From assembly GCA_024275575.1 (NCBI GenBank), contig JAJRYV010000001.1:1-64000 (forward strand): DNA of 64,000 bases. The letters run 5' to 3'. The notes below the pieces were generated by a model, which did not search any database, had not been told where the DNA came from, and saw only the letters and a list, made by a program, of their open reading frames with translations. The position numbers were made by a program, and so were the translations under genes. Origin of the DNA: a bacterium. Its GTDB lineage: Bacteria > Zhuqueibacterota > Zhuqueibacteria > Zhuqueibacterales > Geothermadaptataceae. The first letter of the stretch is position 1. Each line of letters begins with the position of its first letter. Shown here one piece after another: positions 1 to 64,000 of this stretch.

Positions 1-213
1 TCGACGGGCACTTTCCGATTGCAGAACTTACGCTTGGTCGATTTTGAAAGTGACGCTTGCGTGTTAGATTGATGAGAAGGATGCGACGGATCGTACTTCG
101 AAATCGTTGTACGATGGAATGCCGGTCTCTTTTTGAATACGACGATAGGACCAGCCGAGAGCTAAAAGCTGTTGAATAAGGGCTTGTTTTTCCATTTTCA
201 GAACGTTTGACAT
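1..213 (-). pseudogene. istA: IstA-like transposase, N-terminal part with apparent frameshift, runs off the left edge
   Basis: The ATG at 213 is preceded by GGAGGAAG at a good distance. The first 32 codons read as the IS21 IstA N-terminus, with KMEKQALIQQLLALGWSYRR and then IQKETG, the start of its helix-turn-helix. In that frame the protein then stops near position 76. The expected continuation RTTISKYDPSHPSHQ lies in another frame, starting around 118-130. One indel therefore separates the two halves. This copy is probably inactive, unless the shift is a sequencing error. The rest of the gene is beyond the window. Confidence 0.65.
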
Positions 214-278
214 GACTCTTCCTCCAGAATTGTGTTCTGAAAGAAGAGAAAATATAAGGATAAATTAAATCCTGAAAA

Positions 279-316
279 TGGTCGGTTTTAAAGTGCCCAC
301 AACTGGTCGGTTTTAA
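279..316 (-). repeat. IS21 terminal direct repeats (two copies)
   Basis: TGGTCGGTTTTAA occurs at 279-291 and again at 304-316, 25 bases apart. IS21-family ends carry several short repeated motifs that bind the transposase. The position just inside the tip and upstream of istA fits that role. Confidence 0.75.
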
Positions 317-329
317 CCGCCCGCCGACA

Positions 330-512
330 GGAATTATCGTGATTTTGCTTTGATGTTTTGATAGTGATAGATAAGAATCCACGGCAATAATCACAAGAGA
401 TGAATTTGTCGTAAATCGTTTTTACCAAATGCAGGCGACTGCGGCAGCCACGGAACCCCTTTGCGTGCAGCCAGCGGTTAAATCGAACACCGGTGCCCTT
501 TGTAATGAAAAA
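330..512. other. Spacer between IS end and fapA-like gene
   Basis: No gene with a start codon is visible. On the minus strand the reading frame of the fapA-like gene stays open for about 60 codons after its TAG at 513-515, up to the IS tip, and reads like ordinary protein (for example RFNRWLHAKGFRGC). It may be the remnant of a gene or a chance open frame. I see no terminator hairpin here. Confidence 0.3.
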
Positions 513-1904
513 CTATCGTTCCTGTTTCTCCAGAAATTCGTAGAAATTTTGCGGTGTAATCGTCTCCCTCTTTATCATGCTTTTTACCGGGAAATTGTGC
601 GTTTTATAATGCAATCTCACACCGGGGAAAATCGTGTCACGGGCTTGAACTTTCGCTTTTTCACAAAGAATTTCTGACTGACTTTTCAGTTCTTCAAGAT
701 GAATTTCCTGATCAGATAGCTGTGCTTCAAGTGAAATCCTTGCTTTTTTTAACTCATCCAGTAACTTGGATTTGTCAGGTGGCAATTTACCGATATTGAT
801 CTGTAACCTGACCAGCGCCGCAATTCCCATTTTAACACGTTCGAGCTGTGTATTGCTCTCTTCGATGATGACTTGCTGCTGTTTGATCATTTGATGCAAC
901 TGCGTATCTGCACCGATCGTGACGTCTGTTCGCGTGGTGTTTTCATTGCCCAGGTTTTGTGCATAAACATAAGTTCCGGCGATAACAATACCACCGACGA
1001 TGTTGCCGGCCTGTCCCTTTGTCTGCACAGCCTCTCCGGCGATCAAATGCCCCTGGATGACTTCTCCATTAATGATGATATTGCCGTCTGCCACAATTTG
1101 TTGGTTGCTCACATGGCTTGTGGTGACATCTCCGGCAGCTTTTACAAACCCTTTGCCATGGCCGATAAATCCTTTTTTTATAAGGATGTTGGCACCTGAA
1201 ACGACCTTGGCATCTTCAACAAGCCCTTTGATGGTGATATCGCCGGTTGCTTTAACCTCAAAACCAGATTTCACATCACCATTTATCACCACCGAAGCAT
1301 TGGCTTCAATATTTCCAGTACCAAAATCGATGTCGCTTGAAATCGTCAATAAGTCCTCAACAATAACTTCCTTATTACGTGAGAGCCGTACATGCCCATC
1401 GATTTTTGCAATAAGGACTCGTGGATTCTCAGATGAAATTTCCACATTCTGGCAATGAGGCAGTTCCATGGTCTTGCCATCGTCTACTTCAATATCTTCA
1501 CCTAATATATTTTTCCCTGGTTTTCCCGGTGTCGGTTCATGCAGTTGGACAAGCTTTGCACCTCTACTGACATTCTGCACAAAATCCAGATTGTGAAAAT
1601 CGACCTTGCCGTCTTCTTCCGAAGTGATTCTTTTTTGGGGATCGACATCAAAAAAGAACTCAAGCCACGCATCCTTTCCCGGTTGGGAATATTGACCTTG
1701 CGCGATAAGACATTTATTTTCAGCCGTTTCATCTTGCTGAAATTCAGCGAAGTACTTTTCCCAGGAGTCAATCAACAGTTCCGTTTTGATCGAATTTTCA
1801 GCCAGCAATGTTTTAATACTCTCCAAATTTGGCGGATTCTTCCGGTCAGTTTCCTGAAAAATCAGGTAAGCTTGCATTTTGTCATCATTAATTTCGATTT
1901 GCAC
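513..1904 (-). CDS. FapA/DUF342-family polymerising beta-helix protein
   Basis: A 463-residue protein. Roughly residues 90-330 are the DUF342 (FapA) core, with repeated short strands such as GDITIKGLVEDA, GANILIKKGFIGHG and GNIIINGEVIQG. These pack into a right-handed beta-helix like that of bactofilins. A predicted coiled coil follows at about 345-420 and a short basic tail ends the protein. There is no signal peptide or membrane segment, so it is cytoplasmic. In other bacteria FapA-type proteins are tied to flagellar or cell-surface assembly and to scaffolding. No flagellar gene is nearby, so its job here is unknown. It is transcribed alone, toward the IS element. Confidence 0.85.
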   Translation of the reverse strand: MQIEINDDKMQAYLIFQETDRKNPPNLESIKTLLAENSIKTELLIDSWEKYFAEFQQDETAENKCLIAQGQYSQPGKDAWLEFFFDVDPQKRITSEEDGKVDFHNLDFVQNVSRGAKLVQLHEPTPGKPGKNILGEDIEVDDGKTMELPHCQNVEISSENPRVLIAKIDGHVRLSRNKEVIVEDLLTISSDIDFGTGNIEANASVVINGDVKSGFEVKATGDITIKGLVEDAKVVSGANILIKKGFIGHGKGFVKAAGDVTTSHVSNQQIVADGNIIINGEVIQGHLIAGEAVQTKGQAGNIVGGIVIAGTYVYAQNLGNENTTRTDVTIGADTQLHQMIKQQQVIIEESNTQLERVKMGIAALVRLQINIGKLPPDKSKLLDELKKARISLEAQLSDQEIHLEELKSQSEILCEKAKVQARDTIFPGVRLHYKTHNFPVKSMIKRETITPQNFYEFLEKQER

Positions 1905-2245
1905 ATGAGCCTCCGGTCACACGATCAATTTCATATAACACCATTATTCGTATTGTATATCATGTCTTTGTATTTATTAAGCGAAAGGAAATTCATAGTG
2001 CAGTCGGTGTTTTGAATAACAATAAGATTGGCTAATTGGATAAGGAATAATTAAAGTATTTAAAATATCTATTTTAATGATTCGTCATTAAAATAAGTTT
2101 ATTTACTTGTTTTTAAAGTCTGCGCTCTTTCTTGCCCGTAACAAATAACCAATTCAAGTTAGGTGGGTGTGAACAAATCTTGGAATTGATGATAAATTTT
2201 ACTATCTCCTGTGATAATAATTGAAACATGAACCGGAGGCAAGCA
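1905..2245. other. AT-rich divergent intergenic region
   Basis: This separates the leftward fapA-like gene from the rightward tryptophanase gene, so it must hold promoters for both. I could not pick a convincing -35/-10 pair. No tnaC-like leader peptide with a key tryptophan codon was found. Confidence 0.4.
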
Positions 2246-3619
2246 ATGCGTACGATCATCGAACCCTTTCGCATAAAAATGACGGAACCGATCCATTTAA
2301 TCTCAAAAGCTGAGCGCCTGTCGGCTTTAAAAAAAGCACATAATAACGTATTTTTGCTCGATGCAGATGACTGTTGTATCGATTTACTTACCGATAGCGG
2401 CACCGGCGCCATGTCGTCACAGCAGTGGGCTGCTCTCATGCTTGGCGATGAAAGCTACGCCGGAAGTCGTTCATGGAAAAAATTCGAAAGGAGCGTGCAG
2501 GAAATAACCGGGATGAAACATGTGTTTCCAACGCATCAGGGACGCGCTGCAGAGGCGCTGATGGCACAGATTCTTGTGAAAGATGGAGACGTCATCCCTA
2601 ACAACAGCCATTTTGACACGACACGCGCGAATATCGAGTTTGTCGGGGGCAATGCGGTGAATTTACTTTGTGAAAAAGGCATGGATTTAACATCAAATGA
2701 ATCATTTAAAGGAGATATGGACATCACCAGGTTAAAGTCGTTAATTGAAGAAACCGGTGTTGAAGGCATTCCTTTTTGTATGATAACCGTCACCAACAAT
2801 ACTGGTGGCGGACAGCCGGTTTCCATGGCAAATATCAAAGCAGTCAAATCTTTGCTGCAAGGATATGATATTCCGCTGATTATCGATAGCTGTCGCTTTG
2901 CGGAAAATGCTTATTTTATCCGGGAGCTCGAAGATGGCTATGCCGACAAGTCATTGCTCGAAATCGCCCGGGAAATGTTTTCTTATGCAGATGCCGCAAC
3001 GATGAGCGCAAAAAAAGATGGTCTTGCCAATATCGGTGGTTTTTTTGTCTGCCAGAATGATGACTGGGCAAACGAATTTCGCAACATGCTTATCTTGCGT
3101 GAAGGTTTCCCGACTTACGGCGGGTTGGCCGGTCGGGATCTGGAGATTCTTGCAGTGGGTTTTATGGAGGCATTGGAATATGATTATCAGGTTTACCGCC
3201 ATGCGACGATTAAATATATGGGTGATTTTTTGGAAAAAAAGGGAATACCGCATGTGAAACCCGTCGGCGGCCACGCTGTTTTTCTCGATGCCAGGGAATT
3301 CTTGCCCCACATACCGCAATTGAATTACCCGGGAATTGGTTTAGTCAATACGCTTTATATTGAAGGCGGTATTCGAAGCGTGGAATTAGGTAGTGTGATG
3401 TTTGGCCACTTCGACGCGAACGACCGGGAAATTGCGTCCCCTTTGGAACTGGTTCGACTGGCTTTTCCTCGCCGCGTTTACACACAAAGTCACTTTGATT
3501 ATATGTTGGAAGTCATTGAAACTGTCTGGCAAAAAAGAAGTGAAATCCGCGGCTACCGGATCACTTCCCAGCCTGATTTTTTACGCCATTTTACCTGTTA
3601 TTTTGAAGAATTAGTGTAA
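2246..3619 (+). CDS. tnaA: Tryptophanase (PLP beta-eliminating lyase)
   Basis: Cleaves L-tryptophan to indole, pyruvate and ammonia. The start at 2246 is set by GGAGG at 2235-2239; an ATG at 2228 lies upstream of that site. The protein is 457 residues and co-linear with the tryptophanase/tyrosine phenol-lyase family. Lys257 in MSAKKDG is the PLP lysine. Three positions separate the two enzymes: tyrosine phenol-lyase has Thr124, Arg381 and Phe448. Here they are Asp124 (HFDTTR), Leu381 (RSVELG) and His448 (LRHFT), matching tryptophanase (Asp, Ile, His). The overall length is nearer to tyrosine phenol-lyase. No tryptophan permease gene is next to it. It converges on the following minus-strand gene with only 16 bases between stops. 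Confidence 0.9.
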   Translation: MRTIIEPFRIKMTEPIHLISKAERLSALKKAHNNVFLLDADDCCIDLLTDSGTGAMSSQQWAALMLGDESYAGSRSWKKFERSVQEITGMKHVFPTHQGRAAEALMAQILVKDGDVIPNNSHFDTTRANIEFVGGNAVNLLCEKGMDLTSNESFKGDMDITRLKSLIEETGVEGIPFCMITVTNNTGGGQPVSMANIKAVKSLLQGYDIPLIIDSCRFAENAYFIRELEDGYADKSLLEIAREMFSYADAATMSAKKDGLANIGGFFVCQNDDWANEFRNMLILREGFPTYGGLAGRDLEILAVGFMEALEYDYQVYRHATIKYMGDFLEKKGIPHVKPVGGHAVFLDAREFLPHIPQLNYPGIGLVNTLYIEGGIRSVELGSVMFGHFDANDREIASPLELVRLAFPRRVYTQSHFDYMLEVIETVWQKRSEIRGYRITSQPDFLRHFTCYFEELV

Positions 3620-3635
3620 AAATGGAAAAGAGCGA

Positions 3636-3971
3636 TCATCTAAACAACATCGAAAGACCGATGATAATGATAAAAACCGGCCAAACCGTGCCCCAATTGA
3701 GATTGAACAGAAAAATCAGGGCAACGGTGAGTGGGAATATCCCACCGATTATACGGTTTTTTACTTCGCGTGTGAATTGGCTGTCATTATTATTCCATAT
3801 TTTCCAGGCATCGGTAAATGCGACAAAAGCGGGAATAAGTATAAATAATGCCCACCAATTATTCAGATAAATATCAAAAAAATTGTTTGCCAAGAAAAAT
3901 AGTCCCATGAAAATCAATACGATACCGATGACTAAATTCCCATGGTTTTTTGTTTGCACTTTTGATTCCAT
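3636..3971 (-). CDS. Small LiaF/DUF5668-like membrane protein
   Basis: About 111 residues. Four hydrophobic stretches (near residues 11-27, 35-50, 72-88 and 92-108) are separated by short polar turns, with WALFILIPAF and WPVFIIIIGL as paired segments. This is the pattern of the LiaI/LiaF transmembrane domain family (DUF5668-like), often linked to envelope-stress sensing. The chosen ATG at 3971 has GGAG ten bases upstream. The open frame extends to an ATG at 4043, but that lacks a properly placed ribosome site. No two-component genes are adjacent, so function is only inferred from fold. Confidence 0.6.
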   Translation of the reverse strand: MESKVQTKNHGNLVIGIVLIFMGLFFLANNFFDIYLNNWWALFILIPAFVAFTDAWKIWNNNDSQFTREVKNRIIGGIFPLTVALIFLFNLNWGTVWPVFIIIIGLSMLFR

Positions 3972-4162
3972 TGCTATCGTTTCTCCGTTGTTTGTATTTT
4001 GCCGATCACTCAACAACCCACCCGCAATGATCGAAATTGTCATGGCTGTCTGGTTTCAAACCTCAAAAATAAAAAATATTTCAAGAAAGCAGAAGATAAA
4101 ACGATGAATAAGTCAACAAAAAACAACAAAGTAGATAGCAGATGTCTTGATGTGAACAAGGA

Positions 4163-4801
4163 TTAGTCGATTTCGCTGCAGGTTTTCAATGCCCCCGTCT
4201 TTCTTTCACCGATAGTTATGAGCAGGGAATTGACCAGTATTGGATCGAATTGTGAGCCGCTATTGCAAATCATTGAGTTCACAGCTTCAGCAAGTGTGCG
4301 TGGTTTGGAATAACGCCTGCCGGAGAGCATAACATCAAGTGCATCTGCGACTGAAATAATACGGCTGGCCAGAGGAATGGCTGAAGCGGAAAGCCCAAAG
4401 GGGTAACCTGCGCCATTGAAGTATTCATGGTGGCAACGGATTGCATCGATGAGATGGGAAGAGAGCTGAAAAACTTCGCACATATCGGCACCGATTTTTG
4501 CATGCATCCGGACATGCTGCAATTCCTGTTCACTGAGTTGCGCCGTTTTATTGAGTAATTTCTGTGGAATTGCAACTTTGCCAATATCATGCAGAAAAGC
4601 GGTAAGCAGTATCCCCTCGAGCTGCCTTTCTTGCAGGTTTAAAAAATTTCCAATCGTCTGAACAATTTCCTTGACTCTGTAACAGTGGAATCGCGTGTAA
4701 GTATCAAGCTGGAGAAAAAGTTCGATCAACTCATATTTTGCAGACGTTGCGTTAATCAGTTGCTTAACCTGTGAAATCGCCTGTTGCTCTTCCTTAAACA
4801 T
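4163..4801 (-). CDS. HD-GYP domain phosphodiesterase
   Basis: A 212-residue stand-alone HD-GYP protein, the class that hydrolyses cyclic di-GMP. After a 40-residue helical lead, the metal-binding motif HDIGK is at about 71-75. HH follows at about 124-125 and NGAGYPFGL, holding the GYP signature, at about 129-137. No receiver or other sensor domain is attached. The ATG at 4801 is preferred because AGGG sits six bases upstream; an ATG at 4807 overlaps that site. The C-terminal helix region is intact. The ligand has not been shown, and some family members act on other cyclic dinucleotides. Confidence 0.85.
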   Translation of the reverse strand: MFKEEQQAISQVKQLINATSAKYELIELFLQLDTYTRFHCYRVKEIVQTIGNFLNLQERQLEGILLTAFLHDIGKVAIPQKLLNKTAQLSEQELQHVRMHAKIGADMCEVFQLSSHLIDAIRCHHEYFNGAGYPFGLSASAIPLASRIISVADALDVMLSGRRYSKPRTLAEAVNSMICNSGSQFDPILVNSLLITIGERKTGALKTCSEID

Positions 4802-5204
4802 AATCATCCCTGGTGACTATCAAGTCTCTATCAGCATGGCCCGGTGGAAGTCAGGAGGTTGAATGCAGGAAGCAATTTAACATTAGACCACCATTGATGC
4901 TAAGGTCAGTGTTTATATTTCCGGTTTGAATCGTAATTAAAAATCCGCGCAACATGATAGGGTTCACGTTTAACCGAAATCAAACCTATACATAAAATAT
5001 TGAAAAAAAAGAAATGCGCAAAGAAAAAATAACGAAACAGAGAAAATAATACGAGTTTCGTTAAATTTTGCGCATCCCGCACCGCTTTTTCGTGTATCGC
5101 TGTATTATTAACGACACCAAAATTGTAAAATCGTTAAGTTTATAAATATGTTCTTCTCCTCTGCTGAAAAACGTGTCGAAATCATGATGAAAGTCCGGCA
5201 AGTA
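4802..5204. other. AT-rich spacer
   Basis: This 400-base gap lies between two genes on the same (minus) strand. It contains a loose inverted pair, ATGCGCAAAG near 5013 and TTTTGCGCAT near 5066, about 45 bases apart. It is otherwise A-rich with no gene that I can support. Confidence 0.3.
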
Positions 5205-7061
5205 TTATCTAAGGGCTTCGGCGACGACTTGTGCAATATCCCTGGTTTCTTCAACAGCGGCGTTAAGCATCATTTTACATTCCGGGCAGGCGGTGATGAG
5301 CAAGTTCGCCCGACTTTCGCGCACATGCTCTTTTCGTGTTTGGTCAACCCGTTTTTCAACTTTTTGTTCACGTACAAAACCGGCGCTGCCACCGCCGCAA
5401 CAAATTGCCCGCTCACGACATCTTTCCATTTCAACCAAATTATAGCCCAATTTTTTAATTAGTGAACGTGATGTACTGAAATCGTCTTCATATCGCCCCA
5501 AATAGCAGGGATCATGAAAAGTTACGGTGCCATTCGAAGTTTCTTTTTTAAGCGATATGGCATTTTGCCCGATGAGTTTCTCGATAAACTGTGCGTGGTG
5601 AATAACTTCGATATCAAATTGATCATCAAAATCGGTATATTCGCGACTGATGCTGTGCAAGCAATGGGGACAGGGTGTGATTATTTTTTGTACGCCTTGC
5701 ATTGCGGCAATATTTTTGCTTGCGAGTTCCTGGAACTGCATTTCTTCTCCCTGCCGGCGCTGATGATGGCCACAGCACGTTTCTTTCTTCAGAACACCAA
5801 AGCTGACATTGGACTTTTTTAAGATTTTCAGGAAGGATTCAAGTGCTTCACGTGCGTCGACATTATAATTCCAGACACAACCCATCCACAGCAGGTATTC
5901 GCTGACGCCTGGTTCAAAAAGTGGAATTTCCAGCTCTTCAAGCAGCACTTTGCGTTCAGATTTTTTACCACCGAATGCGTTGCCGCTGCGTTCCACTGTT
6001 TCGAAAAAATCAGAGGCAACCATGCCGGTTCCCAACGACATTGCCTGTGCCCGTTTCGCACCGGTCAGAATTTGCAAATGCTCGATACCGACAGGGCAAA
6101 AAGATTCACAAGCGCCACAACTCGTGCACTGCCCCAGGGCCTCTTCAGAAATTACCGATCCAATGACGGGGTCTGTCGCCGGCAGCTCAAACATCGATTT
6201 ACGACCGGCGAGAATAAAACCCCGGGGATCGAGGGCCTGACCGGAGACATTCGCAGGGCAGTTGTCTGTACAACGGCGGCATTCGACACAACTGAGAAAA
6301 TCCATCCGTTGCTTTCGATTCAGATTTTCCAGGGTTTCCAAACGAAAAACCGGTTCTGCATCTTCAGATTCCAGCTCTTCCAAATCAAGGTTCATCGGCA
6401 GAATTTCTGCAATGCGTAAAGTACGAAGAAAGATATTAACCGGGGCGATAATCAGATGGAAATGTTTTGATTTTAAAATCAAATGGGGGAAAATGATGAT
6501 GACCAGGGCGTGGTTCCACCACACTGCTTTTGCTGTCATTGAGGCTGGATCGTGAGGCAATTGAGTATAGAGATAGGTGAGCATGAGTAACAGAATAAAC
6601 AGACCAACATAACCTGAGCTGTAAGATTTTGGATCGGGTGAATATTTGATGAAAACAAAGCGCCGGAGCACAAGACCGATTATACCCAGGGAAACCAGAA
6701 TCGCCCAGAATGTCACAACATTTTTATAGATGCCCATAGTATCGCCAAAAAGTGTATGCATAAGATGGAAACCATACATTTTGCAGAAATGGTCGATCGT
6801 TTCCAAGGCAAAAAACAAAAAACCGGCAAAAACAGCAGCGTGCATCAGCCCTGCAACCGGGCGCCCACTGATAACTTTGGATTGAAAGAGGACCTCGCGA
6901 ATAGTGATGATGAAACGGGTAAAAAACTTGTTGGTACGAACCCGATCAAAATCCTGTATAAAAACGGGGCGAATGTGCATCCAGAAATCTCTAAAAAATT
7001 TTCCCAGGGATAAAACCAACAAAAGGGCCAATACAATCTGTTCAAATCCGGAGAAACTCAT
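5205..7061 (-). CDS. Membrane-bound CCG-domain Fe-S oxidoreductase (HdrD/EMO-like)
   Basis: A 618-residue fusion. Residues 1-215 form a NarI/HdrE-like membrane part with about six helices and several histidines (for example His74, His91, His170) that may ligate heme b. Two ferredoxin-type [4Fe-4S] motifs follow: Cys258/261/264/268 in CVECRRCTDNCP, and Cys312/315/318/322 in CTSCGACESFCP. Two CCG domains complete the protein, with CCGHHQRRQGEE and CCGGGSAGF. This architecture is that of quinone-linked oxidoreductases that take electrons from electron-transfer flavoprotein or similar donors (the EtfAB:menaquinone oxidoreductase type). EtfA/EtfB genes are not in the window, so the electron donor is inferred. 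It should sit in the inner membrane. Confidence 0.85.
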   Translation of the reverse strand: MSFSGFEQIVLALLLVLSLGKFFRDFWMHIRPVFIQDFDRVRTNKFFTRFIITIREVLFQSKVISGRPVAGLMHAAVFAGFLFFALETIDHFCKMYGFHLMHTLFGDTMGIYKNVVTFWAILVSLGIIGLVLRRFVFIKYSPDPKSYSSGYVGLFILLLMLTYLYTQLPHDPASMTAKAVWWNHALVIIIFPHLILKSKHFHLIIAPVNIFLRTLRIAEILPMNLDLEELESEDAEPVFRLETLENLNRKQRMDFLSCVECRRCTDNCPANVSGQALDPRGFILAGRKSMFELPATDPVIGSVISEEALGQCTSCGACESFCPVGIEHLQILTGAKRAQAMSLGTGMVASDFFETVERSGNAFGGKKSERKVLLEELEIPLFEPGVSEYLLWMGCVWNYNVDAREALESFLKILKKSNVSFGVLKKETCCGHHQRRQGEEMQFQELASKNIAAMQGVQKIITPCPHCLHSISREYTDFDDQFDIEVIHHAQFIEKLIGQNAISLKKETSNGTVTFHDPCYLGRYEDDFSTSRSLIKKLGYNLVEMERCRERAICCGGGSAGFVREQKVEKRVDQTRKEHVRESRANLLITACPECKMMLNAAVEETRDIAQVVAEALR

Positions 7062-7243
7062 TTTGACCTTCCATTTCTTTGCAATGAATGCGCTTGATTA
7101 ACAATCGGAATAAGAAATATCAGCTTTTGAAAATAGAAATTTTAGATTTGCGAGACAAGGGAAAATGCGCGCATATGAGGGTGAATTCACGGTGGCAGGA
7201 AAGTGAAAAAAAGAAGAAGCAGATCGTTTGGAATTGATCGCTT

Positions 7244-7816
7244 TTATCCGTGGTTTTCAGCAAAAACCTGTTTGATCAATTCCCGGTATTCTGCGAGAAT
7301 AGGGTGTTCTCCCTCATCTGCAATATTTTCACACAGACTGGTATAAACACTTTCGTGGTACCACCGCTGCATTTTTTTGCCCTGGTTAAAGCGGCGCCAA
7401 ACGGTTTCGCCCAAAACATCGATATCAAAGAGAATGGAATGCAGGTTATGCAGTTTATCGGCACAGGCAATTATCTTTGCCGGCAGTGCGGCATCTTTTA
7501 AAAAACTTATCGTATGAGTTTTTCGTTCGATCCATGGAGCGTTATCATGCTCGGGCTCTGATGCCTGGCGTACCAACTGCAAAATTGCTGCGCCAAAAGT
7601 ATCTTCGATTTCACTTTCTGTTGTGGCGGTATCTTCGAGTGTGTCGTGCAACAAGGCAGCAATACACCAGTCAATAGGATAGTTATAATGCTGCAGCATG
7701 GAAAAGACAGCGAATGGATGATAAAAGTAGGGAACGTCGCTGCTTTTTCGCGTTTGAGTTTTATGTGCAACTGCAGCAAATCGCAGGGCTTTTTCGAGAA
7801 GGGAAGTGTATAACAA
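7244..7816 (-). CDS. HD-domain hydrolase, MESH1/SpoT-like
   Basis: A 190-residue HD protein of the RelA/SpoT hydrolase type, with no synthetase or TGS domain. AAVAHKTQTRKSSDVPYFYHP at the N-terminus and LLHDTLEDTATT at about 54-65 are the family hallmarks, with ADKLHNLHS further on. Family members of this size often hydrolyse (p)ppGpp, but the substrate is not certain here. The likely start is TTG at 7816, with AAAAGGAG ending nine bases upstream; no ATG fits. A strong terminator hairpin sits directly upstream of that ribosome site, so expression may depend on readthrough or on control at that hairpin. Confidence 0.75.
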   Translation of the reverse strand: MLYTSLLEKALRFAAVAHKTQTRKSSDVPYFYHPFAVFSMLQHYNYPIDWCIAALLHDTLEDTATTESEIEDTFGAAILQLVRQASEPEHDNAPWIERKTHTISFLKDAALPAKIIACADKLHNLHSILFDIDVLGETVWRRFNQGKKMQRWYHESVYTSLCENIADEGEHPILAEYRELIKQVFAENHG

Positions 7817-7837
7817 CGAGGCTTGCTCCTTTTAGTT

Positions 7838-7867
7838 AAAAAAAAGGCCCCGCACTAAGCGGGGCCT
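7838..7867 (-). terminator. Rho-independent terminator of the structured RNA / leader
   Basis: The minus strand reads a 9-bp stem AGGCCCCGC / GCGGGGCCT with a five-base loop, followed by eight U. It ends within five bases of the ribosome site of the HD hydrolase gene. Confidence 0.85.
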
Positions 7868-8022
7868 CAACTCTTTGGAGCTTCCGGGGCTTGGTGCTAA
7901 CAAGCGCTACCAGATGCTCCTATTAAATTTCGACTATGAATAGGACCACCTCTCTTTCTCAGGGGACCGTTATCGCACCAGAAAAATCCCTGGTCAAATT
8001 CCCGGTGCAGCGTGAAACTGAC
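7838..8022 (-). ncRNA. Structured small RNA candidate (possibly 6S-like, or a terminator-controlled leader)
   Basis: About 185 nt lie between a good sigma70-type promoter and a strong terminator, with no open frame of note. Long-range pairing is visible. GGUGC-GA-UAAC (near 7979-7969) can pair with GUUAGCACC (near 7899-7891), flanked by CCGGG and CCCGG, and enclosing an apical hairpin CCUAUU...AAUAGG. A long interrupted hairpin of about 180 nt ending in a terminator is the shape of 6S RNA. The piece GGUCCCCUGAG also resembles the enterobacterial molecule, but that is weak. The alternative is a regulated leader for the HD hydrolase. I do not recognise a known riboswitch core. Confidence 0.5.
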
Positions 8023-8028
8023 GGCATC

Positions 8029-8057
8029 AAAATATCCAGAGGTTTTATAAATGTCAA
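8029..8057 (-). promoter_or_regulatory. Sigma70-type promoter for the structured RNA
   Basis: TTGACA (8057-8052), a 17-base spacer and TATTTT (8034-8029) on the minus strand. Initiation would fall near 8022. It lies downstream of the nosY stop and reads toward the HD hydrolase gene. Confidence 0.6.
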
Positions 8058-8121
8058 GAAAAATTGTCGTCAAATTAAAAAAAATATAAAACAACTGGCT
8101 GGTGAATTTCCGGACTTCAAT

Positions 8122-8904
8122 TTAAAAATCTTTTATTTGGGCCTTTTTAACCAGAAAAAAGGTTGGCAGAATGACCCAGAATGACAATATGCACAGTGAT
8201 AAAATCATACCCATTGAAGTACCGAAAAATTTCTGAAATACGGCACCCGTATAACCGAGCAATGCTGAGATATCCAGTTTTAACAAGATCAGAATTCGTG
8301 ATAAATCAATAGGATTGAACATGGTCGCACCGAGAGCAAATTTATCCAAAGGGTAGTCATGAAAAAAAACCATGGAAAGCAAAAAAATACCGTCGTAAAT
8401 TACTGCAAGAAAAAGCCACAACAAGATAGAAAAGCCAAACCCTTTTATTTTATCATTAAATGATAAAGCAATATTGAAGGCTAATGCGACAAAAATAAAA
8501 GTCAGGTAGCCGCCGATGAGTAAAAGAGTGGCAAAATCCAGAATAGCAGATGATTGAAAAATACCATAGAGAATAAACGGGATGCCCAGGCCGACGATTA
8601 AACTCAGGGCGAGGGATAAGCTTAAACCGAGGTATTGGCCCAAGAAGATCGTGCTGCGTTTCAACGGTTGTGCAAGCAGCAATTCGGTGAATTCCCGCGA
8701 GCTGTAATAATACATCACGCCGAAGATCGTTCCGATCAATGGTGTTAGGACGATTATGATATTCAGCAGTGTAATAACGGCTTTGGTCACATCATTGTTG
8801 AGAAAAAAGAGAATAAAACCCAATATGAGATAAAATAGAAAATAGACATAACTCCAGCGGCTGCGCATGAGATCGAAAAAACTGTATTTGAGTATTTTAA
8901 ACAT
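8122..8904 (-). CDS. nosY: NosY, ABC transporter permease for copper-site maturation
   Basis: A 260-residue integral membrane protein with six clear hydrophobic spans and the ABC-2 permease pattern of NosY (LIGTIFGVMYYYSSREF is the typical loop). With NosF and NosD it forms the complex that delivers sulfur or copper for the CuZ centre of N2O reductase. Its start overlaps the end of nosF by eight bases, so the two are translationally coupled. It is the last gene of the nosDFY unit, and no obvious terminator follows before the structured RNA. Confidence 0.85.
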   Translation of the reverse strand: MFKILKYSFFDLMRSRWSYVYFLFYLILGFILFFLNNDVTKAVITLLNIIIVLTPLIGTIFGVMYYYSSREFTELLLAQPLKRSTIFLGQYLGLSLSLALSLIVGLGIPFILYGIFQSSAILDFATLLLIGGYLTFIFVALAFNIALSFNDKIKGFGFSILLWLFLAVIYDGIFLLSMVFFHDYPLDKFALGATMFNPIDLSRILILLKLDISALLGYTGAVFQKFFGTSMGMILSLCILSFWVILPTFFLVKKAQIKDF

Positions 8905-9604
8905 AGGATTCTTTTAGTATTTCTGCAATAGCATGTTCAAGATTATCATGTTGTGTCTGTTCTTTAAGTTCATTCACCGTGCCGTTAAAGTATATATTGC
9001 CATCGAGGAGAAAAACCACCTGATCGGCAATCTCTTCAACAAGGTTCATGATATGCGTTGTGATGAGAATGGTTTTGCCATTTTTTTTCTCTTCCCGGAG
9101 TATCTGCTTTAAAGAAATGAGAGCGACCGGGTCCAGACCGGTAGTCGGTTCATCCAATATGACGAAAGGTGAATCGAACATAAAAGTTAAGACAATATTC
9201 ACTTTTTGCCGCGTCCCGCCGGATAATATGCCAAGTTTCTTGTCTAAAAAAGGCTTAAGTTGAAAAAGCTGGATAAGTTCAGCTTCTTTGGTTTCCTGCC
9301 GGCGAAGGTTTTTTATCATTTTAATAAGCTCTTCAACTTTCAGGTTTTGTGGAAAAGATGCAATTTGCGGCATATAGGAAATGTTGTTGCGATAATCCCA
9401 TTTATGCAGTACAGAATCACCATTAAGTTGGATATCGCCTCGATCAGGGATGACCATTCCGAGAATACTTTTGATGAGCGTTGTTTTTCCCGAGCCATTG
9501 GGGCCAAGAATAGCGATAATGCCTTCGTGGTCAAAAAACAAGTCGATGCCTTTTAAGACTTTAATTTTTGTATAGCTTTTATGCAAATTCGTCAGATTAA
9601 TCAT
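8897..9604 (-). CDS. nosF: NosF, ABC transporter ATPase
   Basis: A 235-residue ATPase. Walker A is GPNGSGKT at 34-41, the signature is LSGGTRQKV, and Walker B with the D-loop is FVILDEPTTGLDP. It energises the NosDFY complex at the inner membrane. Its start overlaps the end of nosD by eight bases and its end overlaps nosY by eight, a tight coupling often seen for NosDFY. Assignment as NosF rather than a generic ABC ATPase rests mainly on the neighbours. Confidence 0.88.
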   Translation of the reverse strand: MINLTNLHKSYTKIKVLKGIDLFFDHEGIIAILGPNGSGKTTLIKSILGMVIPDRGDIQLNGDSVLHKWDYRNNISYMPQIASFPQNLKVEELIKMIKNLRRQETKEAELIQLFQLKPFLDKKLGILSGGTRQKVNIVLTFMFDSPFVILDEPTTGLDPVALISLKQILREEKKNGKTILITTHIMNLVEEIADQVVFLLDGNIYFNGTVNELKEQTQHDNLEHAIAEILKESYV

Positions 9605-10859
9605 GGTATTTTATCGGCGTCATTATTGGGTGAAAATCTTGCAGGTTGTCAGGAGTAAAAATAGGGGAGACCTTCTCCGAAAAATTGATAATATCGACAA
9701 ACAGACTTCTTAGTAAAATAATAGTTTCCGGGGTTCGGTTGACAATATAAGAAAAAAGCTTCACCGGGCGGTAGGGGACGTCGCCAATATTGTCCTTGTC
9801 GAGATCGTAACCGGCATACGAACTCCAGTAGTTTTTATCGAAAAGATTACCGTTCATCATGCCCTTGTAAGAAACATCCAAAGCATTATGTAGGAAGTTG
9901 TTTCGCAGGAGTTTATTACCATAGCAAGCGCCTAAAAAACGAATAGCCCAGCCATTGTTGATAAAATTATTATTTTCATAATTTATGCGGTTGGAGCCTT
10001 CGACATTAACTCCGATCGTATTTTGTTCGAATGTATTGTCGATGATTTCTGCATCATTTATTTCTTTTAGCAGCAAGCCATAGGATGCTGTTCCCCAATT
10101 CAGCCTGAAAATATTTTTTCGCATCGATATATTTTTGGAAAACATGACGGCAACACCGGCACCATTTTTTTCGAAGATGTTGTTTTCATAGCGGTCATCA
10201 TTTGAAAACATGAAATGCAGGCCATAACGCAAATTATTGCGGCTTTTGTTTCTTTGAATGATACTGTGTTTGACAAATTCAAAATAAATGCCGTCACGCA
10301 TTTTTTCGATATGATTATCCTGAATTTGTATTTTGGATGAATGCCACAAATGGATTCCATTACCGGAACTGTATTCCTTGACAGCATTGCCCATAATCGT
10401 ATTGTTTTTAATAATACCGTTATGAGATTTTTCAATTAAAAACCCAAAAAAAACATTTTCAAAGCGATTATTTTCAAACCGGAAATGATGAATTCTCGAG
10501 GTATAGATTGCGGCAAAATCGGAGGTGTAGCTGACACCAACATTGACGAATTTGAACCCGATAAGAGCGACGCTGTCAGCATAAATTTTAAAACCATAAC
10601 CCTTTCCCCGGGCATCGATTAGCGGCAAGTCCTGACCTATCAGTGTCAGCGGTTTGTCGATGCGAATATCATGTTCCTGATAAATCCCTTTTCCAACAAG
10701 AAGTGTGTCGCCCGGCTGAGCTGTTTTAATCGCTTGTGTTATCGAAGCTTTTTCACAGTTTGGGCATACTTTTATCTCTTTTGCAAATACTGCAGAAGAT
10801 ACAAAGATAAAGAAGGACAGGGACGAAGCAACGCTGGTAAACATATGTGTTAAAGACAT
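9597..10859 (-). CDS. nosD: NosD, periplasmic copper-site maturation protein
   Basis: About 420 residues. It has an N-terminal signal peptide (cut likely after SSAVFA) and then a right-handed parallel beta-helix of CASH/NosD repeats (runs such as NRFENVFFGFLIEKSHNGI), ending with the family's GNLFDKNYWSSYAGYDLD block. The short CPNC near the mature N-terminus is noteworthy as a possible metal or disulfide site. It works in the periplasm with NosFY on the CuZ site. The ATG at 10859 was chosen. A TTG at 10865 with AGG eight bases upstream is an alternative. A strong hairpin upstream separates it from nosL. Confidence 0.9.
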   Translation of the reverse strand: MSLTHMFTSVASSLSFFIFVSSAVFAKEIKVCPNCEKASITQAIKTAQPGDTLLVGKGIYQEHDIRIDKPLTLIGQDLPLIDARGKGYGFKIYADSVALIGFKFVNVGVSYTSDFAAIYTSRIHHFRFENNRFENVFFGFLIEKSHNGIIKNNTIMGNAVKEYSSGNGIHLWHSSKIQIQDNHIEKMRDGIYFEFVKHSIIQRNKSRNNLRYGLHFMFSNDDRYENNIFEKNGAGVAVMFSKNISMRKNIFRLNWGTASYGLLLKEINDAEIIDNTFEQNTIGVNVEGSNRINYENNNFINNGWAIRFLGACYGNKLLRNNFLHNALDVSYKGMMNGNLFDKNYWSSYAGYDLDKDNIGDVPYRPVKLFSYIVNRTPETIILLRSLFVDIINFSEKVSPIFTPDNLQDFHPIMTPIKYHD

Positions 10860-10941
10860 AGGCAATAATTGACCTGATTTCCGTTAAAAACAGAATTAGG
10901 ATGATATCATTTTACAAGGTAAGTAAGTTAGCAGGAATTAG

Positions 10942-10982
10942 AAAAAAAAGAAGTATAAAAACTAATCTTTTATACTTCTTTT
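10942..10982 (-). terminator. Terminator between nosL and nosD
   Basis: The minus strand gives a perfect 15-bp, AT-rich stem (AAAAGAAGTATAAAA and its complement) with a seven-base loop, and then a run of U. It would end or thin out transcription from nosZ-nosL before nosDFY. Confidence 0.7.
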
Positions 10983-11009
10983 CATTTTGACAATTTGATG
11001 TTTCTTATT

Positions 11010-11450
11010 TTAAAACATGTTTTTTAACTCACCCCAGGAGTAAAGTGTACCTTTTTTTTCTAACTGCACTTTTACGGCGTCACTCTTGCTGGCAAAACCT
11101 GATAAATTTGCGCCCATCGGGCTTGGCAGGTTTTCACTTATCAAGTAGGTTGCACCGCTTGCGTTAATAAATTTTCCCGGTGATGAATAGTCGCTAACCA
11201 AAAACAAGGCGATTTGACTTTGTTCTCTGTTTCTGCTGTCACGTATCATGCATTCTATCGAATCATATTTAAATGTTTTGCCTTTTTGCGTCACAATTTC
11301 AGCAGCACGTTGTCGATCGACAATGTTCATTTTGCAATAATGGCATGCATCGTTTCCATAATCAATAGGTTGAGGTTCAATAGAGCATGAAAAGAGCAAC
11401 AAAAAAAGAACAAAGGCACTATGATTATGGTTCGCTTGGGTGATTTTCAT
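11010..11450 (-). CDS. nosL: NosL, copper chaperone lipoprotein
   Basis: A 146-residue lipoprotein. The lipobox LLFSC puts the lipid on Cys22, and CHYCKM (Cys36, Cys39, Met41) is the Cu(I) site of NosL. It supplies copper for assembling N2O reductase. It follows the membrane-protein gene by three bases and is the last gene before the terminator at 10942-10982. The C-terminal half keeps the NosL fold (FKYDSIECMIRD, and YLISENLPSPMG), so it looks intact. Confidence 0.88.
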   Translation of the reverse strand: MKITQANHNHSAFVLFLLLFSCSIEPQPIDYGNDACHYCKMNIVDRQRAAEIVTQKGKTFKYDSIECMIRDSRNREQSQIALFLVSDYSSPGKFINASGATYLISENLPSPMGANLSGFASKSDAVKVQLEKKGTLYSWGELKNMF

Positions 11451-11453
11451 TAT

Positions 11454-12029
11454 TCAACCGGTCTCTTCTTCTTTCACGGCAACATAATACGCGCTCAGTG
11501 TCAAAAACATACCTAAGAACAGTAAATAACCACCACTCGACGGGTAGGAGTGGGCGGTAAAGCTGAGAATTTTTTTTGTCCCAATAAGTGGAGGCTGGTA
11601 GGCTGTTCCCGGGAATTTAATCGCGGCTTTGGGATTCAAGTTATGCCCGTAATCGTATTCCCAAAGATAAAAGTCATACATACCGATAGAACCCAAAACA
11701 GACATCAGAATAAACCAGGCCAGGAAGAGGCGTTTTTTTCCGATAAATCCGATTATCAAACCAAGAACAACCATTGCAATCACAATGATCGGGAAGAACT
11801 CAAATTCTTTCATTTTTTCTGGCAACTTGGCCATTCCGACATAATGATTTAATATGTTTATATTTTGAATATCACCTTCATTATGCCCAGCCATTTTTGT
11901 AATATAAATATCAATGCCCAGAGGAGTTGGGTACTGTGGCGCTTCCAGAGTAATATTCCACAACGGCAGAACGAAAAGGGGCAAGAGCAACAGAGAACCA
12001 ATGATCATTAATATCTGTGATTTTTTCAT
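11454..12029 (-). CDS. Four-helix membrane protein of clade II nos clusters
   Basis: About 191 residues with hydrophobic spans near 5-22, 73-92, 98-118 and 160-180. A conserved-looking soluble loop lies between the first two, and the central motif is MYDFYLWEYDYGHNLNP. I recognise this only as the membrane protein often found between nosZ and nosL in Bacteroidota-type nos clusters; no biochemical role is established. Its Trp, Tyr and His residues near the outer face suggest a part in electron delivery or NosZ maturation, but that is inference. The ATG at 12029 is preferred over 12041 because GGA sits at a suitable distance. Confidence 0.6.
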   Translation of the reverse strand: MKKSQILMIIGSLLLLPLFVLPLWNITLEAPQYPTPLGIDIYITKMAGHNEGDIQNINILNHYVGMAKLPEKMKEFEFFPIIVIAMVVLGLIIGFIGKKRLFLAWFILMSVLGSIGMYDFYLWEYDYGHNLNPKAAIKFPGTAYQPPLIGTKKILSFTAHSYPSSGGYLLFLGMFLTLSAYYVAVKEEETG

Positions 12030-12044
12030 AAAAACATCCAATTT

Positions 12045-12071
12045 AAAAGGGACTGCAGAACAGCCCCTTTA
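12045..12071 (-). promoter_or_regulatory. Intercistronic hairpin between nosZ and the membrane protein gene
   Basis: AAAAGGGaCTG and CAGcCCCTTTT form an imperfect 11-bp stem with a five-base loop. It lies between the nosZ stop and the next gene's ribosome site. It could stabilise the nosZ mRNA or act as a partial terminator; the sequence does not tell which. Confidence 0.5.
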
Positions 12072-12089
12072 GTTTTATATTACGTCTTA

Positions 12090-14051
12090 TCATTCACCAT
12101 CTAATGACCAACTTAGCTTGATGTTTGAGTTCCTGGGAGAAACACGTACATATCCCTGCATTTCCTGGTGCAATGCAGAACAGAAATCAGTACAATAGAA
12201 TGGCCAAACACCGGGCTTCGTTGGTTGCCAAACAAGTGTTTCTGTTTGTCCCGGCATGATCAGCAATTCAGATGTGTTGGCACCGATCATAGCGATACCG
12301 TGCGGCACGTCGTAGTCTTGTTCCAGATTGGTTACATGGAAATAAACACGGTCGCCAACTTTAACGCCTTCAATATTATCAGGAGCAAAATGGCTGCGGA
12401 TCATCGTCATGTATATATGGACGTCTCGTCCTTTTCTGACGACTTTTGTAGCCGCTTCACTCTTGGTGGCGTAGGGATGGTTATTCTCTTCCAGTTTGAA
12501 AAATTTCTTTGAGTTGGCTTTAATAAGGTCTGCAGGAATTCCTGCAGCATAGTGAGGTTCACCCATCGTCGGGAAATCCAGAAGCAGTTCCATCTTTTCA
12601 CCGGTAATATCATAAAGCTGTGCCGATTGACAGACTTCCGGCCCTGTCGGTAAATAACGATCTTTGGTGATTTTATTCATTGCAAGGAGATATTTACCAA
12701 ATGGTTTTTGAGAATTACCACCGGGAATCATCAGGTGTCCAACAGAATAATAGGTTGGTTTTCTGTCAATCACTTCCCAGGTTCCCAACTTCCACTTTAC
12801 AACCTCGGATGAAATAAAGAAAGTGGTATAAGCATAACCCTTGCCATCAAATTCTGTGTGCAAAGGCCCTAAACCCGGTTGTACAACTGAACCGGCATTT
12901 ACGGCTTCAAAGCTAAGGATGGGGATTCCATAAGCCTCTCCATCAAAAGCTTTGTCTTCAATCGCTTTGAGCATTTTAGTGAAGGAATGTGCCGTAACAT
13001 TTGCAGACAGTTTTCCGCTGGCAACAATATATTCACCCGTTGGGTCTACATCACAACCGTGTGGCGACTTAGGTGTTGGCAGGAAATACACCAAACCTGG
13101 CAATACGGAAGGATCTAAAACACGCACTGTTTTTTTCATTGTTGAAGTGGCGGAGTGGGTTGCATCCTCATAGACGTTGTGAGCATAACGCACAGGCATT
13201 GTTTTAAACTTTCCTGCTTTCATATACTCTTCTGCTTTTTTCCAGTTAATTGCGGCGATAAAGTCTTTATCTCTCTGAGATGCATTCACTTCCAATAATG
13301 AATTTGCTTCTTCGACGTTATAAGTGGTAAAGAAGAACCAGCCATGCGATTTACCTCTTCCGGGGTGAGCTTTGTCATAATCAAAACCCGGCATTAATAT
13401 CTGGAACTCAAGGCTCATGCTGCCATTTTCAGGGTCAACTTTGACAAAGGTCATCGCGCCTTTAAAGTTACCTTTGTATTGATCAATTGACATATCCCTT
13501 TGAGGAACAGGAACAGCAAATCGGGTTCCTGCAACAACATATTCGGTGTTGTCGGTGACGTAAGGAGAACTGTGGTTACCGGCCGAGTTTGGAATTTCGA
13601 TGATTTCAACAGTTTCAAAAGTTGTTAAATCGATTCGGGCAATTCGTGGCGTGTTGTTTTCGTTAATAAAACACCATCTGCCGTCTATAACGCCATTCGT
13701 TTGCGATAAATCAGGGTGGTGCGCGTCTCCCCATGGGATAAATCCATATGAGGTTTCCAACATCGGCTTGGTTTCTTCGTTGAAACCATAAGCCTTTTCG
13801 CCATCAACAGAAAAAACCGGGATGATCTTAAACAGTCTGCCGGACGGGAGCCCGTGTACGGCAAGCTGGCCGCTAAAACCACCAGAGACAAAGGCATAAA
13901 ACTCATCGTACTCTCCTGGGGCAACAAATACTCGTTCAGCAGCGCTATTGTTTAAAGCTCCACTATTTGAACCGCTTTGTTTGCAGCTCGTAACAATAAA
14001 TGCAATCGTCATAATAAACATCACAACGATCAGTTTATTTGTTTTTCTCAT
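12090..14051 (-). CDS. nosZ: Nitrous-oxide reductase NosZ, clade II lipoprotein form
   Basis: Reduces N2O to N2, the last step of denitrification. It is 653 residues. The N-terminus is a Sec-type lipoprotein signal (VTSC, lipid on Cys23), not a twin-arginine signal, which marks clade II. A seven-bladed propeller holds the CuZ histidines, including His111-His112 in GDAHHPDLS. The C-terminal cupredoxin domain has the CuA ligands His584 (DVPHGIAM), Cys620, Cys624, His628 and Met631 (YCTDFCSALHQEM). All key ligands that I could check are present. It follows the fasciclin lipoprotein and precedes the membrane protein, NosL and NosDFY. No nosR-like gene is seen, as expected for this clade. Confidence 0.95.
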   Translation of the reverse strand: MRKTNKLIVVMFIMTIAFIVTSCKQSGSNSGALNNSAAERVFVAPGEYDEFYAFVSGGFSGQLAVHGLPSGRLFKIIPVFSVDGEKAYGFNEETKPMLETSYGFIPWGDAHHPDLSQTNGVIDGRWCFINENNTPRIARIDLTTFETVEIIEIPNSAGNHSSPYVTDNTEYVVAGTRFAVPVPQRDMSIDQYKGNFKGAMTFVKVDPENGSMSLEFQILMPGFDYDKAHPGRGKSHGWFFFTTYNVEEANSLLEVNASQRDKDFIAAINWKKAEEYMKAGKFKTMPVRYAHNVYEDATHSATSTMKKTVRVLDPSVLPGLVYFLPTPKSPHGCDVDPTGEYIVASGKLSANVTAHSFTKMLKAIEDKAFDGEAYGIPILSFEAVNAGSVVQPGLGPLHTEFDGKGYAYTTFFISSEVVKWKLGTWEVIDRKPTYYSVGHLMIPGGNSQKPFGKYLLAMNKITKDRYLPTGPEVCQSAQLYDITGEKMELLLDFPTMGEPHYAAGIPADLIKANSKKFFKLEENNHPYATKSEAATKVVRKGRDVHIYMTMIRSHFAPDNIEGVKVGDRVYFHVTNLEQDYDVPHGIAMIGANTSELLIMPGQTETLVWQPTKPGVWPFYCTDFCSALHQEMQGYVRVSPRNSNIKLSWSLDGE

Positions 14052-14087
14052 CTTATATACCTGTGTTTTTTGGGTTATTGGTTTACG

Positions 14088-14642
14088 CTACTTTTCTGTT
14101 GGAAGTAAAATTTTGTCAATCACATGTATAACACCGTTGGAGGCATCGATAGTAGCGAGAATTTTAGCATCGCCAATGTATATATCGTCGCCATCGCGTC
14201 TGATTGGGATATATTCCCCGGTTGCCATGTAGATTTTCCGTCCGTCTTTGAGCAACCTGCCCTTGTATGTACCCGGAGCTGCATGGTTCGTTAAAATAAA
14301 AGCTAATTTTTGTTTGTTCTCCGGCTTTAGCAATGTTTCAACAGTTCCGGCAGGCAAAGCAGCAAAAGCATCATTGTTCGGGGCAAAAACGGTTAAAGGA
14401 CCTGTGTTGACAAGAACATGCTCGATTTCAGCAGCTTGAACTGCGGCTACCAGGGTCGTGTGATCCGGCGATGAAGCAGCAATCTGCAAAATGTTTTTTG
14501 CAGATTCATCATCGACAACCGAGGCCTGGCCTTTGGGTGTGTTTTTGGTAAAATTCGCCGATGAGCCCGGTTGCTGATCTGCAGGACCACAGGCGCTCAA
14601 AAGGAACGCCAATGAAATCAGGAATACAATTCGACTCTTCAC
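14088..14642 (-). CDS. Fasciclin-domain lipoprotein
   Basis: 184 residues. The lipobox LLSAC lipidates Cys18. A single fasciclin (FAS1) domain covers about 45-184, with TVFAPNNDAFAALPAG (box H1) and NGVIHVIDKILLP (box H2). Such FAS1 proteins are adhesion or scaffold modules. Its place directly upstream of nosZ, in the same orientation and 36 bases away, suggests co-transcription and a support role at the outer face of the membrane. That role is inferred, not known. Confidence 0.85.
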   Translation of the reverse strand: MKSRIVFLISLAFLLSACGPADQQPGSSANFTKNTPKGQASVVDDESAKNILQIAASSPDHTTLVAAVQAAEIEHVLVNTGPLTVFAPNNDAFAALPAGTVETLLKPENKQKLAFILTNHAAPGTYKGRLLKDGRKIYMATGEYIPIRRDGDDIYIGDAKILATIDASNGVIHVIDKILLPTEK

Positions 14643-15052
14643 TTTTCTCTCTCCCTGTTAAGTGAGTGGTTAATTATTAATTATTTATGACTTGTTTAGC
14701 GAGTTGTGTTTTTACTGCATGACGATCGATACTGAAAGTTACTATCAAGATTAATGAATATTAATATGAAAATAATTAATAAAAAAATAAATCACCCCAA
14801 ACAGATTCTTTTTAGTATCATCAAAATTACTTTGGGGTTTCAAAACAAATGAAAGCTAATCTATAAAAAAATCAAAGAAATAAGTATAAAATATAATTAA
14901 ACCCGCCCGTTTTTAACATAAATTTGACTTATTCCATTGCGGGTGACTCGAGAGCCTATGGAAAAATTTATTTAATGTTATGTTAAAAAGACCATCATAG
15001 CTTAATTTAGGGAACCATTCTTTGGATGCAAGGAAAATATTCTTTGAATATA
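14643..15052. other. Promoter region of the nosZ unit
   Basis: An AT-rich 410-base gap upstream of the fasciclin-nosZ genes. CCCCAAA near 14797 and TTTGGGG near 14833 form a spaced inverted pair. I did not find a clean TTGAT-N4-ATCAA (FNR/DNR) box. No gene is visible. Confidence 0.35.
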
Positions 15053-15084
15053 AAAAAGGCTTCGGGAAATCCCGAAGCCTTTTT
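15053..15084. terminator. Bidirectional terminator downstream of the cytochrome c gene
   Basis: A perfect 14-bp stem AAAAAGGCTTCGGG / CCCGAAGCCTTTTT with a four-base loop. It is flanked by A and T runs on both sides, so it works on either strand. It closes the cytochrome c unit, separating it from the fasciclin-nosZ unit. Confidence 0.85.
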
Positions 15085-15102
15085 AAAACCATGTATTATG
15101 AT

Positions 15103-15612
15103 TTATTTTTGATTGCGATAAACCGGATCGGCAACGATGTTTTTCTCACGGCCCTCTTTCGCAACCAGACGTAAATATTCGAGCAATTCTTTGGCCTGAT
15201 CAAGTGTGAGGTTCATATTGGTCATCGGTGCGAGGTATTCGGCCAGCATTTTTTTGCCGGTTGGGTGTCTTTTTGTCATTTCATCCGGGTTGAGAATCAT
15301 ATTTAAAATATATTCGGGTGTACGGCGGTCTGCAGTATAGCGTTGGGCCGGGCCAACGAGGCGCTTATCAAGTTTGTGGCAAGGTGCACATTTGCCGATG
15401 AAGGTCTCTTCTCCTTTTTTTGCCATTTCGACATTGATTTCCCCGAGTTGGATTTTTTCTTTCACCGGGCCGATTCCATTTTCGATTTCAAAATCAGTGA
15501 GACCGTTGGGGTTCGCTATTTTTTTCGCTTGATCATCTGCGGACTTTTCACCGCCACAGCCTAAAAAAATGATAAATAAACCAGCCATCATGAGTACAAC
15601 TACTCTTTTCAT
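15103..15612 (-). CDS. Lipoprotein c-type cytochrome of the nos cluster
   Basis: 169 residues. The lipobox FLGC lipidates Cys19. One heme site is CAPCH at 75-79, and a methionine in LAPMTNMNLT (about 150) is the likely distal ligand. Monoheme cytochromes of this size are common in clade II nos clusters, where they carry electrons from the quinone pool's bc complex to NosZ. It has its own terminator and a long upstream region with two inverted repeats, so it appears to be a separate transcript. RBS GGAGAAAG lies just before the ATG. Confidence 0.88.
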   Translation of the reverse strand: MKRVVVLMMAGLFIIFLGCGGEKSADDQAKKIANPNGLTDFEIENGIGPVKEKIQLGEINVEMAKKGEETFIGKCAPCHKLDKRLVGPAQRYTADRRTPEYILNMILNPDEMTKRHPTGKKMLAEYLAPMTNMNLTLDQAKELLEYLRLVAKEGREKNIVADPVYRNQK

Positions 15613-15735
15613 TCTTCTTTCTCCTTTATGAGTGTATAGTTAATCAAACTTATTGTTCAAATATTGGTCAATAAATTGATCAAATAGATTAACCCGGGGG
15701 ATATCCCCGGATAGAGTGCAAAGTTTATTAAACTT

Positions 15736-15753
15736 TTATTGATCATGCAATAA
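15736..15753. promoter_or_regulatory. Inverted repeat TTATTG-N6-CAATAA
   Basis: A perfect six-base inverted repeat with a six-base centre, about 125 bases upstream of the cytochrome c start. The shape suits a dimeric regulator, such as a Crp/Fnr-like protein, though the arms are not the classic TTGAT. Confidence 0.3.
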
Positions 15754-15771
15754 AAAAATGTTTTTATCCTG

Positions 15772-15800
15772 CATTATTCTTAAATATTTTAAGAATAATG
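15772..15800. promoter_or_regulatory. Perfect 11-bp inverted repeat upstream of the cytochrome c gene
   Basis: CATTATTCTTA and TAAGAATAATG flank a seven-base centre. There is no T run, and the sequence is AT-rich. An operator is more likely than a terminator, since no gene ends next to it. Confidence 0.4.
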
Positions 15801-16158
15801 GTTAGACGAACAACTTTTTTTAGAAGTTCAATCCCATCAACCGGATTTACAGCGAGAAAATCGGATGAAAATATTCTGTAGTAGAGGGGTTTGGAAGGCA
15901 TTTGCAGTCTTTAGCTTTGAAATGCGCTGCATCGGCGGGTCAAAAGTGATGCATGTTACCGGACCATCTGCAACTATTCAAGAAAATTATCGGTATTTGA
16001 TTATTCTTGGTTTCTTTTGCATCATTCTTAATAAAACAGGGCGAAAGCGTCCTCGCAAAGCGCAAGAGTGCTGTTCGGCGAAGACGCCCATCCGGCAAGC
16101 TCAGGACATGACTTCACTCTATGTTTATCAAAGTGTACAAGCGGAACAGTTACTGTTC

Positions 16159-16656
16159 CTATTTGATGTAAACCGTTGCTCTTATTACAGTTGTCGTGTT
16201 CAATGACAACGGAATATTCAAATCTTTATTTTCCATATTGGCGTTGAGCTGGCTTTCGATACCTATTGAAAACAGCGGATGGAGATAATAATCCGCCCCG
16301 AACAGACCGCCGAGAGAAATTGAAGTCGTACCGGACCCACCTGTCGGCGACATGATCGAAGCCATGACCTGGCCGCCAAAATATGGTCGGATACGTCCTT
16401 TTTTAGTGTGAACATGGATATATGCACCGGGTGTGAAGGTTGAACCTACCTTGTCTGTTTTCGAAAAACTAATCATCGGTGCGATTGAAATAGTTATGGA
16501 AACCCAGAACGGCACGGTAACAAATGGTGTGCTGCTGATTGTCGATGAAAGGCCAAGTTTGGGCTCCGGCATGCGTTTTTTTTGTGCGGCGGCCGTTGAA
16601 ATCATGACAAAAAAGAGCAAAAGGACGAACGCTACATGAAGAAAATTCTTTTTCAT
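16159..16656 (-). CDS. Small outer-membrane beta-barrel protein, unknown function
   Basis: 165 residues with a classic signal peptide (MKKNFLHVAFVLLLFF, cut after AAAQ or nearby). Alternating beta-strands follow, rich in Gly, Ser and Thr, ending in ATVYIK. FGADYYLHPLFSIGIESQL is typical of OmpA/W-like small barrels. I cannot assign a function. The downstream gene pair is far away, so it seems to be a single transcription unit. Confidence 0.6.
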   Translation of the reverse strand: MKKNFLHVAFVLLLFFVMISTAAAQKKRMPEPKLGLSSTISSTPFVTVPFWVSITISIAPMISFSKTDKVGSTFTPGAYIHVHTKKGRIRPYFGGQVMASIMSPTGGSGTTSISLGGLFGADYYLHPLFSIGIESQLNANMENKDLNIPLSLNTTTVIRATVYIK

Positions 16657-16890
16657 TGGATATCTCCAAAAAAAATTAAAAATCGTTTTTCACTTTCAGG
16701 AAGAAAACGAAAAATCAGACCCGTTTTTGATCAGTATTATATAAAAGTCAAACGATACTGGTTGCGTAAAAAAAATTGAATCAGAAAGAAATCAACGCAA
16801 ACATCGCTATATTTTTCGAAATCCACACAAAGCAGCAGGGCAGAGGTTCTCAGAGTCCGAAAGAGCAGGGGATTCGCATGGCAGATGATT

Positions 16891-17892
16891 TTAGTTTTCA
16901 GCAAAATGTTGAATAATCGTCTGCTGCAGCATTTGTGGATCGATCGGCACCGCGCCAATTTCCGCGATAACGACACTGGCAGCGAAATTGGCCATGTGTG
17001 CGGCTTCGGCAATCGTAGCGCCGGAGGCGAGACATGCGGTCAATGTGCTGATTACCGTATCACCGGCACCGGAAACATCGTGTACTCTTTTAGCGCGTGT
17101 TGGAATCTGGGTGAAATGGTTTTTATGATTGACAAGCACCATGCCTTCTTCGCCGAGTGTGATGAGAATATTTTGACAACCCAGTTTTTCGCGCAAATTA
17201 ATAGCGGCAGCAACACAACTCTCAATGCCTTTGATCACCTGTGCAGTGGCTTCCTCGGTTTCTTTTCGATTGGGTTTAAAAAGCGTTACCCCTTTGTATT
17301 CAAGAAAATGATTAAATTTGGGATCAACCGTGGTGAGGATGTGGTTTTCATGCGCCAGCGCGATCGCTTTGCGAATGAGATTGCTCGTCAATAGACCTTT
17401 ATTGTAATCTTCGAAGATCAACGCGTCGAGATTTGGTATTTCCGACTCCAGAAAAGTTATAATATTTTGCTCGATATTTTCCGGAATTTCGGTTTTTAAT
17501 TCACGGTCAACCCGTACGACATGTTGATTATGTGCAATAATCCTGCTTTTAACTGTCGTCGGTCGTGATGGATCGGTAAAAATACCGCCTTTTTCAAACC
17601 CCGATTGTACGGCTAATTTGAGCAATGCTTGGCCATCTTCGTCATCTCCAATAACACCGATTGGAACCACAGTGACGCCAAGACGATGCAAATTATTCGC
17701 AACATTTGCTGCGCCTCCAAGAGAATTGCTTTCATTTTTTATTTCGACGATTGGAACAGGAGCTTCAGGGGAAATGCGTTTTACCGAGCCCCAGATATAT
17801 TGATCGATCATCAAATCGCCGATCACAGCGATTCGTTTATTTAGAAATTCAGGCACAAAGCTTAAAAGTTTATGCTTATCGATATCGTTCAT
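16891..17892 (-). CDS. hldA: D-glycero-beta-D-manno-heptose-7-phosphate kinase (RfaE1/HldA)
   Basis: A 333-residue PfkB-family sugar kinase. GGAANVANNLHRLG near 57-70 and DVSGAGDTVIST near 267-278 are the substrate and anion-hole/catalytic-Asp motifs. SLGGAANVAN and ISPEAPVPIVE are diagnostic for the heptose kinase of ADP-heptose synthesis. It makes heptose-1,7-bisphosphate for the LPS inner core, and the nucleotidyltransferase half (RfaE2) is absent, so this is the split form. It follows a 60-residue protein gene by 14 bases. Confidence 0.88.
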   Translation of the reverse strand: MNDIDKHKLLSFVPEFLNKRIAVIGDLMIDQYIWGSVKRISPEAPVPIVEIKNESNSLGGAANVANNLHRLGVTVVPIGVIGDDEDGQALLKLAVQSGFEKGGIFTDPSRPTTVKSRIIAHNQHVVRVDRELKTEIPENIEQNIITFLESEIPNLDALIFEDYNKGLLTSNLIRKAIALAHENHILTTVDPKFNHFLEYKGVTLFKPNRKETEEATAQVIKGIESCVAAAINLREKLGCQNILITLGEEGMVLVNHKNHFTQIPTRAKRVHDVSGAGDTVISTLTACLASGATIAEAAHMANFAASVVIAEIGAVPIDPQMLQQTIIQHFAEN

Positions 17893-17906
17893 GGCGGGCG
17901 ATCATA

Positions 17907-18089
17907 TTACTTGTTTTTTTCGAGATAAAATTGCATCAACTGATTGGATTCTTTTGGGTTAAGACCAAATTTTAAACAGGCATCATTGACCAACTGCATT
18001 TTATTTTTATCAGGGTTTTGCAGCAGGGTGTCCGAAATCCATTGTACAGCTTTTCGTAAATTCTGCCCTTCTGGTAGAACAGTGCTCAT
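17907..18089 (-). CDS. Small helical protein of unknown function
   Basis: 60 residues (start ATG at 18089 with GAGG seven bases upstream; the open frame runs five codons further). It is all-helical and polar, with NPDKNKMQLVNDACLKFGLN and a short leucine-rich end. I do not recognise a family. Its tight spacing to hldA indicates an operon. Confidence 0.6.
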   Translation of the reverse strand: MSTVLPEGQNLRKAVQWISDTLLQNPDKNKMQLVNDACLKFGLNPKESNQLMQFYLEKNK

Positions 18090-18116
18090 GAGAAATCCTC
18101 GCAATTAAAAAAACAA

Positions 18117-18151
18117 AAAGGATCTGAAGTTAAACCGCATCCAGATCCTTT
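18117..18151 (-). terminator. Terminator downstream of nhaA
   Basis: On the minus strand AAAGGATCTG and CAGATCCTTT pair over 10 bp, followed by TTTTTGTTTTTTT. It lies after the nhaA stop and before the small gene upstream of hldA. Confidence 0.75.
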
Positions 18152-18185
18152 AAATGTTTAAAACATAAATTCACAAACACGATTT

Positions 18186-19394
18186 TTATTTATACTTTTT
18201 GGTACCCATCAATTTTGCGGCAATGAATGTGGTTGCGACTGCACCAAAAGACATGAGTGCGCCCATCTTGGCTGCGTCCTGAACCATACCCGGTTTGAAA
18301 GCAACAGTAGAAACAAACAGTGCGACAGTAAAACCAATTGCAGCAGCATTGCCGAGGACAAATAAATCTTTCGGTGTTAAACCATCCGGCAGGCCAAACT
18401 TCAAAATTTTTCCGGTAAACATGCCGGTAAACCAGATTCCGATCGGTTTGCCGAGCAGCAATCCTATCAAAACGAGATAAGTGGGTTCACTAATTGCGCC
18501 GAAGACGACACCTGCATTGAGCAAACCAAACAAGCCAAGAATAACTTCCACAGGATTTTTCCAGAAATGTTCAAAAGCATTCAAGGTATCATGTTTTTGC
18601 ATTTGTACCCAATCGAACAGGCCTTTATCAACTTTGGCATGCGGGAGCGTGGGAATAATCGGCAGCAAACCCAGGGAGGGGTGTAAACCAGCCATAGCGA
18701 AACCAAACCAGGAAATGATTCCGGGACCGATTAAATAGGGCCAGAAGTTATGAACTCCCCGACGTCGCAAGATGAGCCCGAGAATAACAGCGATTACAGG
18801 CAAGAGCATCCACAAAATCTTAACTTCTCCGGATGGATAAAATACAGCGATGATGAGCAAACCAAGGGCATCATCGGCGATGGCCAGCAGCAACAAAAAC
18901 GGCACTGCAGGATGACCCTGCCCGAAAATCAGCCGTGCGACAAGATAACTGAACGCGATGTCGGTCGCACAGGGAATTGCCCAGCCGTTGCTGATTTCTG
19001 AATATTGCCCGATGAGGTGCGCACCGTACAGGTAAATCGCCGCCGGACCAATCATGCCGCCAACCGCTGAAAGCAGGGGAACCGCTGCTTTTTTCGGACT
19101 GGATAATGGGCCGCCGGGTAATGTTGCTTCCCAGACTTCCTTGCCGGCGATGGCAAAGAAGAAAGCCATCAGAATATCGTTAACGAGATAGTGTAAATTG
19201 ACCACACGTAATCCATGCGCTGCTTCACCTGCTTCATGAAGCGGATAGCCGATGATTGTGTTACGGAAGAATTCGAATTCCAATAAGTGCTCGTAGCTTT
19301 CGTGGTTCAGATTGGCCCAGATCAAGCCGGCAAAAGCACCAGCAATGAGAATTATTGAATTCTCCAAAAGAAAGTTTATTCCCTTTTTAAGCAT
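18186..19394 (-). CDS. nhaA: Na+/H+ antiporter NhaA
   Basis: 402 residues with about twelve membrane spans. The unwound-helix motif ATDIAFSY (Thr144-Asp145) and the ion-binding pair Asp174-Asp175 in LAIADDALG match Thr132/Asp133 and Asp163/Asp164 of the E. coli protein. It exchanges Na+ for H+ at the inner membrane. It is a little longer than the E. coli protein because of an N-terminal extension around residues 30-65. It is transcribed alone, with its own terminator. Confidence 0.95.
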   Translation of the reverse strand: MLKKGINFLLENSIILIAGAFAGLIWANLNHESYEHLLEFEFFRNTIIGYPLHEAGEAAHGLRVVNLHYLVNDILMAFFFAIAGKEVWEATLPGGPLSSPKKAAVPLLSAVGGMIGPAAIYLYGAHLIGQYSEISNGWAIPCATDIAFSYLVARLIFGQGHPAVPFLLLLAIADDALGLLIIAVFYPSGEVKILWMLLPVIAVILGLILRRRGVHNFWPYLIGPGIISWFGFAMAGLHPSLGLLPIIPTLPHAKVDKGLFDWVQMQKHDTLNAFEHFWKNPVEVILGLFGLLNAGVVFGAISEPTYLVLIGLLLGKPIGIWFTGMFTGKILKFGLPDGLTPKDLFVLGNAAAIGFTVALFVSTVAFKPGMVQDAAKMGALMSFGAVATTFIAAKLMGTKKYK

Positions 19395-19708
19395 GTCAGA
19401 CCTTCATTTTGATAAAATAAATTTTAGAGACTTGATTAAGAATATTAATTACTTAGCAACAATAGCGCTGAAGATAAGGCAGTTTTTTCTACTTTGCAAA
19501 TAAAAAGATGCAATGATTTAATTACATTCCACTAATAGTGAAATGGCTTTAAATATATAAACCGATCATAGTTCTATCGGAAGACATTTTGAGAACTCGA
19601 TCAATCTTCAATTGTGCAAAGTGCATGACAAAATTGAATTAATGAATATTGTGGAATGATCTATAGGAGTGCGTGAGAGCATGCCATGGGTGTAGTTTTT
19701 ATCCAGCC
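19395..19708. other. AT-rich intergenic region
   Basis: This should hold the nhaA promoter and the 3' end of the phosphatase transcript. I see no gene and no clear hairpin. Confidence 0.4.
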
Positions 19709-20371
19709 TCAAAGCGTAGCATTATTAGATTGACTGACCGGCAACGCATGATCGATCAAATGAGAAACCTCGCCCCAGGTTGCCAGCATCCACGTATCTT
19801 CTGTTCTGTAAAAGCGGTTAATTGAGGCATTGAAATTTTTATATTTTCGTGGTTGCGAAAGTGAGAGGCCGAGAGCATACCGAAACAATGCATCAATTGT
19901 GCCTCCATGGGAAACGACGAGGATTTCATTTCCGGATTCATATTCAGCTATTTCATCAAAACAGGCGATCGTGCGTTCAAACTTTTGTCTCGAACTTTCA
20001 CCATCCGGAATGACATAATCCGGGTCCCAGGTCATGAATTTTTTATGTTCGGTGGGAAATTTTTTCTTTATTTCTGCGAAAGTTAGTCCCTGAAAAATCC
20101 CCATATTCCTTTCGCGCAATCTGGCATCGGAAATAATCGGCAGCCCCAGACGTTTGGCGATCGGTTGTGCTGTCTGTAATGCCCGTTGCAGGTCGCTGCT
20201 GTAGATGGTGCTAATGGAATAACCCTGCAGTCGATCTGCCAGCGCCGATGCCTGTTTATGCCCAAGATTGCTTAAATTTGTATCAACATAGCCCTGAAAC
20301 CGGTCAACAGCATTCCACTCCGTTTGTCCATGGCGCACAACGATTAATCGTGTTTTAATCTTTTTCATCAT
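19709..20371 (-). CDS. Histidine phosphatase (phosphoglycerate-mutase/CobC-like)
   Basis: About 220 residues of the RHG family. VVRHGQTEWN holds the phospho-accepting His; later come RALQTAQPIA, the acid residue in RERNMGIFQGLTF, and VSHGGTIDAL with the second His. The fold fits a cofactor-independent phosphatase or mutase such as PhoE/GpmB or alpha-ribazole phosphatase. The substrate is not decidable from sequence. No cobalamin genes are nearby. Start codons TTG/ATG/ATG cluster at 20366-20374 without a strong ribosome site; the first ATG was used. Confidence 0.8.
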   Translation of the reverse strand: MMKKIKTRLIVVRHGQTEWNAVDRFQGYVDTNLSNLGHKQASALADRLQGYSISTIYSSDLQRALQTAQPIAKRLGLPIISDARLRERNMGIFQGLTFAEIKKKFPTEHKKFMTWDPDYVIPDGESSRQKFERTIACFDEIAEYESGNEILVVSHGGTIDALFRYALGLSLSQPRKYKNFNASINRFYRTEDTWMLATWGEVSHLIDHALPVSQSNNATL

Positions 20372-20457
20372 CAATTAAGTCAGGTGAGTTATCAGTATAA
20401 AATTTGGCGTGGAATATAATCAAGGTATTGCACAGAAACAAGGGGCAAAAATTGCAT

Positions 20458-20485
20458 AAAAAAAGCCCGTCCTGTCAAGACGGGC
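20458..20485 (-). terminator. Terminator of the tonB-like gene
   Basis: GCCCGTC and GACGGGC pair over seven bases with a seven-base loop, followed on the minus strand by seven U. Confidence 0.8.
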
Positions 20486-20505
20486 ATGGATGAGGAAAGT
20501 TAGAG

Positions 20506-21267
20506 TTAGCTTTTGAGCACAGTCAGACTGAATTTTACCGGGACACTAATCCAAACCTTAACATTGCGGTCTCGCTGCTGCGCAGGAATCCAGCGGACTT
20601 TAGCCAGCGCTGCCTGAGCGGCATCTTCAAATCCAATGTCACAACCGGATGATTTGATGACTTGCGTGCGTTCGACTTCGCCTTTTGTGTTGATGAGACA
20701 TTTCAAATAAACAGTGCCCTCGAGCCCGGCTTTGATCGCCAGCTCCGGATAGACGACATACTTATAAATTTCGCTGAATCCGCCGATCGGTGTGGGTGGC
20801 GTATCATAGACGACGAATATTTCATCGAGATCATCGGCAACAGGTTCGTCCGGCGGTGGCGGGATTTCAGCAAAATCGATTTCCGTATCATCGATAGTGA
20901 GATCATCCGGAATATCTTCATCTTCCGAGGCGATTGGTACCGATGGTCGCGGTGGGGCCGGTGGTTTGAAAATTTGCTGTGTAATCGGAATTTCTTCAAC
21001 TTGCAGGACGATGTTTTCAGGGGTGTTGAATTCTGAATTCGTCGATAAACCACGCAATGTGAGAAAGCACAGAACGGTAAATGAAATGGCTGCAACGAAC
21101 GACTGTTCCAACGTTTTTTTATACAATTGTTTGATATCAGCTTCAGGGTGTTTACGGCGTGGAATACCCACAGGCTTCAGGCTTTCCCAATAGGCCATAC
21201 TTTCTTCGGTCTCTATGATTTTTCCGACACTAATGCCAGTAGGATTAAAAGCTTTGAATGTTCTCAT
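20506..21267 (-). CDS. tonB: TonB family energy transducer
   Basis: 253 residues. A cytoplasmic N-terminus of about 60 residues leads to one membrane helix (SFVAAISFTVLCFLTLRGL). A Pro- and acid-rich periplasmic linker follows (FKPPAPPRPSVP and EIPPPPDEPVADDLDE). The C-terminal TonB domain contains YPELAIKAGLEGTVYLKCLI and WIPAQQRDRNVKVWISVPV. The start at 21267 has AAAGGAG five bases upstream; the open frame continues 23 codons further. It couples the proton motive force to outer-membrane receptors. No exbB/exbD is adjacent. The long cytoplasmic lead is unusual compared with E. coli TonB, but common in this broad group. Confidence 0.85.
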   Translation of the reverse strand: MRTFKAFNPTGISVGKIIETEESMAYWESLKPVGIPRRKHPEADIKQLYKKTLEQSFVAAISFTVLCFLTLRGLSTNSEFNTPENIVLQVEEIPITQQIFKPPAPPRPSVPIASEDEDIPDDLTIDDTEIDFAEIPPPPDEPVADDLDEIFVVYDTPPTPIGGFSEIYKYVVYPELAIKAGLEGTVYLKCLINTKGEVERTQVIKSSGCDIGFEDAAQAALAKVRWIPAQQRDRNVKVWISVPVKFSLTVLKS

Positions 21268-21436
21268 CTCAGCTCCTTTTATAAGCAAATCTTCGAAACT
21301 ATTCCCGATTGAACAGAAATTAACAATTTGTGCCATATAAACGAAATGCCGAGTAAAAGGTTTCTATAAAATAGAAATAAATTAATCTGATTAATAAATT
21401 GCGGACAGGATAGGGCTGATGGGAAATATAGTGATG

Positions 21437-21474
21437 AATCGTGCACGATTTCCTTACAAAAAACGTGCACGATT
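21437..21474. promoter_or_regulatory. Paired CGTGCACG elements upstream of tonB
   Basis: AATCGTGCACGATT (21437-21450) is a perfect 14-base palindrome, and CGTGCACGATT recurs at 21464-21474. They stand between the leuD-like stop and the tonB start, about 170 bases upstream of the latter. Two spaced copies of the same palindromic core suggest an operator pair. The two copies could also pair as an 11-bp hairpin. Confidence 0.4.
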
Positions 21475-21484
21475 ATAAAAAAAC

Positions 21485-21976
21485 CTAATTCTCGGCGATG
21501 AGTTTTTCGCGGGCATAAGCGATCAAACCACCGGCTTCCACAATAGCGTCACGGGCAGGGGATATCGGTTCATAAAGAAAGGATTTCCCGGTCGTTTTGT
21601 TGTGCACATTCGCTTCATCAATTTCAATTTCATCACCTTCGGACGCTTCTATTTCCGGTGCGATGATTGTTTTGAGTCCAAGATTAATGGCATTTTGCAT
21701 AAATATCCGTGCTATGCCTTTCGCGATAACGATGACCTCATAACCTTTAAGACATGAAGCTGCCTGCTCACGTGATGAACCACAACCGAAATTATTACCG
21801 CCAACGATAATGCTGCCGGGTTCGATATCCTCAGTGCGTAATTTTTTATTGAATGCTTTATCATCAGCAAAAGCGAACATTGGCGTTTCACTGGGCAAAA
21901 CTGTGGCCATAAATCGACCCGGATAGATGACGTCGGTTGAAATATCATCGCCGACTTTATAGATAACTTTTCCCAT
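21485..21976 (-). CDS. leuD: Aconitase-family hydro-lyase, small subunit (LeuD-like)
   Basis: 163 residues, the short form typical of archaeal and thermophile-type isopropylmalate/homoaconitate dehydratases. STDVIYPGRF, NFGCGSSREQA and ARIFMQNAINLGLK are family blocks. The start at 21976 lies one base after the large-subunit stop and has GGAG upstream. With the large subunit it isomerises a 2-hydroxyacid through dehydration and rehydration. The loop after the GRF motif reads MATVLPSE, unlike the YLRT-type loop of homoaconitase, so the substrate is open. Context points to citramalate/3-methylmalate or 2-isopropylmalate. Confidence 0.8.
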   Translation of the reverse strand: MGKVIYKVGDDISTDVIYPGRFMATVLPSETPMFAFADDKAFNKKLRTEDIEPGSIIVGGNNFGCGSSREQAASCLKGYEVIVIAKGIARIFMQNAINLGLKTIIAPEIEASEGDEIEIDEANVHNKTTGKSFLYEPISPARDAIVEAGGLIAYAREKLIAEN

Positions 21977-21977
21977 T

Positions 21978-23270
21978 TTAATGCTCTCCATTTCTGGGGT
22001 CTGTGATTTCGCCGGTGAGCGCTGATGCCGCAGCAACAGTTGGACTGCACAAATAAACTTCAGCTTCAGCGTTGCCCATGCGGCCTTTAAAATTTCTGTT
22101 TGTCGTCGACAAGGCAACCTCATTACTTGCCAGCGCCCCCTGATGAATTCCGAGACAACAGCCGCAACCGGGATTCATCACCAGTGCGCCGGAGGCCATG
22201 AAATCTGAAATATAACCCAACTCCAGCGCTTCCTGATAAATCCGCCCGGATGCAGGAAAAATCAGCATGCGTGTATCATGGGAGACTTTTTTCCCGCGCA
22301 AAATATCTGCAGCAGCAGCCAGATCATCAAGGCGACCGTTGGTGCAGGAACCGATAACGATCTGGTGTACTTTAATGCCGACCACTTCATCGATGTGTTT
22401 GACGTTATCAACCATATTCGGGCAGGCAATTTGCGGGCATAAATCATCTACATTGATTTCGACGATCTGTTCGTAAACCGCATCAGCATCAGGAACCATC
22501 AATTCGATACCTTCATCCACATGCGCTGTTTCTTTGAGATATCGTAAAGTCTCCTCATCCGAGGGTACCATGCCGGCAGTTGCACCTGCTTCAACAGCCA
22601 TATTTGAAAGAGTGAGCCGACCGGATGTCGGCATGTTTTCTATCGTCGATCCGTGAAATTCAATCGCTTTGAAATTGGCGCCTTGCGCGCTGATTTTGCC
22701 GATCAAATGCAGGATCAGGTCTTTGGCCTGGACAGCGGGTGAAAACTCACCCTGGACCACAACTTTTATCGAACCGGGAACTTCAATATTTAACACCCGA
22801 CCCAACGCCCAGACAGCAGCCATTTCCGTTGCACCGATGCCGAAAGCGAATGCACCCAGCGCCCCGTGACTCGTCGTGTGCGAATCCGTTCCGACGACGA
22901 CGGTTCCCGGGCGAACATAACCATTTTCCGGTAAAATTTGGTGGCAGATTCCACCTTCATCACCCCGGATTTCGTGGAATTTTTTTATGCCTTGCTCTTT
23001 TAAAAATTCGCGTATTTTTTTCTGATTATTTGCTGTTTTTGCACTTTCAGCAGGAACGCGGTGGTCAAAAATTATCGCGATATTGTCAGCATTCCATACT
23101 TTTGGCTGTAAATTTGTCTCCTCGAATACCTTGAAAAATTGATTGATAACCAATGCCGCATTTTCATGTGACATCGCCAGATCAACCTGTGGTTCGATGA
23201 TATCACCAGGTTTTACTCTTTCCAGCCCGGCTGCGCGTGCAAGAATTTTTTCCGCGAGCGTCATTCCCAT
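21978..23270 (-). CDS. leuC: Aconitase-family hydro-lyase, large subunit (LeuC-like)
   Basis: 430 residues, HacA/LeuC family, carrying the [4Fe-4S] cluster. The cluster cysteines are in IGSCTNGRLDD (Cys309) and NPGCGCC (Cys369, Cys372). Active-site blocks GTDSHTTSHGALGAFAFGIG and MVPSDEETLRYL are intact. GGAGG lies before ATG 23270, so a TTG twelve bases upstream is not needed. It forms the isomerase with the small subunit. Its neighbours, a CoA-transferase and an HMG-CoA-lyase-like enzyme, are not those of a normal leucine operon; leuA is absent. Confidence 0.85.
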   Translation of the reverse strand: MGMTLAEKILARAAGLERVKPGDIIEPQVDLAMSHENAALVINQFFKVFEETNLQPKVWNADNIAIIFDHRVPAESAKTANNQKKIREFLKEQGIKKFHEIRGDEGGICHQILPENGYVRPGTVVVGTDSHTTSHGALGAFAFGIGATEMAAVWALGRVLNIEVPGSIKVVVQGEFSPAVQAKDLILHLIGKISAQGANFKAIEFHGSTIENMPTSGRLTLSNMAVEAGATAGMVPSDEETLRYLKETAHVDEGIELMVPDADAVYEQIVEINVDDLCPQIACPNMVDNVKHIDEVVGIKVHQIVIGSCTNGRLDDLAAAADILRGKKVSHDTRMLIFPASGRIYQEALELGYISDFMASGALVMNPGCGCCLGIHQGALASNEVALSTTNRNFKGRMGNAEAEVYLCSPTVAAASALTGEITDPRNGEH

Positions 23271-23308
23271 ACTGACCTCCAATTTGATTTAATGGGGCGC
23301 TTATTCCG

Positions 23309-24501
23309 TTAAACGATATTTTTATTCTTGAATAAAGTGATATCTGCTTCATTATAACCCAATTCTGCAAGAATTTCATCCGTATTCTGCGACAGATCAG
23401 GCGGCGGTGTTTCCAGTTTGCCCGGCGTCTTGCTGAACTTGGCGGTCAAATTGAACAACTGCAGGCTACCGATCCCCTCTTTTTCGATCGTTTCCAGGGT
23501 ATTGCGAAATTTAACCTGCTCAGCGCCGAGCGCCTCGGGAAGTTTCAGAATAGCACCGGCAGGCACACTGTTTTTATTAAAGATATCAACCCAGTATTCA
23601 GTCGATTTGCTTTTTAGTTTTTTTCCAGCAGCGGAGTGAGCGCTTTGCGGTTTTTCTTACGATTGTCTCTTTCGGCAAAACGTGGGTCTGTTTTGAGCTC
23701 CGGCAGCCCAAGAATGTCTGTAACAGCGTGCCATTGCTCCTGCTTGTTGGCCGCGATATTGATAAAACCATCTGCTGTGGCAAATGTACCGGAAGGCGCT
23801 GCGGTAAAATTATCGTTTCCCATCAAAACGGGTTCTTTGCCACCGATGAGCAAATTTGCAGCGATCCATCCCATCAGCGGCATAATTGAATCCAGCAAGG
23901 CAATATCGATCATCTGTCCTTCTCCAGTGCGTTGCCGGTGGAAGAGCGCGCCCATAATTGCAAATGCGGCGTTAAGACCACCAACCGTATCACAAAGTGG
24001 GAAACCGGCGCGCAAGGGGTTCAGTCGATCGTCACCATTGACTGCCATCACACCACTCAATCCCTGAATAATTTGATCGTAGGCCGGTTTTAGTGAGTCC
24101 GGGCCTTCCTGGCCGAAGCCGGAAATAGCGCAATAAATTATTTTGGGATTTAATTCAGCCAACGATTTGTATCCGAGGCCCAGGCGATCCATCACGCCGG
24201 GGCGAAAATTTTCGACGACCACATCAGCTGTTTTGACGAGCTCACGGAAGATTTTTTTGGCCTTTTCTGATTTCAGGTTGAGGGTGATGGATTTTTTATT
24301 CGCATTCTGGGCAAGAAAACTGGTGCCCATTAATTTCTGGTTATATTCGGGCACATTACCCAATTTCCGGGCCAGATCCCCGCCATCAGGATTTTCAACC
24401 TTGATGACCTCAGCGCCACAAAGCGCGAGGTGCAATGTTGAAAACGGACCTGAAAGCACATTTGTGAGATCCAGAACCCGAATTCCTTCGAGCAATTTCA
24501 T
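23309..24501 (-). CDS. CaiB/BaiF (family III) CoA-transferase, -1 frameshift at 23617
   Basis: Family III CoA-transferases move CoA between acids, through an Asp acyl-enzyme. The first 295 codons (start 24501, GGAG seven bases upstream) hold LDLTNVLSGPFS and NANKKSITLNLKS. They also hold Asp171 in FPLCDTVGGLNAA, aligned with the catalytic Asp of formyl-CoA transferase. They end in GAA AAA AAC TAA at 23625-23614. The rest of the family's C-terminus (SVPAGAILKLPEAL and on) continues in the -1 frame to 23309, giving a 397-residue product, the normal size. So the gene is either read through a programmed slip, or broken by a one-base loss in an A run. In this operon a substrate such as citramalate or another 2-alkylmalate is likely. 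Confidence 0.75.
23614..23623 (-). other. Canonical -1 slippery heptamer next to a stop codon
   Basis: On the minus strand the zero frame reads A AAA AAC (23623-23617) followed directly by TAA (23616-23614). A -1 slip gives CTA AAA AGC and continues for 102 codons with conserved protein sequence. No upstream Shine-Dalgarno-like stimulator or strong downstream hairpin is obvious. Confidence 0.55.
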
Positions 24502-24541
24502 CGATTCTCTCCACAGATTAAAACAGTTCTAATGATGAATT

Positions 24542-25465
24542 TCATATCTCATTTTGTGTAGAATAGCCCAGCACACCTGTGCGGTAGATCTTACCTTCCA
24601 TTTCGCGATTAAAAAATTCATAGGTCTGCTGCGCAAGTTTTATGAGTTTTTCGACATCGACATGGGTGCATGAACCATTCCTTTGCAGCATATGTACGAG
24701 GTCTTCGGTGCAAACATTGCCACCGGCAATTGCTGTAAACGGACAACCTCCAAGTCCGGCGAACGATGATTCGAATGTGCTGACGCCCATTTTCAGAGCG
24801 CTAAAACAGTTCGCCAGCGCCATGCCGTAGGTATTGTGAAAATGACATGAAATATTCAGCTTAATGTCGATTTTCAGAATACGTTCCAGCAGTTTTTCCA
24901 CGTCAATTGGGCTTGCATGCCCGGCCGTATCAGCAAGGCTGATATGTGTGAACCCGGCGTTGACGTATTCCCCGACAATTCTTTCAACCTGGGAAACAGC
25001 GATACGCCCTTCAAAACCACACCCAAAAGCGGATTGCACGGAGAGCTGTACGGATTTGTTCTCTTTTTCTGCATCCTGTGCCATTTTAATAATTCGCGGC
25101 AAGGCCTCGGCGACTGTCATTCTGGTGTTTTTCATACTGTGAGTTTCGCTGGCGGAGACACCCATGCAAAACATATCGACACCGCAGTTTAGACCCCGTT
25201 CGAGTCCTTTTTCATTTAAAACCAGTCCGGAAAAAACAACGTGCACCGGTTTTGCTATTTCGATGGCAAATTTGTTAAACAGCGCATCCGTTTCGGCCAT
25301 TTGCGGTACATATTTAGGATGGACGAACGAGCCGATTTGAATGATATCAACACGGGAATCGATGAGTTGTTGCAACCAGTCTGCTTTGGTCGCAAACGGA
25401 ACCAGCATTTCCTCCATTTGCAAACCATCGCGCATACCGACTTCATGAATCGTTATTCTTTTCAT
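24542..25465 (-). CDS. HMG-CoA-lyase-like DRE-TIM enzyme (candidate citramalyl-CoA lyase)
   Basis: 307 residues. The metal and catalytic positions of HMG-CoA lyase are present: GMRDGLQMEE (Arg-Asp), SFVHPKYVPQMAET, HFHNTYGMALAN and GLGGCPFTAIAGGNVCTED, with the reactive Cys and the Asn ligand. It should cleave or form a 3-hydroxy-3-methyl acyl-CoA by retro-aldol chemistry. The (R)-citramalyl-CoA lyase of Chloroflexus is an HMG-CoA-lyase relative that works with a CaiB-type transferase, the same pairing as here. A true HMG-CoA lyase in leucine breakdown is the other option, but no methylcrotonyl-CoA carboxylase is present. The ATG at 25465 was used; TTG at 25471 gives two extra residues. Confidence 0.8.
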   Translation of the reverse strand: MKRITIHEVGMRDGLQMEEMLVPFATKADWLQQLIDSRVDIIQIGSFVHPKYVPQMAETDALFNKFAIEIAKPVHVVFSGLVLNEKGLERGLNCGVDMFCMGVSASETHSMKNTRMTVAEALPRIIKMAQDAEKENKSVQLSVQSAFGCGFEGRIAVSQVERIVGEYVNAGFTHISLADTAGHASPIDVEKLLERILKIDIKLNISCHFHNTYGMALANCFSALKMGVSTFESSFAGLGGCPFTAIAGGNVCTEDLVHMLQRNGSCTHVDVEKLIKLAQQTYEFFNREMEGKIYRTGVLGYSTQNEI

Positions 25466-25557
25466 AATCAATTTGATTTGCAGTTTATAAATTTAATAAA
25501 GGCGTCAACGGGTTTAGACGTCAACGTCCTCGAACTCGATGAAATTTTGTCGTAAAT

Positions 25558-26676
25558 TTAGATTTTATCAGCGATCGCTCTGGCCATGTCCAGCGTTGAT
25601 GTGTTACCGCCCATATCATAAGTTTTAACACGCCCTTCCTGAATTACGGTTTTGACGGCGTTTTCCAGTTTTTGCGCCATGTCGTTTTCTCCCAGCCAAT
25701 CGAGCATCATTTTCGCGGCTAAAAGCGTTGCGATGGGATTGACTTTATATTGTCCGGCATATTTTGGTGCCGAACCGTGTGTCGGTTCGAAAACAGCAAG
25801 ATTGTCGCCAATATTGCCGGAACAGGCGAATCCCAAGCCGCCGACCATCTGCGCACAAAGATCGGAAACAATGTCGCCATAGAGGTTGGGCGCGACGAGC
25901 ACATCGTAATTATGGGGGTTTTTCAACAGCCACATGCACATGGCATCGATGTTGGCATTATCCAGTTCGATGCCCGGATAATCCTGAGCAATGCGTTTTC
26001 CGGTTTCAAGGAACAATCCGTCAGTCGCCCGAACAACGTTTGCTTTATGCACAACAGTCACTTTTTTGCGATTAAATTTCCTGGCAAAATCAAATGCTGC
26101 CCGGATAATTTTGTCACAACCAGCGCGCGAATTTATTTTGCATGAAATCGCCAGGTCTGCATCAGCGACATCTTTAAAGCGTGAAAATGCCGGTGCGAGG
26201 TCGGAAAGGATATCTCGCAAAACCTGTGGTGTTTGCGAAAATTCAACGCCGGCGTACAGGTCTTCAGTATTCTCGCGGAAAACGACAATGTCGATACCCT
26301 CTTTGTGGTTTAAGGGATTGCCCGGATAGCCTTTGGTCGGGCGCATGCAATTGTAAAGATCAAAAGTTTGCCGCATGCGAACGATGGGGGAGCGATAGGA
26401 AAAACCTTTATCCCGCAGGGCAGGATCGAGCTCATTCACAGCTTCTTTTGCCGGTTTTGAAGTGATTGCGCCAAACATCGCTGCATCGACTGTTTTTAAA
26501 AGATCGATTGTGCGTTGCGGTAGGGGATCTCCTTCCTTACACCAGAACTCCCAACCGATGTCGCCATGAATCAGTTCGCCGTCGAAATTCAGTTTTTCAA
26601 GGATGATTTCCGTTGCTTCCAGAACTTCGACGCCGATGCCGTCTCCGGGAAGCCAGGCTATCTTGTGTTTTGCCAT
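25558..26676 (-). CDS. Isocitrate/isopropylmalate-dehydrogenase family enzyme, NADP-type
   Basis: 372 residues, beta-decarboxylating dehydrogenase family. VRMRQTFDLYNCMRP and FRENTEDLYAGVEF hold the substrate arginines, and HKANVVRATDGLF the catalytic Lys. Cofactor residues APKYAGQYKVNP keep the Lys-Tyr pair of NADP-specific isocitrate dehydrogenase. The gamma-carboxylate motif of isocitrate dehydrogenase (RSLNV) is RSPIV here, losing the Asn, so isocitrate is doubtful. The EXGLLXLRK of LeuB is also absent. A substrate with a small side group, such as 3-methylmalate, would fit; that is inference. ATG 26676 has GGAG six bases upstream. It is the first gene of the five-gene operon. Confidence 0.8.
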   Translation of the reverse strand: MAKHKIAWLPGDGIGVEVLEATEIILEKLNFDGELIHGDIGWEFWCKEGDPLPQRTIDLLKTVDAAMFGAITSKPAKEAVNELDPALRDKGFSYRSPIVRMRQTFDLYNCMRPTKGYPGNPLNHKEGIDIVVFRENTEDLYAGVEFSQTPQVLRDILSDLAPAFSRFKDVADADLAISCKINSRAGCDKIIRAAFDFARKFNRKKVTVVHKANVVRATDGLFLETGKRIAQDYPGIELDNANIDAMCMWLLKNPHNYDVLVAPNLYGDIVSDLCAQMVGGLGFACSGNIGDNLAVFEPTHGSAPKYAGQYKVNPIATLLAAKMMLDWLGENDMAQKLENAVKTVIQEGRVKTYDMGGNTSTLDMARAIADKI

Positions 26677-27186
26677 CATTTTCTCCGAACATTTTGATGA
26701 TGCATTGAAAGGATTTAGGGTGATTTAGAAAATTGTGCCTACTGTCTTTTCTTGAAATCAAAATAATGCACGAATCTGCATTCTTTTGATTTTTCGCAAC
26801 AGAGTTGTTTAATATATCAATTCGGGTTCAGAATGCAATTGAAAACGAAAAAAATACTAGCATAAAAATACGAAAACATTGTCATCCCGGATGCTGTCGG
26901 TTTATCTGCACATCAAACCATTTGACGCTATCTTCTGCAGTTGCCTGCCCGTCTAAATCGTTTCTTAATCGGGTGCTAATATAAGGAAATCCAGCGTTGA
27001 TTTACAACAAAAATCAACGACTTTAATTTATTAATATTTAATGCATTTATGGTTTAATGATTTAATCGGAAACCAAGTGTAGTTTTATCAAAATAAATCA
27101 CTTGAATGATACAAACAAAGCTTTGTCAAAAAAATACAATATTTTGTTTTTTAATTCTAAACCTATTGTATTTTATTTAAATCAAA
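26677..27186. other. Divergent intergenic region before the acetyltransferase gene
   Basis: About 510 bases, AT-rich. It must hold the promoter of the five-gene operon on the minus strand and that of the acetyltransferase on the plus strand. One perfect inverted repeat is listed separately. No T-box or leader peptide with branched-chain codons was seen, and no gene. Confidence 0.4.
26995..27019. promoter_or_regulatory. 9-bp inverted repeat in the divergent region
   Basis: CGTTGATTT and AAATCAACG are separated by seven bases. There is no T run on either strand. It may be an operator for one of the divergent units. Confidence 0.35.
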
Positions 27187-27855
27187 ATGCATCTGCTAAA
27201 AATGAGTGACGGAGAAGATGACTTGTCCCACTATTTGAATCTCGAAACATGGCCGAGGAGAGATCAGTTTTTATTGTTCAAAGAATATGATGATCCGTTT
27301 TTCAATATTTGTACAGAGGTTGATGTGACGAATATTGTTGAAATTTCAAAAAAAAACTGCCTTTCATTTTTCATCACTTCACTTTTCGCATCCATAAAAG
27401 CCGCGAACGAGATAGATGAATTCCGCTATCGAATCAAAGATAATGCCGTCATCATCCATGATGAGATCCATCCTGGTTCGACTGTTTTAAATGACGATGA
27501 AACCTTCAGCTTTTGCTATTTCACCTACCATGCATCTTTTAGTGAATTTAATCGGATGGCCCAACAGTCGTTGCGGGATATAAAAGAGAAAAAGTCACTT
27601 CATCCACGATTTGATCAGGATGATCTCATTCACTATTCAATTCTTCCCTGGTTTTCATTTCACAGTTTTTCCCATGCCAAAAAAAACCGTCGCAATGATT
27701 CGGTGCCGAAAATTGTTTTTGGCAAATACCAAAAAGCCGGCAACCGCTTGATGATGCCCATTTCGATTGAAGTCAACCATGCAGTGGTGGATGGCTTGCA
27801 TGTGGCAAAATACTTGAAAAAACTGGAAGAAATTTTAAACAGCACATTAATTTAA
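27187..27855 (+). CDS. Chloramphenicol acetyltransferase-like (type A) protein
   Basis: 222 residues, one CAT domain. The catalytic motif NHAVVDGLHVAKY places His198 and Asp202 as in the HHAVCDGFH block of CAT. ETWPRRDQFLLF near 20-31 is the typical N-terminal stretch. Whether it acetylates chloramphenicol is unknown; in several free-living groups this family is present without known resistance. The ATG at 27187 lacks a good ribosome site, and another ATG follows at 27202. It begins a plus-strand run with the DUF4301 gene. Confidence 0.8.
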   Translation: MHLLKMSDGEDDLSHYLNLETWPRRDQFLLFKEYDDPFFNICTEVDVTNIVEISKKNCLSFFITSLFASIKAANEIDEFRYRIKDNAVIIHDEIHPGSTVLNDDETFSFCYFTYHASFSEFNRMAQQSLRDIKEKKSLHPRFDQDDLIHYSILPWFSFHSFSHAKKNRRNDSVPKIVFGKYQKAGNRLMMPISIEVNHAVVDGLHVAKYLKKLEEILNSTLI

Positions 27856-27902
27856 AACGCGGATAATTTTTATTATGGAAAACGATCTTGCAGGAGAATA
27901 AA

Positions 27903-29420
27903 TTGTTGACGAAAGCGGACAAGATTCAGATTCAGAATCACGGTTTGGAAGAGGCTCATATTCTGCGACAAATCGCAAAATTCAGGGATGGCGTCAAATA
28001 TCTCAAACTAAACCGGCCATGCACAATTGGCGATGGAATTACCCGGATTGATGAGGGCGCCTACACATTTTTAACTGAAAAATTTGAACTTGCACAGGCT
28101 GAAGGCCGTGTTCAAAAGTTTGTACCTGCCTCCGGTGCAGCTACACGCATGTTTAAGAATTTAATCAATGAGCTGAACAATAACCACGTTAACGAGGCAG
28201 AAGCTGCTGAGGTTTTTTTTCTGCTGCCGCAGTTCGCTCTTTTCGATGAACTTGAAGTAAAACTCTCTCAGCATGGTATCTCTTTCGGCGTTCTCCAGAA
28301 AAAAAAAGACATCAAAACTTTGCTTGCATTCTTGCTCACAGACCGGGGATTGAATCTGGCGAATTTACCCAAATTGCTCATCCCTTTTCACCGTTACAGC
28401 CAGGGTAACCGCACTCCTTTTGCAGAGCATTTAATTGAGGCCGAACAATATGCACGCGACAAAAACGGCATCGCCAGATTGCATTTTACGATTTCTCCCA
28501 AGCATGAGACGCTTTTTCAAACGCATATGGAGAAAGTACTGGAGACTTTTTGTGGTAAAACGATGTTTGAAATCGGATATTCGTTCCAAAAGCCGTACAC
28601 CGACACGATCGCTGTCGATTTAAATTTTGAGCCGTTTCGTACACAAAATGATGAACTTGTTTTTCGACCCGGCGGCCATGGTGCGCTTATCGAGAATATC
28701 AACGTTTTGTCTGCTGATTTGCTCTTTATCAAAAATGTCGACAATATCTTGCCGGATCCGGCCAAAAAAAATGAGGTTAAATATAAAAAAATACTCGCCG
28801 GCTATTTGCTTGCAAAAGAAGAGCAGATTTTTGAAATTTTGCAGGGTTTGGAAAACGACATCGATAATAGCCATGCCATTGCAAATGGCCTGAATTTTAT
28901 TCAAAAGCAGCTACAGATAGAATTGCCTGTCAAAATAACAACGGGCAACGAACGGGAAAAAGCGCATTTTGTCAGGCAAGTTTTAAACCGGCCGATACGT
29001 GTTTGCGGTATGGTTAAAAATGCAGGAGATCCGGGGGGTGGGCCATTCTGGGTTGAAAATAAAGAAGGCGTACAACTACGGCAAATAGTCGAACAGGTTC
29101 AGATCGAGGTGGATGACCCGGCACAAAATGAAATTCTCAAACAATCGACACATTTCAACCCGGTGGATTTGGTCTGCAGCCTGCGTGATGTTCACGGGAA
29201 GCCTTTCGATTTACGCACTTTCATCGATCCTGACGCCGGTTTTATCTCGACAAAATCCATCGATGGCTGCGAGCTGCTGGCGCTTGAATTGCCTGGCTTG
29301 TGGAATGGCGCCATGACTTACTGGACGACCTTTTTTGTTGAAATGCCGCCATCAACCTTCAATCCGGTCAAAACTTTTTTTGATCTGATGCGCCCGGAAC
29401 ACCGGGGCGATAATTTATAA
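27903..29420 (+). CDS. DUF4301 family protein
   Basis: 505 residues. QKFVPASGAATRMFKNL near the N-terminus, GMVKNAGDPGGGPFWVEN, and the C-terminal GLWNGAMTYWTTFFVEMP and FNPVKTFFDLM identify DUF4301, a family mostly from Bacteroidota and relatives. VPASGAATRMFK looks like a phosphate- or nucleotide-binding loop, so a sugar-nucleotide-like activity is conceivable but unproven. TTG 27903 is taken as start because AGGAG is six bases upstream; an in-frame TTG at 27888 lies before it. There is no signal peptide. Confidence 0.8.
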   Translation: MLTKADKIQIQNHGLEEAHILRQIAKFRDGVKYLKLNRPCTIGDGITRIDEGAYTFLTEKFELAQAEGRVQKFVPASGAATRMFKNLINELNNNHVNEAEAAEVFFLLPQFALFDELEVKLSQHGISFGVLQKKKDIKTLLAFLLTDRGLNLANLPKLLIPFHRYSQGNRTPFAEHLIEAEQYARDKNGIARLHFTISPKHETLFQTHMEKVLETFCGKTMFEIGYSFQKPYTDTIAVDLNFEPFRTQNDELVFRPGGHGALIENINVLSADLLFIKNVDNILPDPAKKNEVKYKKILAGYLLAKEEQIFEILQGLENDIDNSHAIANGLNFIQKQLQIELPVKITTGNEREKAHFVRQVLNRPIRVCGMVKNAGDPGGGPFWVENKEGVQLRQIVEQVQIEVDDPAQNEILKQSTHFNPVDLVCSLRDVHGKPFDLRTFIDPDAGFISTKSIDGCELLALELPGLWNGAMTYWTTFFVEMPPSTFNPVKTFFDLMRPEHRGDNL

Positions 29421-29471
29421 TTCATTGGCCATAATCCTGTTACCAACAACACAAACCAGGAGAGATGATCC

Positions 29472-30152
29472 ATGGCAGAGAAAAAAGATGTGTGGCAACT
29501 GTCCGGCGGTATATTTAAAGCTCATCCCTGGCATGGGGTTTTTATCGGTGATGAAGCCCCGCGTATCGTCACGGTTTATGTTGAGGTTGTCACTTCGGAT
29601 ACGGTAAAGTATGAAGTCGATAAAACCACCGGTTTTTTGAAAGTAGATCGCCCACAAAAATTTTCAAATATATGTCCGACGCTTTACGGATTTATTCCCC
29701 AAACATTTTGTGCTAATGAAGTCGCGCAATTTTGTAATCAAGCCATAAAGCGGACTGACATCAAAGGGGATGGCGATCCATTGGATATTTGCGTGCTCAC
29801 TGAAAAAGCAATCAGCCACAGTGATATTTTACTGCAGGCTACACCCATTGGGGGGCTGCGCATGATCGACGGGGATGAAGCTGATGATAAAATTATCGCA
29901 GTGATGAAAGGCGACGCGATGTATGGCCGCTGGACGGATATCGAACAATGTCCGCCGCGCATTCTTGAGCGGTTGCGGCATTATTTTCTCACTTATAAAG
30001 ATGTGCCGGGGCAGGAAAAAAGGAATTGCGAAATCACGCATACTTACGATTCCGAAGATGCTCATGAAATCATCAACTGTGCTAGGAGAGATTATAGGGC
30101 CGCATTTCACAGTTTTGAAAAAATGTTGATAAAGTTACGCAATCAAAACTAA
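29472..30152 (+). CDS. ppa: Inorganic pyrophosphatase, family I
   Basis: 226 residues. The metal and catalytic block GDGDPLDICVLTE and the later VMKGDAMYGRWTDIEQCP mark the longer pyrophosphatase form seen in Bacteroidota-like genomes. It hydrolyses PPi to phosphate in the cytosol. AGGAGAG lies six bases before the ATG. The gene stands between DUF4301 and glycogen phosphorylase. A hairpin follows, so it may have its own end. Confidence 0.88.
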   Translation: MAEKKDVWQLSGGIFKAHPWHGVFIGDEAPRIVTVYVEVVTSDTVKYEVDKTTGFLKVDRPQKFSNICPTLYGFIPQTFCANEVAQFCNQAIKRTDIKGDGDPLDICVLTEKAISHSDILLQATPIGGLRMIDGDEADDKIIAVMKGDAMYGRWTDIEQCPPRILERLRHYFLTYKDVPGQEKRNCEITHTYDSEDAHEIINCARRDYRAAFHSFEKMLIKLRNQN

Positions 30153-30252
30153 AAGATAAGCATAAGCCGGCCGATGCATTGCTGCAGTTGGTTGGAAAAG
30201 AAGTTTTTAATTGATGGTCGTGTCAAAAATCGTATAAACAATAAAAAAGAGG

Positions 30253-30296
30253 AAGTGCGACGCACTCGCCTTACTGGCAAGTGTGTCGCACTTTTT
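30253..30296 (+). terminator. Long hairpin with short U run between ppa and glgP
   Basis: An 18-bp stem, AAGTGCGACGCACTCGCC with its complement (two G-U pairs) and a TTACT loop, ends in five U. The glgP ribosome site starts three bases later. It is a terminator for ppa, or an attenuator in the glgP leader. Confidence 0.65.
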
Positions 30297-30307
30297 CCGG
30301 AGAAAAG

Positions 30308-32833
30308 ATGAAAAACAAAAAGAGCATAAAAGAAAAAAAGCAACCTGGCGAATACAAATTCGACCATATTGTTGCTGCAAATCCGGATCGAAAGAAGAAA
30401 GTTTTTAATGTAGAAGATGCAGCAAGTTCCATCCACTATCATCTGAAGTATTCATTGGGCCTTGATCAGGATGCGGCAACAGCGAAGCATTTGTACCACG
30501 CCGTATCGCTCTCGATCCGTGAAAAAATCATCGACAACCTGTTGCTGACGGAAAAAAGATTTGCTGCCCTGAAAGTAAAACGGGTTCATTATCTGTCCTT
30601 GGAATTTCTGGTCGGGCGCTCATTGCTCAATAATTTGTATAATTTAAATTTATATAAAACTTATAAAGACGCGCTCACTGTTCTCGGATTTGAAATTGAA
30701 TCCATCGAAGAGAATGAACCCGACGCTGCGCTGGGAAATGGTGGTCTGGGGCGTCTCGCCGCCTGTTTTCTCGATTCTATGGCAACCCTGGGTATCCCCG
30801 GTTTCGGCTATGGTATCAACTATGAGTTCGGGCTTTTCAAGCAAAAACTCGATAACGGCTATCAGCGGGAAATGCCGGATAACTGGTTGCGTGAAAAAAC
30901 GCCGTGGCACCTTGAACGCAGCGATCAGGCGATTCTTGTTCCGGTCTACGGCTCAATTCAACATGAACGAGATCGCTTCGGCGAATACAATCCCATGTGG
31001 CTCGACTGGCAATTGATCGTCGGGATCCCCCATGATATGCCTGTCGTCGGATATGGCGGCAAAACTGTCAATTCATTACGCTTGTTCACCGCCCGATCAT
31101 CTTCCGAATTCAATATGAAAATTTTCAATCAGGGAGATTACCTTAAAGCGGTCAATCAGAAAATAACCACCGAAACCGTGTCAAAAGTTCTTTATCCTTC
31201 CGATTCAGTGGCAAAAGGGCGTGAGTTGCGATTAATTCAGGAATATTTTCTCGTTGCTTGCACATTGCGGGATATCATTCGCAAGCACGAAAGCGCCGGT
31301 TTTTCAATCGATGAATTTCCACAACAGAATGCCCTGCAACTCAACGATACTCATCCGGCACTGGCAGTTGTCGAATTGATGCGCATTTTTATCGACGAAT
31401 ATGAAATCCCCTGGGAGAACGCCTGGAAATTAACCGTGGCGACTTTTGGCTACACCAATCATACATTGTTGCCGGAAGCATTGGAAAAATGGTCTGTAAA
31501 TCTGATGGAAAAAGTGATTCCGCGCCACTTGCAGCTCATTTATGAAATCAATCGCCGTTTCATCAACCTGCTCAAAAAAAAATGGCCACAGGACATCGAA
31601 CGGCTCCGGCGGATGTCACTCGTGGAGGAAGGCGAGACCAAATCAATCCGTATGGCCAACCTCGCAATCGTTGGCAGTCATTCGGTTAATGGTGTGGCTA
31701 AATTGCATTCACAATTGATCAAATCGAATTTGACACCGGATTTTTATGCGCTGTGGCCGGAAAAATTCAACAATAAAACCAATGGCATCACCCAGCGCAG
31801 ATGGTTGCTGGCGAGCAATCCCGGTCTGGCAAAATTGATCAGCGACACCATTGGAGAAAAATGGATTTGCAATCTCACACACCTGAAAGCACTCGAAGCG
31901 CTGGCCGATGACAGCATGTTCCAGGAAAGATTCCTACAGGTCAAAAAAGCCAATAAAGTTAAACTGTGCCAATTAATTAAACAGGAAACACGCTACCAGG
32001 TTGATCCGGACTCGCTATTTGATGTGCATGTCAAGCGCATTCATGAATATAAAAGGCAATTACTCAATGTACTGCATATCGTACATCAATATCTCACAAT
32101 CGTTGAAGATAATGTCAATCTGCCCTGGCCAAAAACTTACATTTTTGCCGGTAAAGCGGCGCCCGGTTATGAAATTGCGAAATTGATCATCAAACTGATA
32201 AACTCCGTCGCTGAAGTCGTCAACCATGACCCCCTTGTACGCAACCAATTAAAGGTCATCTTTATCCCGGATTACCGGGTGACACTTGCGGAGAGAATTA
32301 TCCCGGCGACTGAACTCAGTGAGCAAATTTCTACGGCAGGCAAAGAAGCCTCGGGCACCGGCAATATGAAATTTATGCTCAATGGCGCAATAACCATGGG
32401 AACGCTCGACGGTGCAAATATCGAAATCAGGGATGAAGTGGGTGCAGAAAATATTTTTATCTTCGGACACACTGCGGCGCATGTTCAAAATGCTTTAGCA
32501 GGCGGTCATTACCAGCCATGGGATTATTACAACAAGAACCAATCCATCCGGCGGGTCATGAACGCTGTCAATTCAAGCCGTTTCTGCGGCAATGAAAACG
32601 ATCTCTTTAAACCGCTTTTCGATAAACTGGTTTATCAGGTTGACCAGTATTTTCATCTCGGCGATTTCGACAGCTATCGAAAAATACAGAAAATTGCCGT
32701 TGCAGAATATACAAATCGGGCAAAATGGACTGAAAGGGCAATCCTGAATGTAGCACGTTCGGGGTATTTTTCCAGTGACCGGACAATTATGGAATATGCA
32801 CAAGATATCTGGGATGTCCAGCCTGCAACCTGA
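30308..32833 (+). CDS. glgP: Glycogen/starch phosphorylase
   Basis: 841 residues, full length. EENEPDAALGNGGLGRLAACF, QLNDTHPALAVVELMR and EASGTGNMKFMLNG are signature blocks, and Lys688 in GNMKF is the PLP lysine. It releases glucose-1-phosphate from alpha-1,4-glucans. The start is ATG 30308 with CCGGAG six bases upstream; the GTG at 30281 falls inside the upstream hairpin. No other glycogen gene is adjacent. A 30-residue basic N-terminal lead (KNKKSIKEKKQPGEYK) precedes the fold and is not usual. Confidence 0.93.
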   Translation: MKNKKSIKEKKQPGEYKFDHIVAANPDRKKKVFNVEDAASSIHYHLKYSLGLDQDAATAKHLYHAVSLSIREKIIDNLLLTEKRFAALKVKRVHYLSLEFLVGRSLLNNLYNLNLYKTYKDALTVLGFEIESIEENEPDAALGNGGLGRLAACFLDSMATLGIPGFGYGINYEFGLFKQKLDNGYQREMPDNWLREKTPWHLERSDQAILVPVYGSIQHERDRFGEYNPMWLDWQLIVGIPHDMPVVGYGGKTVNSLRLFTARSSSEFNMKIFNQGDYLKAVNQKITTETVSKVLYPSDSVAKGRELRLIQEYFLVACTLRDIIRKHESAGFSIDEFPQQNALQLNDTHPALAVVELMRIFIDEYEIPWENAWKLTVATFGYTNHTLLPEALEKWSVNLMEKVIPRHLQLIYEINRRFINLLKKKWPQDIERLRRMSLVEEGETKSIRMANLAIVGSHSVNGVAKLHSQLIKSNLTPDFYALWPEKFNNKTNGITQRRWLLASNPGLAKLISDTIGEKWICNLTHLKALEALADDSMFQERFLQVKKANKVKLCQLIKQETRYQVDPDSLFDVHVKRIHEYKRQLLNVLHIVHQYLTIVEDNVNLPWPKTYIFAGKAAPGYEIAKLIIKLINSVAEVVNHDPLVRNQLKVIFIPDYRVTLAERIIPATELSEQISTAGKEASGTGNMKFMLNGAITMGTLDGANIEIRDEVGAENIFIFGHTAAHVQNALAGGHYQPWDYYNKNQSIRRVMNAVNSSRFCGNENDLFKPLFDKLVYQVDQYFHLGDFDSYRKIQKIAVAEYTNRAKWTERAILNVARSGYFSSDRTIMEYAQDIWDVQPAT

Positions 32834-32890
32834 AAATTTCCATGCAATCAAAAAAATTTGCTACTGTTTTAGGTCTTGATTTATTTTTGA

Positions 32891-33556
32891 TTAATGATTT
32901 ATAACCTGGGGCAGGATTTTTTCACCGGCGGGAATTGCAATGTTCAAACTGTTTTCTTCCGGAGGCATCGGACAGATATAGTTGTTATTACCATAAGCGC
33001 AGTAGGGATTATAGGCCTGATTAAAATCCAGTGTATATTCGAGATTCTCGTGTTCTTGCAAATCCAAAAAACGGCCGCCACGATAAGATTCTGAGTCGTT
33101 TGACAAATCCATGAATGGGATAAACAGGTATTTTTCGTGGACGGTCTGACCATCAAGAAATTTATATGCAAATAATTTACATTGCTGCTGCTCGATGGCA
33201 AATTGAAAATACCCGTACCGCAGGGCCATCTTTAGCTTGCCGTCAGTTGTCGGAATTGAAACAGTGTCCGAAGATACAAGTTTGTTGAAACGAACTCGCA
33301 ATGCAAAATGCGGCTGCACAGGGAAATAGGACAATTTTTTAAACGTTAATCGAACCTTTGGCGGCAGCGGGCTGTGCGGCGAATTCTTGAAATAATCATC
33401 TTTCTGTTTTCTGTAAATCTCGATTTTTTCGACATAAGCACGTTGCTCTGCCGGGAGTTGATCGAAACTGCACCTGTTTATAAAAAAGAAGATGATAATT
33501 AAAAAAAATACCGGTAATATTAAGCTGCGAGACAGTGTGGTGGAACAGGAGAGCAT
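32891..33556 (-). CDS. DUF1684 lipoprotein-like exported protein
   Basis: 221 residues. A hydrophobic N-terminus (LILPVFFLIIIFFF) is followed by INRCSF, which could be a lipobox variant or an anchor. The body carries the DUF1684 blocks YLFIPFMDLSNDSESY, GGRFLDL, NQAYNPYCAYG and CPMPPEENSL. DUF1684 proteins are exported and of unknown biochemical role. The start ATG at 33556 has AAGGG nine bases upstream; the frame extends eight codons. It converges on glgP. Confidence 0.75.
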   Translation of the reverse strand: MLSCSTTLSRSLILPVFFLIIIFFFINRCSFDQLPAEQRAYVEKIEIYRKQKDDYFKNSPHSPLPPKVRLTFKKLSYFPVQPHFALRVRFNKLVSSDTVSIPTTDGKLKMALRYGYFQFAIEQQQCKLFAYKFLDGQTVHEKYLFIPFMDLSNDSESYRGGRFLDLQEHENLEYTLDFNQAYNPYCAYGNNNYICPMPPEENSLNIAIPAGEKILPQVINH

Positions 33557-33739
33557 CGTTTTAAACCCTTGACTTTTCAATGAGAAATTTTATTTTCAAA
33601 CCGGCTTACCGGAGTTTTGAATGTGTGAGTTTACAGCGTATTTGCATCTTTTTCTGAAACCAAATCTTCAAGTCTTTATTCCCGACTCTCTGATTTAGTC
33701 AATTCCCCAGTTCTCGTTTTCACTAAAAAAAGGAATCAA

Positions 33740-34873
33740 ATGCGGATTGCGATTATCAAAGAAACAAGCATCGAAGAGAACCGTGTTGCTATCACACCGG
33801 CCGGTGTGCATGCGCTTGTAAAGGCCGGACTTGAAATAATCATCGAGGAGGGGGCGGGAATCGGCAGTGGTTTCACCGATGACACCTATTTTCTCACCGG
33901 GGCAAAACATGCAACTGATTTTCAGGAAGCTCTCGATTTTGCCGATGTCATCGTCAAAGTCCTGCCACCCAACGATGAAGAAGCCGCGAAATTACGCGCC
34001 AATCATGTTCTGCTTTCTTTTAATCAACTTTCATTGCGAACACGCAACAGTATCGATTCACTCTTGCGGAATAAAGTCAATTCAATGGGGATCGAGCTCG
34101 TCTTTTCCCAGGATCAATCTTATCCTGTGCTTGTCGCCATGAGTGAAATCGCCGGAAAAATGCTACCGCAAATCGCCGGTCACTATCTCGAAGGCACCTA
34201 TGGCGGTCGTGGAATTATTCTTGGCGGCGGCCCGGGTGTTCCATCTGCGAATGTCGTTATCCTCGGCGCCGGTGCCGTGGGAACAAGTGCGGCCAAATGC
34301 TTTCTCGGTATTGGATGCCAGGTTCATATGCTCGATAAAGACATCGAAGCGTTGCGCAAGATTGACCGATTATTTGACGGTCGCGTCATTACCTTGCCGG
34401 CTACACCGATGGATATCGACAAAACAGCGCGTTTCGCCGATGTACTCATCGGCGCTGTGCACATTTTTGGCGAACAAACGCCACGTATCGTTTCCAGCAA
34501 CGTCGTACGTGAAATGAAAACCGGTGCAGTGATCATCGATATGTCCGTCGATCAGGGTGGCTGTTTCGAAACTTCCAAACCAACAACATTGAGCCATCCG
34601 GTCTATATTGAACATGGTGTGATTCACTTTTGTGTGCCCAATATTTTATCGAGCGTTGCACGCTCCGCATCGCATGTTTTGAATCATGTTGTTTTGGAGA
34701 TTATCAAAGCCATCGCGTCCTATGGCTTTGAAGATACATTGCGACAAAACTATCACTATCAACATGGATTGCTGACCTACAACGGAATTTGTACCAATCA
34801 GGGTTTGGCCAATATGCTGGGAATAACCAGCGTTATTCCGGCCTCGCTGATCATTTCATCATCGCGAAATTAA
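33740..34873 (+). CDS. ald: Alanine dehydrogenase family protein lacking the active-site His
   Basis: 377 residues, AlaDH/PNT family, with the NAD site VVILGAGAVGTSAAK near 170. Arg15 (ENRVAI), the Lys in IVKVLPPN (residue 73) and the Asp in SVDQGGCFET are kept. The position of the proton-transferring His96 of alanine dehydrogenase is Gln96 here, in LLSFNQLS. So activity as an L-alanine dehydrogenase (alanine + NAD+ to pyruvate + NH3) is likely from the fold but not assured. AAGGA lies five bases before the ATG. The gene precedes pgk by about 40 bases and may be co-transcribed with it. Confidence 0.75.
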   Translation: MRIAIIKETSIEENRVAITPAGVHALVKAGLEIIIEEGAGIGSGFTDDTYFLTGAKHATDFQEALDFADVIVKVLPPNDEEAAKLRANHVLLSFNQLSLRTRNSIDSLLRNKVNSMGIELVFSQDQSYPVLVAMSEIAGKMLPQIAGHYLEGTYGGRGIILGGGPGVPSANVVILGAGAVGTSAAKCFLGIGCQVHMLDKDIEALRKIDRLFDGRVITLPATPMDIDKTARFADVLIGAVHIFGEQTPRIVSSNVVREMKTGAVIIDMSVDQGGCFETSKPTTLSHPVYIEHGVIHFCVPNILSSVARSASHVLNHVVLEIIKAIASYGFEDTLRQNYHYQHGLLTYNGICTNQGLANMLGITSVIPASLIISSSRN

Positions 34874-34915
34874 AATAGTGGCGATATTCCATCATATATT
34901 TAAACGGAGATTGTG

Positions 34916-36109
34916 ATGACAAAACTAACCATAGATGACATCGAGCTGAATGAACAACGAGTGCTCATGCGTGTCGATTTTAATGTGCCATTGAAAGACG
35001 GTGCGGTAACGGATGATACGCGGATTCGCCGCGCGTTGCCAAGCATTAAAAAAGTGATCGACTGCGGTGCTAAACTCATTCTTATGTCTCATCTTGGCCG
35101 ACCAAAAGGAAAAGCAAAACCGGAATTTTCATTAAAACCTGCCGCTGAAAAATTGAGTGAGTTATTAGGGAAATTCGTCCCTATCGCCCCGGATTGCATC
35201 GGCGGGGAAACTGCAGCGATGGTTGCTCAACTCAAAGCCGGTGAAGTTTTGCTGCTGGAAAATTTGCGCTTTCACAAAGCTGAAACAGATAATGATGCAA
35301 ATTTCGCCGGGGAGCTCGCCGCTTTTGCGGATGTTTATATCAACGACGCTTTTGGCGCTGCACACCGTGCACATGCCAGCACTGCAGGCGTAACCCGTTT
35401 TATCATGAATTGTGCAGCAGGCTATTTGATGACCAAGGAGTTGCAGGCCCTGAGCCGTTTGCTGTATGGTGCTGACAAACCCTATGTGGCAATTCTCGGT
35501 GGTGCAAAGGTATCTGATAAAATTTCGGTGATCAATAATTTGCTCGGCTGCGTCAACAATATTCTCATCGGCGGCGGCATGGCTTATACATTTTTAAAAT
35601 CACAGAATATCTCAATTGGCAATTCACTCCTGGAAGCTGACAAAATAGACGTCGCTGAAGATGCGTTGAAAAAATCGCAAGCAGGCGGGCGAGTAAAAAT
35701 CAGCCTGCCGAATGACCACATCGTTGCGACAGCAATCGATGCGAACAGCGGTGAAGCCACAACCATTTCTGCCATTGAAAATGAAATGACCGGTGTCGAT
35801 ATCGGACCGCGAACAATCAAGTCATATTGTGAAGTCATTAAAAAGGCCAAAACAATTTTCTGGAATGGCCCTATGGGCGTTTTCGAAAACCCGGTATTCG
35901 CTAAAGGTACTTTTGCCATCGCCGCCGCCGTCGCTGAAGCGACGGCCGGCGGCGCATTCAGCGTTGTTGGTGGAGGTGATAGCGTTTCAGCTTTGAATAA
36001 ATCGCAGTTAAGTGAAAAAATATCACACGTATCAACCGGTGGCGGCGCCTCTCTCGAATTCATGACTGGAAAAACCCTTCCCGGAGTCGATGCTTTGACG
36101 ACAAATTAA
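34916..36109 (+). CDS. pgk: Phosphoglycerate kinase
   Basis: 397 residues. [19 protein letters not shown] and the C-terminal nucleotide block GGGDSVSAL are all present. The reaction is 1,3-bisphosphoglycerate + ADP to 3-phosphoglycerate + ATP. ATG 34916 with GGAG six bases upstream is the likely start; GTG 34913 overlaps. No other glycolytic gene is adjacent apart from phosphorylase upstream. Confidence 0.96.
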
Positions 36110-36235
36110 TTCGCTGTCCAGCATCATTCGATATAAATAGTGTTGTTTGTCCTCGGAGTGCATTGCCTTTGTGCAATGCGAGTTGCAGCCCCTAACCCGG
36201 ATAAACCGGAACTTAAAAAAGAAAATTCCAAAGCG

Positions 36236-36320
36236 CACGCAAAGTCGCCGAGACGCTGAGAATACACAAATATTTTTTAAATTTTTTCTTTGCGATTCCT
36301 TTGCGTCTTCGCGTGAAATT
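36236..36320. repeat. CGCAAAG-type imperfect inverted repeat
   Basis: CACGCAAAGTCGCCGAGACGC on the plus strand faces CTTTGCG (36288-36294) and CTTTGCGTCTTCGCGTG (36299-36315). Such elements occur as dispersed intergenic repeats in many genomes. Confidence 0.5.
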
Positions 36321-36537
36321 TTTGCTTTTGAGGATTTAGATCAATATTTCTTACCAAAAATGGCAGAAAATAATTTGTCAGTTACTAAAGGGGCTGCACT
36401 CCGGTCTGGTTATCCAGTTGGGTCAGCACTTTCAATTTTTTGTTAAAACAAGTTACTTGAGCCAAAGAAATTTTATCTTCAGACGGACGCTGAGCCTGCT
36501 GAAGCTGGAGCATCCTCTCATCTTGTCCGAAACGCGC

Positions 36538-36570
36538 CTCCTTCAGACTCAGGGAGCACTTCTCGCGCGC
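36538..36570 (+). repeat. Dispersed 33-base repeat, copy A
   Basis: Matches 28 of 33 bases of the minus-strand sequence at 57764-57732. Shared core: ACTCAGGGAGC and CTTCTC. Confidence 0.6.
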
Positions 36571-36767
36571 ACGCTGAACGAATACCTAAATATTATCTTT
36601 CCGATTCGCAGATATTTGTTTTTATCTGCACCATAGCGGCTTGAAAATAATAAAGGCTAAAACTCCAATTTTTGCCAACCTATCCGATATTTAATTCAAC
36701 TCTTCAGTCTGCCGGTGATACAAAACATTATCGCCGGGAATTTTAAATTCAGAATTTTCTCTCCGCC

Positions 36768-38741
36768 ATGCCGCATTATAAAACAGAGAATAAAGTGCCG
36801 TTCGAAAAGGCAAATTATCATAAAACAACTTGCGCCATTCTTTTTATTGTGGCTGTCTTTTTCTTAAATCATGCATTGGCACAAAGCGGCTCAAAGACAG
36901 TGAGTCCATTTGAACTTTTATTGAAAAAATATGACGAGCAGGTAAATCAGGTCTACCGTCTTACAGAGAAATTGGGATTGCCGCACTTACCTTTGCAACC
37001 AACCGCATCTCCTGTTACAGCGTCTCCCCTTGATTTGTCAATCCACACGTCGCAGATTAATGAGCTTTACTTGCTTAATCCTGGAGATAAATTGGGCATC
37101 CGTATTTCCGGCAAACAGGAAAAATTTTATACTGTGCTCATCTTGCCGGATGGTTATATCTATTTGCCGGCAATCGGCCACACAAAGATTGCCGGACTGA
37201 AACTCGAAGATGCACAAAAAAAAATAGATTATCTGATCGGAAAACGATTGACCCATTTTAAGGTTGAAATTCATCTTACCGAAACGCGGCTGATTCGTCT
37301 TCAGGTCACCGGTGAAGTTTACCGGTCAGGAGAATATCGGGTACCGGTTGGAGTGAGCCTCATAACTGTTTTACACCAGGCAGGCGGTTTTTTACCCGGT
37401 GCGAATATTCGCGATGTCGAAGTTTATTTTGCCGATGGCAGACAGGAAACATTCGATTTGTATGATGCGCTCTATCAAATAAATGCACCGCGGCAAAACC
37501 TGTTTTCAAATGCGCGGATTCGGCTTAAACCTCAGACAGGCTGGTTTGCGATCGATGGTGAAATTCCACGGCCGGGATTATATCAGTTTGGCAGAGAAAA
37601 ACAGCAGCCGCTGTCCACCATTCTTGATTGGGCAGGAACGAAAACAACCAGCACTGATTCACAAATCGTATTCATCAACAGGTTGGTGAAAGGCAATCGT
37701 CGACTCATTCAGGTCGGGCAGAAAAGACGGGGTGAATTTCAAATTCATCGCGGGGATATCATCACTATCGCAACGACTCCAGCTATACCATCCATATTTG
37801 TAACCATCGAGGGAGAAATCTCCCGACCGGGCAAATATAGCTGGGCAAAAGGGTTGTATTTAAGCGATATTATACAAATAGCCGGCGGACTGCGCAAAGA
37901 AGCCGATTCCGCTCACTGCGATGTGACAGTTGCAGGCAGGCAAAATAAAATAATGAGTTTTACCGCTGATCCGGCGGCTGCTTTGTCAAACCCACATGGA
38001 GAAAATGATCCTGAATTCACCGGTGAAACAACGGTTCTCATTCGAAAAAATCGAAACCAGGGGCGTTTGCAATTTGTCACTGTCCGGGGCGAGTTTTATT
38101 TCCCTGGAAAATATGCGATTGAAAAAAACAAAACGCGAATGGCAGATATTCTCGAAAGGGCCGGTGGATTTACCCCATTTGCACAAAAGCGCGGTTTACG
38201 CATAATTCGCAAACAACCGCAATTGTATTCGCAAGCAGACGCGGAACGATTTGACCGGACGATTACAAATCAACTTTCACAAAAGGAATATGAACATTTG
38301 TTGCTCGCAAATGATTTGCGTCAACTGGAACAAATCTCTTTTGAACAAAACCGGCTTTTCGATACGGTTCCGGCCGACGAAAACCCATTATTGCGCAAGG
38401 GAGACATTATTTTTGTCCAGGCAAAAACAGACCTCATTTTCATCGCCGGCAGGGTAGGGCGGCCCGGTGGAGTGAAATTCATCAAGATTTTTAAAATTGA
38501 CGATTATATTAGAAAAGCAGGTGGGTTCACCTGGGATGCGGATAAAAAACATACGAAAGTCATCCGGGTTTCCGGCGAAGTGAGCAAAGCGGACGACAGC
38601 ACAAAACTAATGCCTGGTGATATTATCTGGGTGCCTGTCGGGCAGGGGAATGGTCTCTGGTCAAATTTTCGTGACTTGATGACTGTTGCAATACAACTGG
38701 CAACTATTTTTTTAATTTTTGATCGTGCACGAAAAGAGTGA
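36768..38741 (+). CDS. Wza-like polysaccharide export protein with multiple SLBB domains
   Basis: 657 residues. A signal peptide near 20-38 (FIVAVFFLNHALAQ) is followed by the Poly_export domain (YLLNPGDKLGIRISG, then GYIYLPAIGHTKIAG). About five SLBB-type repeats follow, each with a phrase like VTGEVYRSGEYRVPVG, IDGEIPRPGLYQFG, IEGEISRPGKYSW, VRGEFYFPGKYAI or IAGRVGRPGGVKF. A C-terminal hydrophobic segment (LMTVAIQLATIFLIF) ends it. It should form the outer-membrane channel or periplasmic conduit for the polysaccharide. The ATG used has no strong ribosome site. It is the first gene of the 20-kb plus-strand locus. Confidence 0.88.
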   Translation: MPHYKTENKVPFEKANYHKTTCAILFIVAVFFLNHALAQSGSKTVSPFELLLKKYDEQVNQVYRLTEKLGLPHLPLQPTASPVTASPLDLSIHTSQINELYLLNPGDKLGIRISGKQEKFYTVLILPDGYIYLPAIGHTKIAGLKLEDAQKKIDYLIGKRLTHFKVEIHLTETRLIRLQVTGEVYRSGEYRVPVGVSLITVLHQAGGFLPGANIRDVEVYFADGRQETFDLYDALYQINAPRQNLFSNARIRLKPQTGWFAIDGEIPRPGLYQFGREKQQPLSTILDWAGTKTTSTDSQIVFINRLVKGNRRLIQVGQKRRGEFQIHRGDIITIATTPAIPSIFVTIEGEISRPGKYSWAKGLYLSDIIQIAGGLRKEADSAHCDVTVAGRQNKIMSFTADPAAALSNPHGENDPEFTGETTVLIRKNRNQGRLQFVTVRGEFYFPGKYAIEKNKTRMADILERAGGFTPFAQKRGLRIIRKQPQLYSQADAERFDRTITNQLSQKEYEHLLLANDLRQLEQISFEQNRLFDTVPADENPLLRKGDIIFVQAKTDLIFIAGRVGRPGGVKFIKIFKIDDYIRKAGGFTWDADKKHTKVIRVSGEVSKADDSTKLMPGDIIWVPVGQGNGLWSNFRDLMTVAIQLATIFLIFDRARKE

Positions 38742-38762
38742 AAATATGGGCCATTGCTTTCA

Positions 38763-40019
38763 ATGACGCGAATAGATAAATATGAAAATATCGATTTAAG
38801 AACAGTGCTGAAGTTTTTATGCACAAGCCGTAAACAACTGCTCGCTATCGCATCGTCTGCGCTGTTTCTGTTTTCACTGCTCTGTCTTGTTATGCCACAC
38901 AAATTTGCAGCCACGGCAGTCATCATGCCGCCGCAACAGGAAACCAGCCCGTTCCATCTGCAAAACATCAATGCTTCTCCGCTGGCGCTACTGGCGCTGC
39001 AAAACGCCCTTGATTCAGGTGAATTGTACATCGATATTCTGCAAAGCGAGCGGGCGGTGCAAGAAGTTTTAAAGACAGAACTGGCACGTGGTGGAGAAGC
39101 GACAGACTTGCTGGAATATTGGCATGTGGAACGCCTGCAGGATGCCATTGAAACGCTGCGACAGGCCACAGTCATCGATAAGTCACCTGCCGGTTTGATC
39201 AGTGTAAAAATCATTTTAGACGATGCTGAACTTGCCGCACAAATTGCCAATACTTACTTTGCCGTGCTCGATTCAATTCTGCAGCGGCAAAACCGGCAAC
39301 AAAATGCGGCAACGCGGCGCTATTTGCAAACGCAATTGCAAAGCAACTCCGCAAAACTGCGCGCCGCCACTGACAGCCTCGCTTTTTACCGTTCGCGTTA
39401 CAGAATTATTGCTCCGGCTGATCAGGCAACAGGCATTTTAGGTCAATTGGCAGAGCTCAAGAGCAAAATGATCACGAAAGAAATGCAAATTGAAATGTTT
39501 AAAAATTCGATGCAGGTGGATAATCCTCAACTTTTGCTGGCGCAGGAGGAACATATCGCGCTACAACGACAATATAACAAGCTGCAAACAAAACAAGATG
39601 GTGATAACGATGTTTTTGCATCTTTGTATGTTTTGCCCCGGCTTCTCGCTCGTCTCGCCGATTTGGAACGCGAAACCAAAACGCTCGAGCTCGTCTGGCA
39701 GTTTTTAACTGAACAATTGCAGCGCACGAGATTTCAAGAGCAACAGAACATGCCGGTGATCCATTTTCTCGATCGCGCAATACCGGACGAAAAGCCGGTC
39801 TGGCCCAAGCCATTTATCGTGATCCCGGTCGGTGTATTTGCATGTACTTTAATCGGTATCGTTTTGCTGTTGGCTCACAAGTTTATCACATTTTCCCAGG
39901 ATGACGAGAAAAACAGCAGGGATGAATATGCCTCAGGTTACCCCCAAATTCATCGTGTTGAATCTTCCGATTTGCAAACACCGTCGGTTTCCCGGGAAAC
40001 TGATATTCAAAAAAATTAA
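38763..40019 (+). CDS. Wzz-like chain-length determinant / polysaccharide co-polymerase
   Basis: About 418 residues. Two membrane helices (near 22-42 and 345-367) flank a long periplasmic region rich in heptads (residues 160-320). MPPQQETSPF and PVIHFLDRAIPDEKPVWPKP before the second helix are typical of Wzz/PCP proteins. No tyrosine-kinase domain is fused, and no separate BY-kinase is in the locus. It sets the polymer length in concert with the SLBB export protein. ATG 38763 was preferred to TTG 38754. Confidence 0.85.
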   Translation: MTRIDKYENIDLRTVLKFLCTSRKQLLAIASSALFLFSLLCLVMPHKFAATAVIMPPQQETSPFHLQNINASPLALLALQNALDSGELYIDILQSERAVQEVLKTELARGGEATDLLEYWHVERLQDAIETLRQATVIDKSPAGLISVKIILDDAELAAQIANTYFAVLDSILQRQNRQQNAATRRYLQTQLQSNSAKLRAATDSLAFYRSRYRIIAPADQATGILGQLAELKSKMITKEMQIEMFKNSMQVDNPQLLLAQEEHIALQRQYNKLQTKQDGDNDVFASLYVLPRLLARLADLERETKTLELVWQFLTEQLQRTRFQEQQNMPVIHFLDRAIPDEKPVWPKPFIVIPVGVFACTLIGIVLLLAHKFITFSQDDEKNSRDEYASGYPQIHRVESSDLQTPSVSRETDIQKN

Positions 40020-40034
40020 ACCGACCTGGTTACC

Positions 40035-41762
40035 GTGTTTCCCCATTTAACCACCCACTGTTTGATCATCTCTTTGCTGGTTTTCTGCTCACCTGTATCA
40101 AAAATACAGGCTCAAAATATTGATGTCGAATCGAATCATCCGGTTTATAATTTCATCGATTATTTGGAGACCCGGGGTCTGACAAATGCGGTGATCAGCA
40201 CGACAAAACCATTGAGCCGTCGCGAAATCAGCCGCCTATTGAAAAATGTTTTGAATAGTAAAAAGAGCGTCCTCAACTCCCGGGAGTTGAAATTAGTGAC
40301 TGCGTTTCGTGCAGAATTTATCGATTTTTCACATGTTCAGGCAGTGGTGAGTAAACCTTATCCTGTTAAATTGCAGACGATTCTTAAAACGGCACATCTA
40401 TCTCATACAGTAATATTTAAAGACTATCGATTTTTATTTTTAAAAATTGACCGGGATTACAGTATTGCAGCGAATCCATTGTTTGCATATTCCGCCGGCG
40501 AATCGGTACTTGATTTACCCGGAAAAGTCAATCTGGTAAAAAGATCAGGCGGGCTGCAATTGCAGGGAACCATCGGCCGGCGAATGAGTTATTTTGTTGA
40601 TTTTCGCGATACCCGGGAAAGCGGCAACAAGTATTTCCCTGTCGGGCACCGTCTTGCCTGGCCGGGTTATGGTTACGCAGAAGGTCGTGGCGATCAGCTT
40701 TTCCATGATGAAGCCGTGGCCTTTATCAATGTTGATTTTAGAAAGTTGACTGTTCAACTCGGCAAAAACAGTAACCGCTGGGGCCCGGCCTTGTCCGGTG
40801 GGCTTATTTTAAATGATGCGGCCACTTCCTACAATCAGATGCGTTTGCAGGCCAAATTCGGCAAGCTGCGGTTATCTTACTTTCACGCCGGGCTGCAAAC
40901 TTACCCGCGAATTGTGGTTGATTCCTACACCAGCAATTCCGTTGCAAGAGAGAGTTTTGCTGAAAAATATATTGCCGGCCACCGACTCGAATTTAAACTG
41001 CATCGACGATTACTCCTGGCGTTGAATGAAACTGTCATCTATGGTGAGCGCGGTTTGCAATTAGCCTACTTAAACCCATTGATGTTTTTTCGCAGTGCGG
41101 AGCATTTTTATGGTGACCGGGACAATGTCGCCCTGGGCGTTGATGTGAAGTTTTTGCTGAAAAGAAATATCCTCATTTATAGCGAATTGCTTTTGGACGA
41201 TTTTTCCTGGGGCAGGTCAGGCACAAGCTGGTACGGCAATAAACAGGCCTGGCTTGCCGGTTTTAAAACAACAAAGGTTGTGCGCTCAATACCGTCGATG
41301 GTGCAGTTCGAATATGTGCGTATTCGTCCATATGTTTACAGTCATACTTTTCCGATTAACACCTACACGCATTATAACACCAGTCTTGGTAACCTGCTTC
41401 AACCAAATTCTGAAGCCTTTTTTTTGAATTTTCGATTCTACCCACGCTGGAATACTGTTTTTGATTTATTGCTTAAACGAACGCTGCATGGCGATAATCC
41501 CGGTAGTCGTAATGTCGGAGGCCGGATTGCCGATGCATTTGATGTACACGATTCCCACACAGCCAAATTTCTTGACGGGATACTGGAATCGCGCCGGGAA
41601 ATCAAATTCACAACAACGATATCCCTGTATTTGAATTTCGACTGGTTTGTTAGTGGTCTCTGGCAATCAAGCCAAAAAGGGCAGAGCTTTGATGCAAATT
41701 TTTTCACTTTTAACACCGGGTTCAGATTAAATTTCCATGAAAAACATTCGAGATCAAACTAA
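40035..41762 (+). CDS. Wzi-like capsule assembly outer-membrane protein
   Basis: 575 residues. A signal peptide (CLIISLLVFCSPVSKIQAQ) is followed by an N-terminal helical part (YLETRGLTNAVISTTKPLSR) and a long beta-barrel with many aromatic-ended strands. GRRMSYFVDFRDTRESGN and LGKNSNRWGPALSGGL are the Wzi family phrases. Wzi anchors or assembles capsule at the cell surface. It starts with GTG at 40035, and its end overlaps the next gene by 26 bases. Confidence 0.8.
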   Translation: MFPHLTTHCLIISLLVFCSPVSKIQAQNIDVESNHPVYNFIDYLETRGLTNAVISTTKPLSRREISRLLKNVLNSKKSVLNSRELKLVTAFRAEFIDFSHVQAVVSKPYPVKLQTILKTAHLSHTVIFKDYRFLFLKIDRDYSIAANPLFAYSAGESVLDLPGKVNLVKRSGGLQLQGTIGRRMSYFVDFRDTRESGNKYFPVGHRLAWPGYGYAEGRGDQLFHDEAVAFINVDFRKLTVQLGKNSNRWGPALSGGLILNDAATSYNQMRLQAKFGKLRLSYFHAGLQTYPRIVVDSYTSNSVARESFAEKYIAGHRLEFKLHRRLLLALNETVIYGERGLQLAYLNPLMFFRSAEHFYGDRDNVALGVDVKFLLKRNILIYSELLLDDFSWGRSGTSWYGNKQAWLAGFKTTKVVRSIPSMVQFEYVRIRPYVYSHTFPINTYTHYNTSLGNLLQPNSEAFFLNFRFYPRWNTVFDLLLKRTLHGDNPGSRNVGGRIADAFDVHDSHTAKFLDGILESRREIKFTTTISLYLNFDWFVSGLWQSSQKGQSFDANFFTFNTGFRLNFHEKHSRSN

Positions 41763-42915
41763 AACCCAGGCATCCTTTCGGCCTCTCATCATTTCTGATT
41801 TTTATCCATCAATGCGATGTCCCTATGAAGGTTTATGCGTTAAGGAACAACTCGAACACATGCCCGGAGGGGAAAGTGCCATGCTCATTTCTCCAGCAAT
41901 AAATTATCCGCCATTGCCACGCTATCGATTTCTGCGTGCTCGCAGCATTGACCGTGGTTGGCAGGGCGCTGGAAATAATGTTTATAGAATCCCGGCCTTT
42001 TACCTGCCGGTTATCGGTGAACACATCATCTTGCGCCGATTGATTAAGGAATCGATAAACTTTCTTCACTGGACTGATAAGTCATTTAACCTGATTCACG
42101 CCAACTGGGCGTATCGTAGCGGAGCTATTGCTGCGGCTGTCGCAGAATATATCGACGTTCCTTTCGTGTTGACGATCTGGGGGTCTGATATCGATATCTG
42201 GCTGCGCGAAAGGCGGAAGCGACAGCACATTTTAGAAGTCTTTTCGAAAACCGGCGCCTTGATCGTACAAAATAAGGCACATCGGAAAAAACTGATGGAA
42301 TTAGGAATTACGGCAAAAAAGATATTCCTCAATCCACTCGGCATCGATACCGAAAAATTTACACCCGCGGTGAACAAATGTCGCAATCAAAAATTTACCC
42401 TCGGCATAATCGGCAATCTTTTTCGGGACAAGGGGCATCATGATGTTTTTCGGGCTTTGGCGATCTGTACATCGGACGCCCGGTTGACAATCATCGGCGA
42501 TGGGCCGGAATTGAACAATTTGCGAAGCCTGACACATCAGCTTAAAATCAACCATCGTGTTAAATTCGTCGGGATGAAACCACCACAGGAAATCCCGGCT
42601 TTACTGCAGAAAATCGATGCTTTGATCATCGGCAGCTATCATGAGGGCGCGCCTAAGGTATTGCTCGAAGCATTGAGTTGCGGCAAACCGGTGATCAGCA
42701 CAAAAGTTGGTTTTGCCCCGGAAATCATCGAACCGGACTGCGGTCTTCTCGTCGATATCGGCCAAATCGATGCGATGGCGGGGGCGATCGATACGGCAGT
42801 ATTGCAAAAATGGTGTGCGCAAGAGATTCGCAGTTTCGCCTTGCCCTACGACTGGCGATTTTTTAAACAACGTCTGCGCTCAATTTATGAATATGTTCTC
42901 AAAGAAACAAAATAG
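41737..42915 (+). CDS. Glycosyltransferase family 4
   Basis: 392 residues, GT-B fold. Acceptor half: [19 protein letters not shown] and TIWGSDIDIW. Donor half: IIGNLFRDKGHHD, then IIGDGPELNNL and the E-x7-E block EGAPKVLLEALSCGKPVIS. It adds a sugar from a nucleotide-sugar donor to the growing glycan on the cytoplasmic face; the sugar is not predictable. It overlaps the Wzi gene by 26 bases and the flippase gene by one base, which suggests coupled translation. Confidence 0.88.
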   Translation: MKNIRDQTKTQASFRPLIISDFYPSMRCPYEGLCVKEQLEHMPGGESAMLISPAINYPPLPRYRFLRARSIDRGWQGAGNNVYRIPAFYLPVIGEHIILRRLIKESINFLHWTDKSFNLIHANWAYRSGAIAAAVAEYIDVPFVLTIWGSDIDIWLRERRKRQHILEVFSKTGALIVQNKAHRKKLMELGITAKKIFLNPLGIDTEKFTPAVNKCRNQKFTLGIIGNLFRDKGHHDVFRALAICTSDARLTIIGDGPELNNLRSLTHQLKINHRVKFVGMKPPQEIPALLQKIDALIIGSYHEGAPKVLLEALSCGKPVISTKVGFAPEIIEPDCGLLVDIGQIDAMAGAIDTAVLQKWCAQEIRSFALPYDWRFFKQRLRSIYEYVLKETK

Positions 42916-44129
42916 TGAGTTTTCTAAAAGACAGCCGTGATTTGTTGCTGATCCGAGGCTTGACCGTCTTATCCCAAATGCTGGGTGGGGTATTCTTAGC
43001 GCGTATCCTGGGACCGCATGATCGCGGAATCTTTGCTTTGCTCATCCTGCTGCCAATACTCTGCGGGCAAATTGGTATTTTTGGTCTCGATATTACAAAT
43101 GCTGTTTTCACCGGCCGGCAGTATAAAAATATCCAGGGCCTGATTCGTCAAAGTTTGTCCCTGCAATTCACCATCGCAGCAGTGTTGGCCTTGCTGTTTT
43201 TTATCTTTAGCCATCGAATCAGCGCTGCAACTGGTCTGGGCGATTACATTATTGAATATCGTTTTCTGGCCTTGATCATCCCGCTCATTCTTTTTGTGCA
43301 AAACGGCGGCAGTGTACTCTGGGGGCAAAAAGAATTTCGTGTTTTTGGGATTTTGCAGTTTTTGCGCCCGGCGAGTTTTCTCGCCGGCATCAGTGCACTG
43401 GCATTTGTTCATTTAGCCTCGATTAAGATTTTTATCAGCATTTTTATTGCGTCGTTTATCGTGCCATCGGCTTTTCTTGTTTTTTTCAAAAAAATAAAAC
43501 CGATATGGATATGGCCTCGCGGTATTGCGCTTAAAAAAATAATCTGTTTTTCTTTCCCTGTCTGGCTCGCCCAGATAAGTGGTTTTTCCTATTTTCGTCT
43601 CGATTTGTTGATATTAAATCATTGGTGGCCGACAAAAATATGTGGGTATTTTGCAGTCTTGTTTTTTATCGCTGAAGCTGTTGGCTTCATCGGCAGTACC
43701 CTTGGAGAAGTTCTGCTGCCCTACACAAAAATATGTAAAAAAAACAAAAATACGCAACTCCTGAGTCAAGCCTTGCGGTTGAGTCTGTCGATAACGATTG
43801 TAATGGTCGCAGTCATCGCGTTATCAGCTCAATACATGATCAAAATTATTTTTGGTACTGGTTTTTTACCGATAATTCCTGCGTTATACTGGTTGTTGCC
43901 GGGCATCGTTTTTCGTAACGGCGTTAAAGTTCTTTCATTATGGCATATCGCTTACGGGAATTTGTATTTTAATGCAGCGCTAAATTTCGCTGGCATTGCC
44001 TTAATTACAGTCGCAAACGTGATATTCATTCCAGCAAACGGGATGATCGCTGCAACCGCAATCAACAGTGTTATGTTCTTTTTACTTTTTCTTTGTTCAG
44101 TCTTATATGCCTGCAAATGTGCATCTTAG
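42915..44129 (+). CDS. Wzx-like polysaccharide flippase
   Basis: 404 residues with about twelve membrane helices. It begins FLKDSRDLLLIRGLTVLSQ and GGVFLARILGPHDRGIFAL, the standard N-terminus of the polysaccharide transporter (MOP/PST) family. It flips undecaprenyl-linked repeat units to the periplasm. The GTG start at 42915 shares its first base with the TAG stop of the glycosyltransferase. Confidence 0.88.
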   Translation: MSFLKDSRDLLLIRGLTVLSQMLGGVFLARILGPHDRGIFALLILLPILCGQIGIFGLDITNAVFTGRQYKNIQGLIRQSLSLQFTIAAVLALLFFIFSHRISAATGLGDYIIEYRFLALIIPLILFVQNGGSVLWGQKEFRVFGILQFLRPASFLAGISALAFVHLASIKIFISIFIASFIVPSAFLVFFKKIKPIWIWPRGIALKKIICFSFPVWLAQISGFSYFRLDLLILNHWWPTKICGYFAVLFFIAEAVGFIGSTLGEVLLPYTKICKKNKNTQLLSQALRLSLSITIVMVAVIALSAQYMIKIIFGTGFLPIIPALYWLLPGIVFRNGVKVLSLWHIAYGNLYFNAALNFAGIALITVANVIFIPANGMIAATAINSVMFFLLFLCSVLYACKCAS

Positions 44130-44167
44130 CATTTACAGCCACCTTTTGAAAAAAAAACATGTGAATT

Positions 44168-45535
44168 ATGCCCAAAGTTTTAATGATTACTTATTACTTT
44201 CCCCCTGTTGCCGGCGTCGGAGCACAGCGAAGCTTGCGTTTTGCGCGCAGTTTGTTGCATTTCGGTTGGGAGCCCCACGTTCTTACACCGCGAAATCGGT
44301 ATTATGTTTTGAGTACCAAAGAACAAGGGTTCGATTTCGGCAATTCACTCACCATACATGAAACATCGGCTATTTTTCCTGTGCAATTCCTGCAAAAAAA
44401 ACTGGATCATAAACCAAATACCGGACTATTTTCACCACAAAAAAATAATTTCTTTTCAGCGATCAGGAATTTGCTTTTCAGCCTGTTGTGCAAACCGGAC
44501 GAATATCGTGGCTGGATTCCCTTTGCCGTGCGCGAGGGACGAAAAATTATCCGGCGCCACGATATCGATTTAATTTATTCCTCCGGTCCGCCAAATTCTT
44601 GCCACATCATCGCACAGCAGCTCAGGGAAAGCCTGAAAATTCCCTGGGTGGCTGATTTACGTGATTTATGGAATATGTTTCCCCATAGTTACAATCCTTT
44701 CAATTGGCGCTGGCGGCGGAATTACGATGAACGAATCGAGCAAACCATTTTAAGCCATGCAGACCAGATCATCACAACTTCAGAAGAAATGCGTCTTGAA
44801 CTGATGGAGATTCTCCCAGAATTCTCGAAGCCGGCATTCCATAAGATCACCAACGGATATGATTCAAGCGATTTCACTTTTAACAAAAATGGTGAAAAAA
44901 ACAAAATACTGACCATTTCTCATGTGGGGAACCTTTTTCCCTGGCGTTCACTGCAGCCATTGTTAAAAGCGTTGCTGGTTTTATATGAACAGCAGCCCCA
45001 ATACAGGAATCGTTTGCTGATAAAATTGGCCGGATTAATTCCCCAGGTAGAAATCGAATTGATCAAACATCATGATCTGCAAGATTCCATTCGTATCGTT
45101 GGTAATTATTCCCATGAAAAAGCGCTTTCACTGATTCAGCATTCTTCTGTTCTGTTACTTTTAACAGGAACTTTAAAACAGGCGCGACAAATGATTCCAG
45201 CAAAAATCTTTGAATATGTCGCTGCTGAAAAACCGATTATCAGCATCGGACCCGCCGGCGCATGCTCGCGTTTGATTGCTGCAGAGAAGTTGGGTTGGCA
45301 TTTTGAACCGGATAAAACGAACGATATAACGATGCGACTCATTCAGCTATTGAAAGATTTCGAAAGCGGCGGCATCTGTTTTACAAATACACAAAAATTC
45401 AAATTTGAACAAATAAATTTAACAAAAAAACTGGTTGCGATCTTCGGTAAGTGCCTTGACCCGCGAAGGCAGGCCATCTCACTCCCGACGCCGGTGACTT
45501 ATGGTTATCAAAATAAAAATGATTCCACCCGATAG
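44168..45535 (+). CDS. Glycosyltransferase family 4
   Basis: 455 residues. VLMITYYFPPVAGVGAQRSL at the start and ISHVGNLFPWRSLQPLLKAL, RIVGNYSHEKALSLIQ and PAKIFEYVAAEKPI in the donor half mark a GT4 of the type common in polysaccharide loci. VADLRDLW is the acceptor-side signature. Sugar specificity is unknown. The next gene starts six bases after its stop. Confidence 0.85.
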   Translation: MPKVLMITYYFPPVAGVGAQRSLRFARSLLHFGWEPHVLTPRNRYYVLSTKEQGFDFGNSLTIHETSAIFPVQFLQKKLDHKPNTGLFSPQKNNFFSAIRNLLFSLLCKPDEYRGWIPFAVREGRKIIRRHDIDLIYSSGPPNSCHIIAQQLRESLKIPWVADLRDLWNMFPHSYNPFNWRWRRNYDERIEQTILSHADQIITTSEEMRLELMEILPEFSKPAFHKITNGYDSSDFTFNKNGEKNKILTISHVGNLFPWRSLQPLLKALLVLYEQQPQYRNRLLIKLAGLIPQVEIELIKHHDLQDSIRIVGNYSHEKALSLIQHSSVLLLLTGTLKQARQMIPAKIFEYVAAEKPIISIGPAGACSRLIAAEKLGWHFEPDKTNDITMRLIQLLKDFESGGICFTNTQKFKFEQINLTKKLVAIFGKCLDPRRQAISLPTPVTYGYQNKNDSTR

Positions 45536-45541
45536 TGAATT

Positions 45542-46978
45542 ATGACGACGACAGCATCACTTTCTCCAGTCTTTGAAAGCACAATTTTTATCGCCGTCAG
45601 CAGCGTCGTGCTCATCCGGGAGCGAAAAGAACTCAATTCTGCTGTCTTCAGAGCATTATGGCCGATCATCTGTTTGATCTTTCTGTTTTTTGCCTCGGCA
45701 TATACAAATATTTCAAGCCCTGCAGGACCGGCTGAAAAGTATTATTCAATTTATTACCATTTTTTTGGAGTCATCTCAATTTGGGATATAGGGCTGGCGA
45801 CCGTACTTTTAGCGGTATTGATGAAAAAAAAACTTTTCTTCAGCTTTGGATATTGGCAAGGACTGCCGGCGCTATTTTTACTCCTGGTTCTAATTTTTTG
45901 TGCAGGATTGATGCATTCTTCCGCCGGAATATCGCCGTTTGGTCCCTCGGAATTCCGGCGCGTGCTTATCGCATTTACCGGACCTGTATACATGATTTCA
46001 ATTTATCTCCTGGTAAAAAACCTGATAACGAATCAAATGGAATTGAAAGTGATCCTGAATTTTCTGAAAAGCATGGTTCTCGCATTGGCGATTTATGCGC
46101 TGTTACGTTTTTTTCTGATTTTAACCGGAACAGTGCAAACAATGTGGTTGTTTGCACTGCCCGTCATCATTTATGACCGCTTGATATTTTTTTACATCCC
46201 TGTTTTTATATGGCTGATCAACGCCCTGACAGGGGAGATACAGAAAACGAAAATCTTAACCTTTATCGCTATCACCGGTTTATTTCTCATTCTCATTAGT
46301 ACGCGACGGCTGAATTTATTAATCATCTGCTGCGGCATATTTATTTCTCTGGCTGGTACTGGTTTTTTAATGGAAATAAATATTCGCAAAAGTCTCAATT
46401 TCAGCAGAAAATTTATCCTGCTTCCTATAATTGGCATAATCGCATTGTCTTTTGTCGTTCCCCGATCGCTGACAAAACTGATATCCGTTGTCAAATCTTT
46501 GGATCTTTATTCACAAACCGGACGGCACCACAGTGGTGAAATGCGTATTGCCGAAAGCAGGAACCTGCTTGCCAATCTGGAATCTCGTCGTTATGCGCTA
46601 CTCACGGGCTACGGTTACGGTACCTTTTGGCAGCAGAAACAAAACCAGCCACTCGATCCTTTGACAAAAAAAATCCGCCCATTCGGTAACTGGTTTTCAC
46701 AATTTCATTTGCCTTATATCTCGATTTTTTATCGTTTCGGCTTGTTGGGAACATCTGTGTTTTTAATCTGGTATTTCTCCTGGTTCGCAAATATAGTCGG
46801 CAGGCTAAAACGAACATGTCCAAAGGCACAGGTTTTCGCACTTTCAGCTTTTGTATTTCTCATGCTTCTGTTACCAGCCACCTTAGACAGCTTAAATCCC
46901 ACATCCTGGATTTGTTGTGGCGGAATAGCTGCAATCCTTGAAAAATTATTGTGTGAGGACATAAATCATACATACTGA
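45542..46978 (+). CDS. Wzy/O-antigen-ligase-like membrane protein
   Basis: 478 residues, about eleven helices. A long loop near residues 325-390 holds TGRHHSGEMRIAESRNLLAN, GYGYGTFWQQ and GNWFSQFHLPYISIFYRFG. The Gly-Tyr-Gly and the conserved His in the loop are typical of Wzy/WaaL proteins. It polymerises the repeat units or ligates the chain to a carrier; the sequence alone does not decide. It is the only such protein in the locus, so Wzy is the simpler reading. Confidence 0.78.
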   Translation: MTTTASLSPVFESTIFIAVSSVVLIRERKELNSAVFRALWPIICLIFLFFASAYTNISSPAGPAEKYYSIYYHFFGVISIWDIGLATVLLAVLMKKKLFFSFGYWQGLPALFLLLVLIFCAGLMHSSAGISPFGPSEFRRVLIAFTGPVYMISIYLLVKNLITNQMELKVILNFLKSMVLALAIYALLRFFLILTGTVQTMWLFALPVIIYDRLIFFYIPVFIWLINALTGEIQKTKILTFIAITGLFLILISTRRLNLLIICCGIFISLAGTGFLMEINIRKSLNFSRKFILLPIIGIIALSFVVPRSLTKLISVVKSLDLYSQTGRHHSGEMRIAESRNLLANLESRRYALLTGYGYGTFWQQKQNQPLDPLTKKIRPFGNWFSQFHLPYISIFYRFGLLGTSVFLIWYFSWFANIVGRLKRTCPKAQVFALSAFVFLMLLLPATLDSLNPTSWICCGGIAAILEKLLCEDINHTY

Positions 46979-46997
46979 TAAAAAAACAAGCACCAGT

Positions 46998-47894
46998 TTG
47001 TGTGCCATCATCGTGCATTACGGCAAAGTTGAAGTGACTGAAAAATGTGTTAAACATTTGCTTGCTTGCCGTCCCAACCCCTGGATCATGCAAGTTGTGA
47101 TTATTGATAACACAGGAAAAAAAGTTTTGCAGCATAAACTTTTACCTGACACAGGCACCGGATTGCACATCATTTCCAACGATGCCAACAAAGGTTATGC
47201 TGCTGCGCTTAATTGCGGATATCACTGGTCTCGGTCTATCGGTGCAAAATATTGTCTGTTCATCAATAACGATTTGCAACTCCTGCCTGAGGCATTGGAG
47301 AAACTTTATTATGCTGTACAAACGATACCCACTGCCGGGTTGTGGAGCGGGATGATTACTTTCCAAAACCAACCTGACAAACTCTGGTTCGCTGGAGGAA
47401 AAATCCAACCTGCGCTTTGCCGAACAAGGCATTTTCACGACCCAAAAAAGAGAAAGGGTGATTTTATTTCAGGTGCACTGATGCTGGTTGACTGCGATGT
47501 CTTTAACAAAACCGGGCTATTCGAGACTGATTATTTTCTCTATTTTGAAGATGCTGATTTATGTCTGCGCAGCAGGATAGCCGGTTATCTACCATACACC
47601 ATCACCGAGGTGATCGCCAGACACGATATTGGTGCGATCGATAAAAATGATTACACCTCCGATTATTTATACTACCAGACCAGGAACCGGCGATATTTTT
47701 TCTTGCGCTATGGTGGGCGTTTTTACCAAATCTATTTTCAGGTAGTCAATTTGTTCTGCTATGTTTTGTTGCGCTCGACACTCGTTCTGTTATATTCATC
47801 CACCGGCAGGAAAATCAACAACTGCAGGGCAATTTTTAGTGGTTACTGGCACAGTTTAAAAAATATCAAAAATGCACGACCGGTCGTTCGATGA
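46998..47894 (+). CDS. Glycosyltransferase family 2 (rhamnosyltransferase-like)
   Basis: About 298 residues. AIIVHYGKVEVTEKCVKHLL, NDANKGYAAALNCGYH, LFINNDLQL and ETDYFLYFEDADLCLRSRIA (the ED motif of the acceptor base) identify a GT2. The TTG at 46998 is the only standard start. The reading frame is open from 46965, and GAGG lies seven bases before ATC at 46965. So a rare start codon and about eleven more residues are possible. It overlaps the next gene by four bases (ATGA). Confidence 0.8.
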   Translation: MCAIIVHYGKVEVTEKCVKHLLACRPNPWIMQVVIIDNTGKKVLQHKLLPDTGTGLHIISNDANKGYAAALNCGYHWSRSIGAKYCLFINNDLQLLPEALEKLYYAVQTIPTAGLWSGMITFQNQPDKLWFAGGKIQPALCRTRHFHDPKKRKGDFISGALMLVDCDVFNKTGLFETDYFLYFEDADLCLRSRIAGYLPYTITEVIARHDIGAIDKNDYTSDYLYYQTRNRRYFFLRYGGRFYQIYFQVVNLFCYVLLRSTLVLLYSSTGRKINNCRAIFSGYWHSLKNIKNARPVVR

Positions 47895-49078
47895 AAATCC
47901 TGATTCTGACTTCACGCTTTCCTTTTCCGCCAAATTCAGGCGATAAAATCCGCATCTTGCATTTTATTCGTTTTCTTGCGAAAAAGCACGCTATTTCGCT
48001 GTTTTCAGCGACAGATAAAAAAATCCCTTCAAGCGATATTGCTGAACTTGAAAAAGATGTAGCTGAATGTCGAATTGTAAGACTTTCGCGCTTAAAGTCG
48101 ATCATAAATTGTTTTTGCGGCCTGTTCTCCGCAAAGCCACTGCAGGTGCACTACTACAAATCCAGACATTTTGCAAGAGAATTGCGACGGATAGATGAAA
48201 ACAAACAATATGATGTTTTGATCTGCCATCTTTTACGAACCGCAGAATATGCCAGGTTAGTGCCGGCAAAAACAAAAATCCTCGACTTGACGGATGCAAT
48301 GAGTTTAAATTACGAACGGCTCGTATTGTCCCGACCGGTTATCCGTTTTTCGATTAAAAAGTGGGTTCAGACACTGGAATATGAACGCATTCGTAAATAT
48401 GAAATTACCGCTGTCCATCAATTTGATAAAAACCTGTTGATCTCACAGGTCGATAAAGATTATTTATCGAAATTTGTACCTGCGGCAAAAATAAAGGTTG
48501 TGCCTGCCGCTATTGACGCAAATTATTTTTCCTTTTCAAATGGGCATTACGATCCGTATAATATCATCTTTATCGGCAAGATGAGCACGGTACCGAACAT
48601 TGATGCGGTCTTGTTTTTCGTTCGGGAAATATTGCCCCGAATCGAAATTAAAGAGCCTCGGATCAGGTTTACCATCGCTGGTACTGAACCAGGGAAATCC
48701 ATCCTGGATTTGGTGGAAAATCATCAGGTCATAGTTACTGGCGCCGTCCCGGATATCCGGCCTTTTCTCCGGCAGGCAGCTGTGAGCGTTTGCCCCATGC
48801 GCCTCGGCGCCGGTTCGAAGAACAAAATCATCGAATCCATGGCGATCGGCACACCTGTTGTTTCCACGACAATTGGCGCTGAGGGCCTGGGAGTTTCAAA
48901 GCGAAGCGGTGTGGCCATTTGCGACACACCTCGTATTTTTGCCGATGAAATTATCGCCATCATTGGAGATGGGAAAGAAAGACGCCGACGGGCAGAATTA
49001 GGCAGACAAACCATTGAAAACGATTTTCTTCCTGAAACTTCATTGAAACATCTGCAAGAGCTGCTGCAAATGGAATAA
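47891..49078 (+). CDS. Glycosyltransferase family 4, sugar-transferase of the polysaccharide locus
   Basis: 395 residues. ILTSRFPFPPNSGDKIRIL is a typical N-terminus of a GT4 subgroup, with IIFIGKMSTVPNIDAV and MRLGAGSKNKIIESMAIGTP in the C-terminal half. It should act in the cytoplasm on the lipid-linked glycan. It is the last glycosyltransferase before the C25 protease gene, 68 bases further. Confidence 0.85.
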   Translation: MKILILTSRFPFPPNSGDKIRILHFIRFLAKKHAISLFSATDKKIPSSDIAELEKDVAECRIVRLSRLKSIINCFCGLFSAKPLQVHYYKSRHFARELRRIDENKQYDVLICHLLRTAEYARLVPAKTKILDLTDAMSLNYERLVLSRPVIRFSIKKWVQTLEYERIRKYEITAVHQFDKNLLISQVDKDYLSKFVPAAKIKVVPAAIDANYFSFSNGHYDPYNIIFIGKMSTVPNIDAVLFFVREILPRIEIKEPRIRFTIAGTEPGKSILDLVENHQVIVTGAVPDIRPFLRQAAVSVCPMRLGAGSKNKIIESMAIGTPVVSTTIGAEGLGVSKRSGVAICDTPRIFADEIIAIIGDGKERRRRAELGRQTIENDFLPETSLKHLQELLQME

Positions 49079-49146
49079 TTTATGCAAATCAATCCTTAAA
49101 CTATTCAGGCATCCCGTCAGATTAATAATTTCATTTTAAGATTTTC

Positions 49147-52100
49147 ATGAATTCAAAATTAAAACTTCTCTTAATTCAACTTACATTTTTCAACAGTATT
49201 TTGTCATCTCTATTCGCCGGTGCAGGTCTGCAGGAAATAACCCGAAATAAACCTGATCAATTGCAATTCCGCTTTAATTTGTCTGTACGCGAGCTGAATA
49301 ATGCTGCTGATTCCAGCATGAAAATGATTAATGGTGACAAATTCATCAAAGACAATTCATCGCCGATTTTTTTTCTGCCGCCATCAGGTATCGTCAACAT
49401 TCAGATAAAAATCGATGGCAAGCCATTGTCTGAGCGTGAAGTCAGCCAATTTGCAATTTTAAAAAATCACGGAATTTGGCGCGGTTTTCATTTCGGCGGT
49501 TTGGTTTTTGACACAACAAAACGTCCAATTGCAGGGGGATCGGTAATCGATGTCTCTATCGCCTACCCGTCTGCAAAAGCAGGCCGTGAAATCGATAATT
49601 TCGAGCGGAAAGTTTTATCGAATGTATTAAACCTCGATTATGCTGCTTATTTTCGTGAACGCAGCGACAAGACAATTGTGCACAATTCTGTTTATCAACT
49701 CAGGGAAAGACTCAAAATTGTCGTACGAAAAAACGGATTTTATCGCCTGACCATTGACGAAATAAGCGCTGCCGGGTTCAATGTCGATCTATCTAACGCC
49801 GCTGGTTTTCATCTTTACAACCGCGGTTTGGAAATCCCTCTTTTTATTCAGCAAGCGGACAGCGCCGTACTTTCCCCAGGCGATGCCATTTTGTTCTATG
49901 GCAAACGTATAGCCGGTGATTCGACCTGGTTCAACGATGAAACTGAAGACAATATCTACCGGTTGTTGCAAGATCAATCGCCCGGCAAACGATTTCAGGA
50001 AAAATTGAGTTTTGATACCGGCTCGGTTGCGATGTATCCGGGGTTTCGCCAGCGGTTGCATTTCGAAGAAGATAAAGCTTACAATCACGGCGAGAATGAT
50101 CAGGACTTATATATCAGCACAATAGTGGCGGGGGAGGGCTGGTACTGGCGGCGTTTTGGACCGGGCAGTTACATTCAAAATTTCGTGTTACCGAATTTCA
50201 TCGAATCGAGTGATCCCTGCAGTCTCGCTGTATATTTTCGCGGCAAAACAAGTAATGTACTTAAACCAAATCATCATTTGATTTTGTCGGTGAACGGACA
50301 TGCATTGGCGGATACACTTTTTTCTGACAATGCGGATTTGGTTTTGCGATTTGCCGTGCCCTCCAGCTGGCTGCAAAATGGTACAAATTCACTTCAAATC
50401 AGCCTGCCCGGCGATACGGAAATGCCCAATGAACGAATCGATTTCCACTGGCTCGATGTCGAATATACGCGCTCATTTGTCGCCAGTTCGCACCAGCTCG
50501 GGTTTTCTCAACCTGCAGGCGGTACCGGCGACAGCATCAGGTATCAAATTTCCAATTTTCATGAAAATGAAGTTCATCTCTTCGATTTGGCCCGAAGCGA
50601 GAAAATTGTAAGGGTCAAAACATCACAAACCGGAGATTCATTTTTCATTAATTTTGTTGCGGAAAAAACCGACTCTGCACATTTTTTCGCTGTTTCAGCC
50701 GAGGGGCTCAAAAAACCCGACAGCATTTACATCGACCAGCCATCGGATTTAAAATCACCGGGGAATGCGGCAGATTTAATCATAATCACACATAAAAACT
50801 TCGAAGCGGCTGCGGTGCGACTGGCTTCACACCGCCGCCAACATTCCGGGCTGCGCATTACCGTCGTGGATATTGAAAACGTTTATGACGAATTTAATGA
50901 TGGCATTTTCGGAGTAGCAGCCATCAATAGATTTTTAAAATATGCATATGCAAACTGGCAATCGCCGGCGCCGTTATATGTCGTGCTTTTCGGTGACGGC
51001 ACCTGGGACCCCAGAAAAGTTAGTGGCAGCGCTGTTCACCAGACATTTATTCCCGTCTGGGGAAATCCGGTCAGCGATAACCGGATCGTCTGTTTTGACG
51101 GGCCGGATGATTTTCTTCCGGAAATGATCATCGGCCGGATTGCAGTGGAAAGAGCTGATGAAGCCGAGGCTGTCGTCGATAAAATCATCAGTTATGATAT
51201 CTCTCCTGTGCCGCCTTTCGTGAAAAAATTTGTTTTTTTAAATGGCGGTATCAATAATTATGAACAGTTCCTTTTTCGTGCGCAAAGTGAGGAGCTCATC
51301 AGTCGTTATGTCGAATCTGATCCCGTTGCAGGGCAACCTGTACGCATTTACAAGAATACGCAGGGCAGAACTGTAGGAGAACTGCAACCGCTGATTCTGC
51401 AAGCGTTTGCGGATGGGCTTGGTGTTTTTTCGTTTTCCGGGCATGCGGCAAGCAGTACCTGGGAGACGATGCTGCAAAATGCCGACATCCCAAAAATACA
51501 AAATGCGGGTAAATTACCGGTAATTTTCAGCATGACCTGCCATACGGGTAAATTTGCCGAACCACGGCAGGTGAGTTTTGCCGAGGAATTTTTGCGCTTG
51601 CCGGAAAATGGCGCGGCGGCATTCTGGGGCACCAGCGGCTGGGGGTGGATTACGCAAGACGGGTGGCTGCTTGACGGTTTGTATCGCACGATGGCCAGGG
51701 ACAGCGTGCGGGAAGTTGGAGCGTTGGTGACTGCGGCGAAAATCAAATTATATCAAAGCCGTTTTGAATACAGCGGCAGCAACGTCAATGTCATCGATCA
51801 ATATACGCTTTTTGGCGACCCTTCAATGCAGATAAAGTTACCACGGCAACCTGATTTTTACCTGTCGCCACAAGCTATTCGTACCGAACCGGTGCAATTG
51901 CGCGAGTCGGATTCTCTGATTGTGATCAAGATTTATGCGGAAAATATCGGTCTGAGCTCTGTAGATTCAACCGAAATTGCTCTGCGTGTCTTTGATGATA
52001 GCGGGCAACCGGTTTTTTCTGCACAAAAAAAAGTCGGCCCGGTGGGATTGATCGATTCGCTTTCTTTTGAATGGCCGGGCAGCGATCGCCGCGGTGCCTA

Positions 52101-54351
52101 TAAAATTGAAGCTACAGTCAATGCGTCTGCTTCGGTGAGCGAACAACGGATCGACAATAACAGTGTTTCGCAAAGCATCTATTTTTATTCATCATCACTG
52201 ACGATTGCCAAACCGAAGCCGCTCACGCAAATCGCTGAAAACCGGCCCACACTTTATGTTTATAATCCAGAGCTTGCCGGGCAGGAAACATCCATCTATG
52301 AATTTGAAATTGACACAATAGAAACTTTTTCTTCACCATATTTATTGCAATCGGGATCAGTTGATGAACAAAAAGTGCGTACCGGCTGGAAAGTGACAAA
52401 AACATTGACCAATGGTCTCCATTATTGGCGTTGCCGCAGAGTGACCGCGTCTTCACAGAGCCGTTGGGAAGAGGCTTCATTCTGGCTTGAAAGCGCGGGA
52501 GTACAACAAGCCTTTCGCCAGAGCGGCATATTTTGGCCCGCGGAAAACATCACTTACGCATCTTCCAATGATGGAATCACGCTGCCTCTTGACGAAAGCA
52601 AGACACGCATTTTGCAAGTCCGGTCACTGGGGTTCTGGCAGGGCACAGGTCATTGCGATTTAATAATCGATGGCCTGAAAGTGAATTTTAATAACGACTT
52701 GAGAGGACATAATTTCGTAGCGCTGGCGCCGGTATCGCAAGAGATTATCAGCGGGCCGCTTAATTTTGATACTTATGCATCTCCCGCTGCCGCCGACAGT
52801 ATGGCGGATATCCTCGAAAACCTGCCACCGCGTACGGTTCTGCTCATCGGCATACACGATGAGGGCAGTGTTTCAATGACTGTGCGGGCGCAGCAAGCGA
52901 TCACGCAGTTTGGCAGCGCCCGCATCGCCGAAATCGGCTTTCGTGATTCCTGGGGAATGATTGGCATCAAGGGAATGGCGCCCGGGCAGGCTGCGGAAGT
53001 TTTGCTAAAAAACGGTCTCGGACAAGCCGTAGCAAACGATACCCTCCGACAATACAAAACAGTCGGTGAACTCAGCTCCAATGCAATCGGCCCGGCGCTG
53101 GCCTGGGGGGAATTACAGGTCAAAAAGGCCCTGCGACATCTCGTTTATACAAATTCTACTTCGCCGGAAGCAAGCAGTACTGTTTTTGTCGATGGGCGCG
53201 CCGGAAAAAATGGAAGCTGGCTGCCGATCACACAGTTTCAGAATATCGGAACGTTAAGTCTATCCAATGTACCGGCAACTTCATATCCCTACATTCGCCT
53301 GCGCGCACTTTTCGAAGATGATGACGGGTTGGATTCATCTCTTTTGGAAAAATGGTTGCTCGGATTTCAACCGGCAGGGGATATCGTCATCGACCCGGCT
53401 TCGTTGCATCTTGCTCAGGACTCTTTACTCGCCGGTGAAATGATGCAGCTTTCTGCAACGATGTATGTTTTCGATGAATTGGCCACAGATTCGGTTACAG
53501 CCGGATTGTATCGTGTTAAAGATGATGCCGGTTTGCAATTGTTGCAGCGACATAAAATCAAAATCCCGGATAATGATATTTATGATTTTATTTTTAATTT
53601 CAGTCTGCAAACACAAGGTAAAAATCGCTTGCGTATCAGCGTCGATGATATGAATATCATCCCGGAGATGAGTGAACAGAATAATTTCTATGAAATTGAC
53701 GCTTTTATCGCTCGCGATGCCCAGGCCCCGGAAGTGCGAATTCTGGTTGATGATCGCGAAATCATCGATGATGATTTCGTTTCATCAGCGCCCGTTATCA
53801 TTTGTGATATCTTCGATGAAAGCCCGGCCGCTATCCGTGATACCAGTAGTTTTATCATCAAGCTGGATAACCGGCAGGTCTATTTCAATACACCGGATAA
53901 CAGACTCGATTTTCAGCCGATTCAGGAAGGCCAACTCCGGGCCCGTCTCCTGTTTCAACCCCAATTAAAACCCGGAGAGCATTTGCTCACGGTGCAGGTC
54001 AGTGATATTTTCGGTTATCACAGCACAAAATCGGTTAAGATGCGCATTGCTGAAAAATTCACCCTGCAGCAGGTGATGAATTATCCGAACCCATTTGAAA
54101 ACGAGACCGAATTCACCTTTTTCCTTACACAAGAGGCGCAATCCGTAATCATTAAAATATTCACAGTCGCCGGAAGGTTGATTCGTACAGTCGAAGATTT
54201 TAGTCCTAAAATCGGCTTTAATCAGGTCTATTGGAATGGTCGCGATGAAGATTATGATCTTTTGGCAAATGGTGTGTATTTATTTAAGATAATCGCACGA
54301 TCGGAGGGCAAGACGGCCGAATTTATAGGTAAAGTCGCTATTGCACGCTGA
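49147..54351 (+). CDS. PorU-like C25 peptidase / T9SS sortase-family protein with FAM3/ILEI-like domain
   Basis: 1734 residues, exported (signal segment FFNSILSSLFAGAG). Residues near 540-880 are a peptidase C25 (gingipain) domain. His766 (SFSGHAASS) and Cys798 (SMTCHTGKFAEP) form the catalytic pair. A CARDB-like domain follows near 910-1015. Residues about 1155-1280 resemble the FAM3/ILEI (GG) domain: GHCDLIIDGLKV, NFDTYASP, TVLLIGIHDEGS and EIGFRDSWGMIGIKG. More beta domains follow, and a FlgD-like C-terminal sorting domain (YPNPFENETEFTF onward) covers about 1644-1734. PorU is the T9SS sortase that joins cargo to surface glycan. Its place inside the polysaccharide locus is unusual and suggests a dedicated role. 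Confidence 0.82.
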   Translation: MNSKLKLLLIQLTFFNSILSSLFAGAGLQEITRNKPDQLQFRFNLSVRELNNAADSSMKMINGDKFIKDNSSPIFFLPPSGIVNIQIKIDGKPLSEREVSQFAILKNHGIWRGFHFGGLVFDTTKRPIAGGSVIDVSIAYPSAKAGREIDNFERKVLSNVLNLDYAAYFRERSDKTIVHNSVYQLRERLKIVVRKNGFYRLTIDEISAAGFNVDLSNAAGFHLYNRGLEIPLFIQQADSAVLSPGDAILFYGKRIAGDSTWFNDETEDNIYRLLQDQSPGKRFQEKLSFDTGSVAMYPGFRQRLHFEEDKAYNHGENDQDLYISTIVAGEGWYWRRFGPGSYIQNFVLPNFIESSDPCSLAVYFRGKTSNVLKPNHHLILSVNGHALADTLFSDNADLVLRFAVPSSWLQNGTNSLQISLPGDTEMPNERIDFHWLDVEYTRSFVASSHQLGFSQPAGGTGDSIRYQISNFHENEVHLFDLARSEKIVRVKTSQTGDSFFINFVAEKTDSAHFFAVSAEGLKKPDSIYIDQPSDLKSPGNAADLIIITHKNFEAAAVRLASHRRQHSGLRITVVDIENVYDEFNDGIFGVAAINRFLKYAYANWQSPAPLYVVLFGDGTWDPRKVSGSAVHQTFIPVWGNPVSDNRIVCFDGPDDFLPEMIIGRIAVERADEAEAVVDKIISYDISPVPPFVKKFVFLNGGINNYEQFLFRAQSEELISRYVESDPVAGQPVRIYKNTQGRTVGELQPLILQAFADGLGVFSFSGHAASSTWETMLQNADIPKIQNAGKLPVIFSMTCHTGKFAEPRQVSFAEEFLRLPENGAAAFWGTSGWGWITQDGWLLDGLYRTMARDSVREVGALVTAAKIKLYQSRFEYSGSNVNVIDQYTLFGDPSMQIKLPRQPDFYLSPQAIRTEPVQLRESDSLIVIKIYAENIGLSSVDSTEIALRVFDDSGQPVFSAQKKVGPVGLIDSLSFEWPGSDRRGAYKIEATVNASASVSEQRIDNNSVSQSIYFYSSSLTIAKPKPLTQIAENRPTLYVYNPELAGQETSIYEFEIDTIETFSSPYLLQSGSVDEQKVRTGWKVTKTLTNGLHYWRCRRVTASSQSRWEEASFWLESAGVQQAFRQSGIFWPAENITYASSNDGITLPLDESKTRILQVRSLGFWQGTGHCDLIIDGLKVNFNNDLRGHNFVALAPVSQEIISGPLNFDTYASPAAADSMADILENLPPRTVLLIGIHDEGSVSMTVRAQQAITQFGSARIAEIGFRDSWGMIGIKGMAPGQAAEVLLKNGLGQAVANDTLRQYKTVGELSSNAIGPALAWGELQVKKALRHLVYTNSTSPEASSTVFVDGRAGKNGSWLPITQFQNIGTLSLSNVPATSYPYIRLRALFEDDDGLDSSLLEKWLLGFQPAGDIVIDPASLHLAQDSLLAGEMMQLSATMYVFDELATDSVTAGLYRVKDDAGLQLLQRHKIKIPDNDIYDFIFNFSLQTQGKNRLRISVDDMNIIPEMSEQNNFYEIDAFIARDAQAPEVRILVDDREIIDDDFVSSAPVIICDIFDESPAAIRDTSSFIIKLDNRQVYFNTPDNRLDFQPIQEGQLRARLLFQPQLKPGEHLLTVQVSDIFGYHSTKSVKMRIAEKFTLQQVMNYPNPFENETEFTFFLTQEAQSVIIKIFTVAGRLIRTVEDFSPKIGFNQVYWNGRDEDYDLLANGVYLFKIIARSEGKTAEFIGKVAIAR

Positions 54352-54374
54352 ACTGTTACCTCTTTAATTTTGCC

Positions 54375-55316
54375 ATGCTTAATTTTGCGAATTTATTTTT
54401 CACGGCGACAGCCGTTTCTTTCATTCTCATCAAACCACTAATTAAACTTGCCAACCACTGCGGCTTTCTCGATATTCCAAATGCACGCTCGTCCCACAAA
54501 AAAGCGACGCCGTTGGCCGGAGGCGTCGCCATTGCCGGTGGATTTTATACGGCTGTTTTGATTTTTGCTGTACCGGCAGAAATCTTTCCTGGCCGGGCAT
54601 GGCTCATCTATTTACCGCTCGCGATTTTTTCTCTCGGTCTGGTGGATGATTATCTGCACACTGCCATTGATCATAAAATAAAATTACTCATCGAATTCAT
54701 AGTTGCATTTCTCTTTGTTGCCAATGGTGCTTTTCTGCATATCACTCCTTTTATCTTTGTCGATCAGTGCATCTCGATTTTCTGGATAATCGGATTTATA
54801 AATGCCTTTAATTTGCTCGACAACATGAACGGTCTCAGCGCCTTCATCGCGATATTTACTACGGTATTTTTGTGTTTTTTTTTCATACAACAGAATAACC
54901 CGGCAACCGCTGTTTGTTTGATACTCGCCGGTGCATGCCTGGGATTTCTCTTTTTTAATTATCCCACAGCATCCATTTTTATGGGGGATGCGGGAAGCCT
55001 TTTTATCGGTTCGTTTATCTCTGTTTTAGCGATTATCTTGAATAATACGCTTGTGCAAAATGGTGAATCGTACGCTTTGGGTTTAACACTCTTGTTTTTA
55101 CTGGTTCCGTTTATCGATACATCGCTCGTCATTTTTCTTCGCCTCAGAGCCGGCCGGCCAATCTACTGTGCGGATCGATCTCACCTGTCGCACCAACTCG
55201 TCAGGTTTGGATTTCCCCCGTCAACAGCCGTTTTAATCCTGACGGCGGTTTCCTGTTTTTTCTCTTTAATTGCTATATTAATCATTGATGCTTGCAGCAA
55301 AATGTTTATTTTATGA
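54375..55316 (+). CDS. WecA-like polyprenyl-phosphate glycosyl-1-phosphate transferase
   Basis: 313 residues with about eleven helices, MraY/WecA family. GLVDDYLHT, FNLLDNMNGLSA (the metal-binding Asp block), FMGDAGSLFIG and CADRSHLSHQLV are the conserved loops. It starts the glycan by moving a sugar-1-phosphate (often GlcNAc) onto undecaprenyl phosphate. This is likely the initiating enzyme of the locus, as no WbaP-type protein is present. It starts 24 bases after the protease gene. Confidence 0.9.
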   Translation: MLNFANLFFTATAVSFILIKPLIKLANHCGFLDIPNARSSHKKATPLAGGVAIAGGFYTAVLIFAVPAEIFPGRAWLIYLPLAIFSLGLVDDYLHTAIDHKIKLLIEFIVAFLFVANGAFLHITPFIFVDQCISIFWIIGFINAFNLLDNMNGLSAFIAIFTTVFLCFFFIQQNNPATAVCLILAGACLGFLFFNYPTASIFMGDAGSLFIGSFISVLAIILNNTLVQNGESYALGLTLLFLLVPFIDTSLVIFLRLRAGRPIYCADRSHLSHQLVRFGFPPSTAVLILTAVSCFFSLIAILIIDACSKMFIL

Positions 55317-55427
55317 ATTCGTGATACAAAAGGAATAATTTACATCCCCTTCGCGTTGAAGTAGCACCGTTTTGTGTTAATATTGCCAAAGCATGCAATG
55401 CAAGTATGTAGTGGAGGAGAGAAGTTG

Positions 55428-56906
55428 ATGGAGCTATTGTTCGGGGTGCTTTTGGGTTTATACGTCTTGGCGTTAATCGGGTTGGGTTTATTCGGTATTC
55501 ATAAATATGTGTTGATTTACCGGCATCATAAATATAGCAAAATCCCGCAAGAACAACCACCGGTTCCTGAAAATTGGCCAAATGTATTGGTTCAATTGCC
55601 GGTTTATAATGAGAAATATGTACTCAAACGGCTGATCAAATCCATCGTTAAGATGGACTACCCTAAAGACAAGTTACACGTGCAGGTTCTCGATGATTCG
55701 GTAGATAATACCAGCCGTCTGGCTATGCGTTTAACCCGTATCCTGAAAGAAAAGGGGTTGCGAATAGAACATGTACGCAGGCCGAATCGCCTCGGCTTTA
55801 AAGCCGGGGCTCTCGAATATGGTTTAAAAATCTCTGATGAAGAATTTATCGCAGTTTTTGATGCCGATTTTGTCCCGAAACCCGATTTCCTGAAACAGAC
55901 CATTCCCCACATTATGGCAAAAAAGGAGATCGGTATGGTACAAACGCGCTGGGGACATTTGAATCTAAATTATTCACTGTTGACGAAATTGCAGGCTTGC
56001 TTTCTCGATGCGCATTTTCTCATCGAGCATTTTACCCGCAACCGTTCGGGCAAGTTTTTTAATTTTAACGGCACCGCCGGCATCTGGCGTCGTCAGGCGA
56101 TCGTCGAAGCCGGTGGCTGGCAACACGATACGTTGACCGAAGATCTCGATTTAAGCTATCGATCTCAATTGGCCGGCTGGAAATTTATCTTTTTACCGGA
56201 TGTGATCGCACCGGCCGAACTGCCCGTGGATATGAACGCTTACAAAAATCAGCAGCATCGCTGGGCAAAAGGCTCCGTTCAAACGGCAATCAAACTGCTG
56301 CCAATGATTTTGAAATCTAATCTGTCGTTTGCTATACGGCTTGAGGCATTTTTACATCTCGGCAGTAATTTTGCCTACCTGCTCATGGCAGTACCGGCCT
56401 TTCTGCTGATTCCCATGCTGAATCTGCAAATAGCTTTTTCGGTTAAATGGACAATTATTCCATATCTGGTGATGTTTTTTACTGCAACCCTGTCGGTTAT
56501 TTTTTACTATGCCTATACGATAAAATTGGTGCATAACCGGCTATGGCCGCATATTTTATATGTTCCGGCGATGATGGGGTTAGGTATCGGCCTTTCGGTA
56601 AATAACGGTAAGGCCGTTCTCGAAGCCCTGGTTGGAATTAAAACCGATTTCTTGCGCACACCAAAATTTAAAATAGAATCTCGCAAGGATTCATGGAAGA
56701 AAAAAACGTACAGACCGCAGGCATCCCGGGTCCATTTCGTTGAATTGATCCTGGCTTTATATTTCACTGCAGGGATGAGTTATTTCTACTTAAATGAACT
56801 ATATCTGTCGATACCATTTTTTATATTATTCCAATTTGGCTTTTATTATATCGCATTTTCCAGTTTTTTTCAGAGCAGTCGATTTGTTGGAAGTAAAAAG
56901 CTTTAA
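55428..56906 (+). CDS. CESA/CSLA-like processive glycosyltransferase family 2
   Basis: 492 residues. ATG 55428 is set by GGAGG at 55413. A membrane helix at 3-23 precedes the GT2 domain. Its motifs are VFDADFVPKPDF (DxD), TLTEDLDLSYR (base) and QQHRWAKGSVQ (QxxRW). Three or four helices close the protein. The order is that of cellulose-synthase-like and mannan-synthase-like enzymes, so a beta-linked homopolymer or a lipid glycoside is possible. No PilZ domain or BcsB partner is present. It may be outside the operon proper, since a 111-base gap precedes it. Confidence 0.85.
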   Translation: MELLFGVLLGLYVLALIGLGLFGIHKYVLIYRHHKYSKIPQEQPPVPENWPNVLVQLPVYNEKYVLKRLIKSIVKMDYPKDKLHVQVLDDSVDNTSRLAMRLTRILKEKGLRIEHVRRPNRLGFKAGALEYGLKISDEEFIAVFDADFVPKPDFLKQTIPHIMAKKEIGMVQTRWGHLNLNYSLLTKLQACFLDAHFLIEHFTRNRSGKFFNFNGTAGIWRRQAIVEAGGWQHDTLTEDLDLSYRSQLAGWKFIFLPDVIAPAELPVDMNAYKNQQHRWAKGSVQTAIKLLPMILKSNLSFAIRLEAFLHLGSNFAYLLMAVPAFLLIPMLNLQIAFSVKWTIIPYLVMFFTATLSVIFYYAYTIKLVHNRLWPHILYVPAMMGLGIGLSVNNGKAVLEALVGIKTDFLRTPKFKIESRKDSWKKKTYRPQASRVHFVELILALYFTAGMSYFYLNELYLSIPFFILFQFGFYYIAFSSFFQSSRFVGSKKL

Positions 56907-56972
56907 TAATTTGTTTAATTACCGAGCAGCCTGGTTTAGGGCTTTATTTTAAAAAACTAAGGAGTTAATAAC

Positions 56973-57293
56973 ATGGCATTTGAATTCACGGATAGCAATT
57001 TTGAGCAGGAAGTCCTCAAATCTGACAAACCTGTTTTGGTCGATTTTTGGGCAGAATGGTGCGGCCCCTGCAAAATGATCGGCCCGGTCATCGAAGAACT
57101 GGCAAATGAGTATGAAAGTACGTTCAAAATTGGCAAGCTTAACGTCGATAACAGCGGCACTATTGCCGCCAATTACGGCATCCGCAGCATTCCATCTTTA
57201 TTGATTTTCAAGAATGGCGAGGTTGTGGATACCATCATCGGCGCCGTGCCCAAGAACGAACTGCAGCGCCGTCTCGATAGCGTCGTTGCCTGA
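56973..57293 (+). CDS. trxA: Thioredoxin
   Basis: 106 residues, the standard size. The redox motif WCGPCK places Cys30 and Cys33; the cis-proline is in SIPSLLIF. Cytosolic disulfide reductant. AAGGAG lies eight bases before the ATG. Confidence 0.95.
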   Translation: MAFEFTDSNFEQEVLKSDKPVLVDFWAEWCGPCKMIGPVIEELANEYESTFKIGKLNVDNSGTIAANYGIRSIPSLLIFKNGEVVDTIIGAVPKNELQRRLDSVVA

Positions 57294-57309
57294 ACGAATT
57301 AATTTTTCG

Positions 57310-57335
57310 GGAAGTGATTGTCGGCAATCGCTTCC
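57310..57335. terminator. Hairpin downstream of trxA
   Basis: GGAAGTGATTG and CAATCGCTTCC pair over 11 positions (one G-U) with a TCGG loop. No U run follows on the plus strand. It is a weak terminator or an mRNA end-stabiliser. Confidence 0.4.
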
Positions 57336-57353
57336 TGATTTGAAGGTGAAAAA

Positions 57354-57824
57354 ATGTGCACACTTGAGAACTATCTTGAAAACTTACAGCAGGATTGTAA
57401 AATCACCCTGTTTAAAGCATCCGGTCCGGGGGGGCAACACAGGAACAAGACCGAATCCGCAGTACGCTTGCAGCATCTGCCGACCGGCATTATCGTTACA
57501 GCCAGTGAGAGCCGGTCGCAAAGAACCAACAGAAAACTCGCGTGGATGCGAATGATTCAACAATTGCATGATCGTTTTGCGGAGCAGAAACCGCGTATCA
57601 CCACATCGCCACCATTGCGCAGCAAGGAAAACCGGTTGCGAGCCAAGAAAAAACGAAGTTTGTTGAAGAACGCACGAAAAAAGCCTGATCAGGATTTAGA
57701 TGATCAGGCTTTGTTCGTCTCTGCTCAATATGCGCCAGAGAAGCGCTCCCTGAGTTTGAAGCAGTACCCTGAGCTTGCCGAAAGGGGGATGTATTTCGGT
57801 GAAATGAGAAGATGTTCCCGCTAA
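57354..57824 (+). CDS. GGQ-motif release-factor-like protein (ArfB/RF-H type) with odd C-terminal tail
   Basis: 156 residues. SGPGGQHRNKTESAVRL near 24-40 holds the GGQ loop of peptidyl-tRNA hydrolases of the release-factor family. The basic stretch ENRLRAKKKRSLLKNARKK fits the ArfB tail that binds the mRNA channel of stalled ribosomes. There is no codon-reading domain. From about residue 110 the reading frame runs through a perfect hairpin and then through a dispersed intergenic repeat, so the last 45 or so residues look acquired by loss of the original stop. Rescue of stalled ribosomes is the likely role. Confidence 0.78.
   Translation: MCTLENYLENLQQDCKITLFKASGPGGQHRNKTESAVRLQHLPTGIIVTASESRSQRTNRKLAWMRMIQQLHDRFAEQKPRITTSPPLRSKENRLRAKKKRSLLKNARKKPDQDLDDQALFVSAQYAPEKRSLSLKQYPELAERGMYFGEMRRCSR
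57681..57711 (-). terminator. Terminator hairpin inside the 3' end of the release-factor-like gene
   Basis: AAGCCTGATCA and TGATCAGGCTT form a perfect 11-bp stem with a nine-base loop. On the minus strand six U follow, so it can end transcription from the small membrane-protein gene at 57859-58023. On the plus strand it lies within codons. Confidence 0.6.
57732..57764 (-). repeat. Dispersed 33-base repeat, copy B
   Basis: The reverse complement matches 28 of 33 bases of 36538-36570. A neighbouring phrase CCCTGAGCTTGCCG (57768-57781) belongs to a widespread class of intergenic repeats. The copy is within the open frame of the release-factor-like gene. Confidence 0.6.
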
Positions 57825-57858
57825 AGCACTGTTCGATAAACGAATCTCGTAATTTATA

Positions 57859-58023
57859 TCAGGAATTAACCTCGGGAACAAACTCCTGTACCGGTTGTAA
57901 AACAACCCCAACCGGCTTTTCCAGCAAAGCCTTTTGCCTTTTATAATCCTGGTAGCCAAAAACAAAAAGTATCAGCATCACCAGTAAAATTGTCACTATG
58001 AGAATCCAGTCTTTTTTCGACAT
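57859..58023 (-). CDS. Single-span small membrane protein
   Basis: 54 residues. One helix near 6-24 (WILIVTILLVMLILFVFGY) is followed by a charged, short external part (QDYKRQKALLEKPVG). ATG 58023 has AAAGG seven bases upstream. I do not recognise a family. The downstream hairpin at 57681-57711 would end its transcript. Confidence 0.5.
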   Translation of the reverse strand: MSKKDWILIVTILLVMLILFVFGYQDYKRQKALLEKPVGVVLQPVQEFVPEVNS

Positions 58024-58217
58024 AACAAACCTTTGATTAATCCACAGTTTAATGAGTGCAAGTATAAGAGATTTCTCAGATTTATGCAAATGGAAATGTA
58101 AGGTGAGTTGCTTTTATGAAAAAAGAGGGAGACATGCAGAGAAAGGGCTGGAATGCAATATTTATTTTTCTATCTTTGGAAGCCTTCCCGGATGGATATT
58201 TTACATTAAAAATTATC

Positions 58218-59267
58218 ATGAGCAAAAAAATTATGGCGGTTACAATTTACGACGTCGCCAGACTGGCGAAAGTCGGCATCGGCACCGTTTCGCGGGCGAT
58301 TAATGACAGCCCGCAAATCCGGCCACAGACAAAAAAGATCGTACAGGATGCCATCAAGCAACTTGGATATACACCGCATGCGATCGCCCAGGGTCTGGCG
58401 CGGAAAAGGACCGGGATACTGGCGGCGATCATGCCTTTTTACACCGGTCATTTTTACCATGAGCTGCTGCGGGGCATCATGAAATCCCTGAGCAAACATG
58501 AATATGATCTCATCCTCTATTATGTCGATCGATTGGAGATGAAATATAATTTTTTAAACCGGACTTTAGAGGAACGACGCTGTGACGGAGTGCTGACATT
58601 TTCAATGGAAATCTCTGACGAATACGCAGAAAAATTCACAAAGGCGAAAATTCCTTTACTCGTTGTCGACCGCGCCCATGACAGGATCGATTGTATTCAG
58701 GTTAAAAATGAAGAAGGCGCTTACACGGCAACCAGGCATTTAATCGCACTCAATCATCGGAATATCGCAATGATTTCCGGGCATCAAAACAGCGCTCCCG
58801 GCAAGGCACGTCATCGTGGTTTCAGACGCGCCATGCATGACGCCGGTTTGCCGGTTACCGCTGATGCGTTTATCAGCGCCGATACACTGAACGATCCTGA
58901 GCTCGTCAAACAAAATGACGGTTTTAATCAGCAGGCTGGTGAGGCTGCGATGAGAAAAATGATGCAGAACCCTGACAATAAGATAACAGCTGTTTTTGCC
59001 GCCTCCGATATTCTAGCAATCGGTGCAATGAAAGCCGTGCGCGATGCCGGCATGTCTATTCCTCAGGATTTTTCCATCATCGGATTTGACGATATTGAAC
59101 TCGCTGCGTACCTCTCGCTGACGACGATGCAACAGCCGATGTATGAAATGGGCAAGATGGCGGTGCAACGTATCATGGAAAAAATTAAAGATAAGGAATC
59201 ACCGATTCGTCAGGTTCAGCTCTCTCCGAAGCTGGTTAAGCGGCAAACGACGAGAATATTGCAATAG
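58218..59267 (+). CDS. LacI-family transcriptional regulator
   Basis: 349 residues from ATG 58218. The DNA-binding head is TIYDVARLAKVGIGTVSRAI with the hinge YTPHAIAQGLARKRTG. The sugar-binding domain has DILAIGAMKAVRDAG and IIGFDDIELAAYLS. The open frame begins 34 codons earlier at 58116, but the HTH starts at residue 8 of the protein as given, so the short start is better. The effector is unknown. The nearest downstream gene is the secreted nuclease, and no sugar operon is next to it. Confidence 0.88.
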   Translation: MSKKIMAVTIYDVARLAKVGIGTVSRAINDSPQIRPQTKKIVQDAIKQLGYTPHAIAQGLARKRTGILAAIMPFYTGHFYHELLRGIMKSLSKHEYDLILYYVDRLEMKYNFLNRTLEERRCDGVLTFSMEISDEYAEKFTKAKIPLLVVDRAHDRIDCIQVKNEEGAYTATRHLIALNHRNIAMISGHQNSAPGKARHRGFRRAMHDAGLPVTADAFISADTLNDPELVKQNDGFNQQAGEAAMRKMMQNPDNKITAVFAASDILAIGAMKAVRDAGMSIPQDFSIIGFDDIELAAYLSLTTMQQPMYEMGKMAVQRIMEKIKDKESPIRQVQLSPKLVKRQTTRILQ

Positions 59268-59421
59268 CCAATGCCGTATCGAATAACACCGGGCTGACTT
59301 TAATGTTTCAAGCCGCCGGGCCGACCTGTGATCAATTATCATCATGCCCGGTGCTGAACCCCACCTCTCATTGTTGATAAAAACATTTCCGAATTTAATA
59401 AAAATTCAGGAGGATTTTCGT

Positions 59422-62400
59422 ATGAACCGGGTAAAAATGGCTTTGCTGGGCTGGCTGGTTTTTTTCGTAACTCTGAGCAATTCATATGCACAAAGTGATT
59501 TGATTATTACCGGCGTCGTCGATGGCCCCTTGCAAGGCGGCCTGCCGAAAGCTATCGAGTTTTACGCCGTCAATTCGATTCCTGATTTGAGTGTTTATGC
59601 TTTCGGTTCCGCCAACAATGGCGGCGGAACAGACGGCCAGGAATTTACTTTTCCGGCAATCAGCGCAAGTGGTGGGGATTTTCTCTATCTTGCTTCTGAA
59701 ACCGGCAAATTCCAAAGTTTTTTTGGTTTCCAACCTGATTTTACCGGCAGCGCGGCAAATATTAACGGTGATGATGCACTGGAACTTTTTAAAAATGACG
59801 TGGTCGTCGATATCTTTGGCGATATAAACAAAGATGGTTCCGGCGAAAGCTGGGAATACCTCGACGGCTGGGCATACCGCAAAAACAACAGCGGTCCGGA
59901 TGGTTCAACTTTTGTTTTAGCGAATTGGCAATTCAGTGGCCCCAATGCGCTCGATGGAGAATCATCAAACAGCACGGCAGATAAGCCGTTTCCGATCGGA
60001 AGTCATGCTCGTAGTACCTCCGGCGATGTCGCGCCGGGAGTTTCTTCAACCACGCCGGCGAATGCCACAACTGCTGTTGCCGTTGCAGCGAATATTGAAA
60101 TCATCTTTTCTGAGGCCGTCACTGTGACCGGCGACTGGTTCGCCATTTCCGGTTCATCGAGTGGATTGCACTCTGCCGTCGTGAGCGGCGGCCCGCAAAA
60201 CTACACGCTTGATCCCGAAGCAGATTTTGAACACAATGAAACGGTGACGGTTACCCTGTCTGCTGCAGCAATTTATGATGCCGACAGTGAGGATCCTCCG
60301 GATAATATGGCAGCGGATTTCAGTTTCAGTTTCATCACCGTCAGCAGTACATCCACTTATGAGATTTTTGATATTCAGGGTGCCGGTTTGTCCAGTCCTT
60401 ATGATGGTCAAAATATTACGACGACGAGCAATATTGTCACCGCGGTTGGCCCGGATGGTTTTGCGATGCAGACACCGGACGATCGGACGGACGGCAATCT
60501 GCAAACTTCCGATGGGATATGGGTTTACACCGGCGGTAACCCAACGGTTAAAGCAGGCGATATGGTCAACGTTTCCGGAAAGGTCGCCGAATTTTACGAA
60601 TTTACCGAATTCACCAATTCGCCAGTCGTTGAAATTATTTAACAAAACAATACGCTGCCGGCAGCAATCGAGTTTGATGCGCAAATTCCTTCACCGGATG
60701 CACCACAAAATGCAACAGAATTCGAACGTTTTGAAGGCATGCGGATTCACATTGCAAATGGCACGGTCACCGGCAGCAATCAGCGGTTTGCCTCAGACCC
60801 CGTAGCCGAGGTTTTTATCACTGCGGCGGGACAGCGAACTTTCAGGGAACCTGGTATCGTTTATCCCGGCATTCCCGGTCTGCCGCTCTGGGACGGCAAT
60901 CCGGAGGTTTTTGAAATGGACCCGGATCGACTTGGATTGGCTACCACAGCGATTCCGGCGGGCGCAAATTTTGAGGCCAGTGGTGTTTTAGGCTTTGAAT
61001 TCGGAGATTATGAATTGTGGCCTGCTGATTTAACTCTAAAAAACATCCCGGATTTTCCCACACCGGTCCGGTCAAGGGAGAGTAATGAAATCACCATCGG
61101 TTCATTGAATATCGAGCGCTTGATGGTGAATGAAGATATTTACTCTAACCGGCTGGTCAAACTTTCCAAATACATCCGAATTGCAATGCAGGCGCCGGAT
61201 ATTCTGGGCATTCAGGAGGTCGGGGGGAAGGCTGAATTAAATGCACTGGCTGCTCAGATTTCTGCAGATAATCCAGCTATTAAGTACACAGGCTATTTTA
61301 TCGGTAGCAATCAAAATAGCGATATTTTTCTCGCATTCCTCGTTCGCACCGGAATTTCCATAACCGGGTTGATCGAATTGGGTGCTTTTGAAACCTACAC
61401 TTTTGCCGGACGAACCAAACTGCTACATGACAGGGCGCCGCTTAAATTAAGAGCGACTTTGCCCTGGGGCAAGCCCGTTACCGTGCTCAATGTGCATCTG
61501 CGGTCATTGCGGAAAATAGAAGATTCTGCTGAAGGGCCGCGCGTTCGCTATAAACGAGACAAAGCCGCGACCTCTATTGCAAACATGGTTCAGACACTGC
61601 AAAACAGCGATACTGATGGCAATCTTGTGGTGCTTGGGGATTTTAATGCTTTTCAGTTTAGCGATGGCTATGTCGATGTGCTCGGACAAATCACCGGTGA
61701 CCCGGCGTCTTCATCTGGGGCGATGATTGCCGGTACCGATATCGTCAATCCGAATCTGATCAATCATGTGTTATCGGTGCCAAAGGATAAACGCTATTCT
61801 TTCAACTATCGAGGCAATGCTCAGGTGCTCGATCACATCTTATCCTCGGTAAAGCTGGATCCCTATGTGAGTGGAACTGAGTTCGCACGCGGCAATTCTG
61901 ATGCTGCTGAAGAGTATCGTTATGATGATCCACCGACAGTACATTTCAGTTCCGATCACGACGGCATCGTGTTGTTTATAAGTCAATCAGCAAAACCACC
62001 AATTGCCCTTGAAAGTTTTACCGCCACAACTCTCAACGGTTTAATTAGACTCATGTGGACAACGACCAGGGAATCGTCCATTTCCGGTTACAATATTTAT
62101 AAAAGTACAAGTGAAACAGAGAATTATTCTCAATTAAATCCCACTTTAATCCCTGCCTTGGGGGATGCCGGCACAAGGGTAACGTACTCGTTTGAAGATC
62201 ATGCAGGCATACCTGGACAGACTTATTATTATCAACTCGAATCAATATCACTTAATGGTAATTCATATATCTATGGGCCGGTAAATGCTGACTTTATATT
62301 AGTCTCTGTTAGCGAACAATTCGATTTTCAGGGAAATTTTGCACTCATGCAAAATTTCCCCAATCCATTTAATCCGAAAACCACTATCGAATTTGCTTTA

Positions 62401-62613
62401 CCCCGGCGAAGTGATGTTTCCGTGAAAATTTTTAACGTTCTCGGAATCGAAGTGCGAATGCTTGCGGACAGGCAGAACTTTCCGCCGGGCATAAATACAA
62501 TAGTCTGGGACGGGCGTGATAATCAGGGGCGGGAATTAAATTCAGGCGTTTTTTATGTTCGTTTAAAGGCGCAAGAATTTACCGGTATGAGAAAAATGAT
62601 TTTAATCCGATAG
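59422..62613 (+). pseudogene. Secreted ExeM/NucH-like nuclease with T9SS C-terminal domain, split by an in-frame TAA
   Basis: The start at 59422 has AGGAGG eight bases upstream, and a signal peptide ends near NSYAQ. Domains in order are: lamin-tail-like (LTD) domain, Big_5-type Ig domain (TPANATTAVAVAANIEIIFS), an OB-type nucleic-acid-binding domain, and an endonuclease/exonuclease/phosphatase domain (IGSLNIERLM, ILGIQEVGG, LNVHLRS, LGDFNAF, SDHDGI). Then come an FnIII-like domain and the FlgD-like sorting domain (NFPNPFNPKTTIEFAL). The same frame is interrupted by TAA at 60640-60642, after residue 406, in the OB part. Without the stop the product would be 1063 residues. A nonsense mutation, a sequencing error or readthrough are the options. 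Confidence 0.8.
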
Positions 62614-62619
62614 AATTTA

Positions 62620-62649
62620 AAAAGCAGCCGGGTTATGTCGGCTGCTTTT
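62620..62649 (+). terminator. Terminator after the nuclease gene
   Basis: AAAAGCAGCCG and CGGCTGCTTTT pair over 11 bp with an eight-base loop, with A and T runs at both ends. It could also serve the minus-strand gene at 62705. Confidence 0.8.
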
Positions 62650-62704
62650 AGATTTAAGATGGAGCAGGGGGGTGCGCGTTTATCGAGATCAATGCCTGTG
62701 TAAA

Positions 62705-63985
62705 TCAGGAATTGATCGAGCTCGCCATCAGTTCCAGTTGAATCTTGCGCAACTCCATATCGATCTGGGAATAGCTGTTAAAGCGGTTTTCCACTTTAAA
62801 AGCCAGTGTCTTATCGATTAATTTTTGCCAGGCCTCACAGCATAGTTCCAAGGAAAAATCACTCAACTTTTTGATTTTAAGCTTTTTGATGTCCTTTGGT
62901 CCTTTGATGCGTGAATTAGCGCTGTCATAAGGATGCTGTCCGGTCAGAAGTTCATAGGTAATGATACCGAATGAATAGATATCCGAGCGCAAATCATGCA
63001 TCCCCGGACCAAACATTTCCGGCGCGAGATAACGCCAGTAACCAGGGTAAAGCACTTTGCCATTTTCAACCAGATTTTCGGTGAATCCTTCGAGCCGAAA
63101 ATCGGTCAGGCTGATTTCACCGACTTCATTGATCCAGATATTGGCTGGTTTTAAATTCAAATGCAAAATATTTTGATGTTGCGCATAAGCCAGGGCACGT
63201 ACTAATTTTTGAAGCGTCTCTAATATTTTCCGCTCAAAATCTTCCCCTGTCCAGTCAATTTCATTAAGCTGCTTGCCATCGACATATTCACGCACATAAT
63301 AAAACATGTTTTTATGTTCACCCATATCATAGAGATTAGTGATATGCGGGTGATTTAAACGACCAATACCCCTGATCTGGTCGAATAGAATTTGCCGTGC
63401 ATTCGCATCTTCCAAAAAACGGATGGATTCTTTAATCATCAAAACTTTGATCAAAACAGAGCGCGAAAGTTGTTCGTCAAATGCTTTATAAGTTGCGTAA
63501 GTTTGATGCTTTGTCAAACAATTTTTAACTTCGAACCGGCCAAGGTAGTAACTCTCTCCTTCGCGGATTGAGTCAAGGGCTGTTTTCCACATTATTTCGT
63601 AATAAGAGACAGGTTGTGATGGAAGCAGGTCTACCGGGCCGCGTTTTAATATCGATATTTCGCCAAGATCTTTGCTTATCAGTTTGTTATCGATCACATC
63701 CCCGGCAAGGAGCAGCATACCGGCTCCGGCATCCCTGGTGATATTTAATTCGACGATACGCGACAAATGCAATGCCCGCAGAAACTGGATAAGCTTTTCA
63801 CGTTCATTTTCTATAGCACCCAGGTTGGTTATCCAGATACTGGAAAGCAGGCTGATCCGGTATTGCAAATGTGTTTTCTGATTATAATCATCGAGATGTT
63901 GCAACAAACGGGTGAGTGTATCGATCAAATCCGGCACGTTGCAGGACAACACAATATAACCGATACCAGCCTGCCGAATCGACAT
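62705..63985 (-). CDS. Protein-kinase-fold protein lacking catalytic residues (pseudokinase)
   Basis: At least 426 residues; the frame stays open to the right edge, so the N-terminus may lie outside. Residues 1-145 have no family that I recognise. Residues about 150-420 have the Hanks kinase fold: Lys180 (SVLIKVL), the catalytic-loop segment HLNLKPANIW at 275-284, TDFRLEG at 294-300, APE at 321-323 and DIYSFG at 335-340. The HRD Asp is Asn277, the DFG Gly is Arg297, and no glycine loop precedes Lys180. Phosphotransfer should therefore be weak or absent. It may be a scaffold or a nucleotide sensor. It is transcribed leftward, toward the terminator at 62620-62649. Confidence 0.75.
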   Translation of the reverse strand: MSIRQAGIGYIVLSCNVPDLIDTLTRLLQHLDDYNQKTHLQYRISLLSSIWITNLGAIENEREKLIQFLRALHLSRIVELNITRDAGAGMLLLAGDVIDNKLISKDLGEISILKRGPVDLLPSQPVSYYEIMWKTALDSIREGESYYLGRFEVKNCLTKHQTYATYKAFDEQLSRSVLIKVLMIKESIRFLEDANARQILFDQIRGIGRLNHPHITNLYDMGEHKNMFYYVREYVDGKQLNEIDWTGEDFERKILETLQKLVRALAYAQHQNILHLNLKPANIWINEVGEISLTDFRLEGFTENLVENGKVLYPGYWRYLAPEMFGPGMHDLRSDIYSFGIITYELLTGQHPYDSANSRIKGPKDIKKLKIKKLSDFSLELCCEAWQKLIDKTLAFKVENRFNSYSQIDMELRKIQLELMASSINS

Positions 63986-64000
63986 GTTTTGCGCATTATC

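Follow-up and report, generated by a model that had tools for sequence, protein, structure and literature searches.

An ILEI domain-containing C25 peptidase encoded in polysaccharide operons of Zhuqueibacterota, a candidate T9SS sortase

RESULTS

A C25 peptidase gene within a polysaccharide locus. The window analyzed here is a stretch of 64,000 nucleotides, positions 1 to 64,000 of contig JAJRYV010000001.1. Positions 36768 to 56906 are occupied by a run of genes on the same strand, and this run encloses the gene of a protein with both a C25 peptidase domain and an ILEI domain, designated ILEI-C25 here (Table 1). The presence of Wza-, Wzz-, and Wzi-type proteins suggests an exported glycan of the capsule or EPS type, as opposed to A-LPS or an LPS side chain. 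The WecA-like protein also matches TIGR02380, at 112 bits and under the cut-off of 326. Farther along the window, a Big_5 protein with a weak ExeM/NucH nuclease match (59344-60642) adjoins an Exo_endo_phos nuclease with a T9SS-type C-terminus (60739-62613); the two frames may be parts of a single extracellular nuclease or separate genes.

The genome (4.96 Mb, 97.7% complete) harbors a canonical PorU on contig C74 (839.9 bits against a cut-off of 420), SprA on contig C52, PorZ on contig C26 (265 bits), and 141 CTD matches at an E value of 0.01 or below. A first-pass annotation, made from the letters of the window, had placed the gene between glycosyltransferases and a WecA-like initiator and away from other T9SS genes, and the genome agrees with it on both points. 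Given this separate canonical PorU, the PorU-like and sortase-like protein of the window is a second enzyme of the kind in the genome. The idea that ILEI replaces an absent PorZ was rejected, as PorZ-like proteins are widespread in the phylum and this genome encodes one.

Table 1 Features of the ILEI-C25 gene and of the surrounding polysaccharide locus
Feature	Coordinates	Strand	Basis
Wza-type polysaccharide export protein (Poly_export + SLBB)	36768..38741	+	
Wzz-type chain-length protein	38754..40019	+	
Wzi-type capsule assembly outer-membrane protein	40035..41762	+	
Family 1/4 glycosyltransferase	41737..42915	+	
11-TM protein, probably Wzx-type flippase	42915..44129	+	Sequence character; no Pfam match
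Glycosyltransferase	44168..45535	+	
12-TM protein, probably Wzy-type polymerase	45542..46978	+	Sequence character; no Pfam match
Family 2 glycosyltransferase	46998..47894	+	
Family 1 glycosyltransferase, 69 bp upstream of ILEI-C25 gene	47891..49078	+	
ILEI-C25 protein, 1734 aa	49147..54351	+	Sec-type N-terminus by eye (MNSKLKLLLIQLTFFNSILSSLFAGA)
Peptidase C25 (PorU/gingipain type) catalytic domain, residues 545-895	50779..51831	+	Pfam, E 5.1e-73
Catalytic His766, motif FSGHAASSTW	51442..51444	+	His in 88/88 aligned C25 domains
Catalytic Cys798, then clade-specific His799 (SMTCHT)	51538..51540	+	Cys in 87/88 aligned C25 domains
ILEI (FAM3/POMGNT1-stem/GG) domain, residues 1186-1276	52702..52974	+	Pfam, E 1.9e-17
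Arg1186, equivalent to POMGNT1 Arg129 (GlcNAc contact)	52702..52704	+	Alignment; residue role PMC9802357
Asp1238, equivalent to POMGNT1 Asp179 (GlcNAc contact)	52858..52860	+	Alignment; residue role PMC9802357
Arg1266, equivalent to POMGNT1 Arg207 (GlcNAc contact)	52942..52944	+	Alignment; residue role PMC9802357
T9SS type A C-terminal sorting domain (CTD), residues 1646-1720	54082..54306	+	TIGR04183
WecA-like polyprenyl-phosphate sugar-1-phosphate transferase (initiator), 24 bp downstream of ILEI-C25 gene	54375..55316	+	PF00953
Family 2 glycosyltransferase	55374..56906	+	

Domain content and similarity to sortases. The window protein belongs to the C25 family by Peptidase_C25 (PF01364; 246.9 bits against a cut-off of 23) and to the ILEI family by PF15711 (64 bits against 27). 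Its C-terminal region matches the CTD model TIGR04183 (26.8 bits against 23) and falls under the cut-off of the Pfam model PF18962 (21.8 against 27); further Pfam domains are CARDB and a FlgD-like/T9SS C-terminal domain. The first-pass annotation had called a PorU-like C25 protease here with the catalytic pair His766/Cys798, and both calls hold: the limits of the reading frame were exact, the case is stronger than had been claimed, and the pair recurs across the aligned C25 domains, the one row missing from the cysteine count being masked. It had also pointed to a FAM3/ILEI/GG-like stretch near residues 1155-1280; Pfam confirms the identity of this stretch and narrows its limits (Table 1).

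When the whole protein was searched against PDB sequences, PorU (6za2) was matched over residues 182-900 with an E value of 7.7e-28 and gingipain R much more weakly (E 4e-7), together with FAM3C (5lc3; E 1e-7) and POMGNT1 (5ggj; E 2.5e-5); FAM3B was also matched by the ILEI part. The best NCBIfam matches are sortase models, of which the PorU model NF033707 aligns to residues 188-901, that is, to the N-terminal part and the catalytic domain. Neither equivalog cut-off is reached, the scores being 346.8 of 420 bits for PorU and 334 of 450 bits for PorU2 (NF052324, a putative T9SS sortase). By sequence, the protein thus belongs to the C25 and ILEI families but neither to PorU, judged by the curated cut-off, nor to PorU2 in its modelled form. 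One relative with two ILEI domains (L076) prefers the PorU2 model to the PorU model and reaches 447.4 of 450 bits. No match to the exosortase family was found for the window protein in Pfam or NCBIfam. AlphaFold models had mean pLDDT values of 38 for ILEI alone (alignment of 1 sequence) and 36 for residues 541-1305 (alignment of 4 sequences), and both were discarded.

These similarities suggest that ILEI-C25 most likely works like a T9SS sortase. The scores under the PorU and PorU2 cut-offs count against this reading, as does a gingipain-type Propeptide_C25 in the one double-ILEI relative tested, which would also fit a plain protease. The main rival explanation is a gingipain-like surface protease, held on or maturing in the capsule or EPS of its operon through ILEI. 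Such an enzyme would lack sortase activity and would cleave proteins in that layer, those of the matrix or the export complex for instance. The C25 family does include true proteases, and an ILEI tether would also account for the genetic linkage and residue conservation described below. We nevertheless consider this explanation rather unlikely, since the N-terminal and catalytic regions resemble PorU far more than gingipains, the sortase models are the best NCBIfam matches, and L076 lies nearly at the PorU2 cut-off.

ILEI-C25 proteins form a separate clade of C25 enzymes. In a tree built from the C25 domain alone, and thus independent of ILEI, all sampled ILEI proteins fall into one clade (support 100/99). 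Two further groups stand apart, canonical PorU (100/100) and C25 proteins of a third type, approximately 1600 aa long; the topology largely tracks taxonomy. The active sites differ, with SMTCHT or a close variant in the ILEI clade, mostly TCD, TCE, or TCS in PorU, and TCF or TCY in the third type. The Cys-His motif is found in every ILEI-C25 protein readable at the site and is absent from PorU and from the other clade of C25 enzymes.

The third C25 type lacks ILEI (L102-L120) and in several genomes is encoded within roughly 15 kb of sprA, the gene of the T9SS translocon (examples are G044:C315, G054:C178, G037:C13, G036:C16, G021:C5, and G038:C36). It falls under the PorU cut-off (L107, 350 of 420 bits) and is possibly a further sortase or a translocon-linked protease. 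Canonical PorU-type genes occur as tandem pairs at L092 and L100 (G034 and G067).

Distribution and architectures of ILEI-C25 proteins. Among 82 genomes of the phylum, ILEI was found in 53 and C25 in 78, and most ILEI matches share a long frame with C25. Two architectures are present. A single ILEI domain follows the protease in the window's order and in families f15 and f16, and two ILEI domains flank the protease in the remaining sampled families of the class. At L064 (about 8000-13914; G042), a double-ILEI C25 gene is present as two frames of 413 and 1485 aa, the result of a frameshift or of misassembly. Outside the C25 family, ILEI occurs in a T9SS-cargo-like protein with LTD, ILEI, and CotH kinase domains and a CTD (L123:3760-6636; G046:C162), and ILEI frames of similar length are present in G045:C124 (L122) and G056:C108 (L124).

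Matches from Poribacteria and Herpetosiphon were rejected as ILEI-C25 homologs; they are C25 relatives only, and their genomes gave no ILEI match. The plasmid collection searched gave no match, and a search of viral contigs with the ILEI profile gave no relative.

Residues that contact GlcNAc in POMGNT1 are retained in bacterial ILEI. The POMGNT1 stem domain binds beta-GlcNAc via Arg129, Asp179, and Arg207, and GlcNAc is also bound by FAM3C and FAM3A (PMC9802357). A profile of the bacterial ILEI domains matched POMGNT1 best in the PDB (E 4e-25), with FAM3 behind it, so that the ILEI assignment, which the first-pass annotation had left to a profile search, stands at this level as well as in Pfam. 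The three contact residues are kept in 28/29, 29/29, and 29/29 of the N-terminal ILEI copies, where they rank among the top eight columns in conservation, and in 35/39, 33/39, and 34/39 of the C-terminal copies, where they rank 15 to 27 of 115. As this rank is high and not at the top in the C-terminal copy, the conserved residues may instead be structural. Together, the profile match and the retained contact residues support a putative sugar-binding function of ILEI. Two ILEI-C25 proteins, L043 and L044 (G072 and G073), have lost all three POMGNT1-type contact residues from ILEI.

ILEI-C25 genes are linked to glycan genes across the phylum. Up to 20 kb of sequence was compared around 40 ILEI-C25 genes, 21 canonical PorU genes, and 20 genes of the third C25 type, and every open reading frame in these loci was searched with the glycan proteins of the window. 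With the window excluded and a flank of at least 2 kb required on both sides, glycan genes were found within 2 kb at 29/29 ILEI-C25 loci, 0/20 canonical PorU loci, and 0/18 loci of the third type (Fisher P of approximately 1e-13, a value inflated by the shared ancestry of the loci). All 58 glycan genes near ILEI-C25 at these 29 loci lie on the same strand. At 5 kb, the corresponding counts are 20/20, 0/16, and 2/17. Chance synteny was rejected on the basis of the PorU and third-type controls, and the tie to glycan genes that the first-pass annotation had suspected from this one locus thus extends through the phylum. Neighbors unrelated to genes of the window are also largely glycan genes, encoding glycosyltransferases, O-antigen polymerase/ligase-type proteins, nucleotide-sugar dehydratases, and methyltransferases.

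In the window's genus, a glycosyltransferase gene lies upstream and the WecA gene downstream of ILEI-C25; WecA is found directly upstream in most double-ILEI genomes and downstream in two families. As gene order varies between lineages with the linkage unbroken, the linkage has been kept through rearrangement. At one locus (L081), no glycan gene is present in the visible 6 kb upstream and the contig ends downstream; we count the missing upstream gene against a sortase acting on the glycan of its own operon. Three further ILEI-C25 loci without a glycan match stop at contig ends.

Strict membership of an operon beside an initiator and glycosyltransferases, along with Wzi and Wza in the locus, would also suit a Wzi-like glycan-processing or anchoring factor, in which the C25 fold helps to hold the surface polysaccharide and cargo attachment is irrelevant. 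The catalytic His and Cys in every readable member, the T9SS CTD, and the presence of the secretion machinery argue against such a factor, which we regard as very improbable.

Co-occurrence with the polymerase in the window's order. Among the 15 genomes of the order, 6 have a detectable relative of the polymerase at 45542, and all 6 have a strong ILEI match, so that a relative is present in 6/7 strong-ILEI genomes versus 0/8 others. The seventh strong-ILEI genome, without a polymerase relative, is G068, which is 67% complete. G072 and G073, whose ILEI domains lack all three contacts, also have no detectable polymerase relative. As polymerases diverge fast, absence here means that no relative is detectable.

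This distribution bears on the possibility that ILEI-C25 is simply a second PorU paralog that attaches cargo to the surface glycan also used by canonical PorU. In that case, co-regulation and vertical inheritance would account for the position of the gene in the operon, and ILEI would serve only as a structural spacer. PorZ and PorU are indeed both present in the genome, the C25 tree largely follows taxonomy, and the linkage could stem from one ancestral event. However, the linkage has outlasted changes in gene order, the PorU paralogs of the same genomes never have glycan neighbors, ILEI retains the POMGNT1 contact residues, and, within the window's order, every genome with a polymerase relative also has a strong ILEI-C25. 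We therefore consider a second paralog of this kind improbable.

DISCUSSION

ILEI-C25 combines a sugar-binding-type domain with a place in glycan operons across the phylum, and this combination suggests that it probably ties proteins to that glycan. We lean toward the interpretation that ILEI-C25 is a dedicated T9SS sortase that recognizes the glycan made by its operon and attaches cargo to this glycan. Judging from its N-terminus and CTD, the enzyme would be exported by Sec and the T9SS to the cell surface. By analogy with PorU, the Cys/His active site would cut the CTD off some T9SS cargo, and the acyl-enzyme would then be passed to an acceptor sugar. The acceptor would be the polysaccharide of the surrounding operon, not A-LPS, and ILEI (one copy here, two in many relatives) may act in cis as a built-in receptor for it. 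The simplest ligand would be an N-acetylhexosamine, such as the residue presumably added by the adjacent WecA-like initiator.

PorU removes the CTD from proteins secreted by the T9SS and links the C-terminus thus exposed to A-LPS presented by PorZ (PMC8545088, PMC7468200). ILEI-C25 resembles this Bacteroidota sortase (NF033707; 6za2) in its C25 His/Cys pair, its PorU-like N-terminal region, and the surface location implied by the CTD. Unlike PorU, it scores under the model cut-off, forms a clade of its own, carries ILEI and the Cys-His motif, and is encoded in a glycan operon with Wza, Wzz, and Wzi, the true PorU being kept elsewhere in the genome. PorU2 is the best or near-best named match, closely approached by L076 and less so by the window protein. 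Glycan recognition is coupled to the sortase in the PorZ-PorU complex of P. gingivalis as well (PMC8545088), but there a separate PorZ binds A-LPS, whereas ILEI-C25 holds its putative glycan reader within the enzyme, notwithstanding the PorZ of the genome. The POMGNT1 stem, FAM3A-C, and TMEM2 GG domains (PF15711) are of the same family by profile, with Arg129, Asp179, and Arg207 conserved; unlike them, the bacterial domain is fused to a cysteine transpeptidase-type enzyme and sometimes duplicated around it. The exosortase/PEP-CTERM system is alike only in the genetic tie of the sorting enzyme to EPS genes, as exosortase is an integral inner-membrane protein of the EpsH family (PMC1569441) and ILEI-C25 is a C25 enzyme with T9SS signals, predicted to be secreted. 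Our literature search, which left subscription journals mostly outside its reach, found no paper joining ILEI with bacterial C25; nor did it find one on PorU2 with T9SS.

The first-pass annotation had proposed a matched system of cargo and glycan attachment. The identity of ILEI, its contact residues, and the phylum-wide linkage support this proposal in part; its glycan had not been separated from A-LPS and now appears to be capsule- or EPS-like. More tentatively, and as a possibility rather than an expectation, ILEI-C25 may represent a phylum-wide class of T9SS sortases in which ILEI reads the capsule or EPS of the operon and a selected set of cargo is joined covalently to the capsule instead of A-LPS, in parallel with the PorU/PorZ route of the same cell.

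The enzyme and glycan genes occur together over many families, with a sugar-binding-type domain inside the enzyme itself. This makes the choice of glycan by a T9SS sortase directly testable. The ILEI/FAM3 fold, studied in animals as a cytokine-like fold, also gains a clear setting in bacteria, where its partner is likely to be a sugar.
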